A DNA stretch of 64,000 bases from a bacterium (GTDB taxonomy: Bacteria > Lernaellota > Lernaellaia > JACKCT01). The first letter of the stretch is position 1. Each line of letters opens with the position of its first letter. The notes below the pieces were generated by a model. The model searched no databases. It was not told the origin of the DNA and saw nothing but the letters and a program-made list of their open reading frames with translations. This document shows, one piece after another, positions 1-64,000 of this stretch. The stretch lies in contig JAIOHV010000169.1 of the NCBI GenBank assembly GCA_019912885.1, positions 1 to 64,000 on the forward strand. The letters run 5' to 3'. Both the position numbers and the translations under genes were made by a program.

Positions 1-46
1 CGCGCGTTTATCGCAAGGCGGATTCTGATTCGAAGGAGGGTCGCCC

Positions 47-694
47 ATGACCTGCCGCTTCATCATCGACGGCATGAACGTCATCCGAACGAGTCCGACG
101 CTTTGGCGCGTCGAGGAACGCAAGGGCATCGCGGCGGCGCAGGAGGAATTTCTTCGCCTGGTGCGCCGCCATGCGCAACGTCGCCCGGATGTCGAGTGGA
201 TCGTCGTGTTCGACGGCTACGGAGAAATCGGTCTCGAAGGGGGCGTGGAGTGCGTCTTCGCGCATCCGCGCACGGCGGATGAAGCGATCGTCGACGCGGC
301 CATCGACGCCGTGGCCGTGGGCGCGGATGTCGTCATCGTTTCCACCGACCATGCCGTTCGCGCGGATGGAGCGGCGTATCTGACGTCGCAGGAATTCTAC
401 GAAGACCTCATCCGCCGCGACGCGCCGCCGCCCCGCGTCGCCGACGAGACCCAGTGGGCATGCGAACTGTTGTCGGTCCTGGAGCAGAAAGGGCATCTGA
501 GGCCGGAAGCCGGCGCCAACGGCGCGCTTGTCGCGGAACTTGCGCGGCAGCTCGAATACCTGGGGCGCGGCCGCCCGCCGCAAAAGATGGCGAAAAAAAT
601 CGAGGCGACGCTACGCGGCGCCGCGCGCGTTTTGCCCTCGCCCGATCCCGAACATCAGGTTGCGCGGGCGCTGAAGGAATTTTTTGAACGGTGA
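47..694 (+). CDS. NYN-domain (YacP/DUF901-like) RNA-binding or nuclease protein
   Basis: The 215-residue product has the acidic pattern of NYN/PIN-like ribonucleases: the N-terminal IIDGMN motif with D8, a VVFDGYG strand with D56, the ADEAIVDAA helix with D78, E79 and D83, and VSTDHAVR with D101, followed by a TSQEF motif. This matches the YacP/Rae1 type of cytosolic nuclease fold. The C-terminal 90 residues are helical and basic, which would suit RNA contact. The ATG at 47 follows a GGAGGG seven bases upstream. The gene stands alone, with repeat-filled intergenic DNA behind it. The family call is firm. The RNA target and actual nuclease activity are inferred. Confidence 0.85.
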   Translation: MTCRFIIDGMNVIRTSPTLWRVEERKGIAAAQEEFLRLVRRHAQRRPDVEWIVVFDGYGEIGLEGGVECVFAHPRTADEAIVDAAIDAVAVGADVVIVSTDHAVRADGAAYLTSQEFYEDLIRRDAPPPRVADETQWACELLSVLEQKGHLRPEAGANGALVAELARQLEYLGRGRPPQKMAKKIEATLRGAARVLPSPDPEHQVARALKEFFER

Positions 695-994
695 CTTCGG
701 CGGTACACGGAGGGCACGGGGAAGGCACGGAGAACACGGAGAACGCGGAGTGCGTCATCGTCCGTTTATTGTTTTCACGCGAAGTTTTTTCTGTCCGCAG
801 ATTACGCCGATGGCGCAGATAAAGTTCGGGGCCGCGGCGTCGGCGCGAAAGACAAAGTATCCGCGAAATCCGCGGATGCCTTCCTGCGATGGCCTTCCAG
901 ACTTCCAGTCTTTCAACCTTCCAGACGATTCTATCGGGCACGGGCACGGTTAATTTGGTTGCGGCGAAGCCGCGCTTTGTACCGCCGAAAATCC
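695..994. repeat. Intergenic DNA made of dispersed short repeats
   Basis: No credible gene lies in these 300 bases. They hold three repeat families found elsewhere in the window: CACGGAG-type units (about 706-757), a TCCGCAGATT...CGCCGATGGCGCAGAT unit (about 793-822) and tandem TTCCAGACT-type units (about 893-925) followed by a GGGCACGGGCACGG tract. Confidence 0.6.
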
Positions 995-2908
995 CTACCG
1001 CAACGCACCGCGCACAAATTCCGCGTTGCCTGCCGCGACATCGGCGAGTGCGTCACCGGAAGCCGCGACGTCGGCATAGGCGGAAAGCGCGGCGTCGCGG
1101 TCCATTGTCACGTCGCCCATCGTTTTTGACGCGCGCCAGTTCGCGGCAAACAGCGTCGCGAGCGTGGGATTTTCCTTCGAAGCCGGCGAAGCGGCGATTT
1201 GGGCGAGCGGTTTGCGGTTCTGAATAACGACCTCGTCGACGAGGATCGTCGCGTCGAAATCCGCGCCCGCCCACCATGCGAGATCCGGCAAGTCGAACGG
1301 CCTCGCGTTGCGCCGGCGCGCCTCGTCCGAAAGGCGTGCATCAGCCGGCGGAATGCGTCCCGGCAGGCCGAGTCGCCCGGCGATTTCGCTCGCGAGCCGA
1401 TGCGCCACGAGAATGTGACCGCGCACGTTCAGGTGGCAGTAATCGAGAAACCAGTCCCAACCCGGCACGCCGTTCGGCGACACCTCCCGCACGCCGGCGA
1501 GCAGATCGTAATGCGCGGCGCCGAGCGACGCCGCGGTCGTCATCAATGTTTGATTGATACCCGCGTCGGCCTGGATGCAGTCGGCCGACGGCGCGCGCGC
1601 GAATTCCTCGCGCGCTCTTTCGCGTTGCCCCGCGAATTCGAGGATCGAGCCGGCAAGGACGTGCTGCGTCGCGCGGCTTTCATCTTTCTCAAGATGCGCG
1701 AGCGCCGCCGGCATCCAGGCCTCGACGGCGCGCGGTCCCTCGAGCCGGTTGATGGCCGCGGCCGTGAGATACGCGCGCGCGTCAAACGACGCACCGTCGC
1801 GCGCGCCCGTATCGAGCGCCGCGCGCAGGCGGCGATACTCCGCCGCCGCCTCGTCGATGCGCCCCGCGGTATCGAGCGCCAGCGCGCGCACATGGATCGC
1901 CGCCGGTTCGCCGGAGTCGGCAAGCGGCGTCATCTCGCGTATCGCGATATCCGGCGCACCGTAGCGCAGCGCCCAGCGCGCGACGCGGTAGGGGCGCGGT
2001 TGCGCTTCGGAATCGCCCGCGAAAAACCACTCGCGCGTGTAACCGTAGCGCTCGTTGACGGGCACCGAGCACACAAGCGTGCGCGCGCCGGCCGCGACGG
2101 CGGCATCGTGAACCCGCGCAAGCGAGCGGGCCAGACGGGCGTGGACGTACGCGCGCAGATCACCGACTGGCGTCACGATGGCCGGCGTGGGAGCGGCGGC
2201 CGGCTTCGCCTCGCCACCCGCGCGATGGCGCGGCGCGAGAAGACGCGCGATGGCCAGCCGCCTTTCCAGCCGGCGCGCAAGCGACAGGCGGAAAAGCCCG
2301 CGATCGCTGCAACCGGTCGCCGCGCGAAAATCGAGGTACTCGTTGTTGCCGGTCAAGGTGACGACAAGGTCCGGCGAAAGAGGCAGCGCGACCTGCTCGA
2401 CCACGTGCGCAAGTTGCGACGATGCGTAACCGATGCGAGCGAGGTTGAAAACGCGCACGCGCTCGCCCCGCCCCGCCGCCTCGTTCAGCAGGCGTTCGAG
2501 AATCGCGGCGAACGTCGCGGGCGGAGCGACGCCCATCCCCTGCACCCAGCTTCCGCCGATCAACACGACGCGCTTTTCGCGCGCGCCCTTGGTCATCGGC
2601 ACGAGCTGATCGGGCTGATCGGGCAGCACGAGAACGTAATGCCCCTCGGGCGTGTCGTGATCGCGCATCAGCGGTGAAAGATCGGGCAACGACTGGAACG
2701 CGAGCGGGCTGCGTGCGTCCACGACCTTTGGCCGCGCGAGGCGACGTTCCACGACATGCGCGCCGATTTCGACGAGCGCCAGCCCCGCGACAAAAGCGAT
2801 CAGGGCGAACAAGACCTTGCGCCGCCGGGAGAACACGAGGTTCGGCTCCTGCGCCGCCTGGTAGGCCGCGCGGGATCGGCTGCGAAGGCGATGGTAGAGC
2901 TTCAGCAT
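995..2908 (-). CDS. Membrane-anchored SGNH/GDSL-type hydrolase (copy B)
   Basis: The 637-residue protein starts with a basic stretch and one membrane helix (about 32-52). An SGNH hydrolase core follows: Ser120 in IGGSWVQG (block I), an FNLARIGYASS block II, Asn188 in LTGNNEYLDF (block III) and D489-x-x-H492 in FLDYCHLN (block V). About 200 residues of helical, TPR-like sequence lie between blocks III and V. This architecture resembles AlgX/AlgJ- or OatA-like enzymes that acylate or deacylate surface glycans on the outer face of the inner membrane. The substrate is unknown. It lies 78 bases downstream of a paralogue with the same layout. No clear ribosome-binding site precedes the ATG, so the start could shift. 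Confidence 0.75.
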   Translation of the reverse strand: MLKLYHRLRSRSRAAYQAAQEPNLVFSRRRKVLFALIAFVAGLALVEIGAHVVERRLARPKVVDARSPLAFQSLPDLSPLMRDHDTPEGHYVLVLPDQPDQLVPMTKGAREKRVVLIGGSWVQGMGVAPPATFAAILERLLNEAAGRGERVRVFNLARIGYASSQLAHVVEQVALPLSPDLVVTLTGNNEYLDFRAATGCSDRGLFRLSLARRLERRLAIARLLAPRHRAGGEAKPAAAPTPAIVTPVGDLRAYVHARLARSLARVHDAAVAAGARTLVCSVPVNERYGYTREWFFAGDSEAQPRPYRVARWALRYGAPDIAIREMTPLADSGEPAAIHVRALALDTAGRIDEAAAEYRRLRAALDTGARDGASFDARAYLTAAAINRLEGPRAVEAWMPAALAHLEKDESRATQHVLAGSILEFAGQRERAREEFARAPSADCIQADAGINQTLMTTAASLGAAHYDLLAGVREVSPNGVPGWDWFLDYCHLNVRGHILVAHRLASEIAGRLGLPGRIPPADARLSDEARRRNARPFDLPDLAWWAGADFDATILVDEVVIQNRKPLAQIAASPASKENPTLATLFAANWRASKTMGDVTMDRDAALSAYADVAASGDALADVAAGNAEFVRGALR

Positions 2909-2986
2909 TTCGCGTGGATGGGTGTTCCCGAACCGTCGATGCTGTAAGGCACTCTTTCCTCTTTCCTCTTTCCTATTTCTTACTTC

Positions 2987-4822
2987 CTATTTTCTTTTTC
3001 CTATTTCCTCGAGATACGCGATGTTTTCGCGCGCGCCCTCGACGTTCGGATCGAGCGCGAGCGCTTCCCGATAAATCTCCGAAAGCTCGCCGACCTTTTC
3101 TCGGGCGAGCGCCCACTCGTGCGCGGCGCGCCAGTTGCCTGTGAAGACCCTCGCCAGGGCGGGCGCACTCCGGGCCGCGACGGATTCGGCAAGCTCGTCG
3201 ACCGGCTCGCGCCCCTGCTCGATGATCTCGTCAACAAGGCGCGTCGCGTCAAAATCGGCCCCGGTCCACCAGCGCAAGTCAGCCAGGTCGCGCGTGAGCC
3301 CGCGGCGAAGATGCCGCTCCTTCGCGAGCGCCGGCTCGGGCGCGGGCACGGACCCGGGCAGATCGAGGCGGTCCGCGAGGTCGCGCGCCAGAAGGTGCGC
3401 CACGAGGATGTGACCGCGCGGGTTCAGGTGGCAATAATCCAGAAAGTATTCCCAGCCGATGATCTCGTTGATTGATCGCGAGCGCACCTCGGCAGCCAGG
3501 TCAAATACGTCCGCGCCCATGCGCGAGGCGGTCTTCACGAGCGTGCGGTTGATGCCCGGATCCGCGTGGATGGCGTTGTAGGTCGGCATGCGCGAAAAGA
3601 CCTCACGCGCCTTGCCGAAGCGGCCGGCGAACTCGAGCAGGGAGGCGTACAGGAAGTCGATGTCCTTAACGCGCTCAAGGTGCGTATCGAGCCACTTGCC
3701 GACCGCCTCGGGACCGCGCACGCGCGACATGGCCGCGGCGGCCAGGTAGATCGCCTCGTCCGTCGCGCCGGCGCCCTGCGTCTCGGGGGCGGTCCAAAGG
3801 AGTACGTCGCGCCACGCCGCCCGCGCCTCACCCGCTCTCCCCGCGGCGTCGAGAGCAAGCGCCTTGACGTGCATCGCGGCCGGGTCTCGCTGTTCGGTCA
3901 CCGGCTCGACTGCCGCGAGCGCGGCGTCGGGATCGTCGTAATAAAGCGCCCAGCGCGCCACCTGATAGGCGCGCGGCTGGCTGTGCGCCGGGCCGGTGAA
4001 AAACCACTCGCGGTGCCACGCGTAGCGCTCGTTGACGGGGATCGTGCAGACGACGAGCTTGCCGCCGGCCTTGCCGACGGCGACGCCAAACCGGCGCAAC
4101 GCTCGCCCCAGCCTTTCCTGCACGAACGAACGCACGTCATCGCCCGGCGTCCGCGGCGGGGCGCTCGGCGATTCGGGCGTGGCGGGATCGGTGTCTCCAA
4201 GGCGCGGCATGAAAAGGCGCACGAGCGCGAAACGCCACTCGAGCCGCCGCGCGTGCATGAGGCCGGCAAGCTCGGCGTCGCTCCGGTCGCTCATCGCGCG
4301 AAAATCGAGAAACTCATTGTTGCCCGACAGCCACACCACGATGTCGGGCTTTAGCGTTTGCGCGATCCGTTCCATGACGACGGCGTGCTGCGTGGAGCTG
4401 TAGCCGGTGATGCCGAGGTTGAAGACGTCGATGCGCTGCCCCGGCGCGGCCTCGCGTAACAGCCGTTGGACGATCGAGGCGAACGTGGCGGGCGACGCCA
4501 CACCCGCGCCCTGCACCCAGCTTCCGCCGACGAGCACGACGCGCTTTTCATTCTCGGCCTTCTCTTTCGGCACGAGCGCGAGAGGATCGTTCAGGTTGAT
4601 GAGCCAGTCGTGCTCGAACGCCTCGACGTCGTCCACGAGAGGCGCGTCCGGGATCTGCTGGAACTTCAGCGGGCTGCGCGCGAACTCGATGCGCGGTCTA
4701 TCGCGCGCCCGCTCGACAACGCGCGCGATGGCCTCGGCGAGCGCGAACACGGCGATTAGCGCGGCGATCGCGTAGACGATCTTTCGCAAAAAGGGCGTCG
4801 CGCCGCGCGTGCGTTCGTCCAT
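2987..4822 (-). CDS. Membrane-anchored SGNH/GDSL-type hydrolase (copy A)
   Basis: A 611-residue paralogue of the gene just downstream. It has one N-terminal membrane helix (about 13-35), Ser101 in VGGSWVQG, an FNLGITGYSS block, Asn168 in LSGNNEFLDF, a helical TPR-like middle and D462-x-x-H465 in FLDYCHLNPRGH. The C-terminal region after the catalytic His is also shared by both copies and ends in a short helical repeat. The conserved catalytic set suggests both enzymes are active. They are probably cotranscribed and act on an extracytoplasmic ester. A tract of CTTTCC-type microrepeats separates the pair. The gene is divergent from the lipoprotein gene that follows. Confidence 0.75.
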   Translation of the reverse strand: MDERTRGATPFLRKIVYAIAALIAVFALAEAIARVVERARDRPRIEFARSPLKFQQIPDAPLVDDVEAFEHDWLINLNDPLALVPKEKAENEKRVVLVGGSWVQGAGVASPATFASIVQRLLREAAPGQRIDVFNLGITGYSSTQHAVVMERIAQTLKPDIVVWLSGNNEFLDFRAMSDRSDAELAGLMHARRLEWRFALVRLFMPRLGDTDPATPESPSAPPRTPGDDVRSFVQERLGRALRRFGVAVGKAGGKLVVCTIPVNERYAWHREWFFTGPAHSQPRAYQVARWALYYDDPDAALAAVEPVTEQRDPAAMHVKALALDAAGRAGEARAAWRDVLLWTAPETQGAGATDEAIYLAAAAMSRVRGPEAVGKWLDTHLERVKDIDFLYASLLEFAGRFGKAREVFSRMPTYNAIHADPGINRTLVKTASRMGADVFDLAAEVRSRSINEIIGWEYFLDYCHLNPRGHILVAHLLARDLADRLDLPGSVPAPEPALAKERHLRRGLTRDLADLRWWTGADFDATRLVDEIIEQGREPVDELAESVAARSAPALARVFTGNWRAAHEWALAREKVGELSEIYREALALDPNVEGARENIAYLEEIGKRK

Positions 4823-4934
4823 GCGCGCATCATAGCCGGAAAGCGACGTGGGGCGAGACGGGCTCGACCGGGCCGTCGCGACTTTTGACGCGCCGCGCGC
4901 GGGCGACTATCTTGCGCGCGCGGAGGATTCTGAT

Positions 4935-5747
4935 TTGCGTATGACGATTCTTGCTCTGGTCGGCGCCGCGGCCTTCGCGTTCGCGGTGGGTTGCGGCAAA
5001 AAGGACACCCCACCCGCCGCGCCGTCCCCGGACGCCTCGCCGGCGAAAACGCCGTCGGCCGTGAAATACACGCTGAAAAAAGCGCCCGCCGCGCCGTACA
5101 CGGTTGAAGACGCGGACGAGAAGGAAATCTCCTTGGCCTCGGATCTGCCTCAGGAGCTGACGATCGGGCATGACGCGTCCGAAAGGATGCTGCTCGAATA
5201 TCAGGTGAAGCTCGCGGAGTGCGAGGAGCAGCTCGAGAAAAAGGACGACATGTGCCAGGCGCGCCAGGCGACGCTTTATATGTTGCTCGTGGGCGACCGC
5301 TACGCGGAGCAAGGCAAATACGACGACGCGCTCGCGTTTTATCTCAAGGCGGTCAAGCGCACGCTGTCGGAAAACGAGAAGCTCGCCGCGGAGTACGAAG
5401 CGCGCAAAGGCGAGCCCACGCCCGCGGGCCAGTCCGACACCGGCAAGGCCATGCACGGCGCCTATTTCGGCGCGCGCTATCATTTCCAGTCTTACAAGGA
5501 CTACGCGGAGATCGCGCGTTATCAGAAGCGCATCGTCGGCATCATGGCCGCGGCGGGAAATCCGAACGTGGAGGATCAGTGGCCCTTCGTGCGCGAGTCG
5601 ATCCGCGCATCCGCGGAACACAAACGCGCGTTTCTCGATCACTGGAACACGCTGAAGTCGATCAACGAAAAGATCCCCGACGCGTACCGCGAATTTTACG
5701 AAGAGGTCGCGCGCCTTGCGGATTCGATGAAGATCGAGGCGATCTAG
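4935..5747 (+). CDS. Lipoprotein with a TPR-like segment
   Basis: About 270 residues, beginning with a short hydrophobic signal and a lipobox-like FAVGC, then a Pro/Ala-rich spacer. A helical body follows, with one segment (YMLLVGDRYAEQGKYDDALAF) that fits a TPR helix pair. The signal peptide fixes the start near 4935-4941: a GGAGG at 4922 sits 8 bases before a TTG at 4935 and 14 bases before an ATG at 4941, so TTG is preferred. The longer reading frame from 4848 would bury the signal peptide. It is predicted to be anchored to a membrane. I do not recognise a specific family. Confidence 0.65.
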   Translation: MRMTILALVGAAAFAFAVGCGKKDTPPAAPSPDASPAKTPSAVKYTLKKAPAAPYTVEDADEKEISLASDLPQELTIGHDASERMLLEYQVKLAECEEQLEKKDDMCQARQATLYMLLVGDRYAEQGKYDDALAFYLKAVKRTLSENEKLAAEYEARKGEPTPAGQSDTGKAMHGAYFGARYHFQSYKDYAEIARYQKRIVGIMAAAGNPNVEDQWPFVRESIRASAEHKRAFLDHWNTLKSINEKIPDAYREFYEEVARLADSMKIEAI

Positions 5748-5748
5748 C

Positions 5749-5945
5749 GAGGATTGAGGATCGAGGATTGAGGATTGAGAGGTACGCGCCGGCGAATTGA
5801 GAAGGCTGGAATTACAGCGCGATGGACATGATGGACCGGATGGACGGCATGGACGCGTTGACGTGAACGTGTGGTGTTGCGATCGCCGTTCCGCGTTCCG
5901 CGTTCTGCATTTGCCGTGACCTTTCAGACTTTCAGACTTCCAGAC
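5749..5945. repeat. Cluster of dispersed microrepeats
   Basis: Intergenic DNA carrying tandem GAGGATTGAG units (about 5751-5780), an ATGGAC array (about 5822-5856) and TTTCAGACTTCCAGACT units (about 5921-5945). All three families recur elsewhere in the window. Confidence 0.6.
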
Positions 5946-6003
5946 TCATCGTCTTCGCCTTCCCAGCCGTCGCCGTAGCCCCTAAGATTGTCCGTTCCCG
6001 ATC

Positions 6004-7308
6004 ATGGACACTCGACCCATCGACCCGACCGCCGCGCCGCTGCCGCCTTCGTTCGCAAGGCGCGCGCCCGCGTGGCTTCTGCCCGCGCTGCTGGTCGCGG
6101 GCGCGACGCTCGGATTTGTCATCGGCGGCGTGTTCGGCGCCCGTTGGGATGACCCGTCGCTTGCCGGATTTGTCGGGCTCGTGCAGCTTTTCGGCCGCGT
6201 TTTCATGAACGTCCTCAAGTCTCTTGTCGTGCCGCTCATCGTCTGCTCGATGGTGGCGGGCGTCGCGGCCGTCGGCGATTTGCGCCGCGTGTCGGGTCTT
6301 TTCGGATTCACCTTCGGGTATTACCTCGTGACGACCGTCATGGCCGTTTCGATCGGCCTTGGCCTTGTGCTCATCATTCGCCCCGGCGTCACGGCGATGG
6401 AATCCGTCGGCGCGGCCGTCGCGCCCGACGTGGCCGGCAAGACGTGGTACGAGGCGCTCTTTTCGCTCATCGAGGGCTTGTTCCCGCCCAACCTCATTCA
6501 GGCCGCGGCCGAAACGAACGTGCTTGGCCTCATCCTCATTTCGATCGTCCTCGGCGCGCTTTTGACGACGCTCGGCGGCCGGGGGCGACGCGCGATCGAA
6601 CTTGTCGAAACGCTGAACGACGCGCTGCTCATTCTCGTGCGTTTCGTCGTTTGGTTCGCGCCGATCGGCATCATCGGCCTGGTGGCCGACCGCGTCGGGC
6701 GCGCGGGCGGCGGCGAGGCCGTGGCGACCGAGCTCATTCGGCTGTCGCGCTATTTTCTGACCGTGATGATCGGACTTGCGATCCACGCGGGCATCGTGCT
6801 ACCCGCGATCCTTCGCGTTTTTGCCGGACGGCCCGCCACGCGCCACGCGGGTCACGTGAGCGAAGCCCTTTTGATGGCCTTTTCCACCGCGTCGAGCGCG
6901 GCGACGCTGCCGGTGACGATCCGCAACGTGCGCGAGCGCGCGGGCATCTCCGAGCGGGCAAGCGGATTCGTGCTTCCGATGGGCGCCACGATCAACATGG
7001 ACGGCACCGCGCTCTATGAGGCGGTGGCGGCGATCTTCATCGCGCAGGCCTACGGTATCGAGCTGACGGTCGCGCAGGTGCTCATCGTCATGCTGACCGC
7101 GACGCTCGCGGCAATCGGCGCGGCGGCGATTCCGGAGGCCGGCCTTGTCACGATGGTTATGGTCCTCACCGCGGTCAATGTGCCGGTGGAGGGCATCGGC
7201 CTTCTGCTTTCCATCGACTGGCTCCTGGACCGCTTCCGCACGACGGTGAACGTCTGGGGCGATACTGTGGGCGCGGCCGTAGTTGAGCGCCGGCTGGCAA
7301 ATATTTGA
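6004..7308 (+). CDS. Dicarboxylate/amino acid:cation symporter (DAACS family)
   Basis: The 434-residue integral membrane protein has the SLC1/GltPh-type landmarks: a serine-rich HP1 hairpin (STASSAATLPVTIRN), the TM7 motif GATINMDGTALYE, and a late hydrophobic hairpin (HP2) followed by TM8 ending in TVNVWGDT. These motifs form the substrate and sodium or proton sites in glutamate, aspartate and C4-dicarboxylate carriers, and the length is normal for the family. It probably imports an acidic amino acid or dicarboxylate across the inner membrane. Which one cannot be told from the sequence. No sensor or enzyme partner lies beside it. Confidence 0.9.
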   Translation: MDTRPIDPTAAPLPPSFARRAPAWLLPALLVAGATLGFVIGGVFGARWDDPSLAGFVGLVQLFGRVFMNVLKSLVVPLIVCSMVAGVAAVGDLRRVSGLFGFTFGYYLVTTVMAVSIGLGLVLIIRPGVTAMESVGAAVAPDVAGKTWYEALFSLIEGLFPPNLIQAAAETNVLGLILISIVLGALLTTLGGRGRRAIELVETLNDALLILVRFVVWFAPIGIIGLVADRVGRAGGGEAVATELIRLSRYFLTVMIGLAIHAGIVLPAILRVFAGRPATRHAGHVSEALLMAFSTASSAATLPVTIRNVRERAGISERASGFVLPMGATINMDGTALYEAVAAIFIAQAYGIELTVAQVLIVMLTATLAAIGAAAIPEAGLVTMVMVLTAVNVPVEGIGLLLSIDWLLDRFRTTVNVWGDTVGAAVVERRLANI

Positions 7309-7525
7309 ACCTCCGCGCGTAACCTTGCGGCATCGCTTGCGTATTCGATCTGCATGGCTGGTTATTCGCGGCGGACGCCTCGCACCCCGTTTGGCCGGGT
7401 TTCACTTTCTTCTTGCTTTTCCCCGGTAATTTCGGTTACTTAGCCGCTTCGAAGTCGCCGCGTTCATCCAGTTTGGGCGCGGCGTATCCTCATGAATCGA
7501 CGACACGCCGCCGATACGCTCGTTG

Positions 7526-9283
7526 ATGGCGGATGTCGTTTCCGAAATGTGGACGGGTATGAATACGACGCTTGATCCGGCTTTACTCGCCGAGTTTCTG
7601 CAAGAGTCGCGAGAATCCCTGGATCAGCTCGAGCCGTCCCTCGTGCGTTTCGAGCGCGAACCGGGAAACATCGAGATCCTCCATTCCATCTTCCGCGTGA
7701 TGCACTCCCTGAAAGGGAACGCGGCGTTTTTCCAGCTCGATTCCATGAAGCTCCTCGCGCACGAGCTCGAGAGCCTGCTTGGCGATGTCCGCGAAAACCG
7801 CCGCGAGGCGACGCCCGATGTCGTGAGTCTCATCCTCGAAGGCGGCGACGCATTGCGAAAAATGATCGACAACGTCGAGGCCGGGAAACCGGCGGTCGCC
7901 GACCATCAACAGTTCGAGGATCTCGTCGAGCGCATCGCGCTTTGCCGCCAGGGCGAAAGCGCGAAGGTTCGCGAGCGCGCGATCGTGCAGGCGGCGCTGG
8001 CACTCGTGCGCGAACTCCAGAACGCCTCGACGGCCGTGCCGGACTCGATCATGGACCACGCCAACCGGCTGGCGCGCCTGGCCGAGGCGGAGAAGGAACA
8101 GTCCGGCGCCAAGGGCCCGCCCGCGAGCGCCCTGCGTTCCAACCCCAATTTCAATCACCGGATTGGTGACATCGAGGTGTCGCCGGAATACGGCGCGCTT
8201 TCGGATATCCTCTCCCACCCGATCGCAACGGAGCTCGCGCCGCATCTGATCGAACGCGTCAAGATGGCCATCGACGGATTGTTGGGACGCCTTTCCGGCG
8301 AGCCGAAGGCGATCGTCGTCGAGATGCTTTCGAACTACGACACCTTCATGTCGAGCCCCATCGGCTTTGACGAAATGCTGCGCCGGTTGCTGCTGGATCT
8401 CGTTGAGAAGCTGCGCGTTCACGTGCAAACGTACACCAAGGCCGGCGTGCCGGTTCCGAATCCCGCCGACGCGGCCGAGCCGGCGACTTCGGCGGTGGCC
8501 GGCACCGCGACGATCCGCATCGCGGAGTCGCAGGTGGACGAGTTCGCACAACTGGTCGAGGAGCTTTCCCGCAACGCGGGCGCCGTACGCGAAGCGGAGC
8601 TGGCGGCGAAAAAGGCCGGATTGCCCGTGGATACCGCCGAGGCCTTGTCCGTCGCGTCGGTCGGACTGACGCGAATCGCGGCCCGCATGAGAAAACGCAT
8701 CGCCACGCTTCGGCTGGTTCCCGCGGAGCGGCTGACGCGCCGCGTGCCGCGCCTGGTGCGCGACCTGGCCCTATCGATCGGCCGCCGCGCCCGGGCCGAG
8801 GTGTTCGGCGAGGACGTTCTGCTCGAAAAGAGCATCCTGGCCCGGCTCGAGGATCCCCTGACGCATCTTCTTCGCAATGCGGTGGACCACGGCATCGAGC
8901 CGCCCGATCTGCGTGTGGAACGCGGCAAGGCGCCCGAGGGCGTCGTGCGCGTTTCGCTCGAACGCGCGGATCACATGATCACGCTCGTCGTCGCCGACGA
9001 CGGAGCGGGGATCGACGTCGAGCGCGTCAAGGAGAAAGCGCTCGAACATGGGCACGTCGACGAGACGCGCCTGCGCCAAATGACCGACCGGGAAGCCGCG
9101 GCGCTGATCTTCGGTTTTGGCGTCTCGACCGCGGCGAACGTCAGCGAGGTCTCCGGGCGCGGCGTCGGCCTGGACGTCGTGCGCGACAACGTTGCGGCCA
9201 TCCACGGCCAGGTGACTGTCGAATCGACGCCCGGCGCCGGCACGACCTTCCGCCTGACGTTCCCCGCCGCCGGTGAGCCCTGA
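7526..9283 (+). CDS. CheA-like histidine kinase lacking the CheW (P5) domain
   Basis: The N-terminus is an Hpt (P1) domain with the phosphoacceptor His in VMHSLKGN at about residue 60. A divergent linker of about 250 residues follows, then a P3-like dimerisation helix pair and a P4 HATPase core with N-box (HLLRNAVDHG, about 450), G1 (DDGAGID) and G2 (SGRGVGLDVV). The protein stops right after the last ATPase strand (GAGTTFRLTFP), where ordinary CheA proteins continue into the P5 domain. The start is uncertain: ATG 7526, or ATG 7559, which has GGACGGG close by. No receptor, CheW or receiver gene is adjacent. It may use a cognate partner elsewhere. Confidence 0.82.
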   Translation: MADVVSEMWTGMNTTLDPALLAEFLQESRESLDQLEPSLVRFEREPGNIEILHSIFRVMHSLKGNAAFFQLDSMKLLAHELESLLGDVRENRREATPDVVSLILEGGDALRKMIDNVEAGKPAVADHQQFEDLVERIALCRQGESAKVRERAIVQAALALVRELQNASTAVPDSIMDHANRLARLAEAEKEQSGAKGPPASALRSNPNFNHRIGDIEVSPEYGALSDILSHPIATELAPHLIERVKMAIDGLLGRLSGEPKAIVVEMLSNYDTFMSSPIGFDEMLRRLLLDLVEKLRVHVQTYTKAGVPVPNPADAAEPATSAVAGTATIRIAESQVDEFAQLVEELSRNAGAVREAELAAKKAGLPVDTAEALSVASVGLTRIAARMRKRIATLRLVPAERLTRRVPRLVRDLALSIGRRARAEVFGEDVLLEKSILARLEDPLTHLLRNAVDHGIEPPDLRVERGKAPEGVVRVSLERADHMITLVVADDGAGIDVERVKEKALEHGHVDETRLRQMTDREAAALIFGFGVSTAANVSEVSGRGVGLDVVRDNVAAIHGQVTVESTPGAGTTFRLTFPAAGEP

Positions 9284-9383
9284 TCGCGGCGCCGCGAGGC
9301 GAGGCCGCCCGCCTGTTCGCGCCGCGTGACCTTTTCGCTCCGATTCTGGTAAACTGGACTGTTATTTGGAGGGCTCCGCGCGC

Positions 9384-10844
9384 TTGCGTACGTCCATGAC
9401 CGAAGTGATCCTGATCAATCCGCCGCTTTCGCAGGAAGACCGATACGGCAAGCTTGCGCCGTTCGGCAACCATCTTCCGAACCTGGGGCTGGCGTACACG
9501 GCGGCGTACCTGCGTGAGAACGGCGTGTCCGTCGATATCATCGACGCGGCCGCGCTGGGCTGGTCCGTGGAACGCACCGCGAAGACGGCGGCGAGCCGCC
9601 TTCCGCTTTTGGCCGGCCTGACCGCGAGCACGGTCAGCGTGTCTCGCGCGGCGGCGGTGGCGGCAAAGATCAAATTCTACTCGCCGGACACGAAGATCGC
9701 CCTCGGCGGCCCGCACGTGACGAACGTGCCGGAAGAGACGCTCGGCCTGTACCGGTCGGTCGATTTCGGGATTATCGGCGAGGGCGAACAGACCGCGCTC
9801 GAGCTCGCACGAGCCCTTCGCGCCGGCGAAAGCGGCGACAAGGTGCCGGGGCTGATCGTGCGCGAGATTGACCGCCGCGAAAGGCGCAGTCCCCCGCGAT
9901 CGTTCGAGGCGCTCTTGCGGACCCCGCCGCGCGCGCCGATGGACGACCTGGACGATCTTCCGATGCCGGCGTGGGATCTGCTGCCGGATCTGCAGCGCGT
10001 GTATCGGCCGAGCCCGCAGTCGTTCCGCCGCCTGCCCTCGTCGATCCTCGTCACCTCGCGCGGGTGCCCGTTCCGCTGCTCGTTCTGCGACCAGGGCACG
10101 TTCGGCCACAAGTACCGCGCGCACTCGCCGGTGCGGATCTACGAGATGATGGCGCATCTGAACAAGGTCCACGGCATCCGCGACATCGCGTTTCACGACG
10201 AGGTGTTCGTCGTCAGCGAAAAGAAGGTCGTGGAGCTTTGCCAGCACATCCTTCGCAACGACCTCGACGTGACGTGGAGCTGCATGACGCGCGCGGACCT
10301 GCCGGTCACCGAATTCGCGTTGCGCATGATGAAAGAGGCGGGCTGCTGGCAAATCCAGTTCGGCGTCGAATCCGGCAGCGACGACATGCTGCGCCGCATG
10401 CGAAAGGACCTCTCGACCGCGGATATCGCCTCCGCGCTTTCGCGCGCGTCCGCCGCGGGCATCCGCACCAAGGGCTTCATCCTGCTCGGCTTTCCGGGCG
10501 AGACGGAAAAGACGCTCGCCGAGACGGAGGAGTTCATCCTGCGCGCCGATCTCGATGACGCCATGATCGGATTTTTCGCGCCGTTTCCGGGCATCGACGC
10601 GATGGAGGGCATCGAGGAGCACGGGCGCGTCGTTGCCAACTACGACAAACGCAGCGACCACTTCGTCGCGTACATCCCGAACGGCTTGACCGAACAGACG
10701 CTCATCAACGCGCGCAACCGCATGTACCGCCGCTTCTACCTGCGCCCGAAGGTCATCGGCAGCCAGTTCAAACGGCTGGGCGAACCGACCATGCGCCCGC
10801 ACCTTTTGCGCGCGGCGCGAAAATTCCTGTCGGCGACGCGTTAG
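9384..10844 (+). CDS. B12-binding-type radical SAM protein
   Basis: About 486 residues. An N-terminal cobalamin-binding-like Rossmann domain (ILINPPL..., GGPHVTNVPEE, IIGEGE) is followed by a radical SAM core with the cluster motif C228-x3-C232-x2-C235 in RGCPFRCSFC. The body has the usual FHDEVF, QFGVESGSD and GFILLGFPGE blocks. Family members (BchE, HpnP and RiPP-type enzymes) methylate or rearrange unactivated carbons in the cytosol, but the substrate cannot be read here. The canonical DxHxxG cobalamin ligand is not visible, as in many family members. A GGAGGG at 9368 sits 10 bases before TTG 9384, which is preferred over ATG 9396. Confidence 0.85.
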   Translation: MRTSMTEVILINPPLSQEDRYGKLAPFGNHLPNLGLAYTAAYLRENGVSVDIIDAAALGWSVERTAKTAASRLPLLAGLTASTVSVSRAAAVAAKIKFYSPDTKIALGGPHVTNVPEETLGLYRSVDFGIIGEGEQTALELARALRAGESGDKVPGLIVREIDRRERRSPPRSFEALLRTPPRAPMDDLDDLPMPAWDLLPDLQRVYRPSPQSFRRLPSSILVTSRGCPFRCSFCDQGTFGHKYRAHSPVRIYEMMAHLNKVHGIRDIAFHDEVFVVSEKKVVELCQHILRNDLDVTWSCMTRADLPVTEFALRMMKEAGCWQIQFGVESGSDDMLRRMRKDLSTADIASALSRASAAGIRTKGFILLGFPGETEKTLAETEEFILRADLDDAMIGFFAPFPGIDAMEGIEEHGRVVANYDKRSDHFVAYIPNGLTEQTLINARNRMYRRFYLRPKVIGSQFKRLGEPTMRPHLLRAARKFLSATR

Positions 10845-10865
10845 CCTCCAGCCCCACCGAAACCC

Positions 10866-10899
10866 CATGGACATCAGGGGCATTATGGACATGATGGAC
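10866..10899. repeat. ATGGAC-family intergenic repeat
   Basis: A short array of ATGGACAT-type units between the radical SAM gene and the ArsA-like gene. It is the same family seen near 5822, 15262 and 26338, and in reverse orientation inside the large radical SAM gene near 61973. Confidence 0.55.
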
Positions 10900-10945
10900 G
10901 CCGTTTGACGCGCCTTTGTCGGGCGCGCTCCGATCGAGGATTTTC

Positions 10946-12055
10946 GTGTCCCTGTCCCAGCTCATCGCCCATCGCCGCGTTATTGCGTGCGTCGGATCCG
11001 GAGGCGTCGGCAAGACGACCGTATCCGCGGCCATCGCCGTCGCCGCGGCGATCCAGGGGCGGCGCACGCTGGTGCTGACGATCGATCCCGCCAAACGCCT
11101 CGCGAATTCGCTCGGGCTTTCGGAGCTCGGCAACCGGCAGTCGCGCATCGAATTGCCCGCGGGCGCGCGCGGCGAGCTTTGGGGCATGATGCTCGACCAG
11201 AAGCGCGCCTTCGACGATCTCGTCGAGCGCATCGCGCCGGACGAGGACCGGCGCAAGCGCATCCTCGAGAACCACTATTACGTTCAGATTTCCACGGCGC
11301 TGGCCGGCAGCCAGGAATACATGGCGATGGAGAAGCTCCACGAGGTCGTGCGCGAGGAGCGATTCGACCTGGTGGTGCTGGACACGCCGCCGACCAAACA
11401 CGCGCTCGACTTCATCGACGCGCCCCGGCGCATGACCGAATTTCTCGACGGCAAGGTGATCCAGTGGTTCGTGAAGCCGTATCTGATGGCCGGCAAGGTG
11501 GGATTCAAATTCGCGCAACGCAGCGCGTCGCTCATTTTCAAGGCGCTCGAACGAACCACGGGATATCAGGCGCTCGCCGATCTCGCGGAATTTTTTCTCG
11601 CGTTCGAGGGGCTGTACGACGGATTCAAGACGCGCGCGGCGGCGGTGAAAAAGCTGCTCGGCGACCCGACAACCGGCTTTGTCATCGTGACGACGGCACA
11701 GCACCCGGCCGTGGATGAGGCCGCGTTTTTCCGCGACAAGCTCATCAGCTCGCGCATGCCGCTGGCGGGCGTCGTCTTCAACCGCGTGCACGAATCGGCG
11801 TTCGACAACGGCGGGCCGGGCGCGATCGAGAAGGCGTCGGCGGTGATCGAGAAGCTGCCGGATTACGCCTCGGCGCTCGACGCGCTTTTCGACCTTGCCT
11901 CGAATCTCGAACGGATCGCGACGGCCGAAGCGGCGATCATCCGCGATTTCGAACGCGCCAATCCCCAGACCTCTTTCGTCGGCCGCATTCCGGCTCTCGC
12001 CGAAGACGTGCACGATATACCGAGCCTGCAAAAGGTGGCCGAGTACCTCTTATAG
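10946..12055 (+). CDS. ArsA/GET3-family ATPase
   Basis: The 369-residue cytosolic P-loop protein has the deviant Walker A GSGGVGKTT (residues 17-25), the family block LTIDPAKRLANSLG, a switch-like VVLDTPPTKHALDF and a late VFNRVHES strand. This is the ArsA/GET3 ATPase fold in single-domain form. Bacterial relatives act in metalloid efflux or in handling membrane proteins. No arsB, arsR or other arsenic gene is nearby, so arsenic export is not supported. The GTG at 10946 follows a GAGGA five bases upstream and is preferred over the TTG at 10916. Confidence 0.8.
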   Translation: MSLSQLIAHRRVIACVGSGGVGKTTVSAAIAVAAAIQGRRTLVLTIDPAKRLANSLGLSELGNRQSRIELPAGARGELWGMMLDQKRAFDDLVERIAPDEDRRKRILENHYYVQISTALAGSQEYMAMEKLHEVVREERFDLVVLDTPPTKHALDFIDAPRRMTEFLDGKVIQWFVKPYLMAGKVGFKFAQRSASLIFKALERTTGYQALADLAEFFLAFEGLYDGFKTRAAAVKKLLGDPTTGFVIVTTAQHPAVDEAAFFRDKLISSRMPLAGVVFNRVHESAFDNGGPGAIEKASAVIEKLPDYASALDALFDLASNLERIATAEAAIIRDFERANPQTSFVGRIPALAEDVHDIPSLQKVAEYLL

Positions 12056-12159
12056 TGACGAGTGACGAGTGAAATCGCGGAATCGCGATTCAGAACAAGC
12101 GCACAAAGGGCAAAAAATAAATTTTGGAACCGCGGGCGCCCGCGGCGATGACCTCTTTC

Positions 12160-12183
12160 CCCTTTCCCCTTTCCCCTTTCCTC
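12160..12183. repeat. CTTTCCC tandem microrepeat
   Basis: Four near-perfect CCCTTTC units directly upstream of the permease pair. Related tracts lie near 2950 and 55170. Confidence 0.5.
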
Positions 12184-12205
12184 GTACCTCCTATAGCCTT
12201 TGTGC

Positions 12206-13138
12206 GTGACCCGATTCCTCCTTCGCCGCCTCGCGCTTCTGGCGCCGACGATGCTCGGCGTGGTGACGCTTGTCTTTTTTCTCATCCACCTCGTGCCCGG
12301 CGACCCGGTCGAGGTCATGCTGGGGGAGACGGCGTCGACGGCGGACAAGGAGGTGCTGCGCGCGCGGCTCGGCCTGAACGACCCGATCGGTACGCAATAC
12401 GCGCGTTTCCTTACCGGCGTCGCGCGCGGCGATCTGGGCGACAGCTTTTTTTTCGGCGAGCCCGTTACACGCGTTATCGCACGCCGCCTGCCCGCGACGA
12501 TCCGTCTGTCCGCGGCGGCGATGTTCCTGGCGATCCTCATCGGCATCCCCGCGGGCCTTCTGGCCGCCGCGCGCGCGGGCACCGCGTGGGATCGCGGAGC
12601 GATGGTCGGCTCCATGTTCGGCGTCGCCGTACCGAACTTCTGGCTTGGGCCGATGCTGATCGTGCTGTTTGCCATCAAGCTCGACTGGTTTCCCGTCGCG
12701 GGCGACGAGCGCGCGGCGTCCGTGGTGCTGCCGGCGATCACACTCGGCACCGCGCTCGCCGCGATCCTCTCGCGCATGACGCGCGCGGCCGTGCTCGAGG
12801 AGCTTTCGCAGGATTACGTGCTGACCGCGCGCGCCAAGGGCCTGCCCGGCCGCTCGGTGTTGGTCGGGCACGCGCTTCGAAACGCGCTCGCGCCGGTCAT
12901 CACCATCGTTGCGCTGCAGGTCGGCGCGCTGCTTTCCGGCGCGATCATCACCGAGACCGTCTTCTCGTGGCCGGGCCTGGGGACGCTGCTCATCGGCGCG
13001 ATCCGCTCGCGCGACTACCCCATTGTGCAGGGATGCGTTCTGTTCATCAGCGCCGCCTTCGTGCTGGCCAATCTCGCGGCGGACATCCTCTACGGCGTCA
13101 TCGATCCGCGTGTGCGCGTTTCCGGGAGGGCGTCGTGA
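12206..13138 (+). CDS. ABC transporter permease, DppB/OppB type
   Basis: About 310 residues with an N-terminal RRLALLAPTMLGVVTLVFFLIHLVPGDPV signature typical of DppB/OppB/NikB permeases, six predicted membrane helices and a C-terminal EAA-loop region (LTARAKGLPGRSVL...HALRNALAPV) for contact with the ATPase. It would form the inner-membrane channel of a peptide, oligopeptide or nickel importer with the next gene. Its stop overlaps the next start by four bases (GTGA), so the two are translationally coupled. The start is GTG 12206 or TTG 12200. No binding protein or ATPase gene is beside the pair. Confidence 0.88.
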   Translation: MTRFLLRRLALLAPTMLGVVTLVFFLIHLVPGDPVEVMLGETASTADKEVLRARLGLNDPIGTQYARFLTGVARGDLGDSFFFGEPVTRVIARRLPATIRLSAAAMFLAILIGIPAGLLAAARAGTAWDRGAMVGSMFGVAVPNFWLGPMLIVLFAIKLDWFPVAGDERAASVVLPAITLGTALAAILSRMTRAAVLEELSQDYVLTARAKGLPGRSVLVGHALRNALAPVITIVALQVGALLSGAIITETVFSWPGLGTLLIGAIRSRDYPIVQGCVLFISAAFVLANLAADILYGVIDPRVRVSGRAS

Positions 13139-13938
13139 GCCGCCGTTCGCCGCTTGTGACGCTCGCGGCCGCGACGATCGCGCTCGTTGCGCTTGCCGCG
13201 GCGTTTGCTCCGTATTTGTCGACGCACACGCCGGGCGCGATCGATTTGCGCGACGACCTGGCCGCCCCGGGCGGCGCGCACCTGCTTGGCACGGACGAAC
13301 TTGGGCGCGATATCTTTTCGCGCCTCGTCCACGGGGCGCGCACGTCGCTGGCGGTGGGGCTTATCGTCGTGGCGATTTCCGCTTTGGCCGGCACACTGAT
13401 CGGCGCGTTCGCGGGTTACGCCGGCGGTGCGATCGACGCGGCGATCATGCGTCTTGTCGACGTGCTGCTCGCGTTTCCGGGACTGCTTCTGGCGATTGCG
13501 CTGACCGCCGTGCTTGGGGCGTCGCTCGTCAATGTCATTGTGGCGTTGTCTTTACTGGGTTGGGTCGGATTCGCGCGGCTCGTGCGCGGGCAGGTGCTGT
13601 CCGTGCGCGAGCGGGATTTCGTGCTTGCCGCGCGCGCGCTCGGCGCGGGGCCGCTGCGCATCGTCGGCCGGCACGTGCTGCCGGAGGTCGCCGGGCCCGT
13701 CGCCGTGCAGTCGTCGTTTTCGATCGCCGGCGCGATCCTCGCCGAATCGTCGCTTTCGTTCCTGGGCCTTGGTCCGCAAGACGCGCCCGCGTGGGGCGCG
13801 ATGCTCTCGGACGGCGTGGACTATCTTTTGTTCGCGCCGCGCCTTGCTCTTTGGCCCGGTCTCGCCGTGTTCGCGACCGTGCTCGCGTTCAACGTGCTCG
13901 GCGACGCGCTGCGCGATTGGCTGGATGTGCGGGGGTAG
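13135..13938 (+). CDS. ABC transporter permease, DppC/OppC type
   Basis: The 267-residue second permease has the hallmark HLLGTDELGRDIFSRLVHGARTSL block after TM1, further hydrophobic helices, and the EAA motif in VLAARALGAGPLRIVGRHVLPEV. A typical LAESSLSFLGLGPQDAPAWG end region follows. It pairs with the DppB-type subunit, with which it overlaps by four bases. The GTG at 13135 gives the family's normal length. The open reading frame extends far upstream, but that part is only the other frame of the first permease. Confidence 0.88.
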   Translation: MSRRSPLVTLAAATIALVALAAAFAPYLSTHTPGAIDLRDDLAAPGGAHLLGTDELGRDIFSRLVHGARTSLAVGLIVVAISALAGTLIGAFAGYAGGAIDAAIMRLVDVLLAFPGLLLAIALTAVLGASLVNVIVALSLLGWVGFARLVRGQVLSVRERDFVLAARALGAGPLRIVGRHVLPEVAGPVAVQSSFSIAGAILAESSLSFLGLGPQDAPAWGAMLSDGVDYLLFAPRLALWPGLAVFATVLAFNVLGDALRDWLDVRG

Positions 13939-14054
13939 TCGATCCGGGAATGGGGAATTGCGAATGGGGAATGCCGTCGCAATGAGCGTTGCGACTCGCG
14001 AGTCGGTTGCACGAGTCGATCATTCCCCATTTGACATTCGCCATTCCGCATTCG
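13939..14054. repeat. GGGAATG-type repeats in inverted arrangement
   Basis: Intergenic DNA between convergent genes. GGGAATGGGGAATTGCGAATG units on the left face CATTCCCCATTTGACATTCG units on the right, so the segment can fold back on itself. Related units occur near 15350, 29150 and 38305. Confidence 0.5.
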
Positions 14055-15173
14055 CTATACGCATTTCGCCACGACGGACGCGATGTCCATGATCTCCGTT
14101 TGTGGCGCGACGCGGGCGAGTTGCCGCTCGCAGACGTGGCCCGCGGTAACGAGCACCATGCCCTCGGGCGCCTCGTCGAATTCCGCGAGGCGACGGCGCG
14201 CGATGTCATCGGCGATGTCGGGGTTGGTCACGGGAAGGCCGCCGGCGCCGCCGCAACAGCCTGACATCGCGCGGTTGCGCGAGAATTCGTGCACCTGCCG
14301 GCGCGTCACTTCGTGGAGAATCAGGCGGGGCTCCTCGACGACGCCGAGGTAGCGCGAAAGGTGGCAGGCGTCGTGATACATCACCGCGCGGTCGAACGGC
14401 CGCTTCACGGAAAGGCGGCCTTCCTGCATCAGCGGCCAGAGGTACTCGGTGATGTGGAACACCTTCGCGCCGTGCTTGAAACCGGCTTCGGGCAAAACCG
14501 TTTTCAGCTCGTGGGCGCATTGCGCGCTACCGGTGACGATCGTACGCGCGCCCTTGAGTTCGGCGGCGAGGGTCTTGGCGTTTTTCTCCCACGCGTCGTG
14601 AAGCCCAAGCTCGCGTAACGGCGCGCCGCAGCACATCGCATCGCCGGCGTGGCACACGATCTGCGCAAGGCCGGCGGCCTGGAAAATGCGGAAGGTGTCC
14701 TGCACGACGGCGGGGAACGCGTACACATGCCCGCACCCGGCGAAGTAGGTGATCTGCCGCGCGGCACCGACCAGGTCGTCCGCGAGCATCGCGCGAAGGC
14801 GCGCGGCCAGATCGTCGCCGAACGGATTGCCCGCGGTTTGGAAGAAGCGGTCGAAATCGCGCACTTCCCCTGGCGCGAGATTCTCGGCGACCGCCTTGGT
14901 GCGCGCCGCGGTCATCACCCTGGGCACGTCGATGTCGTAGTCGCACACCTCGCGGCAGACCATGCAACTCGCGCACTTGTACATTGTGGCGGCGACGTCC
15001 GCGTCAAACGCCATGTGCCCCTCGCGCGCCAGATGCAGCAACGTCTGCCGGCCCCAGGGTTGATACGTCTCGTTCGCGGTCGACTCCGCAACGGGACACG
15101 CGAAGCGGCACATCTTGGGGCAGAAGGTGCAGTATTCGGTTTCCGTGAAATGGTCGCGATACAGGTCGCTCAC
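14055..15173 (-). CDS. CCG-domain (Fe-S)-binding oxidoreductase subunit (GlcF/HdrD-like)
   Basis: The 372-residue protein starts with two ferredoxin-like cysteine clusters (C15xxCxxxCxxxCP and CASCMVCREVC), then carries two cysteine-rich CCG-type blocks: one around FAGCGHVYAFP...GDAMCCG and one around YHDACHLSR...GCCGGAGG. This is the layout of GlcF, LutA, GlpC and HdrD electron-transfer subunits, which take electrons from a flavin partner to the quinone pool or another carrier. It lies downstream of two FAD oxidases on the same strand, which makes it their probable electron acceptor. A 208-base repeat-bearing gap separates it from them. Confidence 0.85.
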   Translation of the reverse strand: MSDLYRDHFTETEYCTFCPKMCRFACPVAESTANETYQPWGRQTLLHLAREGHMAFDADVAATMYKCASCMVCREVCDYDIDVPRVMTAARTKAVAENLAPGEVRDFDRFFQTAGNPFGDDLAARLRAMLADDLVGAARQITYFAGCGHVYAFPAVVQDTFRIFQAAGLAQIVCHAGDAMCCGAPLRELGLHDAWEKNAKTLAAELKGARTIVTGSAQCAHELKTVLPEAGFKHGAKVFHITEYLWPLMQEGRLSVKRPFDRAVMYHDACHLSRYLGVVEEPRLILHEVTRRQVHEFSRNRAMSGCCGGAGGLPVTNPDIADDIARRRLAEFDEAPEGMVLVTAGHVCERQLARVAPQTEIMDIASVVAKCV

Positions 15174-15261
15174 GCGCGCTCCGTTTTCAAAAAATCCGCT
15201 CCCTCATGGTCGCGGTTCCAACGTTGAAACAAACCCGTGCCCGTGCCCGTGCCGGACTTGG

Positions 15262-15303
15262 CGATGGACAAAATGGACTTCGTGGACATTATGGACACGG
15301 ACA
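15262..15303. repeat. ATGGAC-family intergenic repeat
   Basis: Units of the form ATGGACAAAATGGACTTCGT and ATTATGGACACGGAC in the gap between the CCG-domain gene and the FAD oxidase gene. A GGGCACGGGCACGG-type tract (here in reverse) flanks it. Confidence 0.55.
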
Positions 15304-15381
15304 GATTTTCTTTGCGCCCTCGCGTTTCCTTTGCACCTTTTCGGTGATAGGCGACGGCATTCCCGATTCGCGATTCCCCGT

Positions 15382-16794
15382 TCATTTCAGCCCCAACCAC
15401 CCCGGGTGCATGACGCCGCCGGGATCGAGACGCTTTTTCGTCGCGACCAGAATGTCGCGCGTCGCGCCTTGCTGGCGTGCGACCCACTCGGCGCGCGCGT
15501 TTCCGGCCGCGCGGTGGTGCACGACCGCGCCGCCGCCGGCGATCGTCGCCTCCATGATCGCCGACAGCGCGCTCCGCCATGCGCCTTGGGCCTTTTTCTT
15601 TTGCTCTTCGCCCGAAATCCAGAATGTCAGCGACGCGCCCGACATCTCCGGATGCGCGACCGCCGAACTCATCCGGATATTGCCGGCCAGCGCCTGCGCA
15701 ACCGCCTGGCGGATGCCGGGCAGAAGACTCCACGTCGCGGAAACGTCGACCCGGTCGATGAACGCGCCCGGCTTCGAGAAGACCGGCTGCGTCCGGAACA
15801 TTTCGGAATGGCGTGACTCGAACCAGGTACGCGCCGGGCCGTCGCCGATCAAAACGCCCCGCGCGCGCAGCGCGGCTTCGCCGACGCCATGGCTTTCCAT
15901 CTCGACGCGCCCGGCATCGCCTTCGACCATCACGGCGAGGATGACGCCCGTCAGCGACGATTCGTCCTTTTTGCCGAACGTCGCGATCGTTTCGTTTTCG
16001 TCGGTCAGGCGCGCGGCGGCCGGGCGCAGTCCTTCGCGCACGATCGAGCGCAGCGCGGCGACGCCATCCTCGAACGCCGGAAACCGATACGCAAAAAATC
16101 GCCGTTCGGGCGCGATCGGCCAGACACGCAGCTTGGCGCGGGTGATGATCGCGAGCGCTCCCTCCTGTCCGGTAAGGAACGCGTTGAAGTCGGGCCCGGT
16201 CGCCGAGCGCGGCGTCGTGCGCGTCTTGACGATGGCGCCGCTTGGCAAAATTGCCTGGAGGCCGACGGCCATGTCGGCGAATCCCCCGTAGCGTGAAAGG
16301 CCATAGCCCGCGCCGCGCCGCGCGAGGAATCCGCCGATCGTCGACGCGCGCAATTCCGGCGCGTACGAACCGAGCGTGAATCCGCGGCGCGCGAGATAAT
16401 TTTCGAGATGCTCGCCGACGATTCCGGCCTGCACGGACACGATGTGCGAATTGGGATCGAGCTTCAAAACGCGGGACAAGCGCTTCAAGTCGCAGACGAT
16501 TCCGCCATTTCGCGTCACGTCGCCGGCGAACGACGATCCGCCGCCGTAGGGGATGACCGGCACGCCGCGCTTGTTGGCCAGGTGCATAAGGCGGCTGATC
16601 TGCACCACCGTATCGGGCCATACGACAAAATCGGGCATCGCCGCGGATTCGCCCGCGGCCAGCGCGAGCCACGGCGCCGTGTGCGCTGCGCGGGAATAGA
16701 CCGCGAGTTCAACGGGGCTTCGGCTCACGCCCGCGGGACCGAAGATGTCCCGCAGTTGCAGTTGCAATTCGACGTGATCGCGAAATCGGCTCAC
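15382..16794 (-). CDS. FAD-linked oxidase (GlcD/AGPS-like), second of a pair
   Basis: The 470-residue flavoprotein has a PCMH-type FAD-binding domain: PDTVVQISRLMHLANKRGVPVIPYGGGSSFAGD near the start, then STIGGFLARRGAGYGLSRYGGFADM and SATGPDFNAFLTGQEGALAIIT. A C-terminal oxidase domain ends in ATIAGGGAVVHHRAAG and a final GGVMHPGWLGL. It belongs with glycolate or D-lactate dehydrogenases and alkyl-DHAP synthase. The GTG start at 16794 overlaps the upstream stop (GTGA), so it is translationally coupled. The frame runs open further upstream, but that part has no flavoprotein similarity. The substrate is not known. Confidence 0.85.
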   Translation of the reverse strand: MSRFRDHVELQLQLRDIFGPAGVSRSPVELAVYSRAAHTAPWLALAAGESAAMPDFVVWPDTVVQISRLMHLANKRGVPVIPYGGGSSFAGDVTRNGGIVCDLKRLSRVLKLDPNSHIVSVQAGIVGEHLENYLARRGFTLGSYAPELRASTIGGFLARRGAGYGLSRYGGFADMAVGLQAILPSGAIVKTRTTPRSATGPDFNAFLTGQEGALAIITRAKLRVWPIAPERRFFAYRFPAFEDGVAALRSIVREGLRPAAARLTDENETIATFGKKDESSLTGVILAVMVEGDAGRVEMESHGVGEAALRARGVLIGDGPARTWFESRHSEMFRTQPVFSKPGAFIDRVDVSATWSLLPGIRQAVAQALAGNIRMSSAVAHPEMSGASLTFWISGEEQKKKAQGAWRSALSAIMEATIAGGGAVVHHRAAGNARAEWVARQQGATRDILVATKKRLDPGGVMHPGWLGLK

Positions 16795-18347
16795 AAGCCC
16801 ATCTTCCCCGGGTTGAGAAGGCCGGCCGGATCGGCCGCGTCTTTCAGGTGACGATACACCGAAAAGATTTCGCCCAATTCCTCGCGAAGATAGCGGCTCT
16901 TGAAAAGCCCGATGCCGTGATGATGGCTGACCGTCGCCTTCAGCCGCACCGTCTGTTCCATCGCCGCATCCCAGACCTTCCGGTGCGTCGTTTCGGCGTC
17001 TTCCACCGTCGGCGCCGACGACAGGAACGTGAAGTAGATCGAGCAACCCTCCGGATAGGCGTGCGAGAAGTGCGCCATGATGAACGCGATCGGCTTGATC
17101 GCCTCGCGCACGGATTCGTACAGATCGACGACGCGATCCCACGTCGTCGCCACCTCGATCGTGTCAACGAAGGCGTGGTGGTAATAGACCTTGTTCATCA
17201 GGAAGCTGACGTGGTGCCGGCGCTCGAACCATCGGTGCGCCGGCTCCGGGCCGCGATTGCGCCCGTCGAGCCGCTCACAGATGCGCAAGGCCGTCTCGTG
17301 TTCGTAGCCCGCCACGCGCTCGGATCCCTCGAACACGAGGATCATGAGCGCGCCGTCCTTGGCGAGCGCTTCGAGCTTGTTCGCGAGCCGCGCGTATTGA
17401 TGCATGAAGCGTTGCGTCGACTTGAAAAAGCCGGGGACAACGGAGCGGATCCGCCTGGCGAGCGTTTCCAGCGGCAGATAGTCCGACAGACCACCGGCGG
17501 ACTCCGTGCCGCGGCTCCCGACGATGAGGGTGTCGAGGGGATCGTAAAGGCGCAGCGCCGCCGGGCGCAGCCCCGTCTGCATGATCTCTCGCATGGCCGC
17601 GGTGCCGCGCTGCACGTCCGGGAACTGAAAGGCCGCGAACCGCCGGGCGGCCGGCGCCGGCCAGATGCGGCACACCGCGGACGTGACGATTCCGAGCGTG
17701 CCCTCGCTGCCGATGAAAAGCTGCTTGAAGTCCGGCCCGCTCAGGGCGCGCGGCGCGGCGGGCGTCTTGACGACGCGGCCGCCGGGCAAAACCCACGTCA
17801 TGCCGAGGATCATGTCCTCGATCTTGCCGTAGAGCGACGACATCTGTCCGGCGCTGCGCGCCGCGATCCAGCCGCCGAGCGTCGAGCAATAGATGCTGCT
17901 CGGAAAGTGGCCCATCGTGTAGCCGCGGTGGTTCAGTTCGTTTTCGAGCGTCTGCCCCATGACGCCGGCCTCGGCGGCGACCGTGAGATCCTCGTCCGAG
18001 ACGTCGTGAATGCGTTGGAGGCGCTTGACGTCAACGGTGATGCCGCCGCGAATCGGGAGCACGCCGCCCGCGACGCCGGAACCCGCGCCGAACGGGACGA
18101 TCGGCATGTCCAGCTCGCCGGCCTCGCGCACGACCGCCGCGACCTCGTCCTCGCTTCCGGGCCAGACGACGACGTCGGGGTAATGATCGACGAGCCCCTC
18201 GCTCTGACGCAGCAACACCATCGGCGACATGTCGCGCGCGTAGGCCAGCCGGTTGATCGGCGAAACGGAAACGTGCTCCGCGCCGACGATTTTCGAAAGG
18301 CGCTCGATAACTTTCGTCGAGGCGGGAGCGGGGAACGCGAGCGACAT
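16791..18347 (-). CDS. FAD-linked oxidase (AGPS/GlcD-like), first of a pair
   Basis: The 518-residue protein has a full PCMH FAD-binding domain (VVVWPGSEDEVAAVVREAGELDMPIVPFGAGSGVAGG, CSTLGGWIAARSAGQ, ALSGPDFKQLFIGSEGTLGIVT). Its oxidase half has features close to alkyldihydroxyacetonephosphate synthase: a long HHAFVDTIEVATTWDRVVDLYESV block and the VSHHHGIGLFKSRYL motif, which in AGPS holds the catalytic His region. The start at 18347 follows a GGAG five bases upstream; the 22 residues before it are not family-like. It heads a three-gene cluster with a second oxidase and a CCG-domain protein. Ether-lipid synthesis or hydroxy-acid oxidation are both possible. Confidence 0.82.
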   Translation of the reverse strand: MSLAFPAPASTKVIERLSKIVGAEHVSVSPINRLAYARDMSPMVLLRQSEGLVDHYPDVVVWPGSEDEVAAVVREAGELDMPIVPFGAGSGVAGGVLPIRGGITVDVKRLQRIHDVSDEDLTVAAEAGVMGQTLENELNHRGYTMGHFPSSIYCSTLGGWIAARSAGQMSSLYGKIEDMILGMTWVLPGGRVVKTPAAPRALSGPDFKQLFIGSEGTLGIVTSAVCRIWPAPAARRFAAFQFPDVQRGTAAMREIMQTGLRPAALRLYDPLDTLIVGSRGTESAGGLSDYLPLETLARRIRSVVPGFFKSTQRFMHQYARLANKLEALAKDGALMILVFEGSERVAGYEHETALRICERLDGRNRGPEPAHRWFERRHHVSFLMNKVYYHHAFVDTIEVATTWDRVVDLYESVREAIKPIAFIMAHFSHAYPEGCSIYFTFLSSAPTVEDAETTHRKVWDAAMEQTVRLKATVSHHHGIGLFKSRYLREELGEIFSVYRHLKDAADPAGLLNPGKMGL

Positions 18348-18440
18348 AAGGCTCCGGGGAGAGTGCGGCCAATCTTCGGGAGCGTGACGCGGGGTGTCAA
18401 GAACGCCGACCAACGTCGGGCGAACGGTCGCCTACGAACA

Positions 18441-18467
18441 AAGGGCGCGTCCGAAGACGCGCCCTTT
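18441..18467 (-). terminator. Hairpin terminator after pilin gene 1
   Basis: A perfect 11-base stem (AAGGGCGCGTC) with a four-base loop, which is TTCG when read on the minus strand, just past the pilin stop. The T-run is stronger on the plus-strand side, so it may work in both directions. The same hairpin follows pilin gene 2. Confidence 0.75.
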
Positions 18468-18491
18468 TTGGGCGATCGATGTTGCGAGAGA

Positions 18492-18845
18492 TCAGTCGGT
18501 CCAGGTGTAGGTCGTCTTTCCGTTGTTGTGCTTGGTCGTGAACGTGTAGCGCGAGCTGGAGGCGTGCGAGAACACGAACGTCACCGCGGCGTCGTCGGTC
18601 AGGTTGCGGTCGTAAACGAGCAGGTCGGCGAGGTCGGAGCTGTAGCCACCGGAGATGTCGCCGCCGTGGTCGTTGTAATAGACCTCTTCGGCCAGCTTGG
18701 CGTTACGGCCGGCGCTCTGCGCCGACGAGTCGTAGGCCTTGGCGCGAAGCTCGATGAAGTTCGGGATCGCGATGAGGGCCAGGATGCCGATGATCGCGAC
18801 GACGATCATGAGTTCGATCAGGGTAAAACCTTTGCGATTACGCAT
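18492..18845 (-). CDS. Type IV pilin-like protein (copy 1)
   Basis: The 117-residue protein has a classic class III prepilin leader, MRNRKG|FTLIELMIVVAIIG, with cleavage after G6 and Glu5 of the mature form conserved, followed by one hydrophobic helix that packs the fibre core. The C-terminal globular part is short (about 85 residues) and ends in TTYTWTD without a disulphide loop. It is a PilA or pseudopilin-type subunit, which fits with a short-pilin T4P or T2S-like system. A GAGGAG lies eight bases before the ATG at 18845; the frame extends 30 codons upstream without a leader. It is almost identical to copy 2. Confidence 0.9.
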   Translation of the reverse strand: MRNRKGFTLIELMIVVAIIGILALIAIPNFIELRAKAYDSSAQSAGRNAKLAEEVYYNDHGGDISGGYSSDLADLLVYDRNLTDDAAVTFVFSHASSSRYTFTTKHNNGKTTYTWTD

Positions 18846-18918
18846 CGAAACACTCCTCTTTCTTGGTTTTTGGTTTGGTTTGGCTCGGACAAAAATCGCG
18901 TTGTGCGACGCATGAAAA

Positions 18919-18934
18919 AGCAGGGTTCGTGCCA
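18919..18934 (-). promoter_or_regulatory. Sigma-54-like promoter of pilin gene 1
   Basis: Read on the minus strand the site is TGGCACGAACCCTGCT. It keeps the GG of the -24 element and the GC of the -12 element at the right spacing, with one change from the TTGCW consensus. It lies about 74 bases upstream of the pilin ATG. Pilin genes are commonly driven by RpoN with PilR in proteobacteria. Confidence 0.7.
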
Positions 18935-19089
18935 AGCCGGTCTTTCCTTGAATTTATTGGGCTTTTTTGCGGATTCGCAGATTCACAAGACGGACAAATA
19001 GACATTTTTTGTCCGAAAAAAACCTGGACGGTGACGTTTTCCGTCGCTTTTTGAACGTCGGTTCAAAAGCCGGCCATGAATGCCACGAA

Positions 19090-19119
19090 AAAAGGGCGCG
19101 TCCGAAGACGCGCCCTTTT
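19090..19119 (-). terminator. Hairpin terminator after pilin gene 2
   Basis: A repeat of the hairpin after pilin gene 1 (GGGCGCGTC stem with a TTCG loop on the minus strand), here followed on the minus strand by six T residues. It insulates the second pilin gene from the promoter region of the first. Confidence 0.8.
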
Positions 19120-19142
19120 TGAGCGATCGATGTTGTGAGTGA

Positions 19143-19496
19143 TCAGTCGGTCCAGGTGTAGGTCGTCTTGCCGTTTTGGTGCTTGGTCGTGAACGTGTAG
19201 CGCGAGCTGGACGCGTGCGAGAACACGAACGTCACCGCGGCGTCGTCGGTCAGGTTGCGGTCGTAAACGAGCAGGTCGGAAAGATCGGAGCTGTAGCCAC
19301 CGGAGATGTCGCCGCCATGGTCGTTGTAGTAGACCTCTTCGGCCAGCTTGGCGTTACGGCCGGCGCTCTGCGCCGACGCGTCGTAGGCCTTGGCGCGAAG
19401 CTCGATGAAGTTCGGGATCGCGATGAGGGCCAAGATGCCGATGATCGCCACGACGATCATAAGCTCGATCAGGGTAAAACCTTTGCGATTGCGCAT
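19143..19496 (-). CDS. Type IV pilin-like protein (copy 2)
   Basis: The 117-residue near-duplicate of copy 1. It has the same MRNRKG|FTLIELM leader and the same C-terminal TTYTWTD, with only a few substitutions (for example KAYDAS for KAYDSS, SDLSDLL for SDLADLL and KHQNGK for KHNNGK). An AAGGAG lies seven bases before the ATG. Each copy has its own sigma-54-like promoter and TTCG-loop terminator, so they are separate transcription units. The duplication unit therefore runs from promoter to terminator and looks recent. Differences are in the exposed C-terminal part. Confidence 0.9.
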   Translation of the reverse strand: MRNRKGFTLIELMIVVAIIGILALIAIPNFIELRAKAYDASAQSAGRNAKLAEEVYYNDHGGDISGGYSSDLSDLLVYDRNLTDDAAVTFVFSHASSSRYTFTTKHQNGKTTYTWTD

Positions 19497-19563
19497 TGCA
19501 CACTCCTTTGCTCGATGCAGGGGTAAAACGTGTGGGTAAATTGTCGTTGCTGTAGAAATTCAA

Positions 19564-19579
19564 AGCAGATATCGTGCCA
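19564..19579 (-). promoter_or_regulatory. Sigma-54-like promoter of pilin gene 2
   Basis: On the minus strand the site reads TGGCACGATATCTGCT, matching the site upstream of copy 1 except in the four spacer bases. It lies about 68 bases before the ATG of copy 2. Confidence 0.72.
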
Positions 19580-19712
19580 GAACCGTAAGTCACTGTTTTT
19601 AGGCCGGTTCATATTTCTTCAACCGGTTAAATACGCGACAAAGCGACGATTTTTGTCGGCAATTTCCGTTGCCGTGACGTTTTTCGGCACCTGTCGAGCG
19701 AACTTCGTCGCT

Positions 19713-21059
19713 TCAGCGATCGGCGCCGGCGCTGTCCGCGATGGCGCGGGTCAGCGACCGGTCGAGCTTTTCGGCCAGCCGATCGATGTCCTCGTGCGTG
19801 GCGTGCAGGTGAGGTCGCAGGCGGATCGTGTCCGCGCCGGCACTGAGCAAAAGGAGCGATTCGTCCTGGAGCGCGGTTTGAATAAGCCGAGAGCGCAGAT
19901 CGGGCGTTGCGACGGTAAATCCCTGGTACACCCCCATGCCCCGGATGTTCCGGATAAGGCTCGGGTGCGTCGCGGCGAGATCGCGCAGGCGGGCGACCAG
20001 GTGCGCCTCTTTATCGGCAACCTTTTCGATGAGCCGCTCGTCACGGACGATTTCCCACTCAGCCACGAAACGCACCATGTCGGCGAGCGTGCCGCCCCAC
20101 GTGGAATCCAGCACGTTGCGGTCATCCATCGGCTCCCGCATATAAACCGCGCCGTTGCCGAATTTCTTGCCGACCGCGACGGCCTGCGGCGGGTGCGGCA
20201 GATCAAGGCGATCGACGGCGAACACGTCGCCCGTCTGTCCCCCCGCGGTCTGGACCTCGTCGAAGCCGAGAAAAACGCCGTATTCGTTAGCAAGGCTCGA
20301 CAGCTCCCGGAAAAACCACGGATCGGCGATCCGATGTCCGCCCGCGCCCTGGATCGGCTCGACGATGACTCCGCAGATTTCGCGCGCGCGTTCCTTAAAA
20401 AGGGCGCGAATCGCCGCGATGGAGACTTCCGCGCGGCGGCGGTTTTCCTCGGCCGGCGCGTCGGCGTCCACGGCGGGAAATTCCGCCTGCACGTTTTGTG
20501 CGAACAGCCCTTGAAAGCCCCGCGTCGCGACGGGATCGTGCGAAAGGCGCGTGACGTTCAGCGCGAAAACGGTGCGTCCGTGGAATGCCTGATCGAAGTA
20601 GAGAAAGCGGCGCGGACCGTCCGAGCGGCCTTCGCGCGCCTCACGCTCGTCGTGGAGATGGATGAAATATTTCATCATGTTCTCCACGGCCTCGGCGCCG
20701 GAGTTGACGACGTAGACCTCGAGCTTCGGGTTTCGCATGCAACGCGGCGCGATCTCATGCAATAGCCGGTAATAAGCAACGCATTCCGGCGTCAGGAAAT
20801 CCGGATTCGCGGTCTTGTTGTTGGCGGCGGCGACCAGACGGGCGACGTAGCCCGGCTCGCTCATGCGCGGATCGTTGTGCGCAATGAGCTTGGCGCCAAA
20901 ATAGCCGGCCCAGTCGAAAATCTCCTGCCCGTCCACCGTGACGAGATACATTCCATGACCGCGTGCCAGATCGAGCGCGAACGGCCACGGCTGGGCGATG
21001 ACGTAACGGGACAGCTCATCGAGGAGGGCGGCGCTTTGGGGGCCGGGAAAGCGGTTCAT
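19713..21059 (-). CDS. lat: L-lysine 6-aminotransferase-like class III aminotransferase
   Basis: The 448-residue PLP enzyme has fold-type I, class III marks: NSGAEAVENMMKY, AFHGRTVFAL, VEPIQGAGG, FDEVQTAGGQTG and AVGKKFGN with the PLP lysine at about K298-K299. The STWGGTLADMVRF, AGADTIRLRP and TANPDFLTPE blocks are closer to L-lysine epsilon-aminotransferase (Lat) than to ornithine or GABA enzymes. Lat moves the epsilon amino group of lysine to 2-oxoglutarate in the cytosol. The start at 21059 is chosen because upstream codons fall in an AAGATTG repeat tract. No piperideine dehydrogenase or lactam genes are beside it. Confidence 0.75.
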   Translation of the reverse strand: MNRFPGPQSAALLDELSRYVIAQPWPFALDLARGHGMYLVTVDGQEIFDWAGYFGAKLIAHNDPRMSEPGYVARLVAAANNKTANPDFLTPECVAYYRLLHEIAPRCMRNPKLEVYVVNSGAEAVENMMKYFIHLHDEREAREGRSDGPRRFLYFDQAFHGRTVFALNVTRLSHDPVATRGFQGLFAQNVQAEFPAVDADAPAEENRRRAEVSIAAIRALFKERAREICGVIVEPIQGAGGHRIADPWFFRELSSLANEYGVFLGFDEVQTAGGQTGDVFAVDRLDLPHPPQAVAVGKKFGNGAVYMREPMDDRNVLDSTWGGTLADMVRFVAEWEIVRDERLIEKVADKEAHLVARLRDLAATHPSLIRNIRGMGVYQGFTVATPDLRSRLIQTALQDESLLLLSAGADTIRLRPHLHATHEDIDRLAEKLDRSLTRAIADSAGADR

Positions 21060-21061
21060 TG

Positions 21062-21095
21062 GAAATTGAAGATTGAAGATCGAAGATTGAAGATC
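21062..21095. repeat. GAAGATTGAAGAT tandem microrepeat
   Basis: About four imperfect GAAGATTGAAGATCG units abut the start of the aminotransferase gene. A reverse-orientation copy (CAATCTTCAAACTTC) lies at about 21615-21645, so the four-helix-bundle gene sits between two inverted repeat tracts. Confidence 0.5.
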
Positions 21096-21162
21096 GGAAT
21101 CGCAACGACGATTCGCATGGGACGACGGCGGCCACGGAATTGGATCACTCGCGCCCGTGCGG

Positions 21163-21546
21163 TCATCGGGATTTCCGGATTGCCGACGCGGCTGCATTCG
21201 CGCGTGCCGTCTTCATGGATGCAACGACGATGGCGAGAATTTCGTTCGCTTCCTTCTCGAGGTCGGCGAGTTTTTCATGCCTGACGATATTCGATTCGAC
21301 GAGAAGTTCGAGCCAATAGATCGCTTCGTCGCACTCCTCGTGCACGATCGCGAGTTTCGCGATGAAAGCCGCTTTCGACTGAGCGCGGCACGCGGCGCGG
21401 TAATTCGCGCCGACCGACATCGCGCTACGAAGCAATTGTCGTCCGATCGTTTCCGCGGTCGATGATTTGGGTAACGCATTGACCAGCCGAATCGTGCGGA
21501 GGGCGAATTGTTTTGTCCGCGCCTTGAATGCCTCGGCCTGCGTCAT
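21163..21546 (-). CDS. Four helix bundle protein (23S rRNA intervening-sequence protein family)
   Basis: The 127-residue all-helical protein matches the TIGR02436 family: FALRTIRLVNALPKSSTAETIGRQLLRSAMSVGANYRAACRA, followed by EECDEAIYWLELL and a final helix. Members are encoded in 23S rRNA intervening sequences of Leptospira and others, or as free-standing genes, and their function is not settled. Here it stands alone between inverted AAGATTG-type repeat tracts. That makes it a candidate mobile or repeat-linked cassette. The start at 21546 gives the family's normal N-terminus. Confidence 0.82.
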   Translation of the reverse strand: MTQAEAFKARTKQFALRTIRLVNALPKSSTAETIGRQLLRSAMSVGANYRAACRAQSKAAFIAKLAIVHEECDEAIYWLELLVESNIVRHEKLADLEKEANEILAIVVASMKTARANAAASAIRKSR

Positions 21547-21639
21547 TCGGAAATCCCCGCGAGCGCATTCGGAAGCCCGCCCCGCGACCTCGCACGGAGC
21601 GCGGGTTTCGTTCAATCTTCAAACTTCAATCTTCAATCT

Positions 21640-24345
21640 TCAATCAAACGCGATCGTCCACGAGACGCTTTTAAATTGATCGCCGTCCACCAGCGCATCG
21701 TCCTCCACGGTGAAGAACAGATCGAGGACCTTCCCGCCGGCGACGTCGGTCGTCGCGGCGGAATCGCCGGTGATGGTGACGCCGGCCGGAAGATCGAAGG
21801 CGTAATCATCGAACGAATAACCGTCGGGAATGAAAAACGCGACATGATGCTCGAACGGCGCGAACGCGGTGCCGGCGGCGGCCTCCTGCGTTCCGGTCAG
21901 CGTTTTCGCGTCGCCGTCCCAGGCGATGTCGTCGATCACCTTCACGCCGCCGAGCACGTGGCGATTCGTGCCGAGAAACTGCGGGCGATCGAGCACCGGG
22001 CGCAGCGCGACGACGCGCGGCGCGTGCGCGGGCACGAAGGCCTCGATCTCGTCCGTCACCGTTCCGAGGAATTCCTCCGTGAAGAACTCGTACGCGTGCC
22101 ACGCCGCCTTGTCGGGCACGCCGGCATCCGCGAGATCGACGGTGTATGTTCGGTCCTCGTCCGCAATCGTCCCGTATGGCCACACCGACATGTCGAGGTT
22201 TGAACCCCAGTTCAAAACGCCGATGACGTGGTAAGGCTCGGTGAAATCGTCGACCGGCAGCGACCATATCTCCGGGTATTCGCGCTCGAACAGGTCGATC
22301 GGCCGGCCGGCAACGCCGTACGGAGGAAGGATGCGACGATAACCGTCCAGCGCCTCGGGCGTCAGGTCAACCAGGCGATCGCCGATCTTCACGAGGCCGC
22401 CGCCGAGGGCGACGGAGGTCGCGAACGTCATCGACTCGTTCCATGTCAGGGGCGGAAATTGCTCCTCCTTGTGAGCGCGGAAGAAGATGAGATCGGGGTG
22501 GTTCACCCACACGCGCCCGTGCAGCCACCACGAGCGCGCCGCGTCACGGTACATCGGTTTCAGGCCCTGGTTCGTGATGAGGTCCGTCGGGCTTTCGCCC
22601 TCGAAAACAGGCATGGTGTCGAGCGTCAGCCGCACCGAATCGACGAGGCCGTAGTTCCATCCCTTGATCGCCACGTTCAGGAAAAACACGTCCGGACCGA
22701 TGACCTCGCGGATCGCCTTCACGCCCGCGCGGTAGAACTCGCCGCGCGTGTAGCTGTCGTCGTGCCAGTCGCCGCTGATGACGCCCTGGTAGGCGAAATC
22801 GAGCTTGATCCACTCGATCCCCCAATCGACGAGGTCGCCGATGACGTCTTTCAGGTGGTCGATGACCTCCGGGTTCGTCAGGTCGAGAACCGGCTCGTCG
22901 CCCGACACGATCCCGTAAAGTGGGCCGGCGAACCATTCGGGGTGATCGGCATAAACATCGGAATCGTCCGTCGCGCCGTACGCGGAAATCCATAGCCCCG
23001 TGTGGAAGCCGAGCGACTTCGCGCGGCTCATCAGCCATTCGAGGCCGTTCATGCCGCCGTGGTCGGGAAAGCGCGCCGCGTTCACGACCCAGTCGCCGTT
23101 TTCGGTGGACCAGCCGTCGTCGAGCTGAAAATAATTCATACCCCAACGACGCAGTTCGCTATCGGCGAAATCCATGTTGTCGAGGATGATCTCCTCGTCG
23201 ATGTTCGTTCCATATCCTCCCGACGATCCGCTTCCCGACCACGAGTTCCAGCCCGCGGGCACGCCGATCTCCGGGTGCTTCTCGAGCCACGTCACGATTT
23301 CGAGCCACGCCTTCAGCCGGTCGCCATAGGTTTCAAGCGCGTCGAACGGGGAGGTCTGCGTGAAATCCAGGGCGAACAACTCCGAGTAGATCGACGCGCC
23401 CGCGGCCAGCGTTTTGGCCGGCTCGTATTCGGCCGCGGCGTGGAGGGCCTGGCCGAACCCGTCGCCGAGCGGCGGGCCGGAATACACGACCGGATGCCCA
23501 ACCTCGAATGTCAGGAAGCCCGCGGACAGGCTGCGCCCGGTCGCGAGGTTGTGAATGAGCGCGCTCCACGTCGAAAGCGCGGGCGTGGTGCCGGCAAAGA
23601 TCGGCGAGATGAACTCGAGGTAGTTGAACGCGCCGTTGGTGAGAAGGCGCAGATCCTTCGGCGCGCCGAAATTCATGTGCCCATCCGGCGGATCAGCGTG
23701 CAGCGGATAGATCGCGCCGATCTGAATCTCCTCGCCGGTCGTGTTCTCGACGCGCACGTCCGAGAGCACCACGCCCTGTCCGTGGATCAACATGAATGTT
23801 TGGATAAGATCGGGCGCGCCGGCGAGGCCGCCGCGCTCGACCTTGAGCCACATGCCTCCACCGAGCGCGTTTGCCCCGTTTCCCGCGGACCAGGACAGGA
23901 ACGGCAGATCGCTGCTTCGCCAAACGGCCTTCGGGAAGATGACGCCCGTTCGCGCGAGCGCCTGCGCGTTGACGACAATCGCGTCACCATTCGCGTCGTG
24001 GATCGAGTATCGCCCGAACGGCGTGTGGTAGCGGAGAGTGACGCGATCGTTTTCGATGACGATGTCATTGCCCTCGACGCGCACGGATACCTCGCCGCCA
24101 TCGCCGGTATCGTCGTCCGCGTCGTCGTCGTCCACATCGTCGTCGGCGTCATCGTCAACGGCGTCGTCGTCCGTCTCGTCGTCATCCGCCGCGTCGTCGT
24201 CCGCCGTGTCGTCGTCATCGTCCAGGCGCGGCAACGGTCCGGTTCCATCGTCGCCGCCGGCGGTCGCCGGATCGGAGCACTCGCAGGAGATGCCAAACGC
24301 GCAGACGAAAAACAGGGCCGCGAGGATCGGGAGGATTTTTTGCAT
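21640..24345 (-). CDS. Lipoprotein alpha-galactosidase (GH36/GH27 clan) with Asp-rich tether
   Basis: The 901-residue protein begins with a signal peptide and a lipobox-like FGISC, then an Asp-rich linker of about 45 residues (DDDD with T, A, E or V spacers). A beta-sandwich domain leads to a (beta/alpha)8 barrel with VPAGWNSWSGSG, YFQLDDGW, GLWISAYGATDD and the nucleophile Asp516 in WIKLDF, as in clan GH-D alpha-galactosidases. A C-terminal beta domain closes the protein. It should act on the cell surface or in the periplasm on alpha-galactosides. No transporter or other glycosidase is adjacent. The last codons abut an AAGATTG repeat tract. Confidence 0.85.
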   Translation of the reverse strand: MQKILPILAALFFVCAFGISCECSDPATAGGDDGTGPLPRLDDDDDTADDDAADDDETDDDAVDDDADDDVDDDDADDDTGDGGEVSVRVEGNDIVIENDRVTLRYHTPFGRYSIHDANGDAIVVNAQALARTGVIFPKAVWRSSDLPFLSWSAGNGANALGGGMWLKVERGGLAGAPDLIQTFMLIHGQGVVLSDVRVENTTGEEIQIGAIYPLHADPPDGHMNFGAPKDLRLLTNGAFNYLEFISPIFAGTTPALSTWSALIHNLATGRSLSAGFLTFEVGHPVVYSGPPLGDGFGQALHAAAEYEPAKTLAAGASIYSELFALDFTQTSPFDALETYGDRLKAWLEIVTWLEKHPEIGVPAGWNSWSGSGSSGGYGTNIDEEIILDNMDFADSELRRWGMNYFQLDDGWSTENGDWVVNAARFPDHGGMNGLEWLMSRAKSLGFHTGLWISAYGATDDSDVYADHPEWFAGPLYGIVSGDEPVLDLTNPEVIDHLKDVIGDLVDWGIEWIKLDFAYQGVISGDWHDDSYTRGEFYRAGVKAIREVIGPDVFFLNVAIKGWNYGLVDSVRLTLDTMPVFEGESPTDLITNQGLKPMYRDAARSWWLHGRVWVNHPDLIFFRAHKEEQFPPLTWNESMTFATSVALGGGLVKIGDRLVDLTPEALDGYRRILPPYGVAGRPIDLFEREYPEIWSLPVDDFTEPYHVIGVLNWGSNLDMSVWPYGTIADEDRTYTVDLADAGVPDKAAWHAYEFFTEEFLGTVTDEIEAFVPAHAPRVVALRPVLDRPQFLGTNRHVLGGVKVIDDIAWDGDAKTLTGTQEAAAGTAFAPFEHHVAFFIPDGYSFDDYAFDLPAGVTITGDSAATTDVAGGKVLDLFFTVEDDALVDGDQFKSVSWTIAFD

Positions 24346-24400
24346 GCGGCTTATATGCGATAAATCATCGGCCGCGCCAAGGGGCGCCGGGTCAAGCCCC

Positions 24401-24432
24401 CGGGAGCGCAGGCGTCCCGCCTGCTTCGAAGC
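24401..24432. repeat. REP-like palindrome copy 1
   Basis: A GGAGCGCAGGCGTCCCGCCTGCTTCGAAGC-type imperfect palindrome. It is reverse-oriented relative to the copies at 25071 and 32720. It starts the 270-base gene-free stretch between the alpha-galactosidase and pilin-like genes. Confidence 0.65.
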
Positions 24433-24584
24433 GATGCCCGAGCCGCGAGCGCCGCCGAGCGGTTTCTTCCGCAGCTCGACAAGGTTTGTCTATCCGCAGA
24501 TTCCACCGATTTCGCCGATCGAACGGAACGCGGGGCCACACCACTTTCAAATACCAACGGAGTTCGCGTTGTCGGGCGGCAAAT

Positions 24585-24612
24585 CCCCGGGACCGCAGGT
24601 GTCCTCACCTGC
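24585..24612. repeat. REP-like palindrome copy 2
   Basis: GGGACCGCAGGTGTCCTCACCTGC: a GCAGGTG/CACCTGC stem with a four-base loop, flanked by CCCGGGAC. It abuts the stop codon of the pilin-like gene and could act as a 3' hairpin for its mRNA. Confidence 0.7.
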
Positions 24613-24616
24613 CTTT

Positions 24617-25024
24617 TCAGTCCGTCCAAGTGTAGGTCGTGTTTCCGTTCGCGTGGCGCGTCGTGAACGTGTAGCGCGAGATTGATGCGTGAAGAAACTC
24701 GAACGTCACGGACGGATCGTGCGTCAGTGTACGGTCGTACGCGAGTAGATCGACAAGTTCCGACGTGTAATGCTCCCGGTCGTGGTGATCGTTCCAAAAA
24801 ACTTCCTGCATGATCTTTGCCTGTCGGCCGACGTCCATCGCCGCCTCGTCGTTGAGTACCGAGGGTTTGAAAATGCGATAGTAAATGCGCACCGAGGGTT
24901 TAAAAACGCGTTGCTCGATTTCGTCGCGGATTTCGTCACGTACATGTGGCAATACGGTAGCAACGGAAACGGCAATCAGCGCGAAAATTATCGCGACGAC
25001 AAATTGATCGCGTCGGCTATTCAT
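24617..25024 (-). CDS. Pilin-like protein without a prepilin leader
   Basis: The 135-residue product aligns over its C-terminal half with the two pilins: QAKIMQEVFWNDHHDREHYTSELVDLLAYDRTLTHDPSVTFEFLHASISRYTFTTRHANGNTTYTWTD keeps the same pattern as the pilins' globular part. The N-terminus is a plain hydrophobic helix (QFVVAIIFALIAVSVATVL) without the G|FTLIE cleavage and methylation motif. It is therefore probably not processed by prepilin peptidase. It may stay membrane-bound as a pilus-base or regulatory protein, or be a decayed paralogue. No sigma-54-like site was found upstream. Confidence 0.7.
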   Translation of the reverse strand: MNSRRDQFVVAIIFALIAVSVATVLPHVRDEIRDEIEQRVFKPSVRIYYRIFKPSVLNDEAAMDVGRQAKIMQEVFWNDHHDREHYTSELVDLLAYDRTLTHDPSVTFEFLHASISRYTFTTRHANGNTTYTWTD

Positions 25025-25429
25025 GCGCCAGATACTCCAGGAGACAAGTCCAGTACCATTCTACGCTTTTCGAAGCAGGTGGGGACACCTGCGGTCCCAG
25101 GGAGGAGCCGCACCGGGTAAAGCGGACGCGAGGTATTTGAAAGCGCGTCGACTCGACGGATTTTCCCATCGGCGAAATCCGCGGATGCGTTCTTGCGATG
25201 GTCTTCCCAACTTCCCAACTCCCCAACTTCCAAAGCAGGCGGGACGCCCGCGCTCCCGGCGAATCGCAATCGAAGCGGGCGGGCCGCCCGCGGTCCCGGG
25301 GATCCGAAGCAGGCGGGACCCCGCTCCGAGCGGGGCTCCCGGCGCCGCGCGCGCGAATTTGACCGCGCCCCGCTTGCCCGTGTGCGTGGGCGTGCCTATA
25401 CTCCGGGCGCTTTTCGGGAAGGATGGATC
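25025..25429. repeat. 405-base intergenic cluster of REP-like palindromes
   Basis: No gene is supported here. Four copies of the GCAGGYG palindrome family lie at about 25071-25103, 25231-25260, 25271-25302 and 25305-25345, separated by a GGTATTTGAAAGC unit, a CGGCGAAATCCGCGGATGCG unit and CTTCCCAACT tandem repeats. The last 80 bases hold the promoter region of the next gene. Confidence 0.65.
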
Positions 25430-26281
25430 ATGAGAGGACTCGCACTTCGCGTTGTCGTGGGGCTTGCCGTCATCGCGGGCCTTGGCGTTACCGGATCGGC
25501 CGTCGCCGGCACGATCTCCATCAGCACCGGGACGAGGATGGTGGAATTGCCGCCCGTCGTGTCGGATACCGGCGAAACGACGGGAGGCGGCGCGGGGATC
25601 GAGGTCACGGTCGCCAACGGCGGCGACGAGGCCGCGCGCAACGTTCAGGCGCACCTGACCTTCCTTGGCAAGACGACGCCCGGCGAGAAGTGGGACAAGC
25701 TCGATCCCAAGGAAGAAAAGACCTACGTGTTCCCCTTGCAGTCGCCGCCGGACAAACCGGGCATCTACCCCGCGCTTCTCACCGTGGAATTCGCGGACCT
25801 GAATCTCTATCCGTTCACCGCGCTAAACCTCGCGCCGGTGCCGGTGGGGCCCGAATACGATCAGGCCAAGGTCTTCGGCAAGATCAACGACCTGGAATTC
25901 AAGAAGTCCGGCCTGCTCGAAATCACGATCAAGAACGAAAACGACGCTCCCAAGACGATCACCGGAACGGTGTTCGGCCCGCGCGAATACGTCGTCGAGC
26001 CCAAGGACTTCACCGTCGAGCTAGGGCCGAACGAGCAAAAGACGCACAGCGTGCGTGTCGAGAATTTCTCCGCGCGCGCCGACGCGACCTACACCGTGTT
26101 CGTCGCGCTCGAATACGACGACGCGGCAGGTCACTACACCTTTCCGCTCGCCGCGCGCACCAAGGTGCTGCAGGGGGGCATGACGCCCGCGATGCGCAAT
26201 GCCATCATCGGCGCCGCCGCGGGCGTGCTGGTGATCGCGATCGGATTCGAGGTGATGCGGCGGTCACGGCGGCGGCGTTAA
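25430..26281 (+). CDS. Exported protein with Ig-like (CARDB-type) domains and C-terminal anchor
   Basis: The 283-residue protein has a signal peptide (RGLALRVVVGLAVIAGLGVTGSAVAG). Two beta-rich repeats follow, of the kind seen in CARDB or NPCBM-associated domains: VTVANGGDEAARNVQAHLTFLGK, then ITIKNENDAPKTITGTVFGPREYVV with a terminal EQKTHSVRVENFS. The C-terminus has one membrane helix (AIIGAAAGVLVIAIGFEVM) and a basic RRSRRRR end. It is a type I membrane protein with its domains outside the cytosol, and it may bind or display another surface factor. The ATG at 25430 follows GGAAGGA seven bases upstream. Confidence 0.7.
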   Translation: MRGLALRVVVGLAVIAGLGVTGSAVAGTISISTGTRMVELPPVVSDTGETTGGGAGIEVTVANGGDEAARNVQAHLTFLGKTTPGEKWDKLDPKEEKTYVFPLQSPPDKPGIYPALLTVEFADLNLYPFTALNLAPVPVGPEYDQAKVFGKINDLEFKKSGLLEITIKNENDAPKTITGTVFGPREYVVEPKDFTVELGPNEQKTHSVRVENFSARADATYTVFVALEYDDAAGHYTFPLAARTKVLQGGMTPAMRNAIIGAAAGVLVIAIGFEVMRRSRRRR

Positions 26282-26337
26282 GCCGCGTACCGCTGCCCAT
26301 GCGCCGCCGGTGAAACAACATCCTCCGCCGGTCTTGG

Positions 26338-26380
26338 CGATGGACATCATGGACGGCATGGACATTATGGACCGGCACAT
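26338..26380. repeat. ATGGAC-family intergenic repeat
   Basis: Five ATGGACAT- or ATGGACGG-type units between two membrane-protein genes. Confidence 0.55.
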
Positions 26381-26440
26381 TAGACCCTCGATGCTCCCTG
26401 TGTTCTCCGTCGATATGGTGCGTTTCCCATCCGCGATTTC

Positions 26441-29107
26441 ATGAACGAAACCGAAACCGCCACCGAATCGCCCACCGGCTTCAAGGGTTTTCTCGCCCGC
26501 CGCTGGCCGTTCATCATCGACGCGGGCGTGCTCGCCGCGTGCGTGCTGTTTTTGTGCACGTATTTTCCGCCGTCGCTTCTGTTGCTCGACACGACACCCA
26601 CCGGCGGCGACGTGCCCGCGCACAACTACATGGTGAGCCGGCTCATGGAGACGCTGCCGCACGGGCAGATCATCTCCTTCGCCTCGGGCTGGTGGTCCGG
26701 CTTCCCGATGTTCCAGTACTACTTCTTCCTGCCGTACCTCGCGATGGCGATCGCGGGCTACGTCATTCCGGTCAACATCGCGTTCAAGATCGGTTCGGTC
26801 TTCGGCCTTTTCGCCCTGCCTTTCGCGATGTATTTCGGCATCCGGCAAATCCGGAGCGCGCCGCGCGCGGCCGCGCCGGTGCTGGCAGCGATGTCGCTGC
26901 CGTTCATGTTCGTGCAGACGCACACGATGTGGGGTGTCAACGTCAAAAGCACCCTCGCGGGCATGATCGCGAACTCGTGGTCGTTTTGCCTGATGGTGCT
27001 GTTTCTGGGGTACGCCCTGCGCGACCTGGAAGACGGCAAGCGGCGCATCTCGACGATCATCCTTCTCACGCTTCTTTTCTACTCGCATTTTTTCACGACG
27101 CTGATCGCGGTCATGGTGATCGGCGCGTGCACACTCGTGCTGTTTCCAAAACATTTTTGGCGAAGCGTCGGCGTGATGCTGCCGACGGGCGTCATCGCCG
27201 TCTTGTGCGCCTCGTTCTGGCTGATTCCCCTGATGGCCAAAGGCGCGTGGTCGATCGAGTTCGGCGGCGACTGGGACGAGGTGCTGATCGAGACGTTCCC
27301 CGCGTGGGCCAGGTACGCGTGGCCGTTCGCGCTCGTCGCGCTCGGAGCGGGCGCGTGGAAGCGCAGCCGTGCGGTCGGCATGTTCGTGCTGATGTTCGGC
27401 ATCTCGCTTGTGCTGTGGTTTTACGGCGGGCGCATCAATTCGAGTTTCGGCAACATCCGCTTCTGGCCGTTCATCTTCTTCGCGTTCGTCGGCCTCGTGG
27501 GCCTTGGCATCGCGTACCTGTTCGAGCCGCTGAAACTCGACCGCGTCGCGGTCGCCGCGAGCGCGGGCATCATCCTGGCGCTGCTTTCGGCGCAACCGGA
27601 CGAGGTTTCCGGCTGGTTCAAATGGAACATGGACGGCGTGCAGCGAAAACGCCCCTGGCCGATCCTTCGCGCGATGATCGACGAGATGAAGGGCACGCCG
27701 GGGCGTTTTGTCGTCGATCAGACCGGCGTCAACAACCAGTTCGGCTCCGACCGCGTTTTTGAGGCGATGCCCGCGATGATCGGCAAGCCGTTCGTCGTCG
27801 GCGGCATCGTCAACTCCGCGACCGGCGCGCTGTTCGGTTATTCCGTGCAATGCGAGATATCAAAGGGCTGCGCAGGGTTCCCGAAACTCGTCGCCGCGCC
27901 GGAGTTCGACGTGGACCTGGCGCTTCGTCACATGGATTTGTTCTCAGTGTCGCACATTGTGGCGCACTACGGAAAATTGAAGCGTGACATGCGCGATCGC
28001 GAGAACTGGACGCTCGCAAAAAAGGTGCCGGGCTATCACGTCTACGCGCGCGCCGGCGGCGCGACGCCCTACGTGTTCATCCCGCCGTACAATCCCGCGG
28101 TTCTCGAGACCGACGCCTGGAAAGAGCGCGGCATCGAGTGGTTCGCCGCGCCGGCGATGCTCGAGCGCATGGTCGCCTTTATCGAGCCGGGCGAGACGAT
28201 CGCCGACGAAAAGCTTTCGATGAAGCTGAACCTCGCGGAGTTCTTCTCGCTGCTTGCGCGTTCGCGGCCGGACCTCACCGAGATTCCCGCGTGGAGCATG
28301 CTGGGGCCGCTTTATCATCCGCCGAAGATCGACGATCCGTACGAATACAACCCGCACGGGCTCGAAGAGCCGATGCTGCGGCCGGGCCGCAAGATCGCGG
28401 GCATGCGTTGGCGGCCTCTTGTCCGCCGCGGGCGCATCGACGTGGACACAATGGTGAACCCGTCGCATCACATGATCATCTACGCGTACACGGCGATCTT
28501 CTCGGACGAGGATCAAGACGCGCGCCTGCACCTGGCCAGCGACGACGAGATCCGCGTGTTTTACAACGGCGGCCATCTTGTCGACGCGCCGCGCCACGAG
28601 CCGAAGTCGCCGAAGACGGTTCCGATTCGCCTGAACGCGGGACGCAACGATCTCATCATCAAGCTCAATCAGGGCGTGGGCGGCGCGTTTTACCACGCGC
28701 GGCTGACGACGCCGGACGGCGAGGTCGTGCCGGGCGTTCGTTTCGGGCCCGAGCCTCAGGCGCCGCCGCCGCCGGTGGCGCGCGACTTCGATCCGACGCC
28801 GACCGACTGCAAGGTGGACGTGCTCGAATTCGAGGACGAACGCGTGCGTTTCACGACGACCTGCCCCGGCGAGCCGCACGTGGTGAAGTACAGCTACTTC
28901 CCGAACTGGAAGGTGAAAGGCGCCAAAAGGATCTACCAGGTCTCGCCGAATTTCATGCTCGTTTATCCGCGCGAAAACGACGTGACGCTGTATTACGGCT
29001 CGCTGTTCGTGGATTCCTTCTCGCGCTTCCTCACATTTGCCGGCTACGCGATCCTCGCGGGGATGATCGTGCAACGGGTGCGCGCGCGGCGGCGGGAGAA
29101 GGTGTAG
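26441..29107 (+). CDS. Large polytopic membrane protein (GT-C-like, PTPS-related type)
   Basis: The 888-residue protein has a membrane domain of about 10 helices over residues 1-370. It opens with TM1 and a short loop, GGDVPAHNYMVSRLMETLPHGQ, where the first Asp lies in the place of the catalytic acid of GT-C glycosyltransferases. A soluble middle and a PA14-like segment follow (YTAIFSDEDQDARLHLASDDEIRVFYNGG...NDLIIKLNQGVGG, about 675-750). A final helix (FLTFAGYAILAGMIVQRV) ends the protein. This fits the bacterial membrane proteins annotated as 6-pyruvoyl-tetrahydropterin-synthase-related. A role in surface glycan assembly is inferred from fold, not shown. Confidence 0.6.
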   Translation: MNETETATESPTGFKGFLARRWPFIIDAGVLAACVLFLCTYFPPSLLLLDTTPTGGDVPAHNYMVSRLMETLPHGQIISFASGWWSGFPMFQYYFFLPYLAMAIAGYVIPVNIAFKIGSVFGLFALPFAMYFGIRQIRSAPRAAAPVLAAMSLPFMFVQTHTMWGVNVKSTLAGMIANSWSFCLMVLFLGYALRDLEDGKRRISTIILLTLLFYSHFFTTLIAVMVIGACTLVLFPKHFWRSVGVMLPTGVIAVLCASFWLIPLMAKGAWSIEFGGDWDEVLIETFPAWARYAWPFALVALGAGAWKRSRAVGMFVLMFGISLVLWFYGGRINSSFGNIRFWPFIFFAFVGLVGLGIAYLFEPLKLDRVAVAASAGIILALLSAQPDEVSGWFKWNMDGVQRKRPWPILRAMIDEMKGTPGRFVVDQTGVNNQFGSDRVFEAMPAMIGKPFVVGGIVNSATGALFGYSVQCEISKGCAGFPKLVAAPEFDVDLALRHMDLFSVSHIVAHYGKLKRDMRDRENWTLAKKVPGYHVYARAGGATPYVFIPPYNPAVLETDAWKERGIEWFAAPAMLERMVAFIEPGETIADEKLSMKLNLAEFFSLLARSRPDLTEIPAWSMLGPLYHPPKIDDPYEYNPHGLEEPMLRPGRKIAGMRWRPLVRRGRIDVDTMVNPSHHMIIYAYTAIFSDEDQDARLHLASDDEIRVFYNGGHLVDAPRHEPKSPKTVPIRLNAGRNDLIIKLNQGVGGAFYHARLTTPDGEVVPGVRFGPEPQAPPPPVARDFDPTPTDCKVDVLEFEDERVRFTTTCPGEPHVVKYSYFPNWKVKGAKRIYQVSPNFMLVYPRENDVTLYYGSLFVDSFSRFLTFAGYAILAGMIVQRVRARRREKV

Positions 29108-29393
29108 CGCCGCGCCGAGCGGGATCGGGGCGCCGACTCCGGAGCGTCGGCGATGGCATTCCCCATTCCCGATTCCCCGTTCCCAATTCTTGCTTGACGC
29201 TGTTTTTTTGCGCGACTAGCATGCGGTGGCGTGTTTTTTCGCTTGTGGGAACGTGTGCCCTATGACCGGAGCGGGCGGGCGTTTCGGCACGCCGCGCTAG
29301 CCTTGAAAATTTCAACCGAATGTTTTTTTTTGCTCGCGACGACGATCGATCCCGTCGCGCCGCCCGGCCGCGGGTGAATGAGGGTTTTGGAGC

Positions 29394-30194
29394 ATGGGCA
29401 AGGTTATCGCCATCGCATCGCAGAAGGGCGGCGTCGGGAAGACCACGACGACCGTCAACATCGCCGCGTCGCTGGCCGTTCTCAAGCAGCGCACGCTCGT
29501 CATCGACCTGGACGAGCAGAACGCGGTGGCGTTCGGCCTTGGCCTGACGCGCGCGCAGATGGAAAGCGGCATCTACGACGTGTTCATGGGGCGCGTCATG
29601 CTGCGCGACGTGATCCATTCGACGAGCCTTTCGACGCTGAAGGTCATCCCGTACGGCAAGGGGACGCTAACCGACGAGTTCGAGAAGTTCGTGCGGCAAA
29701 AGGGCAGCGCGCCGCTCCTTCGCAAATACGTCGATGCGGTGCGAAAGAGCTGTGACTTCATCCTCATCGACTGCCCGCCGGGCATGGGCGATCTGACGAT
29801 CTACGCGCTCTCGGCGTGCGACTCGGTGCTCGTGCCGATGCAGCCCGAGCCGCTATCGCTCAAGACCCTCACGCAGATCCTCAAGATCATCCGCAAGGTT
29901 CGCCGCAACGTGAACCCGGACCTGATCATGGAGGGGCTGCTTCTCACGATGTACGACGAGAACTACCGCATCAGCCGCGAGGTCGCCAAGCAGGTGTGGA
30001 CGACGTTCCCGGAGGAGGTCGTCTTCCGCAACGTGATCCCGCGCATGGAGGAGTTCTCCGCCTCGTTCGCGGTCGGCAAGCCGATCATCATGCAGGATCC
30101 CGAGGCCGAGGTTTCGCAGGCCTATTTGCGCCTCGCGCGCGAGATTCTTAAAAAAGCGCAGGTCGACCAGCCCAAAGCCGCCGCCGACGCGTAA
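29394..30194 (+). CDS. ParA/Soj-family ATPase
   Basis: The 266-residue cytosolic ATPase has the deviant Walker A QKGGVGKTTTT (signature Lys11), a Walker A' LVIDLDEQNAVAFGLGL and a Walker B DFILIDCPPGMGDLTIYAL. It is a small, HTH-less ParA of the chromosomal Soj type. ATP-bound dimers of such proteins bind DNA non-specifically and are reset by a ParB partner. No parB, parS cluster or replication gene is in the window, so the cargo could be a plasmid-like segment, a chemotaxis or secretion machine, or the chromosome. The ATG follows a GAGGG-type tract about ten bases upstream. Confidence 0.88.
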   Translation: MGKVIAIASQKGGVGKTTTTVNIAASLAVLKQRTLVIDLDEQNAVAFGLGLTRAQMESGIYDVFMGRVMLRDVIHSTSLSTLKVIPYGKGTLTDEFEKFVRQKGSAPLLRKYVDAVRKSCDFILIDCPPGMGDLTIYALSACDSVLVPMQPEPLSLKTLTQILKIIRKVRRNVNPDLIMEGLLLTMYDENYRISREVAKQVWTTFPEEVVFRNVIPRMEEFSASFAVGKPIIMQDPEAEVSQAYLRLAREILKKAQVDQPKAAADA

Positions 30195-30302
30195 ACGAAG
30201 GTCGCAGACCGCAGGCTGCAGGTCATCGCAATCCATCGCATTTTGATCGCGCGGAGCCGCGGAGAGAGCGGAGCGCCAAGCGCCACCGCATGTTCCGTAC
30301 GG

Positions 30303-30345
30303 TTTCACTCGTCACTCGTCACTCGTCACCCGCCACTCAAAATTC
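30303..30345. repeat. CACTCGT tandem microrepeat
   Basis: Three to four CACTCGT units in intergenic DNA. The reverse motif GTGACGAGTGACGAGTG also follows the ArsA-like gene (about 12055-12072). Confidence 0.5.
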
Positions 30346-30462
30346 CTGACTTTTTCGTGTTCGTGGCTATAGTTTATGGTGACGGTTGCGTCTTTTCGGC
30401 GCGGCGCCGATAAAATCAGGGCGCGCCGCCCATGACGGTGGCGTGAAGGCGAGGATGGATTC

Positions 30463-31500
30463 GTGCGTTGGACCTTGACGATCGGCGCGCCCTTCGGGAT
30501 TCCGATCCGCATTCACTGGAGCTTTTTGCTGCTTGTCGCCTGGGCGCTTGCGATCGGCCTTGGCGGCGACTCCGCGGCGCTCACGCTCCTATTGCTTACG
30601 ACCGTTTTCGGAAGCGTTATCCTGCATGAGCTTGGCCATTCGGTTGCGGCGATGCGTTTTGGCATCAAGGTCGAGGACATCACGCTCTGGCCGCTTGGCG
30701 GCATGGCCCGCATGCAACGCTTTCCGGACGACCCGAAGCAGCAGCTCGTCATTGCGATCGCGGGTCCGATCGTCAGCTTCGCGCTCGCCGGCGCATTTTT
30801 CGGACTGACCTGGCTGTTCGTGCCGACGATGACGCCGAACTCCGTCGGCGGCCACCTGTTGCTCTACACCGCGCAGATCAACCTTCTGCTCGGCGCTTTC
30901 AACCTCCTTCCCGCGCTGCCGATGGACGGCGGCCGCATCCTGCGCGCGGTGCTGGCGATGACGTCCCTGCGTGACCGCGCCACGCGCATCGCCGCGCGCG
31001 TCGGGCAGGTGTTCGCCGTGGCCATGGCGACGGCCGGCGTCATGATCGGCCACTTCTGGCTCGTGTTGATCGCGATCTTCGTCTTCTTCGCCGCGGAGCG
31101 CGAGTCGGTGGTCGACCGCGTCACGTCGCGATTTTCAAGGACCACCGCATGGCAGGCGATGCTCAAGCCGGTGGCGACGGCCGCGCGCATGACGAGCATC
31201 GGATCCCTGGCCGACTACGCGGCGACGCACGAGCAGCAAGACTTCCCGATCATCGAGGGAAAAAGTGTTGTGGGCCTCGCGACGCGGTGGGACATCGTGC
31301 AGGCGCTCGTCAACGGTCTGCGCGAGGAGCCGGTCTTTACGATCATGAACCGCGACGTCACGACCGTGACGCCGTGGGATACGCTCGACAAGGTGCTGCG
31401 CACGGGTCTTCCGCTTGACCGCGCCGTGCTGCCCGTCGTGCAGGACGAGCGCGTCGTCGGCCTGGTGACGCCGGAGCGGCTTCAAAAGAGCCTGGCGTAA
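30463..31500 (+). CDS. Site-2 protease family zinc metallopeptidase with CBS domains
   Basis: The 345-residue protein has the S2P core: ILHELGHS (H55, E56, H59) in the first catalytic helix and NLLPALPMDGGR in the second, with four to six membrane helices. Two CBS domains fill the C-terminal 120 residues (ADYAATHEQQDFPIIEGKSVVGLATRWD and IMNRDVTTVTPWDTLDKVL). This matches the bacterial SpoIVFB/Rv2869c-related CBS group. It would cleave a membrane substrate within the bilayer, with nucleotide control through the CBS pair. The GTG start at 30463 follows GAGGATGG eight bases upstream. No anti-sigma factor gene is adjacent. Confidence 0.88.
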   Translation: MRWTLTIGAPFGIPIRIHWSFLLLVAWALAIGLGGDSAALTLLLLTTVFGSVILHELGHSVAAMRFGIKVEDITLWPLGGMARMQRFPDDPKQQLVIAIAGPIVSFALAGAFFGLTWLFVPTMTPNSVGGHLLLYTAQINLLLGAFNLLPALPMDGGRILRAVLAMTSLRDRATRIAARVGQVFAVAMATAGVMIGHFWLVLIAIFVFFAAERESVVDRVTSRFSRTTAWQAMLKPVATAARMTSIGSLADYAATHEQQDFPIIEGKSVVGLATRWDIVQALVNGLREEPVFTIMNRDVTTVTPWDTLDKVLRTGLPLDRAVLPVVQDERVVGLVTPERLQKSLA

Positions 31501-31518
31501 GAAAGGCTGCGTCCCTTC

Positions 31519-31550
31519 CCTGGGACCGCGGGCCGCTGGCCCGCTTCGAG
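31519..31550. repeat. REP-like palindrome copy (variant stem)
   Basis: A GGGACCGCGGGCCGCTGGCCCGCTTCGAG-type copy with a GCGGGCC/GGCCCGC stem. The stem bases differ from the GCAGGTG copies but still pair. It follows the S2P gene. Confidence 0.6.
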
Positions 31551-31612
31551 ATCGATCGCATTTCCCGCCGCGCCGCCAAATCCCCCGCTCGCGTCTCCCC
31601 GATCCGGCGCCT

Positions 31613-31645
31613 TCCCGGGACCGCAGGTGTCCTCACCTGCTTCGT
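31613..31645. repeat. REP-like palindrome copy
   Basis: CCGGGACCGCAGGTGTCCTCACCTGCTTCG: essentially the same as the copy at 24585, followed by a CCGCGGATTTCGCTGATG unit. Confidence 0.7.
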
Positions 31646-31752
31646 TCGCCGTCGTTTATCCGCGGATTTCGCTGATGTCACAGATTTTTCGTCCCCCTTG
31701 CCAAACACGCGACGGCGGAACGTAATGCCACGTCTTCAATACGGGTGATGAC

Positions 31753-32721
31753 GTGCCTAACAGGGCCATTCTCTTCGCCATCGCAATCATTGGCGCGATT
31801 CTGTTGGCCGCGTTCTTGGCGAGATCGAGGCGGGCGTCACCCGAACCCAAACTGGCGTTGGCGCTCGACACGCGCGCGCCCGTGCGACAGAATTTGACGC
31901 CGCACCCGAAAGCCACGCCTTCGCCTTCTTCGTCAAACGAAATCGACCAGGAGGAGATCGCAAGCTGGCTCGACCTCGCCGCGCAGCTCTCGGTTCCGAA
32001 GGTGTGCGTTACGACGCATTACGACGAAAAGGGGCGCGAGAATGGAAGTATGTCGGACGTCGGATGTAATGGCACTTTCAGAGATTGCAGCGAATTGGAA
32101 TACGATGAATTTGATAAAGTCGTTTCATTACGTAGCGACGAGGACTGTGACGGATCGCCGGAGTTATGCACGTCGGTCGATATTGACGAAGAGACCGGGG
32201 ACGAGCGCGGTTCCGTTGATACGGACTGCGACGGCTTCCCGGAATACGTTGTTTGCTTTGAAAAAATCTACGACGACCAGAACCGCGAGATTCGCGCGAT
32301 TATGCGGCCGGAATGTAGCGACGACGAGCCGCCGGTCTGTACGGAGGTAACGTACAACGAGGCCGGCGATTTCCGGCGCGCAATCGGCACGCGGTGCGAT
32401 GGGAAGGCGACATCGTCGTCCGAATCGGTGCTTAACGAAAACGGGCAAATCGTTTTTGGGCGATTCTTGCCGATACCCAAAGATCCCGCCTCGGGCTTTT
32501 GTTCCCACATGCGTTATGACGGGTCCGGCGAGCTTTACCTTGGCGTGATGGACAATAGTTGCGATGGTCGATTCGACGATTGCACGTGGACGAGCCACGA
32601 CGGCGCCGGACGCAAGGTCACTCGCGAAGATAAAGGTTGTCACGCATTGCCCGTCGGCGTCGCCGCCGAGCTTCGCAAAGAGCAGGCGAAGTACAGCGGC
32701 GGCGACGACTCAGACGAATAA
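31753..32721 (+). CDS. Anchored Cys-rich repeat protein of unknown function
   Basis: The 322-residue product starts with one hydrophobic helix (RAILFAIAIIGAILLAAFLA) and a Pro/Ser-rich spacer. It then carries about five repeats of roughly 40 residues, each built as C-T-x2-x-YDExG...x3-DxxCDG, for example TTHYDEKGRENGSMSDVGCNG, then ELCTSVDIDEETGDERGSVDTDCDG. The pattern recalls RHS/YD-like or calcium-binding repeats. The middle of the gene is clearly lower in GC than its neighbours, which suggests foreign origin. The start is GTG 31753. I do not recognise a family. It ends exactly where a REP-like palindrome begins. Confidence 0.55.
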   Translation: MPNRAILFAIAIIGAILLAAFLARSRRASPEPKLALALDTRAPVRQNLTPHPKATPSPSSSNEIDQEEIASWLDLAAQLSVPKVCVTTHYDEKGRENGSMSDVGCNGTFRDCSELEYDEFDKVVSLRSDEDCDGSPELCTSVDIDEETGDERGSVDTDCDGFPEYVVCFEKIYDDQNREIRAIMRPECSDDEPPVCTEVTYNEAGDFRRAIGTRCDGKATSSSESVLNENGQIVFGRFLPIPKDPASGFCSHMRYDGSGELYLGVMDNSCDGRFDDCTWTSHDGAGRKVTREDKGCHALPVGVAAELRKEQAKYSGGDDSDE

Positions 32722-32750
32722 GCAGGTGAGGACACCTGCGGTCCCGGGGA
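32720..32750. repeat. REP-like palindrome copy
   Basis: AAGCAGGTGAGGACACCTGCGGTCCCGGGGA: a GCAGGTG/CACCTGC stem with a four-base loop that overlaps the stop codon of the Cys-rich repeat gene. Confidence 0.7.
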
Positions 32751-32810
32751 GCGGCCGATGCGTGGAGACGGGAACGGGGTATTTGAGAGCGAGGCGGGAA
32801 GACACGGTTA

Positions 32811-32840
32811 TTCGAAGCAGGCGAGACGCCTGCGCTCTTG
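32811..32840. repeat. REP-like palindrome copy
   Basis: TTCGAAGCAGGCGAGACGCCTGCGCTCTTGG-type copy. The stem GCAGGCG/CGCCTGC shows paired changes relative to the GCAGGTG/CACCTGC copies. It lies 90 bases after the previous copy, with a GGTATTTGAGAGC unit between them. Confidence 0.7.
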
Positions 32841-32886
32841 GCTTTCAATCCTCACCCGCGATCCTCACGCCACGCGCAAATTCCGC

Positions 32887-32916
32887 TTGACCTGCAAAAC
32901 GAAAGACCCGTAAGAT
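32887..32916 (+). promoter_or_regulatory. Sigma-70-like promoter of cysK
   Basis: TTGACC at 32887 and TAAGAT at 32911 are separated by 18 bases. This would start transcription near 32923 and give a leader of about 85 bases containing two palindromes. Confidence 0.55.
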
Positions 32917-32924
32917 CACCCTGC

Positions 32925-32982
32925 TGGTCGAACGACCATTTATTTTTTGGGGCCAACTCGACTATCTCAATAGAGATAGTCG
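32925..32982 (+). promoter_or_regulatory. Two perfect palindromes in the cysK leader
   Basis: The first is a 14-base palindrome, TGGTCGAACGACCA (32925-32938), followed by an AT-rich stretch with six T residues. The second has 10-base arms around four bases, CGACTATCTC-AATA-GAGATAGTCG (32959-32982). Either could be an operator or an RNA hairpin. An Rrf2-type regulator of sulfur genes would be a natural candidate, but that is inference. Confidence 0.6.
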
Positions 32983-33009
32983 GACACGGCGACGACAAGG
33001 AGGCCGAAA

Positions 33010-33987
33010 TTGGCCCAACCGACCGAAAAAATCGGCGAACTTCGTCCGTCAATGGGCGAGGAGCGCATCGCGCCGGACCTTTGCGCGCTCGTGGGGCGCA
33101 CGCCGCTGGTGCGCCTTTCGCGCTTCGCAAAGGGTCTGCCGGGCGAGGTGGTCGCGAAGCTCGAGTCGTTCAACCCCGGCTCGTCCGTGAAGGACCGCAT
33201 TGGCCTTGCCATGATCGAAGCCGCGGAGCGCGACGGGCGCCTGAAGCCCGGCGGCACCATCGTCGAGCCGACAAGCGGAAACACCGGCATCGCGCTCGCG
33301 TGGGTGGCGGCCGTGAAGGGCTATCGCCTGATCCTGTGCATGCCCTCTTCGATGAGCATCGAGCGGCGCAAGATCCTGATGGCGCTTGGCGCGGAGCTTG
33401 TGCTGACCGACGGACGTGAAGGCATGCACGGCGCGATCGAGCAGGCCGAGATCCTGGTGAAGGAGATGCCCGGCGCGTTCATGCCGCAGCAGTTCGCGAA
33501 TCCGGCGAATCCGGAGGTCCACCGGCTGACGACGGCGGAAGAGATTTGGGCCGACACGGGCGGCAAGATCGACTTTTTCGTCGCCGGCGTCGGCACGGGC
33601 GGGACCATCACCGGAACCGGGCAGGTGCTGAAAGCGCGCGTGCCGAAATTGCAGGTCATCGCCGTGGAGCCCGCGGGATCGGCCGTGTTGTCCGGCGGCG
33701 AGGCCGGCCCGCACATGCTCCAGGGCCTCGGCGCCGGATTCATTCCCGAGGTGTACGACGGCAAGTTCGTCGATGACGTCATCAAGGTCGGCAACGACGA
33801 GGCGATGGAAACGGCGCGGCAGCTCGCGCGCACGGAGGGGCTGCTTTGCGGCATCTCGTCGGGCGCGGCGGCGTATGCCGCGTTCCAGATCGCGGCGCGC
33901 CGCGAAAATCGCGGCAAGCGTATCGTCGCGATCATCCCGGACACGGGGGAGCGCTACCTGTCGACGCCGATCTACTTCGACTATTGA
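33010..33987 (+). CDS. cysK: Cysteine synthase A (O-acetylserine sulfhydrylase)
   Basis: The 325-residue PLP enzyme has the beta-family signatures: SSVKDRIG with the PLP Lys at about residue 61, the [13 protein letters not shown] phosphate-binding loop, [12 protein letters not shown] and the C-terminal [11 protein letters not shown]. It makes cysteine from O-acetylserine and sulfide in the cytosol, taking sulfide from the reductase encoded 38 bases downstream. The TTG start at 33010 is well supported by an AAGGAGG six bases upstream. A sigma-70-like promoter and two palindromes precede it. Cystathionine beta-synthase activity is a less likely alternative given the single PLP domain and length. 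Confidence 0.9.
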
Positions 33988-34025
33988 TCGACGCCGCGAA
34001 AAGAAAATAAAGGCCCACGAAACGC

Positions 34026-37000
34026 ATGCTTCGAAAACTCGAACACAAACGGCGCTCCGAGCTTGAGGAGATCAAGGACCAGGGGCTGACGCTCGACTGG
34101 GACGAGATTTCCAACAAGGGAAAGATCACCGCGGAAGAGGTACAAATCGCCAAGTGGTATGGCGTCTATTCAAGCCGCCAGGAAGGCAACCACATGGCGC
34201 GCGTGGTCATCCCCGGCGGCCAGTTCACGGCCAAACAGGCACGCGCGCTGGCGAAGATCGCCGAGGACTACGCGCAGGGGAAGATCAACTTCACCACGCG
34301 CCAGTCCGCGCAGCTTCACTGGCTGAAGCTGCCGATGCTCGCGGAGTTTTTGCGCGACATCCGCAAGGCCGAGCTGACGACGCACCACGGTTGCGGCGAC
34401 GTGACGCGAAATGTCGCGGCCTGCCCCCGCGCGGCGACGTGCGAGTTCCGCCGGTTGAACGTTTTGCCCTACGCGCAAAAAACCGCGCGCGTTCATGCGG
34501 ATAGCCACGATCTCGACAACCTGCCGCGCAAGTTCAAGGTGTCGTTTTCCGGCTGCGGCGCGGCGTGCGGGCAGCCGCACATCAACGACGTGGGCGTCGT
34601 CGCCGTCACCCGGCGAAAACCCGACGGCGGGCAGGAGCACGGGTTCAAGGTGCTCATCGGCGGCGGCATGGGGTGGAAGGCGTTTGTCGCGCAGGAGGTT
34701 TTCTCCTTCGTCCCGCCGGACATCATCACGGACGTCACGCGCGCGGTCGGCATCCTGTTTCGCGATCACGGCGACCGCTTCAACCGCTCCACCTCGCGCC
34801 TGAAATTCGTCGTCAAGCGCTATGGCATCGAAAAGTGCCGCGAGCTTCTGTACGACATCATGCGAGAGGAAGGCGTCGACGTTTCGCGCATCGAACATGC
34901 GCCCGTCGAGGATATCGGCCCCGCGTATCCGGCGCGCCCGCTGACCGCACCGGGGGTTGGCACCGACGGCCTGGCGATACAGGAAGTCATGCTGCCCAAG
35001 GGCGAGATGACGCACGTGCAGCTTCTTCGCCTGGCGGACCTCGCCGAGATCTACGGCGACCGGCACGTCTACAGCAGCAACCGCCAGAACCTCGCGATCC
35101 ACGGCGTGAAGCCCGAACGCATCGCGGAGCTGAAAGAGGAAATCCGCCGCACCGGTCTTGGCGTGGAGGGCTTCGGCGGCCTGCGCGATATCGTGCCGTG
35201 CGTCGGATTGACGTATTGCCCGCTGGCCGTCTCGCGAACGCACTCGCTCTACGACCTTATGCAGTCGGTCGTGCATCAAGAGAAGTACGATTCGATCCGC
35301 GACGCGGTCCTCATCAACATCACCGGTTGCCCGAACTCGTGCTCGCCGTTTCGCATTTCGGATATCGGATTTCGCGGCATGCGCATCCGCGAGAACAAGG
35401 GCTCGGTCGAGGGTTACGAATTGCGGCTGGGCGGCGAGGAGCACGAGTTCGGTCGCATCGTCGGCGAATACAAGGTGTCCGACTGCGTGCTGGTGACGGC
35501 AAGGATTCTCGACACGTTCCTGGCGCATCGCGCGGGCGACGAGACACTGTCCGACAACGTGCGCCGCATGGGGCTCAAGCCGTACCGCGATGCGATCGGC
35601 AAGCTGAACATCCGCTACGTCACCGCGCCGACGCTGCTCGAGAACTCCGCGTTCGTCGGCCATCTGGCCGAATCGCGCGATTTCGAGACGATCAAAAAAG
35701 ACGTTCCCTGCCAGGAAGCGTGCCCGGCCAAAACGAACGTGCCGGCGTACATCGCCAAGATCGCGCAGGGCGACAACGACGCGGCCTATCGCATCAACCA
35801 GGAGGACAACGTCTTCCCGGGCGTGCTCGGCCGCGTGTGCACGCGCCCGTGCGAAAGCGCGTGCCGCTACAACTGGACGAGTACCGAGGCGCCGGTGAGC
35901 ATCTGTCACCTCAAGCGCTCGGCCGCCGACCGCAAGACCGACAAGGCGGCGCCTTTGCCCGCTTGGTTCGGTCCGACCGGCAAGCGCATCGCGGTCATCG
36001 GCGGCGGGCCGGCGGGATTGACGGTCGCGCGCAATCTTTCGCGCTACGGCCACGGCGTCACCGTTCACGAGCGCGAGCCGTACCTCGGCGGCCTGATGCG
36101 CATGGGCATCCCCACGTTCCGCCTGCCGCGCAACGTGGTGGACGACGAGGTGAACGCCATCGCCGACGCGGGCATCGAGGTGAAATCTGGCGTCGCGGTC
36201 GATCGCGCGAAGTGCGCGGAGCTTGCCGAATCGTTTGACGCCGTCGTTGTGGCGACCGGCGCGCACCGCCCGCAAACGACGAAGATCGACGGCCTGCCGG
36301 ACGACACCGCCATCGCGGGCTTGTGGTTCATGAAGGCGTACAACGAGGGCAACCGCATGCCGGTTACGGGCGATGTGCTCGTCATCGGCGGCGGCTTCAC
36401 GGCGGTGGATTGCGTTCGCGCGGCGCGACGCATTATCGGGCCGGACGGCGGGCGCGTCTCCATGATGTACCGCCGCGCCGAAGAGCACATGTCCGCGAAT
36501 CGCGAAGAGATCGAGCAGATCCGCGCGGAGGGCATCGACATCGAAACGTGCGTCGTGCCGGTGTCGGCACGCGTCGACGAGAACGGCAAGCTCGAGAGCG
36601 TCACGTTCCGCCGCAATCTCCTGAAGGCGACCAGCGAGACCGGTGCGAAACCCGAAATGATCCCGATCCCCGGCAGCGAGTTTGAGCGCCCGTGCCGCAC
36701 GCTGATCCTCGCGATCGGCCAGTCGCGCGAGCTGGAAATCCTGCCCGAGCGCATCGAGATCGCCGGCGCCCATACGACGACGCACGCGAAAATTTTCGTC
36801 ACCGGCGATTTCGCGTACGGCAGCCTCGATGTCATCCACGCGGTCGCGGACGCCAAGGCCGCGGCGGACGAAATCGACGAGGCGCTCATGGGTGAAAAGC
36901 GCCGCGAGCGGATGCTCGACGTGCGTTACGTGGACGATCAGGTGTACGGCACCGGCCGCCTGCGTGATATGGACCTGGTGCAGCCGCCGTCCATGTCAAC

Positions 37001-37418
37001 GCTCGATCTATTGCGCCGCGGCTTCGACGACGAGGTCGAGCAGGGATTCGACGACGACAAGACGCAGACGCACGCCGACCGCTGCTATCTGTGCAACTAC
37101 AAATACGAGATCGACCAGGACCGCTGCATCCACTGCGACTGGTGCCTGAAGGTGATGCCGCGCGACTGCATCCACAAGGTGAGCTACATCTTCCAATCGA
37201 ACGAAGGGGTCACGACGACGTTCGTCGACACGCCGATCCCGCGCGACGCGACGTATATCTGGATCGACTCCAATGAGTGCATCCGCTGCGGCGCGTGCCT
37301 GCGCGTCTGCCCCACGGAGGCGATCTCCGTGCGCACGACGGACATCGGCGAGCGCGACGCCGTTCCGGTGACGTTCGTGTCCGGCGAGCGATCCGCGGCG
37401 TTTCCGACGCGGGATTGA
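34026..37418 (+). CDS. Siroheme sulfite/nitrite reductase fused to GltD-like flavoprotein and ferredoxin domains
   Basis: The 1130-residue protein has three parts. Residues 1 to about 555 form a ferredoxin-type sulfite/nitrite reductase, with CVGLTYC at about 391 and GCPNSC at about 434 binding the 4Fe-4S cluster next to siroheme. Residues about 560-960 form a GltD-type module: CQEACPAKTNVP and CTRPCESAC clusters, an FAD site IAVIGGGPAGLTVARN (about 655) and an NAD(P)H site VLVIGGGFTAVD (about 784). Residues about 1018-1110 carry two 4Fe-4S ferredoxin motifs, CIHCDWC with a variant spacing and CIRCGACLRVCP. It should pass electrons from NAD(P)H to sulfite within one chain. The cysK neighbour favours sulfite over nitrite. 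Confidence 0.85.
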   Translation: MLRKLEHKRRSELEEIKDQGLTLDWDEISNKGKITAEEVQIAKWYGVYSSRQEGNHMARVVIPGGQFTAKQARALAKIAEDYAQGKINFTTRQSAQLHWLKLPMLAEFLRDIRKAELTTHHGCGDVTRNVAACPRAATCEFRRLNVLPYAQKTARVHADSHDLDNLPRKFKVSFSGCGAACGQPHINDVGVVAVTRRKPDGGQEHGFKVLIGGGMGWKAFVAQEVFSFVPPDIITDVTRAVGILFRDHGDRFNRSTSRLKFVVKRYGIEKCRELLYDIMREEGVDVSRIEHAPVEDIGPAYPARPLTAPGVGTDGLAIQEVMLPKGEMTHVQLLRLADLAEIYGDRHVYSSNRQNLAIHGVKPERIAELKEEIRRTGLGVEGFGGLRDIVPCVGLTYCPLAVSRTHSLYDLMQSVVHQEKYDSIRDAVLINITGCPNSCSPFRISDIGFRGMRIRENKGSVEGYELRLGGEEHEFGRIVGEYKVSDCVLVTARILDTFLAHRAGDETLSDNVRRMGLKPYRDAIGKLNIRYVTAPTLLENSAFVGHLAESRDFETIKKDVPCQEACPAKTNVPAYIAKIAQGDNDAAYRINQEDNVFPGVLGRVCTRPCESACRYNWTSTEAPVSICHLKRSAADRKTDKAAPLPAWFGPTGKRIAVIGGGPAGLTVARNLSRYGHGVTVHEREPYLGGLMRMGIPTFRLPRNVVDDEVNAIADAGIEVKSGVAVDRAKCAELAESFDAVVVATGAHRPQTTKIDGLPDDTAIAGLWFMKAYNEGNRMPVTGDVLVIGGGFTAVDCVRAARRIIGPDGGRVSMMYRRAEEHMSANREEIEQIRAEGIDIETCVVPVSARVDENGKLESVTFRRNLLKATSETGAKPEMIPIPGSEFERPCRTLILAIGQSRELEILPERIEIAGAHTTTHAKIFVTGDFAYGSLDVIHAVADAKAAADEIDEALMGEKRRERMLDVRYVDDQVYGTGRLRDMDLVQPPSMSTLDLLRRGFDDEVEQGFDDDKTQTHADRCYLCNYKYEIDQDRCIHCDWCLKVMPRDCIHKVSYIFQSNEGVTTTFVDTPIPRDATYIWIDSNECIRCGACLRVCPTEAISVRTTDIGERDAVPVTFVSGERSAAFPTRD

Positions 37419-37430
37419 TCGCGATTTTTC

Positions 37431-37498
37431 ACCACCGAGAACGCGGAGGACACGGAGGGTGAACAAAAAACCTCTGTGCTCTCCGTGTTCTCTGTGGT
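37431..37498. repeat. Large imperfect inverted repeat of CACGGAG units
   Basis: Arms of about 28 bases (ACCACCGAGAACGCGGAGG... and CCTCTGTGCTCTCCGTG...) match at about 23 positions around a 12-base A-rich loop, just after the reductase gene. It may act as a terminator for the cysK operon. A single-arm copy lies inside the next gene near 38347. Confidence 0.65.
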
Positions 37499-37545
37499 AA
37501 AAATCCTCCTGCGATTTCATTCCGTTTTCCGCATTTTCCATTGAA

Positions 37546-38889
37546 ATGGCATCCATGGGGTTTCGCGCCGTGACCATCGCCTTTGCCCTCCTCGCGCTTT
37601 GCGCCCTTGCCACCATTGCGTCCACCGCCGACAAGATCGAGCGCCTGCGCGCGCGCGAGATGGGCGTGAAAATCGGCCGGCTGAAGACCGGGCCGCTCAA
37701 CGCGATCACGGACGTTAAGGGCGTAAAGGTCGGGCACGCGACGCTCACCGAAGGCGATAACGTGCGCACGGGCGTGACGGTCGTATTGCCGCACGGCGGC
37801 AACCTGTTTCAGGAGAAAGTGCCGGCGGCGATCTTCCTGGGCAACGCGTTCGGGAAGCTCGCCGGTTATACGCAAGTCGAGGAACTCGGCAACATCGAAA
37901 CGCCGATCGCGCTGACGAACACGCTGAACATCGGCCCGGTCGTCGAGGGGCTCGTTCGCTACACGCTCGCGCAGCCGGGCAACGGGGAATTGCAGTCGAT
38001 CAACGCGGTCGCCGGCGAGGTCAACGACGGGTTTCTCTCCGACATCCAGGGCCTGCACGTCCGCCCGAAACACGTGTTCGAGGCGATCGAAAACGCGGCG
38101 GGCGGGCCGGTGCCGGAGGGCAGCGTCGGCGGCGGGCACGGCGCGCGGACGATGGGCTACAAATCGGGCATCGGCACCGCGAGCCGCGTCGTGAAGATCG
38201 GCGATAAAAAGTACACGCTCGGCGTTCTCGTGACGTCGAACTTCGGCGGTTCGCTCGTGGTCGACGGGATACCGGTCGGACGCATTCTCGCGAAGAAAAT
38301 GCGGAGTGCGGAATTGGGAATGCGGAATGAAATGCAGGCTGCGTTAACCACGGAGAGCACAGAGGACACAGAGGGTAATTACGATGTCAGCCGCGATGTC
38401 GGTGCCGCAAGCGACAGCGCGCGGTCTGCGTCGCATCGCCAATCGGCTACGCTCGCCTCCGACACCGGCGCATCGTCCGACAACGACGACGACTTCCCCG
38501 AGGACGAGCGCGGGTCGTGCGTCGTCGTGATCGCGACCGACGCGCCCGTGCTCGCGCGCAACCTCAAGCGCCTGGGCGCGCGCGCGAACCAGGCGCTCGG
38601 CCGCGTCGGTTCGCACTTCTCCAATGGCTCCGGCGACTACTTCATCGCCTTCTCGACGCACCCGGATCTGCGCATCAAACACGGCGCGACGATGACCGGC
38701 GGTTCCGAGCTTGAAAACGCGGCGATGAACCCGCTTTTCGTCGCCGCCGCGGACGCGACGGAAGAAGCGATCCTCAATGCGCTGTTCAGGGCGAACGAGG
38801 TCATCGGCCGCGAGGGTCACACGTTCCCCCTGCTGCCGCTCGATGAGGTGCGGGGGATCCTGGAGAGCACGGGAAAGCTTTCGCGGTAA
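37546..38889 (+). CDS. P1/DmpA-family (S58) self-processing aminopeptidase with a repeat-derived insertion
   Basis: The 447-residue protein follows the DmpA pattern: an N-terminal signal-like helix, NAITDVKGVKVGHATL, TPIALTNTLNIG, the self-cleavage nucleophile Ser193 in PEGSVGGGHGARTMGYKSGIGTASR, and NFGGSLVVDGIPVGRIL, GSCVVVIATDAPVLARNL and NGSGDYFIAFSTHPDLR. Family members cleave themselves before the Ser and form N-terminal-nucleophile hydrolases that release N-terminal residues. Between VGRIL and GSCVVV sits an extra, low-complexity segment of about 65 residues, coded by the same repeats found between genes. It may be exported. The function should survive if the loop is surface-exposed. 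Confidence 0.8.
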   Translation: MASMGFRAVTIAFALLALCALATIASTADKIERLRAREMGVKIGRLKTGPLNAITDVKGVKVGHATLTEGDNVRTGVTVVLPHGGNLFQEKVPAAIFLGNAFGKLAGYTQVEELGNIETPIALTNTLNIGPVVEGLVRYTLAQPGNGELQSINAVAGEVNDGFLSDIQGLHVRPKHVFEAIENAAGGPVPEGSVGGGHGARTMGYKSGIGTASRVVKIGDKKYTLGVLVTSNFGGSLVVDGIPVGRILAKKMRSAELGMRNEMQAALTTESTEDTEGNYDVSRDVGAASDSARSASHRQSATLASDTGASSDNDDDFPEDERGSCVVVIATDAPVLARNLKRLGARANQALGRVGSHFSNGSGDYFIAFSTHPDLRIKHGATMTGGSELENAAMNPLFVAAADATEEAILNALFRANEVIGREGHTFPLLPLDEVRGILESTGKLSR

Positions 38890-38892
38890 GGG

Positions 38893-38921
38893 TTGAAAAA
38901 ACAACATATATGTTGTAGGAT
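38893..38921 (+). promoter_or_regulatory. hicAB promoter with a palindromic operator in the spacer
   Basis: TTGAAA at 38893 and TAGGAT at 38916 have a 17-base spacer. The 16-base perfect palindrome ACAACATATATGTTGT (38901-38916) lies within that spacer, a natural site for autorepression by the HTH-bearing antitoxin HicB. Confidence 0.6.
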
Positions 38922-38927
38922 GCCGCT

Positions 38928-39122
38928 GTGAAAGTCAAAGACCTGATTCGCGAACTTGAACGACGCGGTTGGGAATTTGACCGGATGCGCGGCTCGCACC
39001 GCGTCTATCGGCATAAGGAGGCGACTCGCCCCGTTGTCGTCGCCCCGCACGGGAGCGAAATGCCCGACATCTGGGCGAAGTCGATTTTGAAACAGGCGGA
39101 GCACGCGTTGAAGGACAAATAA
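38928..39122 (+). CDS. hicA: HicA-type mRNA interferase toxin
   Basis: The 64-residue protein fits the HicA dsRBD-like fold: KVKDLIRELERRGWEFDRMRGSHRVYRH, with the catalytic His in GSH, then PVVVAPHGSEMPDIWAKSILKQA. HicA cleaves mRNA and tmRNA in the cytosol when not bound by HicB. The GTG start at 38928 follows a TAGGA motif and lies at the predicted transcription start, so translation might begin on a very short leader. The antitoxin gene follows after a single base. The module has no visible mobile-element flanks. Confidence 0.85.
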   Translation: MKVKDLIRELERRGWEFDRMRGSHRVYRHKEATRPVVVAPHGSEMPDIWAKSILKQAEHALKDK

Positions 39123-39123
39123 G

Positions 39124-39573
39124 ATGAATGATGCCGTGGGATTTTGGGCGATTCTGATGCCCGACAAGGCGAGCGAAACGGTCGGCGTTCGCTTCCATGA
39201 TTTTCCGAACATCGTCACGTATGGCTTCGACCGCGATCACGCGGTTGAAATGGCGGGCGAAGCATTGAACGGCTGCCTGGAGTCCGATTACGACCGCCAC
39301 GTGCCGCTACCTGAATCGCGTCGCAAGCCGCGCGTGAAAAAGGGCGAGGAAGCCGTGTTCGTCACACTCGATCCCGACGTCCGCACCGCCTATCTCGTTC
39401 GCGGCTGGCGCGAGGAGAGCGGATTGACGCAGGCCCAGATGGCGCGACGCATGGACATTTCGACGCAGGCGTACCAACGGATCGAGCGCCCCGGCCGCGC
39501 CAATCTCACAATCGCGACGTTGATGCGCGTCGCCGAGGCGGTCGAAAAACGCCTCGTCATCTCCGCCGAGTAG
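39124..39573 (+). CDS. hicB: HicB-type antitoxin with an HTH domain
   Basis: The 149-residue protein has an N-terminal partial RNase H-like HicB domain (VGVRFHDFPNIVTYGFDRDHAVEMAGEALNGCLE) and a C-terminal XRE-type helix-turn-helix (ESGLTQAQMARRMDISTQAYQRIERPGRANLTIATLMRVAEA). It should block HicA and bind the palindrome in the promoter. The ATG at 39124 is one base after the toxin's stop, so the two are coupled. Order and lengths are normal for HicAB. Confidence 0.87.
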   Translation: MNDAVGFWAILMPDKASETVGVRFHDFPNIVTYGFDRDHAVEMAGEALNGCLESDYDRHVPLPESRRKPRVKKGEEAVFVTLDPDVRTAYLVRGWREESGLTQAQMARRMDISTQAYQRIERPGRANLTIATLMRVAEAVEKRLVISAE

Positions 39574-39630
39574 CCCCCGTCACAAATTAATCAGCTTTCG
39601 CGCCAACGGGCACGGCGCCGGAAACGGCTC

Positions 39631-40890
39631 TCAGCAGCCGCAGCACCCGTCGTCATCGTCATCATCGTCGTCGTCGTCATCGTCGTCATCGCCCGCCGCG
39701 TCATCATCGTCGGAGTCGTCGTCATCGGTGTCGTCGTCGTCGGAGTCGTCGTCGTCATCGGCGTCGTCGTCGTCCGAATCATCGTCGTCATCGGTTTCGT
39801 CGTCGTCCGAATCATCGTCGTCATCGGTATCGTCGTCGTCATCGCCCGGAACGGTCGTCGTTGTTGTCGTCGTCGTCGTGGTCGTGGTCGTGGTCGTGGG
39901 GATGTAACACGCAATCCCCAGCGCCAGGACCGCGAAGTCCGTGGACGTGTCGGCAAATTCCGTACCGCCGCCGGCGGCGTAAAGATCGCCATCCAGGCAG
40001 TCCGCGGCGACGTTCTGGCGCGCGTTCGGCAGATCGGCGTCCGCGTTGACCCAGGTTCCGACCCCGAAATCGAAGACATAGGTCGTGGCAGTCGGCTCGA
40101 TGGACTCATCCCGGCCGCCCATCGTGTAAAATCGCGCGTCGGCGCCGTCGAAGAGAACCGCGTCGCCGGCCTGGTCGAAGCCCTCGGGGAGGTCGGGAAA
40201 GGCAGAATCGTTCCACTGGTTGATCGCGGGGTCAAAAACCGCCGCGTGCGCCAATAGTCCCATGCCCGCGCTGTTGCCGCTCGCCGCATAGAGCAATCCG
40301 TCGTATCCGAACCCCGCGGCCTCCCATCGCGAAATGCCCATTGACGCGTATTGCGTCCACGTGTTCGTTGCCGGATCGTAGCCGTAAAGAAGGTCGAGAT
40401 TCGGCGCCGCCGCGCCCGTGAAATATCCGCCGAAACGATAAAGGATGCCCTCGACGACGGCGACCTGATAACCGCCCGAAACAGCCGGCGCCGGCACGTC
40501 GGGACCGGTGCTCCATGTATCCCCCGCGATGTCGTAAATGTAGAACGCGTCCGTGAAACTCAGTCCGCCGCCGTCGATATATCCGCCGGGCACAAAAATT
40601 CGGCCCCCGTAATACGCGGCGTCGATGCCGCCGACCGCCTCGGGAAGGCTGGCCATGTCATCCCAGGTGTCTCCGGTGGCATCGTACCGCCAAACGGTGT
40701 CGTTGTGATCCGATCCGGTCTCCGTTCCGCCGCCGATGTAATAAAGATAGATTCCGTCGCTGACGAGATCGCCGCCCGTCCGCGCCTCCGGAAGCGGTTC
40801 GACGAAATTCGACCACTGCGCGGCGGAAGGCCCGGCGAAGACGAAAATGCCCGAAACGATCGTCAACAAACCAACGAATCGGTGTGCCAT
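39631..40890 (-). CDS. Secreted Kelch-repeat protein with poly-Thr, Asp-rich and GCCGC C-terminal tail
   Basis: The 419-residue protein has a signal peptide (MAHRFVGLLTIVSGIFVFAGPSAAQ) and five or six Kelch-like blades (YYIGGGTETGSDHNDTVWRYDATGDTWDDMASLP, IFVPGGY..., YRFGGYF..., FYTMGGRDE..., YAAGGGTEF). After the propeller comes a run of about 15 Thr, then about 65 mostly Asp residues in DDDD[TSAE] units, and the last residues are DDGCCGC. The layout implies an exported propeller held on a stiff, acidic stalk near a cysteine cluster. The start follows AAGGAGG six bases upstream. The function of the propeller is not known. Confidence 0.8.
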   Translation of the reverse strand: MAHRFVGLLTIVSGIFVFAGPSAAQWSNFVEPLPEARTGGDLVSDGIYLYYIGGGTETGSDHNDTVWRYDATGDTWDDMASLPEAVGGIDAAYYGGRIFVPGGYIDGGGLSFTDAFYIYDIAGDTWSTGPDVPAPAVSGGYQVAVVEGILYRFGGYFTGAAAPNLDLLYGYDPATNTWTQYASMGISRWEAAGFGYDGLLYAASGNSAGMGLLAHAAVFDPAINQWNDSAFPDLPEGFDQAGDAVLFDGADARFYTMGGRDESIEPTATTYVFDFGVGTWVNADADLPNARQNVAADCLDGDLYAAGGGTEFADTSTDFAVLALGIACYIPTTTTTTTTTTTTTTTVPGDDDDDTDDDDDSDDDETDDDDDSDDDDADDDDDSDDDDTDDDDSDDDDAAGDDDDDDDDDDDDDDGCCGC

Positions 40891-40929
40891 CGGCGGACCT
40901 CCTTGTGCGTATTTCAAAAAACCATACGC

Positions 40930-40957
40930 CTTCTTGCCGATTGAGCAAGAAGTTTTT
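40930..40957 (+). terminator. Hairpin with T-tract between the Kelch gene and the riboswitch promoter
   Basis: CTTCTTGC and GCAAGAAG arms around seven bases, followed by five T residues on the plus strand. It could end stray transcription toward the riboswitch promoter, or act as an operator or 5' hairpin for the divergent Kelch gene. Confidence 0.4.
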
Positions 40958-41018
40958 CGATTTTCAAGCCGATCCGAAACGCCCCTCGGGCGCCCCACCC
41001 GCCTGCCGGACTCCTTCA

Positions 41019-41048
41019 TTGACCTTGGCGCCCCCGCGCTGCTATACA
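41019..41048 (+). promoter_or_regulatory. Sigma-70-like promoter upstream of the cobalamin riboswitch
   Basis: TTGACC at 41019 and TATACA at 41043 with an 18-base spacer, which places the transcript start near 41055, about ten bases before the aptamer P1 stem. Confidence 0.6.
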
Positions 41049-41064
41049 CGCCGGACAATTTGAA

Positions 41065-41216
41065 GGCGCGTGGTGAGACGGGGGCATGGAAGCGCTCCCG
41101 CAGGAAAGGCCGGTGAGAGTCCGGCGCGGTCCCGCCACTGTGATGGGCCGGGTTTCGTGACGCGAAAGCGCCGCGGAGCCGGGAGAGCCCACAGCCAGGA
41201 AACTGCCCCGCGCGCC
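41065..41216 (+). promoter_or_regulatory. Cobalamin riboswitch aptamer
   Basis: The core matches the cobalamin class: GCAGGAAAGGCCGGTGAGAG, then TCCGGCGCGGTCCCGCCACTGTGAT and a B12 box, GCCAGGAAACTGCC (about 41193-41206). The outer stem pairs GGCGCG (41065-41070) with CGCGCC (41211-41216). It should bind adenosyl- or methylcobalamin and repress the lipoprotein genes downstream when the cofactor is plentiful. The leader is about 300 bases. Confidence 0.9.
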
Positions 41217-41273
41217 GCAAACCGTTCGTCCTTCGGTCGAGGGGACGGGTTTGCCGCGGGCGAAGGCCTTCGG

Positions 41274-41308
41274 CCCCTTCCGATCTGATCGGGAGGGGTT
41301 TTGTTTTG
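41274..41308 (+). terminator. Intrinsic terminator of the cobalamin riboswitch
   Basis: CCCCTTCCG and CGGGAGGGG arms (one G-U pair) around a seven-base loop, followed by TTTTGTTTT. It sits between the aptamer and the coding region, so ligand binding probably works by premature termination. Confidence 0.75.
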
Positions 41309-41371
41309 GGCGCCGCCCCTTGCATCCCCTTCTTTCACCGCGGGACCAGGAATCGGCAAAGGAGGATACCC

Positions 41372-42904
41372 ATGACGCCGATGATGACCTGGTCCGCGAA
41401 GCGGACCCCTGCTGCGCTCCTGTTCTGTTTGATCCTGGCATTCGGTCTTGCAACCGCCGGTTGTTCGTGTTCCGACGACGGCGGCGGCGGCGACGATCAG
41501 GACACCGGCGGACTGCCGGTCCTGGATGACGACGACGACGCGGACGATGACGACACCGCCGACGACGATGTCGCGGACGACGATGACGCGGACGACGACG
41601 ATGTCGCGGACGACGATGACGCGGACGACGACGACGCGGACGACGATGACGCGGTTGATGACGACGCGGATGACGACACCGAGGTGACGCTCGAATCCAT
41701 CGAGATCGTCCCGGCATCCGGCGCGGTTCCCGAAGGCGTGACGAAGGGCTTTACCGCCATCGCGCACTACTCTGACGATTCGACGAGCGACGCGGAGGAC
41801 TTCGTGTGGGCGTCGGACGACACGGACACGTTCACGGTCGATGACGAAGGCAACGTCACCGGCGTGGCCAACGGCCAGGCCGCGCTGTCCGCGAGCCTTG
41901 GCGACATGACGGGCGAGGCGGACGTGCTGGTCGGGCCGGATGTGTTTTTCTACGACGGCGTCGCGGCGACGCTGGCCGCTTACGACCGCGGCACGGACAC
42001 CGTGGACATGGACTATCTCGCCGCGAAGGCGGCGGTCGCGGCGGTGCCGCTCGGGCTTGCGTTGTGGGAAGGCAACGCGCTCATTGTCGAGGGCGGCGAT
42101 TTCGGCCCCGGCCAGACGGGCGACGAGGGCGTTGTCGCGATCGATCTGTTCACGGGAGCGGTCGGCGCCATCGACCTTCCCGACGCGGACAATCCGAACT
42201 TCATTGCCGTTTCCGGCGACACCGCCTACGTGCCGAGCAGCCTCACCAACGAGCTCTTCGCAATTGACCTCGTGACCGGGACGATCGACGACTGGGCCCT
42301 CGCGAACGATTGCGCCCCCGGCGACGTTCTCGTGCACGACGGGCGCGTCTTCGTGGCATGCACCGGATTCGACAGTATCAATTTCACCTACGCCGATCCC
42401 GGACGCATAGCGATCGTGGATCTGTCGGACGACTCCGTGTCGTACGTCAATCTCTCGCAGGTGAACCCCGGCGCGCTGGCCGCAAATCCCGACGGCACGT
42501 CGTTGTACGTGGCTTGTACGGGCGACTATTTCTCGGAATTCGGCGCTGTGGACGAGATCGACCTGGCCACCGATGCCGTCGTGGATACGGTGGACCTGAC
42601 CGGCACGGCGCTGACCAGCCTCGCGATGACGCCGGCCGGCCTCGCGTTCCTTGGCGATTCGTTCGCCGGGAACGTTTACGTGCTCGACACGTCGGACAAT
42701 TCGCTCACGAAGGACACGGGCGATCCCATCGTCGTCGCGGACGCGTTCTGGATCGCCGAGGTCGCATACAATCCGTTCGGCAACACGGTATACGTCGCGG
42801 ACTGGACGAACCAACAGATCGCCGTTTTCGACGCGGCCACGTTCGCGGAGGGGACGGCGCTTGCCGCGACGAATCCGTCGGGCTTCGCGTTCTGGAATTG
42901 GTGA
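41372..42904 (+). CDS. Asp-tethered surface lipoprotein with BIG2 and YncE/BtuG-like beta-propeller
   Basis: The 510-residue protein has a signal peptide and a lipobox-like ATAGC, an Asp-rich tether of about 52 residues, a BIG2-type Ig domain (VTLESIEIVPASGAVPEGVTKGFTAIAHYSDDSTSDAEDFVWASDD...ALSASLGD) and a YVTN/YncE-type propeller (NALIVEGGDFG..., DTAYVPSSLTNELFAIDLVTG, TSLYVACTGDYF, NTVYVADWTNQQIAVFDAATF). BtuG of Bacteroides, a surface cobalamin-binding lipoprotein, has this propeller fold. Control by a cobalamin riboswitch supports the same role here. A GGAGG lies six bases before the ATG. No btuB is in the window. Confidence 0.8.
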   Translation: MTPMMTWSAKRTPAALLFCLILAFGLATAGCSCSDDGGGGDDQDTGGLPVLDDDDDADDDDTADDDVADDDDADDDDVADDDDADDDDADDDDAVDDDADDDTEVTLESIEIVPASGAVPEGVTKGFTAIAHYSDDSTSDAEDFVWASDDTDTFTVDDEGNVTGVANGQAALSASLGDMTGEADVLVGPDVFFYDGVAATLAAYDRGTDTVDMDYLAAKAAVAAVPLGLALWEGNALIVEGGDFGPGQTGDEGVVAIDLFTGAVGAIDLPDADNPNFIAVSGDTAYVPSSLTNELFAIDLVTGTIDDWALANDCAPGDVLVHDGRVFVACTGFDSINFTYADPGRIAIVDLSDDSVSYVNLSQVNPGALAANPDGTSLYVACTGDYFSEFGAVDEIDLATDAVVDTVDLTGTALTSLAMTPAGLAFLGDSFAGNVYVLDTSDNSLTKDTGDPIVVADAFWIAEVAYNPFGNTVYVADWTNQQIAVFDAATFAEGTALAATNPSGFAFWNW

Positions 42905-42950
42905 TGGCGTCCTCGAGGTCGAGGATCGACGATCGAGATTTGAGGATCGA

Positions 42951-42968
42951 GGGCGGCGCACGCCGCCC
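42951..42968 (+). terminator. GC-rich hairpin between the two riboswitch-controlled genes
   Basis: GGGCGGCG and CGCCGCCC arms separated by two bases and followed by CTTT. It may attenuate expression of the second lipoprotein. A GAGGATCGAGG repeat precedes it. Confidence 0.35.
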
Positions 42969-43029
42969 CTTTCGCCGTCGCGAAACCCGCTCCCTTACGG
43001 TCGCGGTTCGTCATTCCGGGCTGGCCGGG

Positions 43030-43947
43030 ATGTTCCTTATTGCTCTCGCGGTCTCGTTTTTCCTCGCGCCGCTGGCCTGCGGCGACGTGGGTGGCGGCGA
43101 CGGCGATGACGATGACGACGACGATGTCCCGGGGGATGATGACGATTTCGCCAATGGAGATGACGACGATTCCGGCGACGACGACACCGACGACGATGAC
43201 GATGCCGGGGACGACGACGACGCGGACGGCGATGACGACGACAAACCCGATCCGCCCGAGACGCGATATTTCGCCGCGGACGTGATCGACTACGAGATCG
43301 GCGTATCCGGCGGGTTCGGCGAGGATTACCTGCCGGGCAATGTTCTCGGTGCGCCGGTGGGTTTCGGCCCCGGACAAGGCAACAACGACGAGCGGGACGT
43401 CTTTTCGCTCGGTCACGGCGGCTGGATCGTACTCGAGATGAAGGTCGATATCGCCGACGGAGACGGCCCTGACTTTGTCGTTTTCGAAAATCCGTTCAAC
43501 ATCGGTGATACGGGACTGCGTTTCATCGAGACGGCGTTTGTCGAGGTGAGCGCCGACGGCGTCGACTTCGTGCGCATGCCGAACGACTACGATCCCACGG
43601 ACGTTTCGCCGCAGGCCGATCCCGCGAGTTTTTCGGGATTCGCGGGCGTGACGACGGTATCGGCGAATCTCGATCCCGATGGCGACGGCGAAACGGACGA
43701 CTGGATCGATCCCGCCGACCTCACCGTATCCGGAGGCGACGCGTTCGATCTGGCCGACGCGGGGCTCGCGAGCGCGCGTTACGTTCGGATCATCGACACG
43801 GGCAGTATCGCCCGCGCGCCGGGTACGGAGTCGTACGACGACGACGGCACGCTGATCGAGGATCAGGGGAATCTGGCGCCGTTATCCGGCGACAAGGACG
43901 GGTTTGATCTCGACGCGGTGTGCGTCATCCATGCGGTAACGCGATAA
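43030..43947 (+). CDS. Asp-tethered cell-surface lipoprotein, partner of the BtuG-like protein
   Basis: The 305-residue protein has a signal peptide (FLIALAVSFFLAPLAC) with a lipobox-like APLAC, an Asp-rich tether of about 50 residues and a globular domain with DVIDYEIGVSGGFGEDYLPGNVLGAP, SLGHGGWIVLEMKVDIADGDGPDFVVFENPF and GGDAFDLADAGLASARYVRIID. I recall this domain mostly as a 'cell surface protein' near YncE-type proteins and TonB receptors in other bacteria. The frame is open back to an ATG at 42904 that overlaps the previous stop (TGATG), but that N-terminus is coded by intergenic repeats. The ATG at 43030 gives a proper signal peptide. Confidence 0.75.
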   Translation: MFLIALAVSFFLAPLACGDVGGGDGDDDDDDDVPGDDDDFANGDDDDSGDDDTDDDDDAGDDDDADGDDDDKPDPPETRYFAADVIDYEIGVSGGFGEDYLPGNVLGAPVGFGPGQGNNDERDVFSLGHGGWIVLEMKVDIADGDGPDFVVFENPFNIGDTGLRFIETAFVEVSADGVDFVRMPNDYDPTDVSPQADPASFSGFAGVTTVSANLDPDGDGETDDWIDPADLTVSGGDAFDLADAGLASARYVRIIDTGSIARAPGTESYDDDGTLIEDQGNLAPLSGDKDGFDLDAVCVIHAVTR

Positions 43948-43963
43948 CGAAGGCTGGACACGA

Positions 43964-43994
43964 GGCGGCGGCCGGGAAAACCCGGCCGCCGCCT
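43964..43994. terminator. Bidirectional hairpin between convergent genes
   Basis: A 13-base perfect stem (GGCGGCGGCCGGG) around AAAA, between the end of the second lipoprotein and the end of the convergent hydrolase gene. The T-tract is weak. Confidence 0.6.
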
Positions 43995-44023
43995 TGCGAT
44001 TGATCGAATGCCTCGACGGGCGG

Positions 44024-45184
44024 CTATTTCAGGTGCCGTTCGAAGAAATCGAAGACGTCCGCGAATCCGTCCGTGTACCCGTACGGCTCCACACGCATGG
44101 GGATCGGCGGGTATCCATTCCGCTCGTTGATGATCGCCGAATAGCGATAAAGATCGGGCGCGGTGTCGTCGATGGGCCCGGGCGAATCGCCGGGGGGCTG
44201 GAGCCAGAGCGTGTCGCAGTCGGACACCACCGCTTTCAGGTGCGGGTCGATCCACGCCAGCGCGTTGCCGGTCACGGCGCCGCCGGAGTGGCCATAAAAT
44301 CCGATGCTGTCCGCGCGCACGTCCGGCCTCGCGCGCAGGTAGCGCACGGCGAGCATCCCCTCGTACACGCGCAGGCCCGGGAACGTGAACCCGGATGACA
44401 ACAGCTCCATCGAGACAAGGTTCTCGAAGGCGTCGGCATAGTTGACCCGCAGCCAGAGGACAAGAACGACGTAACCGCGCTCGGCCAGTTTAAGCGCGTG
44501 ATACTGATCGCGCATGACCCAGGGATTGTCGCCGTGACCGTGCATCGCGGCGATCGCCGGATACCGGCCGGGCGCCTTGGGGCGAATGAGCAAGCCCTTG
44601 AATCGGCCGACGTACAGGTCGGTGAAAAGAATCTGCTCCTCAATCACGGTTTCCTTCACTTCACGCGATATCACCGACGCGGAAAACCGGCGTTGTGCAA
44701 AGCCGTCGACGAGAAAGCCGATGCGCAGCCCTTCGATCATCTTGAGGGTCAATGCCTCGCGAAGAATGGGCGTGCCGATGTCGAGCGGCGACGGGTGGTT
44801 TTTGATATCGAGCATGAACGCGAGCTCGTCCGCGGGGATGGGGTCGGCATGCCCCGCGGCCCGATCGATAAAGCGCAGGTAGTCATCGACGCACGTTCCG
44901 GGATCGGTGCAGTCCCAGTCGTCACCGACAACGGTCTCGATATCGACAATATCGTTCGGTTCGGGGCGCTCTTCACCGGATGCATCGCGGCGCAAATGAG
45001 GCCGTTCGTCAGCAGGGAGATCGAGCGACGCGCCCGTCCCGCCCGCTTGTTCCCCGCTGTCGCCGGGTACGACGGCCGTGTCCGCATTTCCGGCCGTGTC
45101 GCAACCCGACAGGACGCATCCGATCGTCATCGCGAAGGCGATCGCGGGCATACGAAGCCTGGCTGTCCACGTTATCGAGAACAT
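44024..45184 (-). CDS. Lipoprotein alpha/beta hydrolase (dienelactone hydrolase/acetyl esterase-like), copy 1
   Basis: The 386-residue protein has a signal peptide with a lipobox-like CVLSGC, a poorly conserved spacer (PADERPHLRRDASGEE) and an alpha/beta hydrolase core: YPAIAAMHGHGDNPWVM (oxyanion hole), the nucleophile elbow GFYGHSGGAVTGNALAW, SDCDTLWLQPPG and a C-terminal GYTDGFADVFDFFERHL. It should cleave an ester outside the cytosol. The substrate is unknown. The start at 45184 gives a proper signal peptide. It lies 43 bases downstream of a paralogue. Confidence 0.75.
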   Translation of the reverse strand: MFSITWTARLRMPAIAFAMTIGCVLSGCDTAGNADTAVVPGDSGEQAGGTGASLDLPADERPHLRRDASGEERPEPNDIVDIETVVGDDWDCTDPGTCVDDYLRFIDRAAGHADPIPADELAFMLDIKNHPSPLDIGTPILREALTLKMIEGLRIGFLVDGFAQRRFSASVISREVKETVIEEQILFTDLYVGRFKGLLIRPKAPGRYPAIAAMHGHGDNPWVMRDQYHALKLAERGYVVLVLWLRVNYADAFENLVSMELLSSGFTFPGLRVYEGMLAVRYLRARPDVRADSIGFYGHSGGAVTGNALAWIDPHLKAVVSDCDTLWLQPPGDSPGPIDDTAPDLYRYSAIINERNGYPPIPMRVEPYGYTDGFADVFDFFERHLK

Positions 45185-45227
45185 GTCATCCGCCCGGTTG
45201 CCGCCGGCGGCGGCCGTGAATGTTTTG

Positions 45228-46367
45228 TTACAGGTGCTGATCGAAGAACGCGGATATGGCGCCGCGCGCGCCTTCGTAACCGTAGGGGACCTCAAGCGTC
45301 GGTACGGACGTTGTCGATGGATCGTTGATGTGCGGATGCAGCACGTAAAGCCCCGGCGCCGTGTCGTCGAGGATCATGTCCGCTTCGCTCAGATAGGTGC
45401 CTTCGTTGTCGCTGACGTACGCGGCGATGCGCGGTTCGATCCGGACCGTCAGATTGCTTGCCATGCTGCCGCTGGAGTGGCCGATCAGGCCGATCGATTT
45501 TTCGTCGATGATGTCGTCGCGGTAGCGCAAATACTTGAAAAGCAGCAGCGTTTCGTAGGTGCGCAGCGTGTAGAACGCGAAGCCATCCAGAAGCATGTTT
45601 TCGGACACCATGACTTCAAAGCTGTCGCCCTGGATCGCGCGAAAATCCAGCACGGCCAAAGCGTAGCCCTCGTCGACGAATGCCTTGCCGTCGTTCTCGC
45701 CGATCCAGCCCCAGGCGTCCTGCCCGTGCCCGTGCACGGCCATGATCGCCGGAACCTTCTTATTGGTCTTCGGGCGCATCAAGACCACACGGAACTGCCC
45801 GACCCAGGGGTCTTCAAAAAGCAGCGTCGACTCGGTGTACGTTCCGTGATCGAAGTAAGCCGTTCGCGTCACCGTCAACGCCCGCGTTTCCAGGCCATCC
45901 AGAAGAAATCGCATGTTGAGGCCGTCGTCGATGACGCGTTTTCGGAGTTCGGGCTGCGTAAACGGTCCCGGTTCGATAAGGGGAATGAGGTTTTTCTCGT
46001 CAAGGAGCCAGTCGAGGCGGGCCTGGCTGATCGGCTTCGAGAACGGAACCGCGCTTTCCATGAACTCGAAATAGTCGCCGACGCAGCTACCCGGCGTCGC
46101 GCACTCCCAGTCGCCGCCGAAATCTTCGAGCTCGGTGACGTTGGTCCATTTCGCGAGAGTCAGGTGTCGCACGCCGTACGGCGCGTCCCAGCCGGCTTTG
46201 GGGAACCCTTCGCCCTCGATGGACGCGGCCACGGCGGCTCGGGCCGCGCGCGCCGGGGCGGCATCGGCCGCCGCGGGGAGAAGGAGCGCCAGGATGAGCG
46301 CACCTGCGGCAAGGAGCTGCGCGTGACGCCAATCTCCGAACCGATTTTTTATTATTTTCGTTGACAT
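45228..46367 (-). CDS. Secreted alpha/beta hydrolase, copy 2
   Basis: The 379-residue paralogue of copy 1. A signal peptide (AQLLAAGALILALLLPAAADAAPA) replaces the lipobox, so this copy is likely free in the periplasm or outside. Shared parts include the D/E-x-E-x-FGGDW..CATPGSCVGDYFEFM region, VPAIMAVHGHGQDAWGW, the nucleophile elbow GLIGHSSGSMASNL and PYGYEGARGAISAFFDQHL. The pair probably results from tandem duplication, with one copy lipid-anchored and one soluble. Confidence 0.75.
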   Translation of the reverse strand: MSTKIIKNRFGDWRHAQLLAAGALILALLLPAAADAAPARAARAAVAASIEGEGFPKAGWDAPYGVRHLTLAKWTNVTELEDFGGDWECATPGSCVGDYFEFMESAVPFSKPISQARLDWLLDEKNLIPLIEPGPFTQPELRKRVIDDGLNMRFLLDGLETRALTVTRTAYFDHGTYTESTLLFEDPWVGQFRVVLMRPKTNKKVPAIMAVHGHGQDAWGWIGENDGKAFVDEGYALAVLDFRAIQGDSFEVMVSENMLLDGFAFYTLRTYETLLLFKYLRYRDDIIDEKSIGLIGHSSGSMASNLTVRIEPRIAAYVSDNEGTYLSEADMILDDTAPGLYVLHPHINDPSTTSVPTLEVPYGYEGARGAISAFFDQHL

Positions 46368-46464
46368 CTTTGTTTTCCCGAACCGGCGTGGTGCGGCCCG
46401 ACGCCATTTGTTTACGCTACGAATACGTCCGAATGGGAAACGCGAATATCGGGGAAGACCGGAA

Positions 46465-46935
46465 CTATGCGGCAGGGGTTTTGCCTAGGCCGGACGGACC
46501 CTTAGCGGGAATTTCGCGGCCCGACATTGAGCCGATTCGGCTCGGCCCCACGCGCCGCGTGATGTACACGCGGCCGTCACGGATAGCCTCGATCGCGTCA
46601 TGGATCTCGACGAAGGCCGATTCCTTCACGAGAAAGGCCGAAGCGCCGGCTTGCGTGGCGACTTCGGCATACAGCCGCTCGGGGTAGACCGTCATGACAA
46701 TCACCCGGGTCCCGGGCGAGACCGCGCGAATCCGGCGCGTGACGTCGATGCCGTTGGTCGGCGAAAGCGACATCTCGACGATGGCGAAATCGGGCGAAAG
46801 CCTGGTGGTCGCCTCGACGGCCGCGTCGCCGCTGTCGGCTTCGCCGACGAGCTGGTTTTCGGGATCAACGGAAAGGATCGACCATATCACGCGCCGCGCG
46901 ATGGGGCTTTCGTCGGCTATGAGAAATCGCGTCAC
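46465..46935 (-). CDS. Stand-alone receiver protein with Glu at the phosphorylation site
   Basis: The 156-residue protein is one receiver domain plus a short, disordered tail. The acidic pair is ADES, the switch Thr (VIVMT) and Lys (FLVKES) are kept, but the usual phosphorylated Asp is replaced by Glu54 in FAIVEMSLSP. Asp-to-Glu in receivers often mimics the phosphorylated state, so this may be constitutively signalling or a pseudo-receiver. The start is GTG 46935 with GAGGCG five bases upstream. It follows a NarL-type response regulator and its kinase on the same strand. The output partner is not known. Confidence 0.75.
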   Translation of the reverse strand: MTRFLIADESPIARRVIWSILSVDPENQLVGEADSGDAAVEATTRLSPDFAIVEMSLSPTNGIDVTRRIRAVSPGTRVIVMTVYPERLYAEVATQAGASAFLVKESAFVEIHDAIEAIRDGRVYITRRVGPSRIGSMSGREIPAKGPSGLGKTPAA

Positions 46936-46951
46936 CTTCGCCTCGTTCAGG

Positions 46952-46971
46952 ATCCGGACGCATGTCCGGAT
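46952..46971. promoter_or_regulatory. Perfect 8-base palindrome upstream of the pseudo-receiver gene
   Basis: ATCCGGAC-GCAT-GTCCGGAT lies 16 bases before the GTG of the pseudo-receiver gene. It may be an operator or an mRNA hairpin that limits translation. Confidence 0.45.
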
Positions 46972-47126
46972 ACCTCTGAAGAGTCGCCCGGCGCGGGTTA
47001 GGAAACCATCGGGGATCGCCCGATTCGCGCTTGGGGAAACCCGGAAAGCGCGCGGCGCGGTTCAGCGTTCGATCGGGGAAGGCGCCCCGCCGCCCTCGTC
47101 GTTCGGGAATGGGCGGATCGGCGCAA

Positions 47127-47783
47127 TTATTTTTCGAGCGTGGTGATACCTTCTCGGATGGCGTATTTGGTCAGCTCGGCGACGCTGTGCAGATCGAGTT
47201 TTAGCATGATCTGTTGCCGGTGCGTTTCGACGGTTTTCACCGAAAGGTGGAGGACTTCGGCGATTTCGCGCGTCGGCTTGCCCTCGGCGACGAGCTGCAG
47301 CACCTCGCGTTCACGCGGCGAAATACGGGGGCCCTCGACGGGCGCGGGATTCGTCACGCGGCGCACGTAGTCATCGACCACGATGCCCGTCACCTTGGGC
47401 GACAGGTAGGTCTGCCCGCGCGCAGCGGTGCGGATCGCGTCGGCAAGCTCCTCGAACGCGCAGTCCTTCATCAAGAATCCCGTCGCGCCACTCTTGAGCG
47501 CGCTTGTGACAAAGCGCTTGTCTCCGTGCATGGACAGGATGACGACGCGGACTTTCGGCATCTCCTCGAGGATCAGACGCGTCGCCTCCACGCCGTTCAA
47601 ATTCGGCATGGTGATATCCATGACGACGACATCCGGGGTCAGCTTGCGACAGGCGGCGATCGCGGCGCGCCCGTCATCCGCCTCGCCGACGACCTCCATG
47701 CCGCGTTCGTTGGCCAGCAGTGTGCGATAGCCTTCGCGCACGATTTTGTGATCGTCAACGAGCAGAATCCGGATATTGTTCAT
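47127..47783 (-). CDS. NarL/FixJ-type response regulator
   Basis: The 218-residue protein has a receiver domain with LLVDDH, the phosphoacceptor Asp56 in VVVMDITMP, the switch Ser in VILSMH and Lys in FLMKD, and a C-terminal LuxR-type helix-turn-helix (PRISPREREVLQLVAEGKPTREIAEVLHLSVKTVETHRQQIM). It is the DNA-binding output partner of the kinase, whose stop overlaps its ATG by four bases (ATGA), so they are translationally coupled. Targets are unknown. The pseudo-receiver gene downstream could compete with it for the kinase. Confidence 0.92.
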   Translation of the reverse strand: MNNIRILLVDDHKIVREGYRTLLANERGMEVVGEADDGRAAIAACRKLTPDVVVMDITMPNLNGVEATRLILEEMPKVRVVILSMHGDKRFVTSALKSGATGFLMKDCAFEELADAIRTAARGQTYLSPKVTGIVVDDYVRRVTNPAPVEGPRISPREREVLQLVAEGKPTREIAEVLHLSVKTVETHRQQIMLKLDLHSVAELTKYAIREGITTLEK

Positions 47784-49081
47784 GCGGCTCCTTCCGCCGC
47801 GGGGGATGCGCGCGGAACAATCAGGCGCACGACCGTGCCCTCCCCCATGCGGCTATCAATTTCCAGGCGCCCGCCCAGGTGGCGAACCCGCTCGCGCAGA
47901 TTGAAAAGCCCGAAACTGCCCTCCCTCCGAGTCGTTCGGGTCAGCGCGGGGTCAAAGCCTATGCCGTTGTCCCGTACCTCAACGACGACCTGGGCGCCGC
48001 GCTCGGCGACGGTGACGCGCGCGCCGGTCGCGCCGGCATGTTTAACCACGTTATTCAACAGCTCCCGAACTCCCGTGAACAACACCAGGCGCGAATCGTC
48101 GGACAGCGGGATGCTCTCGTAGCTTTCGTCCACCTGAACGGGCAGCCCGTGCGCGATCTGCGCCTGCTCTCCGAGCCACGCGACCGCCGCGCGAAAGCCC
48201 AATTCATGCAGCACCGGCGGCGACAGTTCGTATGTGAGCGCGCGCGTGTCGACGATCGCCTGTCCGACTTGCGCTACCAGATCCTCGAGCGGCGCCTGCG
48301 CCTCGCGTCCCGCCGAAGCCTGGACGAGCGCGGATAGCCGGATCTTCACGAGCGCGAGCGACTGCGCGATGCGGTCGTGGATCTCGGTGGCGATGCGCTT
48401 GCGCTCCCGCTCCTCGGCGAGTTCGAGCTGCGCGACCATGGATCGGAGCTGATTTTGATAATCCTGTAGCCGGTCTTCGAACTCGTGCTGACGGGTGACG
48501 TCGCGCGACACGCCGACAAGTCGCCGCACGCCGCCGTCGGGATCGCGGATGGGGCTGACCACCGTATGGAAATACCGGCGTCGATCCCCGGTGTCGAGAT
48601 GCCAATCGAAGTGCGAGACGTTGCCCGAAAGCGCGCGTTCGTACGCGGCGCGGTGACGGGGCGCCTGTTCGCGCGAAAAAACATCGTCGACGGTCTTGCC
48701 GACGACGTTCCGCACCGACGCGTCGTCATCGCCCGGTCCGCCCCAGACACCTTCGTACTCGAGGCGGTGATTGACGAGAAAAATGTAGTCATCCATCGAG
48801 CCGACCAGCGACCCGTACAACGCCTCGCTTTTTCGCAGCGCTTCGTGGGATTCGTGGATCAATTCGTCGCGCTTGGTGAGCACGCCGAAAAGCACCGCGC
48901 CGGTCAGCGCGACAAAAACGATGTCCTCGAGCGCCTGCAACGTGAAACGCACACCGCGCGGCAAGTCCAGATTGAGGATGACGGCGTGATTGACGGTGAT
49001 GCGCGCGGTGGCCAGGAACAGGTACAGCAACAGGATGCGCGACGGCGTCAGATCGCGAAAAACCGACTGAATCCGCACCAC
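47780..49081 (-). CDS. NarX-type sensor histidine kinase with PAS domain
   Basis: The 433-residue protein has two N-terminal membrane helices (about 15-65), a PAS domain with PAC end (SLVGSMDDYIFLVNHRLEYEGV...RRYFHTVVSPIRDPDGGVRRLVGVSRDVTRQ), a coiled linker, a HisKA_3 dimer domain with His235 in ERKRIATEIHDRIAQSL, and a HATPase domain (LFTGVRELLNNVVKHA, VRDNGIGFDP, FGLFNLRERVRHLGG). It is a NarX/DegS-family kinase. The start is the GTG at 49081 behind GGGGGA. The signal sensed by the PAS domain is not evident. Confidence 0.9.
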   Translation of the reverse strand: MVRIQSVFRDLTPSRILLLYLFLATARITVNHAVILNLDLPRGVRFTLQALEDIVFVALTGAVLFGVLTKRDELIHESHEALRKSEALYGSLVGSMDDYIFLVNHRLEYEGVWGGPGDDDASVRNVVGKTVDDVFSREQAPRHRAAYERALSGNVSHFDWHLDTGDRRRYFHTVVSPIRDPDGGVRRLVGVSRDVTRQHEFEDRLQDYQNQLRSMVAQLELAEERERKRIATEIHDRIAQSLALVKIRLSALVQASAGREAQAPLEDLVAQVGQAIVDTRALTYELSPPVLHELGFRAAVAWLGEQAQIAHGLPVQVDESYESIPLSDDSRLVLFTGVRELLNNVVKHAGATGARVTVAERGAQVVVEVRDNGIGFDPALTRTTRREGSFGLFNLRERVRHLGGRLEIDSRMGEGTVVRLIVPRASPAAEGAA

Positions 49082-49303
49082 AATATCCCCCGTTTGTTCA
49101 AGGCCATGTGCCGGCAGGCGGGCATCCCGCAACGATGCGAAAAAATTATAGCGGGGAATACCACGGTGAAGCTACCGCCATCGGTGGCTCCGCACGGTGC
49201 GTTGCGTGCGATGACCTTCCAGACTTCCGGACTTCCAGACTATTCAAATCGGGCACGGGCGCGGGCGCGGGCGCGGATCGGACGCCGAAATCGGAAAAAA
49301 GAC

Positions 49304-49331
49304 AAAAAAAGAGAGAGACTGGCGTCTCTCT
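49304..49331 (-). terminator. Strong intrinsic terminator of the candidate sRNA
   Basis: Perfect 8-base stem with a four-base GCCA loop and seven terminal T residues on the minus strand. No coding gene ends before it on that strand, so it implies a non-coding transcript. Confidence 0.75.
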
Positions 49332-49393
49332 GAGGGAGGGTAGCAATCAGGTAGTTGAACCAGGAAGGAAGGAGGGTGTCCTTCGTTCTCGCA
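49304..49393 (-). ncRNA. Candidate small RNA of about 90 nt with C-rich anti-SD motifs
   Basis: On the minus strand, TTGACG (49423-49428) and CATAGT (49400-49405) with a 17-base spacer predict a start near 49393. The transcript would run about 90 bases to a perfect hairpin AGAGAGAC-GCCA-GTCTCTCT followed by C and seven T residues (49304-49310). The body carries two pyrimidine-rich anti-Shine-Dalgarno-like motifs, ACACCCTCCTTCCTTCCTGG and ACCCTCCCTC. No known RNA family was recognised. Confidence 0.55.
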
Positions 49394-49399
49394 AAAACA

Positions 49400-49428
49400 A
49401 CTATGCCACACTGCCCAGGGCACGTCAA
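49400..49428 (-). promoter_or_regulatory. Sigma-70-like promoter of the candidate sRNA
   Basis: TTGACG and CATAGT on the minus strand with an optimal 17-base spacer, in a locally AT-richer context. Confidence 0.55.
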
Positions 49429-49850
49429 CAATTTTCTGAGCCTCGCCGCAAATTTTTGATGATTGGCGAGCGAGCTTGCGAAAATCGCGTTTGCGCGTGC
49501 CACGCCCGAAACCAAATATAGCGTCAACTTCCTTGAAAATATTGAACTTTGCGTCCAATGTCCCGCGATTTTCCACGATCGGTCAAAATTACAAAAAGGC
49601 GACGACGGCGGCATCAGATTTCTGTCACGCGCGTCCTGCGGTGCTCCGGCCGGACTCGAACCGCGATTTGTCAGCTTTGGGTGCAACGACCACCGCGACC
49701 TTGAAAAAACGGCGCGCTTTCGATTGCGATCGGGCGCCCGGCCGGTGTAAATGGACGTTCGGTGATTGATCTCCCCTGTCGATGGGGCCCCTAGGTATGC
49801 CAGCGTCCGCGCGTCCATCGCATCGCGCCGGCCGCGCGTTTGGAGGAGCC

Positions 49851-51824
49851 ATGTCCAATTCCAAGACGATCGACTCCATCAGCCTCGAAAACCGTGTCTT
49901 TCCCGTGCCCGAGGGTTTCCGCGACAAGGCGTGGATCAAGACCCGCGAGGACTACGAGACCATGTACCGGCGTTCGATCGAGAACCCGGACGCGTTCTGG
50001 GGCGAAATCGCGGACACCTTCTGGTGGGAAAAGAAATGGAATCGCGTGTCTTTCGGCGATTTTCACAAACCCGAAATCCGATGGTTTGACGGCGGCCGGA
50101 CGAACATCACCGTCAATTGCCTGGACCGCCACCTCGACGCACGCGGCGACCATGTCGCGTACTTCTGGGAGGGCAACGAGCCCGGCGAGGATCGGCGCAT
50201 CACCTACCGCGAGCTGTACGAGGATGTCTGCCGCACCGCGAACGTGCTGCGTGAGCTGGGCGTGAAAAAGGGCGATCGCGTCTCGATCTATCTCCCCATG
50301 ATCCCCGAGCTTGTCGTCGCCGTGCTCGCTTGCGCGCGTATCGGCGCGATTCACAGCGTCGTGTTCGCCGGCTTTTCGGCCGAGTCGCTCAAGGACCGCA
50401 TCCTTGACGCCAACTGTACGTTCGTCATCACCGCGGACGCGGTCATGCGCGGCTCCAAGCCGGTGCTTCTGAAAAAGGAAGCCGACGAGGCGATTCGCCT
50501 GTGTGCCCGCGCGGGGCACGAGGTCAGAACGTGCCTCGTTGTACGTCGCACGGGCGACGCGGTCGACTGGACCGGCGGCCGCGACCGCTGGTGGCACGAT
50601 CTCGTGCCGAAAGCCCCATCCGAATGCGCTCCCGAAATCATGGACGCGGAAGATCCGCTGTTCGTCCTTTACACGTCGGGTTCGACGGGAAAACCCAAGG
50701 GCGCGCTGCACACCATCGGCGGGTACATGATCTTTACGGCGACGACGTTCAAATACGTCTTCGACTACCACGACGGCGATGTTTTCTGGTGCACCGCGGA
50801 CATCGGGTGGGTGACCGGCCACAGCTATATCGTGTACGGCCCGCTCGCGGCCGGCGCGACGAGCGTGATGTTCGAGGGCATTCCCACCTACCCCGCGCCC
50901 GACCGCTTTTGGGAGATTTGCGCGAAGTACAAGGTCAATATTTTCTACACCGCGCCGACGGCGATCCGCGCCATCGCAGCCCAAGGCGCGGACTGGGTGA
51001 AAAAGCACGACCTGTCGAGCCTGCAACTGCTCGGCACGGTGGGCGAGCCGATCAATCCCGAAGCGTGGATGTGGTACTACGAAACGGTGGGGGGCGGGCG
51101 CTGCCCCATCGTCGATACGTGGTGGCAGACGGAGACCGGCGGCATCCTCATCACGCCGCTGCCGGGCATCTGCAATATCAAGCCCGGTAGCGCGCAGATC
51201 CCGTTTTTCGGCGTGGAGCCCGCGGTCATCCGTGACGACGGCTCGGAGGCGGCGGTCAACGAGGGCGGATTCCTCGTCATCCGCCAGGCGTGGCCCGGCC
51301 AGATGCGTACGGTTTACGGCGACCACGAACGATTCAAACAGACGTATTTCTCACAGTACCCGGGCAACTACTTCACGGGCGACGGCGCGCGCCGCGACGC
51401 CGATGGCGACTTCTGGCTCATGGGGCGCATCGACGACGTCCTCAACGTTTCGGGGCATCGCCTGGGGACGGCGGAGGTGGAGTCGGCTCTCGTTTCGCAC
51501 GAGTGGGTCGCGGAGGCCGCGGTCGTGGGGTATCCGCACGAGATCAAGGGACAGGGCGTGTATGCCTACGTGACGCTGAACAAGGGCGTCGAAGGCAACG
51601 ACGACCTGAAAAAAATCCTCGCGACGCACGTGCGCAAGGAGATCGGCGCGATCGCGGTGCCGGACGTCATCCACTTCACGGACGCGCTGCCCAAAACGCG
51701 CTCGGGCAAGATCATGCGCCGCATTCTCAAGAAGATCGCCGCCGGCGACACCGGCAACCTCGGCGACACGACGACGCTCGCCGATCCGAGCGTGGTGGAG
51801 CAGTTGCTGGGTTCGAAAGGCTGA
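49851..51824 (+). CDS. acs: Acetyl-CoA synthetase
   Basis: The 657-residue protein shows the Acs layout: an N-terminal ACAS_N block, then A3 [15 protein letters not shown], a [30 protein letters not shown] block, the A5-type [10 protein letters not shown], a [21 protein letters not shown] hinge and the C-terminal [13 protein letters not shown] with the catalytic and acetylatable Lys at about residue 620. It activates acetate to acetyl-AMP and then acetyl-CoA in the cytosol. The length and motifs are those of true Acs rather than a longer-chain enzyme. The ATG at 49851 has a GGAGGAG just upstream. No acetyltransferase or actP gene is next to it. Confidence 0.95.
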
Positions 51825-51924
51825 AACTGCCAATCAACACAAATTCACGAAGGGGACAAAGACATTCGGCTCCTGAGGGTGACAACCCGCCGATTGCCGC
51901 CTGGCGGCGATCGCCGTCCAGAAC

Positions 51925-51954
51925 AAAAGCCCCCGCCGTGACACGGGGGCTTTT
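51925..51954. terminator. Bidirectional terminator between acs and the Spy-like gene
   Basis: AAAAGCCCCCG and CGGGGGCTTTT arms around eight bases, with A- and T-tracts on both sides. It serves both convergent genes. Confidence 0.85.
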
Positions 51955-51960
51955 GCCGCG

Positions 51961-52008
51961 AACTTCCAGCCTTTCGGCTTACCGGCCCTTCAGCCTTTCA
52001 GCCTTTCT
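51961..52008. repeat. TTCAGCCTTTC tandem microrepeat
   Basis: Five CTTTCAGCC- or CTTCCAGCC-type units at the 3' side of the Spy-like gene. The same family recurs in opposite orientation at about 63555-63585. Confidence 0.5.
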
Positions 52009-52010
52009 TC

Positions 52011-52550
52011 TCAATATCCCTCGATGTACGGATCGCCGCCCGGCATTCCGGGCGCCATCCGCGGCGGGCCGCCACGATGCATGCGCTTGTCCAAGCCCCG
52101 CGGATGAGCCGCTTGCAGTTTGTCGATCTGCTCGCGGGTCAGCACCTCGCGTACCTTAACCTCCGTCTCGATGCGTTGCTTGAGAAGCGCTTCCTTCGAC
52201 TTGGCCAGTTCCTCGGCGACCCTCAGGAAGCGGTCCACGTCGAATTCCGGTTCGTCGCGCACGTCGTCGAGGTTTTTCTGCGCCTGTTTTGCCGCCTGGC
52301 GAGCGGCCTGCGCTTTCGCGCGGTGATCGTCGAGAATCGCTTGCAGCCGCGTGACCTGTTCGTCCGTCACGCCGGCTTCCTTGGCCGCTTCAAGGTGATT
52401 GATCGCAAAACGTACATCGGAAAGAACATTGACCTGCGGCGGTCCGTGCCGCTTGCCTTCGAACGGCTGCGCGGACGCGGGGATCGCGATCGCGAGCGCC
52501 AACGCGCAGGCGAGCGCCGTCACCGCCAGAACACCCAACTTTCTTTTCAT
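52011..52550 (-). CDS. Periplasmic Spy/CpxP-family (LTxxQ) protein
   Basis: The 179-residue protein has a signal peptide (KRKLGVLAVTALACALALAIAIPASAQ) and a highly charged helical body with the LTREQ motif near the C-terminus (REVLTREQIDKLQAA), as in Spy/CpxP. The end is Gly/Pro/Met-rich and basic (RMHRGGPPRMAPGMPGG). Spy-type proteins act as ATP-independent periplasmic chaperones, or as negative feedback in envelope stress; related proteins sense metals. The ATG at 52550 has GGAG about eight bases upstream. It is divergent from the S8 protease gene. A link between the two is possible but not shown. Confidence 0.75.
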   Translation of the reverse strand: MKRKLGVLAVTALACALALAIAIPASAQPFEGKRHGPPQVNVLSDVRFAINHLEAAKEAGVTDEQVTRLQAILDDHRAKAQAARQAAKQAQKNLDDVRDEPEFDVDRFLRVAEELAKSKEALLKQRIETEVKVREVLTREQIDKLQAAHPRGLDKRMHRGGPPRMAPGMPGGDPYIEGY

Positions 52551-52835
52551 GGGAAATCTCCTTCGTTGACCCAGGGACCGCTTCCGCGGCGTCACGTTTC
52601 GCCCCATTGGACACCCCTTTGGGGGGCGCGTTCAAGGAAAAAATGAAGGCGAGCAAAGAGAAAAGAGGAAAGAGGAACGCGTCCTGACGCCGCACAGGCC
52701 GGCGCGACCCATCAGAAACATTTCGGAGCGCGAACCTCTTTCCTTTTTTTCTTTCCTCGGGAGTTTTCTCTTTTTTCGCGTGCGATGTTATGCTGCCGCG
52801 CTTTTTTACGACGCTTCCGAACCGGGAGGGAGATG

Positions 52836-54929
52836 ATGAAAAGAACCGTTCTCGCGCTCGCGATCGTGTTTGCGGTCCTCGTCGGCGCGGCTGTCGCCGA
52901 TGACGCGATACGCCTTCGCAACCGCACGCTGACCCCCGCGCCGCTCACCGACGTGCCGGGCACGATCGCCAAACTCGCCGGGCGCCACGCGCTTGTACAA
53001 CTCCACGACGCGCCGAACGCCGAGGAACGCGCGCGGCTTCATGCGGACGGCGTGCGCCTGCTCTCGCCCGTCGGCCCGCGCGCCTTCACGGCGTTTATCG
53101 CTGACGGCGCGCGCCTTTCGATCGCCTCCGAGAAAAACATCCGCCATGCGGGCGCGCTCGAGACAGTCGACAAGATCCACGCTCTTCTCGCCAAAGGCGT
53201 CGTGCGCGAGGTGGAAAATGGGCACGACGACGGCAAGCGCGTGTTCGCCATCGAGACGCACCTGGACGTTTCCGAGGATGCCGGCCGTGCGGTGATCGAA
53301 GGCGCAGGGCTTGAGGTGCTGGAGTCGGTCGCCGTCACGCGGACCTTCATGGCGCGCGGGTTGCCTTCCGCGGCGAATACGCTCGCTCTTGCGGACGAAA
53401 TTCTGTTTGTCGCCGAGGGGCTTCCGCCCCTTGGCCCGAATCTGGATGTCGCCAAGCCGATGGTCGGCGGCGACGTGGCCAACGCGGCGCCCTATTCGGT
53501 AACGGGTGACGGCGTGAGCGTGTTCGTACTCGACGGCGGCACGATCCTGCCGTTTCCGCACGACGACCTGATGGACCGCCAGGTGGTCAACGGTATCCCC
53601 TTCCCGGACATCACCGGCCACGCGCACAACGTATCGTGCATCGTCGGCGGCAACGGATTCCGCTCCGACGGGCTCTACGAAGGCATCGCGCCCGAGGCGT
53701 TCATCGTCTCGTCGTTCGTGCTCCCGCTGTCGATTCCACCGCTGTACAACTCGCCGGGCAACATGAACATCGCGTACAAGAACGCCATCCAGGAGCACGG
53801 CGCGACGGTGTCGAACAATTCCATCGGCGCCAACCTCGCGCGTCTGGGCAACCGCTTTTGCGACATGGAAGGCGATTACGAGGCCACCGCGCGGCTGATC
53901 GACACGCTCGTGCGCGAGGAACACGGGCGCATCTCGATTGTTTGGTCGGTGGGCAACGAGCGCGGCTACGGCGCCTGCGGCACGAACTTCAACACCGTCG
54001 CTCCGCCCGCCACGGCGAAAAACTCCATCGCGGTCGGCGCGCTCGACAAGGAAGACCTGGACATGACTTCGTTCTCGAGCTGGGGCCCGACGGACGATGG
54101 CCGCTTGCGTCCGGACGTGTCCGCGCCGGGTTGCGACAAGGATTTCTCCGGCATCAACGCCTGCTTCCTGTTCAATCAGTACGTCGGATATTGCGGCACG
54201 AGCCAGGCCGGCCCGGTCGTCGCGGGCGGCGTCGCGCTCGTTCAGGAATATTGGCGCCGCGAGGTCGGCGGCGAGGATCCGTGGGCTTCCACCACCAAGG
54301 CGCTTGTCATCCACGGCGCGAAAACGCTGACCGACGGCGACGGCCCAACCTTTCGAGCGGGTTACGGCGCTCTGGACATCCCCCCGACGCTCGACCTCAT
54401 GACGCAGGCCATCATCGTCGAGGACGAACTTGACCAGAGCGGCACGTACACGATCGACCTTGTCGCCGACGGCGGTCCGGCGAAGGCGACGCTGGTGTGG
54501 ACCGATCCACCGGCGACGACCTTCGCGGCCGTGACGCTCGTCAACGATCTGGACCTGGCGATCCGCGAGGGCGACTCGAAGACGCACCTTCCGTGGATTC
54601 TCGATCCGGCGGATCCGAACGCCGACGCGACGCGCGGCGCGAACCACCGCGACCCCGTGGAACAGGTGGAGATCGCGAACCTGGAGGCCGGCACAGCGCT
54701 GAAACTCTACGTCACCGGCACGACGGTCCCCGATGGCCCGCAGCGATTTTCGCTTGTCGTCTCCGGCCTGACCGAAGGGGCGCCCCTGGATGACGACGAC
54801 GCGGACGATGACGACACCGGGGACGACGACGCGACCGACGATGATGACGCCTCGGATGATGACCAGGCGGCCGATGATGACGATGACGATGATGACGACG
54901 ACGACGACGGAGGCTGTTGCGGCTGCTAG
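52836..54929 (+). CDS. Secreted subtilisin-like (S8) serine protease with Asp-rich GCCGC tail
   Basis: The 697-residue protein has a signal peptide and a propeptide-like region of about 200 residues. A subtilisin fold follows, with the catalytic Asp at about 233 (VFVLDGG), His at about 262 (GHAHNVSCIVGG) and Ser at about 456 (GTSQAGPVVAGG). A beta-sandwich domain typical of the proprotein-convertase P domain or C-terminal adhesion domain comes next. The protein ends with an Asp-rich linker of about 40 residues and the residues DGGCCGC. This tail matches that of the Kelch protein at 39631. The start has GGGAGGG six bases upstream. Confidence 0.87.
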   Translation: MKRTVLALAIVFAVLVGAAVADDAIRLRNRTLTPAPLTDVPGTIAKLAGRHALVQLHDAPNAEERARLHADGVRLLSPVGPRAFTAFIADGARLSIASEKNIRHAGALETVDKIHALLAKGVVREVENGHDDGKRVFAIETHLDVSEDAGRAVIEGAGLEVLESVAVTRTFMARGLPSAANTLALADEILFVAEGLPPLGPNLDVAKPMVGGDVANAAPYSVTGDGVSVFVLDGGTILPFPHDDLMDRQVVNGIPFPDITGHAHNVSCIVGGNGFRSDGLYEGIAPEAFIVSSFVLPLSIPPLYNSPGNMNIAYKNAIQEHGATVSNNSIGANLARLGNRFCDMEGDYEATARLIDTLVREEHGRISIVWSVGNERGYGACGTNFNTVAPPATAKNSIAVGALDKEDLDMTSFSSWGPTDDGRLRPDVSAPGCDKDFSGINACFLFNQYVGYCGTSQAGPVVAGGVALVQEYWRREVGGEDPWASTTKALVIHGAKTLTDGDGPTFRAGYGALDIPPTLDLMTQAIIVEDELDQSGTYTIDLVADGGPAKATLVWTDPPATTFAAVTLVNDLDLAIREGDSKTHLPWILDPADPNADATRGANHRDPVEQVEIANLEAGTALKLYVTGTTVPDGPQRFSLVVSGLTEGAPLDDDDADDDDTGDDDATDDDDASDDDQAADDDDDDDDDDDDGGCCGC

Positions 54930-54972
54930 CGAGAAAGGAAACAGGAAATAAGAAAGCAGGAAACAGGAAGTC
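54930..54972. repeat. GAAACAGGAA-type tandem microrepeat
   Basis: Repeated AAGGAAACAGGAAATAAG-type units after the protease gene, related to the TTTCCTATTTCC tracts near 2950 and 55160. Confidence 0.5.
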
Positions 54973-55041
54973 GCGAGAGGCCGTTTACGGGGAACGTTGC
55001 CGTAAGGGGTGGTAGCGCCCATTGTGTTGCCGTCAACGAAA

Positions 55042-55085
55042 AGCGGCCCGCCGAGGTGTTTCGGCGGGCCGCTGATCTTTTTGTT
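55042..55085 (+). terminator. Terminator after the S8 protease gene
   Basis: A 13-base perfect stem (AGCGGCCCGCCGA) around six bases, followed by GATCTTTTTGTTG. Confidence 0.85.
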
Positions 55086-55193
55086 GTTCGTGGCGACGGC
55101 AGCGAAATCCCATCCATCGCGCGCGGATCGACTTCGGACGTTGTGACGAATCTATTTTCTAATTTCTATCTCCTGTTTCCACCGTCCTCTTTC

Positions 55194-55856
55194 CTATTCC
55201 TTGTCCTCATCCTCGTCCGTTTCCTCGTCCTCATCCTCGTCCGTTTCCTCGTCCCAATCTTCGTCGTATGGCTCTTCGTCTTCGTTTTCCTCGGCGGCGA
55301 CATCCTGCGCGACGCCGTAGCCTTCGTTCTCCGAGCGCAGCAGGTCTCGGTCGACCGCTTCGGCCTCCTCTCCGTAGGCGCGCCGGTTTGTCTCGCGGGC
55401 AATGTCGTTGAGCAGGCGATCAGCGGCCTTTTCCTCGTCGAGCGTCTGCCGCAGTAGCTCGGCGGCGCTCGTCATGCCCATCAGCTCCGCCCAGGTGTGC
55501 AGCGTGCCGTAGGTGGCGATCTCGTAGTGTTCCACCTTCTGGCCGGTGACGATGAGGCCCGCGTCGCGCACGGCGGAATCGCCCTTGTCGCGGATGATCG
55601 CGGCGCCCTCTTCCTTGAGCCCCTCGATCGCCGGGCAGGTCTTGCCGCGCGCCGAGACGCCGAGGTCCTTGAAGATACGCTCCAGGCGCTCGACCTGCCC
55701 TTCGGTCTGGCGGCGGTGCGACTCGAACGCGGTGCGAAGGCGTTCGTTGGCCGCGGCCTTGGCCATCTTCGGAAGCGTCTTCAGGATTTCTTTTTCAGCG
55801 TAGTAGATGTCCCGCACCTCGTTCAAAAACAGCTCTTTCAATGTATCGGTCGGCAT
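55194..55856 (-). CDS. DUF892/YciE-type ferritin-like protein with an acidic tail
   Basis: The 220-residue protein has the YciE-family four-helix bundle: TLKELFLNEVRDIYYAEKEILKTLPKMAKAA, ESHRRQTEGQVERLERIFKDL, GQKVEHYEIATYGTLHTWAELMG and LLRQTLDEEKAADRLLNDIA. The acidic and His residues are placed for a di-metal site. The last 45 residues are almost all Glu and Asp, coded by a repeated TCCTCGTCCTCATCC tract. This family is linked to oxidative or osmotic stress but its reaction is not settled. The start at 55856 has an AAGGAGG six bases upstream. Confidence 0.82.
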   Translation of the reverse strand: MPTDTLKELFLNEVRDIYYAEKEILKTLPKMAKAAANERLRTAFESHRRQTEGQVERLERIFKDLGVSARGKTCPAIEGLKEEGAAIIRDKGDSAVRDAGLIVTGQKVEHYEIATYGTLHTWAELMGMTSAAELLRQTLDEEKAADRLLNDIARETNRRAYGEEAEAVDRDLLRSENEGYGVAQDVAAEENEDEEPYDEDWDEETDEDEDEETDEDEDKE

Positions 55857-56077
55857 CGATGACCTCCTTGGGAATGATCGCGGAAACGGTTGGGAGCAAA
55901 AAACCCGGACGCGTTGATTTCCAAAAAACACACTATCGCGCTCAATTCGCTTATGCCGTGAGCGGATTCACCGCTCTCGCTTCGAAAATCTGCCAAAAGG
56001 TGCGCTCACGGAATTTCGTCTGACCCGAATGCGGAAGCCGGTGCGTCGCACGCACCGAACGAGAAGGAGAGCGCGTC

Positions 56078-56926
56078 ATGGACAGCATCGATCTGAAGCA
56101 ACGCGAGCTTTCGAACTGGACGAGCGTCGCGCCCGGGTGGGAAAAATGGGACGAGCTTCTGATGCGAAGCGCGGCGCCCGTCGCGGCGCGCCTTGTCACC
56201 CTGGCGGGGATCGGCCCGAAGCACCGCGTGCTGGATATCGCATCCGGCACGGGCGAACCGGCGCTTACCATCGCGGCGCACGTGGGACCGAACGGCTCGG
56301 TGCTGGCGACGGATTTCGTCGAACCGATGCTCGCGTACGCGCGCGAGAAGGCGCGGCGTCGCGGCCTTGCGAACGTCGTGTTCGATTGCCTGGACGGCGA
56401 GGCGCTGTCGGTGCCGCCGGAGAGCTTCGACGCGGTGACGATCCGCTGGGGCCTCATGTTCATGCCCGATCCGGTCGCGTGCCTTTCGCATTGCCGCGAG
56501 GCGCTCAAGCCCGGCGGACGCATCGCGGTCGCGTGTTGGGCGGAGCCGGAGCGCAACGTTTGGGCCTCGACGCCGGCGATGATCATCCGCGAGCACCTCA
56601 AACTGCCCGCGCCGCCGCCGGACATGCCCGGCATTTTCGCGTTCGGCGACGGGCGGCGGCTTGCGTCGGTTCTCGAAAAGGCGGGATTCACGGACGTGGA
56701 GATCGCCGAACAGCCGGTGCAATGGGGACCGTTCCTGTCCGCGCGGCAGGCGCTCGGCTTTCTTCTGGATCTGGCCGGGCCGATCGCCGCGACTCTCGCG
56801 AAAGCCCCACCGGATAAACTCGACGCGATCCACGAGGACATCGTCTTCGCGTACGAGGAATATCAGACTGACGGCGGCGTCGCGCTTCCGGGCGTGACGT
56901 GGGTGGCGTCGGCGCGGAGGGCGTAA
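56078..56926 (+). CDS. SAM-dependent methyltransferase (UbiE/Methyltransf_11-like)
   Basis: The 282-residue class I methyltransferase has motif I HRVLDIASGTGEP (about 50-62), an acidic ATDFVEPML post-I block, VVFDCLDGEALSVPPESFDAVTIRWGLMFMPDPVACLSHC and a post-III ALKPGGRIAVACWAEP strand. It is cytosolic. The C-terminal part differs from ubiquinone/menaquinone enzymes, so the substrate is open. No quinone, lipid or RNA-modifying gene is adjacent. It stands divergent from the DUF892 gene. Confidence 0.85.
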   Translation: MDSIDLKQRELSNWTSVAPGWEKWDELLMRSAAPVAARLVTLAGIGPKHRVLDIASGTGEPALTIAAHVGPNGSVLATDFVEPMLAYAREKARRRGLANVVFDCLDGEALSVPPESFDAVTIRWGLMFMPDPVACLSHCREALKPGGRIAVACWAEPERNVWASTPAMIIREHLKLPAPPPDMPGIFAFGDGRRLASVLEKAGFTDVEIAEQPVQWGPFLSARQALGFLLDLAGPIAATLAKAPPDKLDAIHEDIVFAYEEYQTDGGVALPGVTWVASARRA

Positions 56927-56929
56927 GCC

Positions 56930-57127
56930 TCAGCGGTCTTTGCGTTCCGGCCTCGCCGCTTCGTCAATGATTGCGTTGATCTCGTAGGGATCCGAGACGG
57001 TTATTTTTTTCATGGCGCGCTGTTGCAACGCGATGTCCTTCTCGCGTGCCTGGCGGCGCAGGGTGGTTTCGCTTTTCGTCGCGCGTTTTTTCCGGCCGCG
57101 CGAGGGCTTTGATCGCTTGTCAGTCAT
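56930..57127 (-). CDS. Small basic protein of unknown function
   Basis: A 65-residue protein with a very basic N-terminal half (KRSKPSRGRKKRATKSETTLRRQAREKD) and a more acidic, helical C-terminal half (ITVSDPYEINAIIDEAARPER). An AAGGAAACG precedes the ATG. It may be a nucleic-acid-associated protein, but no family is recognised. It is convergent with the methyltransferase gene, three bases apart. Confidence 0.45.
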   Translation of the reverse strand: MTDKRSKPSRGRKKRATKSETTLRRQAREKDIALQQRAMKKITVSDPYEINAIIDEAARPERKDR

Positions 57128-57344
57128 GGTTCGTTTCCTTGAGTCATCCACGGCGTGACCCACTGACTCAATAACACGATCCCGCGGCCGGCGAACACAC
57201 CCATTTCGCGGAGCGCGCTTATTGTATCCCGCGATGCCGCTTACGTATTTCCTTCCGCCGAATCGGGCGATTCACCTTGCGCGCGCGGCGCGCGTTCCGC
57301 TACGATGCCATGCTACCCGTGAATAAGGGGAATTGCGTCGTCTG

Positions 57345-60300
57345 ATGCCTGAAAAGTTCGATCTGCTGCTTGCGATGTGTCCGCCCTACGGGCCGGAGTC
57401 GCCGCCGCTTTCGCTGGCGAGCCTGACGGCCTCGGCGCGCGCGGCCGGTTTTTCGGTGACCGTGCGCGACTACAACATCCGGGTCTATCGCGCCGTCGAC
57501 GAAATCGAGCGCGACAACTGGAACATGGACACCAAGACGCAGTGGGTCTGGCCGTCGATGATCGCCTCGACGTGGGAGAAGTACCGCGAATCGCTCGAGG
57601 CGTGTGTGGAGGATCTCATCGCGTCCGAGGCCGACGTTTACGGCTTCTCGGTCCACTCCGACAACCGCAACATGACGCAGGAGATCATCCGCCGCCTCAA
57701 GGCGCGCAAGCCCGAAGCGTTCGTGGTGGTCGGCGGCATGGGCGTGTACGCGCAAAAGGCCGCACGCGTTTTCGAGCAGGCGCTCGTGGACGTTTTCGCG
57801 ATGGGGCCGGAGGGCGAGAACACGCTGATCGAGCTTCTGCGCGCGCGCCGCGAATCCCGGCCGGTCACCGATGTTCCGGGCGTGATGTCCGTCGGCGAAT
57901 ACACCTATTCGGAGATCACGCAGCGCAAGCCGGTGGAGCGGCTCGACGTCTTCCCCTGGCCGACGTTCGAGGACTTCGATCTTTCGCAGTACAAGACGCC
58001 GAACCTGCCCATCGTCACGTCGCGCGGGTGCAAGGCGCACTGCCTGTTCTGCAACGACCGTGTCATCATGGGCCCGCAGCGCAACCGCACGGCGGAAATC
58101 CTGTTCGAGGAGATCAAGCATCACGTCGAGGTGCTCGGCGTGCGCGACTTCTCGTTCAACGATCTTCAGATCAACTACAACATCGAGGAGATCGACCGCT
58201 TCTGTAACATGGTGCGCGAGTGGGGCGAGGAGATTCGCTGGAACGCGAACGCGATCATCTCCGAGGCGCTGCAACCCTCCATCCTCTCGAACCTGCGCTC
58301 GGCCGGATGCCACACGCTGACGCTCGGCGTGGAGTCCGGCTCCGAGGCGATGGTTAAGAAGATGGGCAAGGGCTACAAAATGGCCACCTGCCGCCGCGTG
58401 CTCAAGGACATCCGCGAAGCGGGCATCAACCTTTGGGTCAACATCGTCGTCGGCTTCCCCGGCGAAACCGACCAGACGATCGGCGAGACCATCGAGTTTC
58501 TCGCCGGCAACGCGCAGCTCATCAACGAGGTGTGCGTTTGCAATACGTGCAACCTCATCGAATACAGCATCCTGCACGACAAATTCGAAAAGTTCGGCAT
58601 CGCGACGGCGGAGGACCCCGACTGGTGGGAAGTCTCCTGGCAGACCACCGACGGCGCGAACACGTTTGAAAAACGCATGGAGTGGCTCGGGCAGATCCTC
58701 GACGTGCTGCGCCTGATGGGCACCAAGGTCCGCCAGACGAACTACTACTTCGAAAGCCCGGACGTGGCGCGCAAGAAGGAGTCCGTCGATATCGTGCTTG
58801 GCGTCGCGCCGCCGATCGACGTTTCCGCGCCGCCGTATCAACTGGCGCAAACCTCGTCGTACCTGGCCGCGCGCGGCATCGCGAACGCGGTTGTCGATCT
58901 GAACATCCACGCGTATCGAAAGGCGTCCGCGGATCAGCGCGGATTCTGGGACGCGGGCCGGCGCGACGAGTGGGCGCATCCGGACAACCTGCGCCAGCGC
59001 ATGGAAACGATCGGCCTGGACGCCGCGGCGATGGCCGACCGCCTGCTTGCCCGCAAGTCCAGGGCGATCGCGCTTTATGCCGAGCGCGGAAACAACTATC
59101 TGACGAAAATCATCCTCGAGATGATTCGCGCCAGGGACCCCGAACGCAAGACGATCCTGTTCGGCTCCGTGCCGGGGAGTTTCGTCGAGCGCAGCATCCA
59201 CGCGGACACCGTGTGCGATTACATGGTGACCGGCGAGCCGGAGGAAAGCCTTGCGGATCTGACCGCCCGCATCGTGCGCGGCGATTCGATCGATACGCTG
59301 CGCGGCGTGCGTTATCTGCAACCGGACGGGAACAAGAAGCTGATCCCGCGCGAGCCGATGAAACACCTGGATCTCATGCCCGCGCCGGATTATCGCGAGC
59401 TGCACCCGGTCGATTACGGCGGGCAATACAACATCCGCGCATCGCGCGGCTGCCGGTATCGCTGCGCGCACTGCGGCGATCAGCCGAAGGAAGGTCCCGC
59501 GCGCTATCGCCCCGCGCAGGCGGTGTTTGAGGAGATGCGCGACGCGTTCCGCCGCTTCGACGTCCGCGGATTCCGCTTTCAGGATCTCATCATCAACGGC
59601 AACCCGAAACAGTTGCGCGAGATGTGCGATTTGCTGATCGACGCGAAGATCCCGATCCACTGGCACGCGGATATCGCCCCGACCTCGGAGATGACCGCGG
59701 ACCTGTATCGCAAGATGAAGGCGGCGGGCTGCCGCGCGCTGACGTTCGGCATCGAGTCGCTTTCGGACCGCGTCTTGACGCAGCTTGGCCGCCCGTACAC
59801 CGCGCGGGTCGCGATGGAGAATCTGCGCGACGCGCACGAGGCCGGCATCGAGACGCACGTCAACATCATGGTCGGCGCGCCATGCGAAAAGCAGGAAGAC
59901 TTCTACCGCACCGCACGGCTGCTCAAGCAGGCCGAACCGCATATCGACGTGATCGACACGGTGCTGCCGGTGCGGGTGCTCTCGCGCACCGCGTTCGAAC
60001 TGTTTCCGCAAAAGTACGAGATCATGCTGCCCGACGGCGGGCACGAGCACACCTGGAGCGCGTGCGGGTTCAACAACGAAAACTGGCGCAAGACGCGCGC
60101 GATCGAGATGGCGATCTGGGTCGCCGGGCTCGACGTGGTTTTCAACTACGACTTTTTCGTGCCGCGCTACCACCCGGTGCGCCGCATGGAGGCGCGCGTC
60201 CGCCAGCGAATCCACGACAAGAGCCTCGAGACGGATATCGATGTCGTCATCGTCAACCTGCCGCCGTGGGGTTTCACCAACCCGCCGTGCGGGCCCGCGG

Positions 60301-63300
60301 TGCTGGCGTCGTATCTGGATTCGCGCGGGTTCGCGACGAAGGTCGTGGACTACAACGTCGCCTGGTACAACCGCGCACCCGAGGAATGGAAGCTCCTGTG
60401 GCACGTCGAGAACAAGAACTACTGGTCAAACGACGACACGTGGGAAGTCCTGCTCTTTGGCCTGCGCAAATACCTAGACGACGCGGTGGACGAAATTCTC
60501 GCGCACGATCCGAAGCTCGTCGGCGTTTCCGTGGTCGATCCGAAGGAGCGCTGCGCGGTCGAGCTCGTTCACATGCTCCGAAAACGCGCGCCGGAGGTCA
60601 CGATCGTGCTCGGCGGACCGGCGATGTTCACGCCCGACTACCGGACGATTTTCTTTGAGCGCGCGGGCCACGAGATCGACGGATACATCGTCGGCGAGGG
60701 CGAGGAGACGCTGCTTGACTGCGTGCGCGCGGTGAAGGACGGCCGATCGATCCGCGGCATCCCCGGCGTTATCGTGCTGAATGACGACGCGTCGCTCGAC
60801 TACACGCCGCGCGGCTCGATCGCGGACCTGGATTCGGTCCCCTTCCCCACCTACAAGCATTTCGACATGACGCAGTACCACGGCAATTCGCTCGTGCTGG
60901 AGTGGTCGCGCGGGTGCGTGGCGAAATGCGTGTATTGCAAGGGCAAGGACTTGGCGGGCACGTACCGCAGCCGCACCGCGGAGCACATCTTCGCCGAGCT
61001 GAAATACGACGTGGAGGTTCTCGGATATCGCAGTTTCACGATCTCCGACAACATCCTGAACGGCCGGCCGAAGATGCTCGACAAGCTCTGTGACATGATC
61101 ATCGAGGCGAAGTTGCCGATCCGCTGGAATGCGGAGGCCGCGCCGATGAAAAACCTGACGCCGGAATTATTGCGCAAACTGAAGGCGGCGGGCTGCTTCG
61201 AGTTGCAGCTTGGCCTCGAGGTCGGTTCGGACAACGTGCTTGCGCTCATGAACAAGGGCAAGCTGTTCACCGTCGAGAGCGCGACGAAGGTTTTCCGCGA
61301 CGCGCACGACGCGGGCATCAAGACATGCATGTTCTGCATCGTCGGTTTCCCCGGCGAGACGGAAGAGGATTTTCAAAAGACGCTGGAGATGATCGAGGCC
61401 AACGCGCCGTGGATCGACCAGATCAAGTCGATCAACGCGTGCGTCATCATCACGGGCACCGAACTGCATGTGCAGGCCGGCAAGTGGGGGATGTCGCTGC
61501 CGAAGGACGACTTCCATTACCTCTGGACGGACGGAAACGGCCTGTCGATCGACGAGCGCAAAAACCGCATCCGCCGCGTGCTCGCGCTCGTGCAGAAGCT
61601 CGGCAAGGAATGCCTGGAGACGAACCTCACCGAGGGCAAGCAGAACGAACTCGCCGCCGAATCGAAATCCGAGAACCTGCCGGTGGCCGAGCGTTTCGCG
61701 CGCTTGATCCGGCAAATCAACAATCTCGGCAGCTTCGATCCGGGCGCGTTCGGCGAAAAGGGCAAGACGATTCGCGTGCCCACGCTCGAAGAGGACTTCA
61801 AGCGCGAGAAGGACCTCGACTACGGCACCGCGGAGACTTTCCTCAACGCGAAAAGCGCGGCCGAGATCATGGCAAAGACTTACGGCACTCCTGGCGGCGA
61901 CGCGGCGTACGCCGGCGCGGGGACCGTTTCGGGAATGGGCACGGTCACGGGCAATGGCGCGAAGGCGTCTTCCGTCCATTCAGTCCATTCGGTCCATGAT
62001 GTCCATCCGGTGCATCCCGTGCATTCCAACGGCCACGCCGAACCCGCCAACGGGAACGGGCACGTCCAGGAAATCACGCCTGTCAAATTCCTCTCCCGCA
62101 ACCTGCACCTGGCGGGGATCCGGAGCCAGGAGCGTGTCTACGCCGGCCCGAAGATTCTGGAAATCGACCTGACCAACAAGTGCAATCTGCACTGCGTCGG
62201 GTGCTGGAACCACGGGTACGAGATGGGCGGCGACCGCTGGACCGGCGAGATGTTCCGGCGCACGCTCGCGACGAAAACCGTGCTGAAGGCGATCGATGAC
62301 GCCGCGCGCGCCGGCGCCGAGATGGTGCAGTTCTCCGGCGCGGGCGATCCGATGCTGCATCCGGATTTCCTGGCCATCGTCGCGCGCGTGAAAAGCCACG
62401 GCCTGCGCTGCACGGTCATCACCAACGGCACGATGCTGACGGACAAGAACGTCAAGAAGCTCGTCGAGCTTGGCCTCGACAACCTGACCGTCAGCGTCTG
62501 GGCCGGCACCGCGGACATGTACGAAAAGACGCACCCGGGAACCAAACCCAAGGTGTTCGAGGCGATCCGCGCGTCGCTCAAGAATATGCACGCGGAGAAA
62601 AAGCGGCAGAAAAGATTCCGCCCGCACGTGAAGATCTACAACGTCATCAATCATGTGAACGCGGGCGGCATCGACGACATGATCAGCTTCGCGCTCGACG
62701 CGCTCGTCGATCACGTGGAGTTCACGCCGGTCGATATCATCGCGGGCAAATCCGACGCGCTCGCCATCACCGCGCAGGATCGCGAATTGATCGGCACGCA
62801 GCTCGACGGCCTGACGCGCCGCGACGACTACCTGGAACTCGATCCGAACCAGACGCCGCGCTCCGCGGAGAATACCGGCGAGGGCAAGGAGTTCGCGCGG
62901 TTCGTGAAGTACGGCGCGGTGTCGTGGGATTTCAAATACGAGCTCGACGACATCCGCCGCTTTGACGTGCTGTGCGAACGCAAGAGCTGGCGCCTTGACG
63001 TCACCGAGGACAACAAGGAAGAAAACGCGCTCATCTTCCAGTACCCCGTCGAGGAGTGTACGGCCTGCCCCGTGCAGAACAAATGCAGCATCGACAAGGA
63101 ACGTTTCGTTGTTCCCGTGCCGTTCTTGTCAATCCTTGGCTTTGGCGCGTTCTACCGGCGCATCACGAGCCGCGACGCGTCGACCGGCGGATACGACGGC
63201 GAGGCGACGCGCAACCTGGCGTGCAATATCGGCTGGACGTACACGCGCATCGGCACCGACGGCGCGGTCGTCCCGTGCTGCAAGGGCTACAAGAAGCCGA

Positions 63301-63539
63301 TGGGCAACCTCAAGAGCGACGCCTTCCTCGATGTATGGACAGGCGACGCCTACCGCGAGTTCCGCGAGAAGGCGATCAACCTTCCCAAGGACGACCCCTA
63401 CTTCGCCGAGATCGCGTGCATGAAAGCGTGCGACAACCTCGGCATGATCTACCGCGCCAAAGACGCCCTCGACCGCCTGACCGACGACGAGCGCCGGCTA
63501 CTCGACGAGGCGGAAGAACACGGGTTCGGGGAGATGTGA
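57345..63539 (+). CDS. Four-module radical SAM protein: three B12-binding-type modules plus a SPASM-type module
   Basis: The protein of about 2064 residues contains four radical SAM cores in one chain. Modules 1-3 each pair an N-terminal B12-binding-like domain with a core: C229-x3-C-x2-C in RGCKAHCLFC, C703 in RGCRYRCAHC and C1190 in RGCVAKCVYC. Each also has its own FGIESLS- or LGLEVGSD-type and GFPGE- or VGAPCE-type blocks. A 65-residue linker (about 1514-1579) leads to module 4, CNLHCVGCWNHG (about 1613), with a SPASM-like C-terminal cluster region (CTACPVQNKC, CNIGWTYTRIGTDGAVVPCCKG, CMKACDNLG). The enzyme is probably cytosolic. The substrate is unknown. ATG 57345 or TTG 57333 may be the start. 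Confidence 0.88.
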   Translation: MPEKFDLLLAMCPPYGPESPPLSLASLTASARAAGFSVTVRDYNIRVYRAVDEIERDNWNMDTKTQWVWPSMIASTWEKYRESLEACVEDLIASEADVYGFSVHSDNRNMTQEIIRRLKARKPEAFVVVGGMGVYAQKAARVFEQALVDVFAMGPEGENTLIELLRARRESRPVTDVPGVMSVGEYTYSEITQRKPVERLDVFPWPTFEDFDLSQYKTPNLPIVTSRGCKAHCLFCNDRVIMGPQRNRTAEILFEEIKHHVEVLGVRDFSFNDLQINYNIEEIDRFCNMVREWGEEIRWNANAIISEALQPSILSNLRSAGCHTLTLGVESGSEAMVKKMGKGYKMATCRRVLKDIREAGINLWVNIVVGFPGETDQTIGETIEFLAGNAQLINEVCVCNTCNLIEYSILHDKFEKFGIATAEDPDWWEVSWQTTDGANTFEKRMEWLGQILDVLRLMGTKVRQTNYYFESPDVARKKESVDIVLGVAPPIDVSAPPYQLAQTSSYLAARGIANAVVDLNIHAYRKASADQRGFWDAGRRDEWAHPDNLRQRMETIGLDAAAMADRLLARKSRAIALYAERGNNYLTKIILEMIRARDPERKTILFGSVPGSFVERSIHADTVCDYMVTGEPEESLADLTARIVRGDSIDTLRGVRYLQPDGNKKLIPREPMKHLDLMPAPDYRELHPVDYGGQYNIRASRGCRYRCAHCGDQPKEGPARYRPAQAVFEEMRDAFRRFDVRGFRFQDLIINGNPKQLREMCDLLIDAKIPIHWHADIAPTSEMTADLYRKMKAAGCRALTFGIESLSDRVLTQLGRPYTARVAMENLRDAHEAGIETHVNIMVGAPCEKQEDFYRTARLLKQAEPHIDVIDTVLPVRVLSRTAFELFPQKYEIMLPDGGHEHTWSACGFNNENWRKTRAIEMAIWVAGLDVVFNYDFFVPRYHPVRRMEARVRQRIHDKSLETDIDVVIVNLPPWGFTNPPCGPAVLASYLDSRGFATKVVDYNVAWYNRAPEEWKLLWHVENKNYWSNDDTWEVLLFGLRKYLDDAVDEILAHDPKLVGVSVVDPKERCAVELVHMLRKRAPEVTIVLGGPAMFTPDYRTIFFERAGHEIDGYIVGEGEETLLDCVRAVKDGRSIRGIPGVIVLNDDASLDYTPRGSIADLDSVPFPTYKHFDMTQYHGNSLVLEWSRGCVAKCVYCKGKDLAGTYRSRTAEHIFAELKYDVEVLGYRSFTISDNILNGRPKMLDKLCDMIIEAKLPIRWNAEAAPMKNLTPELLRKLKAAGCFELQLGLEVGSDNVLALMNKGKLFTVESATKVFRDAHDAGIKTCMFCIVGFPGETEEDFQKTLEMIEANAPWIDQIKSINACVIITGTELHVQAGKWGMSLPKDDFHYLWTDGNGLSIDERKNRIRRVLALVQKLGKECLETNLTEGKQNELAAESKSENLPVAERFARLIRQINNLGSFDPGAFGEKGKTIRVPTLEEDFKREKDLDYGTAETFLNAKSAAEIMAKTYGTPGGDAAYAGAGTVSGMGTVTGNGAKASSVHSVHSVHDVHPVHPVHSNGHAEPANGNGHVQEITPVKFLSRNLHLAGIRSQERVYAGPKILEIDLTNKCNLHCVGCWNHGYEMGGDRWTGEMFRRTLATKTVLKAIDDAARAGAEMVQFSGAGDPMLHPDFLAIVARVKSHGLRCTVITNGTMLTDKNVKKLVELGLDNLTVSVWAGTADMYEKTHPGTKPKVFEAIRASLKNMHAEKKRQKRFRPHVKIYNVINHVNAGGIDDMISFALDALVDHVEFTPVDIIAGKSDALAITAQDRELIGTQLDGLTRRDDYLELDPNQTPRSAENTGEGKEFARFVKYGAVSWDFKYELDDIRRFDVLCERKSWRLDVTEDNKEENALIFQYPVEECTACPVQNKCSIDKERFVVPVPFLSILGFGAFYRRITSRDASTGGYDGEATRNLACNIGWTYTRIGTDGAVVPCCKGYKKPMGNLKSDAFLDVWTGDAYREFREKAINLPKDDPYFAEIACMKACDNLGMIYRAKDALDRLTDDERRLLDEAEEHGFGEM
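61973..62029. repeat. GTCCAT (reverse ATGGAC) repeat inside the radical SAM gene
   Basis: About nine GTCCAT- or GTGCAT-type units coding for SVHSVHSVHDVHPVHPVHS. This is the reverse complement of the intergenic ATGGAC family, here kept in frame between modules 3 and 4. A GGGCACGGTCACGG tract lies just before it. Confidence 0.75.
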
Positions 63540-63544
63540 GGACG

Positions 63545-63760
63545 CGGAGTAGGCCGAAAGACTGGAAGGCTGAAAGGCTGGAAGGTCATCGCGGAGAGCA
63601 TTCACCGCGAAGACGCGAAGAACGCGAAGCGGACGCAAAAGAGTGATGAATCAGGCCGCTTTTTGTCGTTGTTGCTTTCGTCGCCCGGCGTTTACACCGT
63701 CAAACCGAGTCCGCGTTACGTCATCCTGAGCGCCACCTCGTCATCCTGAGCGAAGCGAAG
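63545..63760. repeat. Intergenic repeat cluster near the right edge
   Basis: Contains GACTGGAAGGCTGAAAGG units, a CACCGCGAAGACGCGAAGAACGCGAAG unit and two GTCATCCTGAGCG units. The second is extended to GTCATCCTGAGCGAAGCGAAGG and overlaps the end of the partial minus-strand gene. No gene is supported in 63540-63740. Confidence 0.5.
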
Positions 63761-64000
63761 GATCTGGCCCTGCCCCAGACGACGCCGTTAACTCGCCACC
63801 TTTGATCAACCGTGCGGCCGCGGCGGATCCCAGCAATTCGGACAGCGCGACGCAAATACTCTCGATCCGGCTCGCGTCGTTCGACAAAAACAACAACGCG
63901 ACTCCGGTCCCGTGGTACGCGCACGCGGGAATGTCGCCTCCGCGCAAAATATTCAAGCGAGTTTCGCACCAATCCGTCTCGCGCGCCGCGTGCTGATATA
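63741..64000 (-). CDS. C-terminal part of an unidentified gene cut by the window edge
   Basis: The minus-strand frame is open from the right edge for about 85 residues: ...GGDIPACAYHGTGVALLFLSNDASRIESICVALSELLGSAAAARLIKGG. The composition is protein-like. The last dozen residues (GAGPDPSLRSG) are coded by the CCTTCGCTTCGCTCAGGATGA repeat, so the stop is supplied by an intergenic repeat. The family is not recognised. Confidence 0.45.
   Translation of the reverse strand, partial: YQHAARETDWCETRLNILRGGDIPACAYHGTGVALLFLSNDASRIESICVALSELLGSAAAARLIKGGELTASSGAGPDPSLRSG

Follow-up and report, generated by a model that had tools for sequence, protein, structure and literature searches.

A conserved protein with four predicted radical SAM cores in Candidatus Lernaellota, and its five-core sister

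The locus and the modules of the protein

The window, i.e., the whole 64,000-nucleotide stretch of DNA analysed here, holds a gene for a protein in which three B12-type radical SAM modules precede a SPASM radical SAM module. The features of the locus are as follows:

55194-55856, minus strand: DUF892 protein, a neighbour not conserved beside homologues
56078-56926, plus strand: UbiE-like class I methyltransferase, the upstream neighbour, not conserved beside homologues
57345-63539, plus strand: the gene as a whole (2,064 aa; three radical SAM modules of B12-type and one of SPASM-type), with orthologues in all seven phylum genomes
57351-58766, plus strand: module 1 (B12-binding and radical SAM), residues 3-474, CxxxCxxC at 58029-58052; modelled
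58779-60221, plus strand: module 2 (B12-type and radical SAM), residues 479-959, CxxxCxxC at 59451-59474; profile search and model
60231-61649, plus strand: module 3 (B12-binding and radical SAM), residues 963-1435, CxxxCxxC at 60915-60938; profile search and model
61650-62084, plus strand: low-complexity, disordered linker, residues 1436-1580; model and homologue comparison
62085-63536, plus strand: module 4 (SPASM radical SAM), residues 1581-2064, CxxxCxxC at 62181-62204; profile search and model

The stop-free frame spans 57327-63539, with start codons at 57345 (ATG) and 57333 (TTG), and the coding signal is unbroken along the whole 57345-63539 frame. A frameshift or an assembly join, an objection named in an earlier note on this DNA, was looked for and is ruled out: the protein aligns over its full length, in one frame and with 61% identity, to the orthologue of the relative G001. 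Since all seven phylum genomes sampled hold the gene, it is not an assembly artefact.

The CxxxCxxC motif occurs exactly four times in the 2,064-residue protein, at residues 229, 703, 1191 and 1613; in shuffled versions of the same protein its mean count was 0.02 and its maximum one. The earlier note had assigned each motif to a core of its own, in the order of three B12-binding modules and a SPASM-type module, and Pfam searches of the modules and of the whole chain agree with both statements. Searched alone, modules 1-4 scored 76.6, 68.7, 79.0 and 67.4 bits against the radical SAM profile PF04055 (curated cut-off, 29.5 bits), and the region after the barrel of module 4 scored 44.3 bits against the SPASM profile PF13186 (cut-off, 21.5). 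The B12-binding profile PF02310 matched modules 1 and 3 ahead of their barrels (46.7 and 47.0 bits; cut-off, 32.1) and gave no match at E 0.01 in module 2 searched alone. A scan of the whole chain with this profile matched three stretches, and the B12-type region of module 2 is predicted to fold as alternating strands and helices. Module 2 may have a B12 domain too divergent for Pfam in a separate search.

The B12 domains of the modules contain no DxHxxG motif; a DxHxxG near position 350 of some modules was rejected as a B12 motif, as it is located in the radical SAM barrel. For the residue below cobalt, alignment with TokK and CysS gave no usable reading, being too weak and reaching the loop for module 1 only. 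The modules share 26-32% pairwise identity, and module 4 has nine cysteines besides those of CxxxCxxC that do not vary among seven homologous sequences. The linker that precedes module 4 consists of SVH/PVH repeats and is predicted to be disordered; among homologues it varies from 55 to 146 residues, with neither length nor sequence conserved.

AlphaFold models were made in two parts, each of less than 1,200 residues: modules 1 and 2 (mean pLDDT 86.3, pTM 0.61), and module 3 with the linker and module 4 (mean pLDDT 77.4, pTM 0.50). The models predict folded domains in each module and a disordered linker; the placing of the modules relative to one another is not established by them. The best PDB matches of the modelled B12 modules were TsrM, OxsB, AprD4, MgmA and CysS; fold matches to class 1 cobalamin-dependent enzymes were at E 1e-13 to 1e-18 and 14-20% identity. 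The second model additionally matched BlsE, SkfB, SuiB, DesII and MoaA.

Conservation, sister proteins and origin of the modules

The phylum FEN-1099 corresponds to Ca. Lernaellota or Podoxiota (PMC11382960). Matches to the window gene at E below 1e-60 were found in all seven of its genomes sampled; genes in these relatives were called from a simple coding score that had been trained on the window. An unchanged order of the four cores within a single frame, which the earlier note proposed to look for, was found in five of the seven (G000, G001, G003, G004 and G006), with 1,948-2,106 aa between stops. The G002 orthologue is split by frameshifts into pieces that lie in order in several frames. 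In G005, the orthologue has two B12 modules and the SPASM module, and according to the tree the absent one is module 1; thus, the four steps need not all go together. CxxxCxxC is kept in 58 of the 59 B12 modules compared, a retention that argues against the cores being pseudo-enzymes. We conclude that the window gene codes for a real multi-core radical SAM enzyme, conserved in the phylum and predicted to be active. The one exception among the 59, a single-core B12-type radical SAM relative in G339 (L081:8283-10223), has CxxxxCxxC in place of CxxxCxxC; a search of the G339 phylum for relatives returned nothing at E 1e-75.

Two kinds of multi-core protein are new here: a five-core sister and the three-core proteins of a second phylum. 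The five-core sister, in which a SPASM-type core is followed by four B12 modules, has 2,511 residues in the same genome as the window (contig C218:33757-41292; L023:11458-18993). Each of the seven phylum genomes has it. Six carry it as a single frame of 2,363-2,606 aa from stop to stop, and the G002 copy is split. The window's own genome has 89 radical SAM domains above the cut-off; it also encodes two-core proteins on C178 (L024:2867-5860) and C176 (L026:8298-10784), of double SPASM-type and of B12-type plus SPASM composition.

Outside the phylum, about 379 genomes were sampled with a first-look filter that scored few candidates per genome, so an absence of multi-core proteins elsewhere is not implied. 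Within this scope, the rarity claimed for multi-core chains was borne out. One genome (G383) has a chain of three B12 cores that is broken by a frameshift, and two more genomes of its phylum have three-B12 chains in one frame (1,497 and 1,557 aa). In G193, a B12-B12-SPASM chain is interrupted by gaps of N. A G193 chain (L079:2853-6959) has an intact SPASM core after about 900 residues that are partly B12-type-like, lack CxxxCxxC and have apparently decayed, so modules can decay. Among phage records, matches were weak and confined to single modules.

In the second phylum, three-core proteins occur with SPASM cores in separate, adjoining genes, and their chains end in a hydrophobic C-terminal tail. 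Homologues with modules 1-3 and module 4 always in separate genes would, according to the earlier note, have refuted its reading; modules 1-3 and SPASM cores are separate only in this other phylum, and there the genes are adjacent. In G389, of the second phylum, there is an overlap between an ABC-transporter ATPase gene and two genes for three-core proteins. The same genome encodes, beside a three-core protein, a protein of 1,505 residues that combines a B12-type core with two SPASM cores (L085:12619-17136).

The first three modules had been taken for a tandem triplication, an origin that the phylogenetic analysis rejects. A tree built from 59 B12 modules gives every module position a clade of its own among the phylum genomes, which indicates that the modules diverged before the phylum radiated. 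Constraining the B12 modules of the window-type protein to one clade lowered the log-likelihood by 146 (p-AU 4e-7), which rules out triplication inside the window gene as the sole origin. In the tree, module 3 of the window protein clusters with the second phylum's module 3 and the five-core protein's module 1. Among the three B12 modules it is also the best conserved, with 50-77% identity among orthologues; module 2 evolves fastest (35-48%). The four-core and the five-core protein have their SPASM cores at opposite chain ends, and these cores belong to different branches; therefore, the coupling of SPASM cores to B12 arrays probably arose more than once. Module 4 groups, with moderate support (80/91), with the SPASM cores near the five-core gene that are fused to a GT4 glycosyltransferase and to a carbamoyltransferase.

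These data bear on whether the fusion has a catalytic meaning. Four enzymes of one pathway may simply have been joined for dosage, localisation or electron supply, with free intermediates and no hand-over. The long, disordered and unconserved linker before module 4, the loss of module 1 from G005 and the separate adjoining genes of the second phylum are all consistent with such a joining. Nevertheless, the four-core fusion has been kept across the phylum families f1, f2 and f3, and arrays of B12 modules have been fused to SPASM cores in two orders, which suggests that the fusion means more than dosage; we regard a joining of mere convenience as rather unlikely.

Gene neighbourhoods and a proposed role

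The neighbours of the window copy are the DUF892 gene, the UbiE-like methyltransferase gene and argS. They are not conserved across the families of the phylum, and the flanks of the gene hold no small ORF or operon conserved across the phylum. No glycan gene lies beside the window copy and, in agreement with the earlier note, neither does a precursor-peptide or lipid gene. Elsewhere in the window, two tandem genes (18492-18845 and 19143-19496) encode type IV pilin-like proteins with nearly identical N-terminal sequences; two others (41372-43947 and 21640-24345) have long Asp runs (DDDDD) after a signal-like start, and similar proteins occur in relatives.

Around the orthologues, GT2 and HpnJ-like radical SAM genes are found in G004, G005 and G006, in the last of these together with Wza and Wzc; the G001 orthologue lies near a GT2/methyltransferase fusion and PMT_2, and that of G003 near PMT_2. 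The five-core gene adjoins a NodU-type carbamoyltransferase gene, or is one B12 radical SAM gene away from it, in all seven genomes. In the window's own genome it lies behind bamA, lpxD, lpxA, lpxI, lpxB, msbA and waaA, separated from this lipid A block by a GT4/SPASM fusion, two carbamoyltransferases (one of them SPASM-fused) and an epimerase. GDSL or MBOAT genes follow it in G003, G004 and G006. Of the SPASM cores at L023:11-2743 and 3338-6157, one is joined to a group 1 glycosyltransferase and the other to the N-terminal half of a carbamoyltransferase; the C-terminal half of this carbamoyltransferase is a gene of its own between the two fusions.

Because the context of the relatives consists of glycosyltransferases, Wza/Wzc and lpx/waaA genes, a surface glycan or glycolipid is the favoured substrate. 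We infer that all cores are active and that they act in order on one such substrate. Each of the four cores would have a [4Fe-4S] cluster of its own and would cleave S-adenosylmethionine independently. The cobalamin-type Rossmann domain of modules 1-3 would serve to transfer a methyl group or to carry out some other step that depends on B12. Module 4 would bring in auxiliary Fe-S clusters and use them to oxidise, couple or epimerise. A single surface glycan or glycolipid precursor would thereby undergo four radical steps that depend on AdoMet, at most three of them with cobalamin, and the intermediate might pass between the cores of one chain, by analogy with the two-core FbiC. This consecutive tailoring with hand-over from core to core is our tentative preference, to which we give a little less than an even chance.

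A membrane-lipid enzyme, modifying a hopanoid, a polyprenol or a core lipid, would account for the HpnJ-like B12 radical SAM gene adjoining the orthologue in G004-G006 and for the hydrophobic C-terminus of the second phylum's three-core chains. This HpnJ-like protein, however, scores 353 bits against an HpnJ cut-off of 577.6, and the neighbours also include glycosyltransferases, Wza and Wzc; we consider a membrane-lipid role improbable.

The glycan or glycolipid reading can be extended to a radical assembly line, in which a carrier-linked glycan intermediate would move from core to core in both the four-core and the five-core proteins. The modules would have taken fixed positions before the phylum radiated, and their order would set the pattern of surface-glycolipid modification. 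This extension is possible but doubtful. The conserved four- and five-core chains would make multi-step radical chemistry on one protein directly testable and would point to novel surface chemistry in an uncultured phylum. The fusions also indicate which separate cores of other bacteria share a pathway.

Comparison with known radical SAM families

TIGR03975 (the RiPP rSAM_ocin_1 C-methyltransferases) is the nearest named family and the top NCBIfam match of every B12 module. Modules 1-3 scored 126.3, 103.5 and 142.8 bits against it, far under the cut-off of 281.85 and with partial model coverage; the 357.6 bits of the whole chain are a sum over three modules, and membership was rejected module by module. 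The likeness raises the alternative of a RiPP maturase, whose cores would act stepwise on a ribosomally made peptide in the manner of TIGR03975-type C-methyltransferases, and peptide maturation is common among SPASM cores. Against it stand the single-module scores of 103-143 bits, the lack of a precursor or of a conserved small ORF adjoining the gene in the phylum, and the lipid A/glycan context of the five-core sister. A peptide substrate is thus disfavoured, and a RiPP maturase seems very improbable. Scores per module against PhpK, HpnJ and BchE (TIGR04479, TIGR03471 and TIGR02026) were at most 130, 102 and 95 bits, below the curated cut-offs of 600, 577.6 and 481.35, and module 4 scored 108.3 bits against TIGR04317 (W_rSAM_matur; cut-off, 380).

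Class 1 cobalamin-dependent radical SAM enzymes (TsrM, TokK and OxsB; CysS and MgmA) have a Rossmann B12 domain followed by the barrel, as do modules 1 and 3 and perhaps module 2, and the class resembles the modules in lacking DxHxxG in the B12 domain (PMC13331322). All five are single-core, unlike the window protein, in which cobalamin binding is predicted. A B12-type fold need not mean that cobalamin is bound: AprD4, a diol dehydratase among the best matches in fold, is not known to need it. Our literature search for glycan-linked B12 radical SAM enzymes found none.

Module 4 resembles the SPASM enzymes anSME, SuiB, SkfB and PqqE in passing PF13186 and in having auxiliary cysteines beyond CxxxCxxC. 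It differs from them in the arrangement of these cysteines, with C...CxxC-x5-C before a C...PCC...CxxxCD block, and in being fused after three B12 modules.

To our knowledge, radical SAM enzymes are one-core proteins, with the two-core FbiC as the clear documented exception, and our search of the literature on multi-core radical SAM proteins returned FbiC only. Families CofG and CofH are absent from the per-module match lists at E 1e-15, and FbiC, a CofG/CofH fusion, differs from the window protein in having two cores and no B12 or SPASM domain. This FO synthase uses its two radical SAM cores, and two 5'-deoxyadenosyl radicals, for one product (PMC11917521). Like the window protein, it carries more than one radical SAM core per chain, and its cores are separate genes elsewhere.
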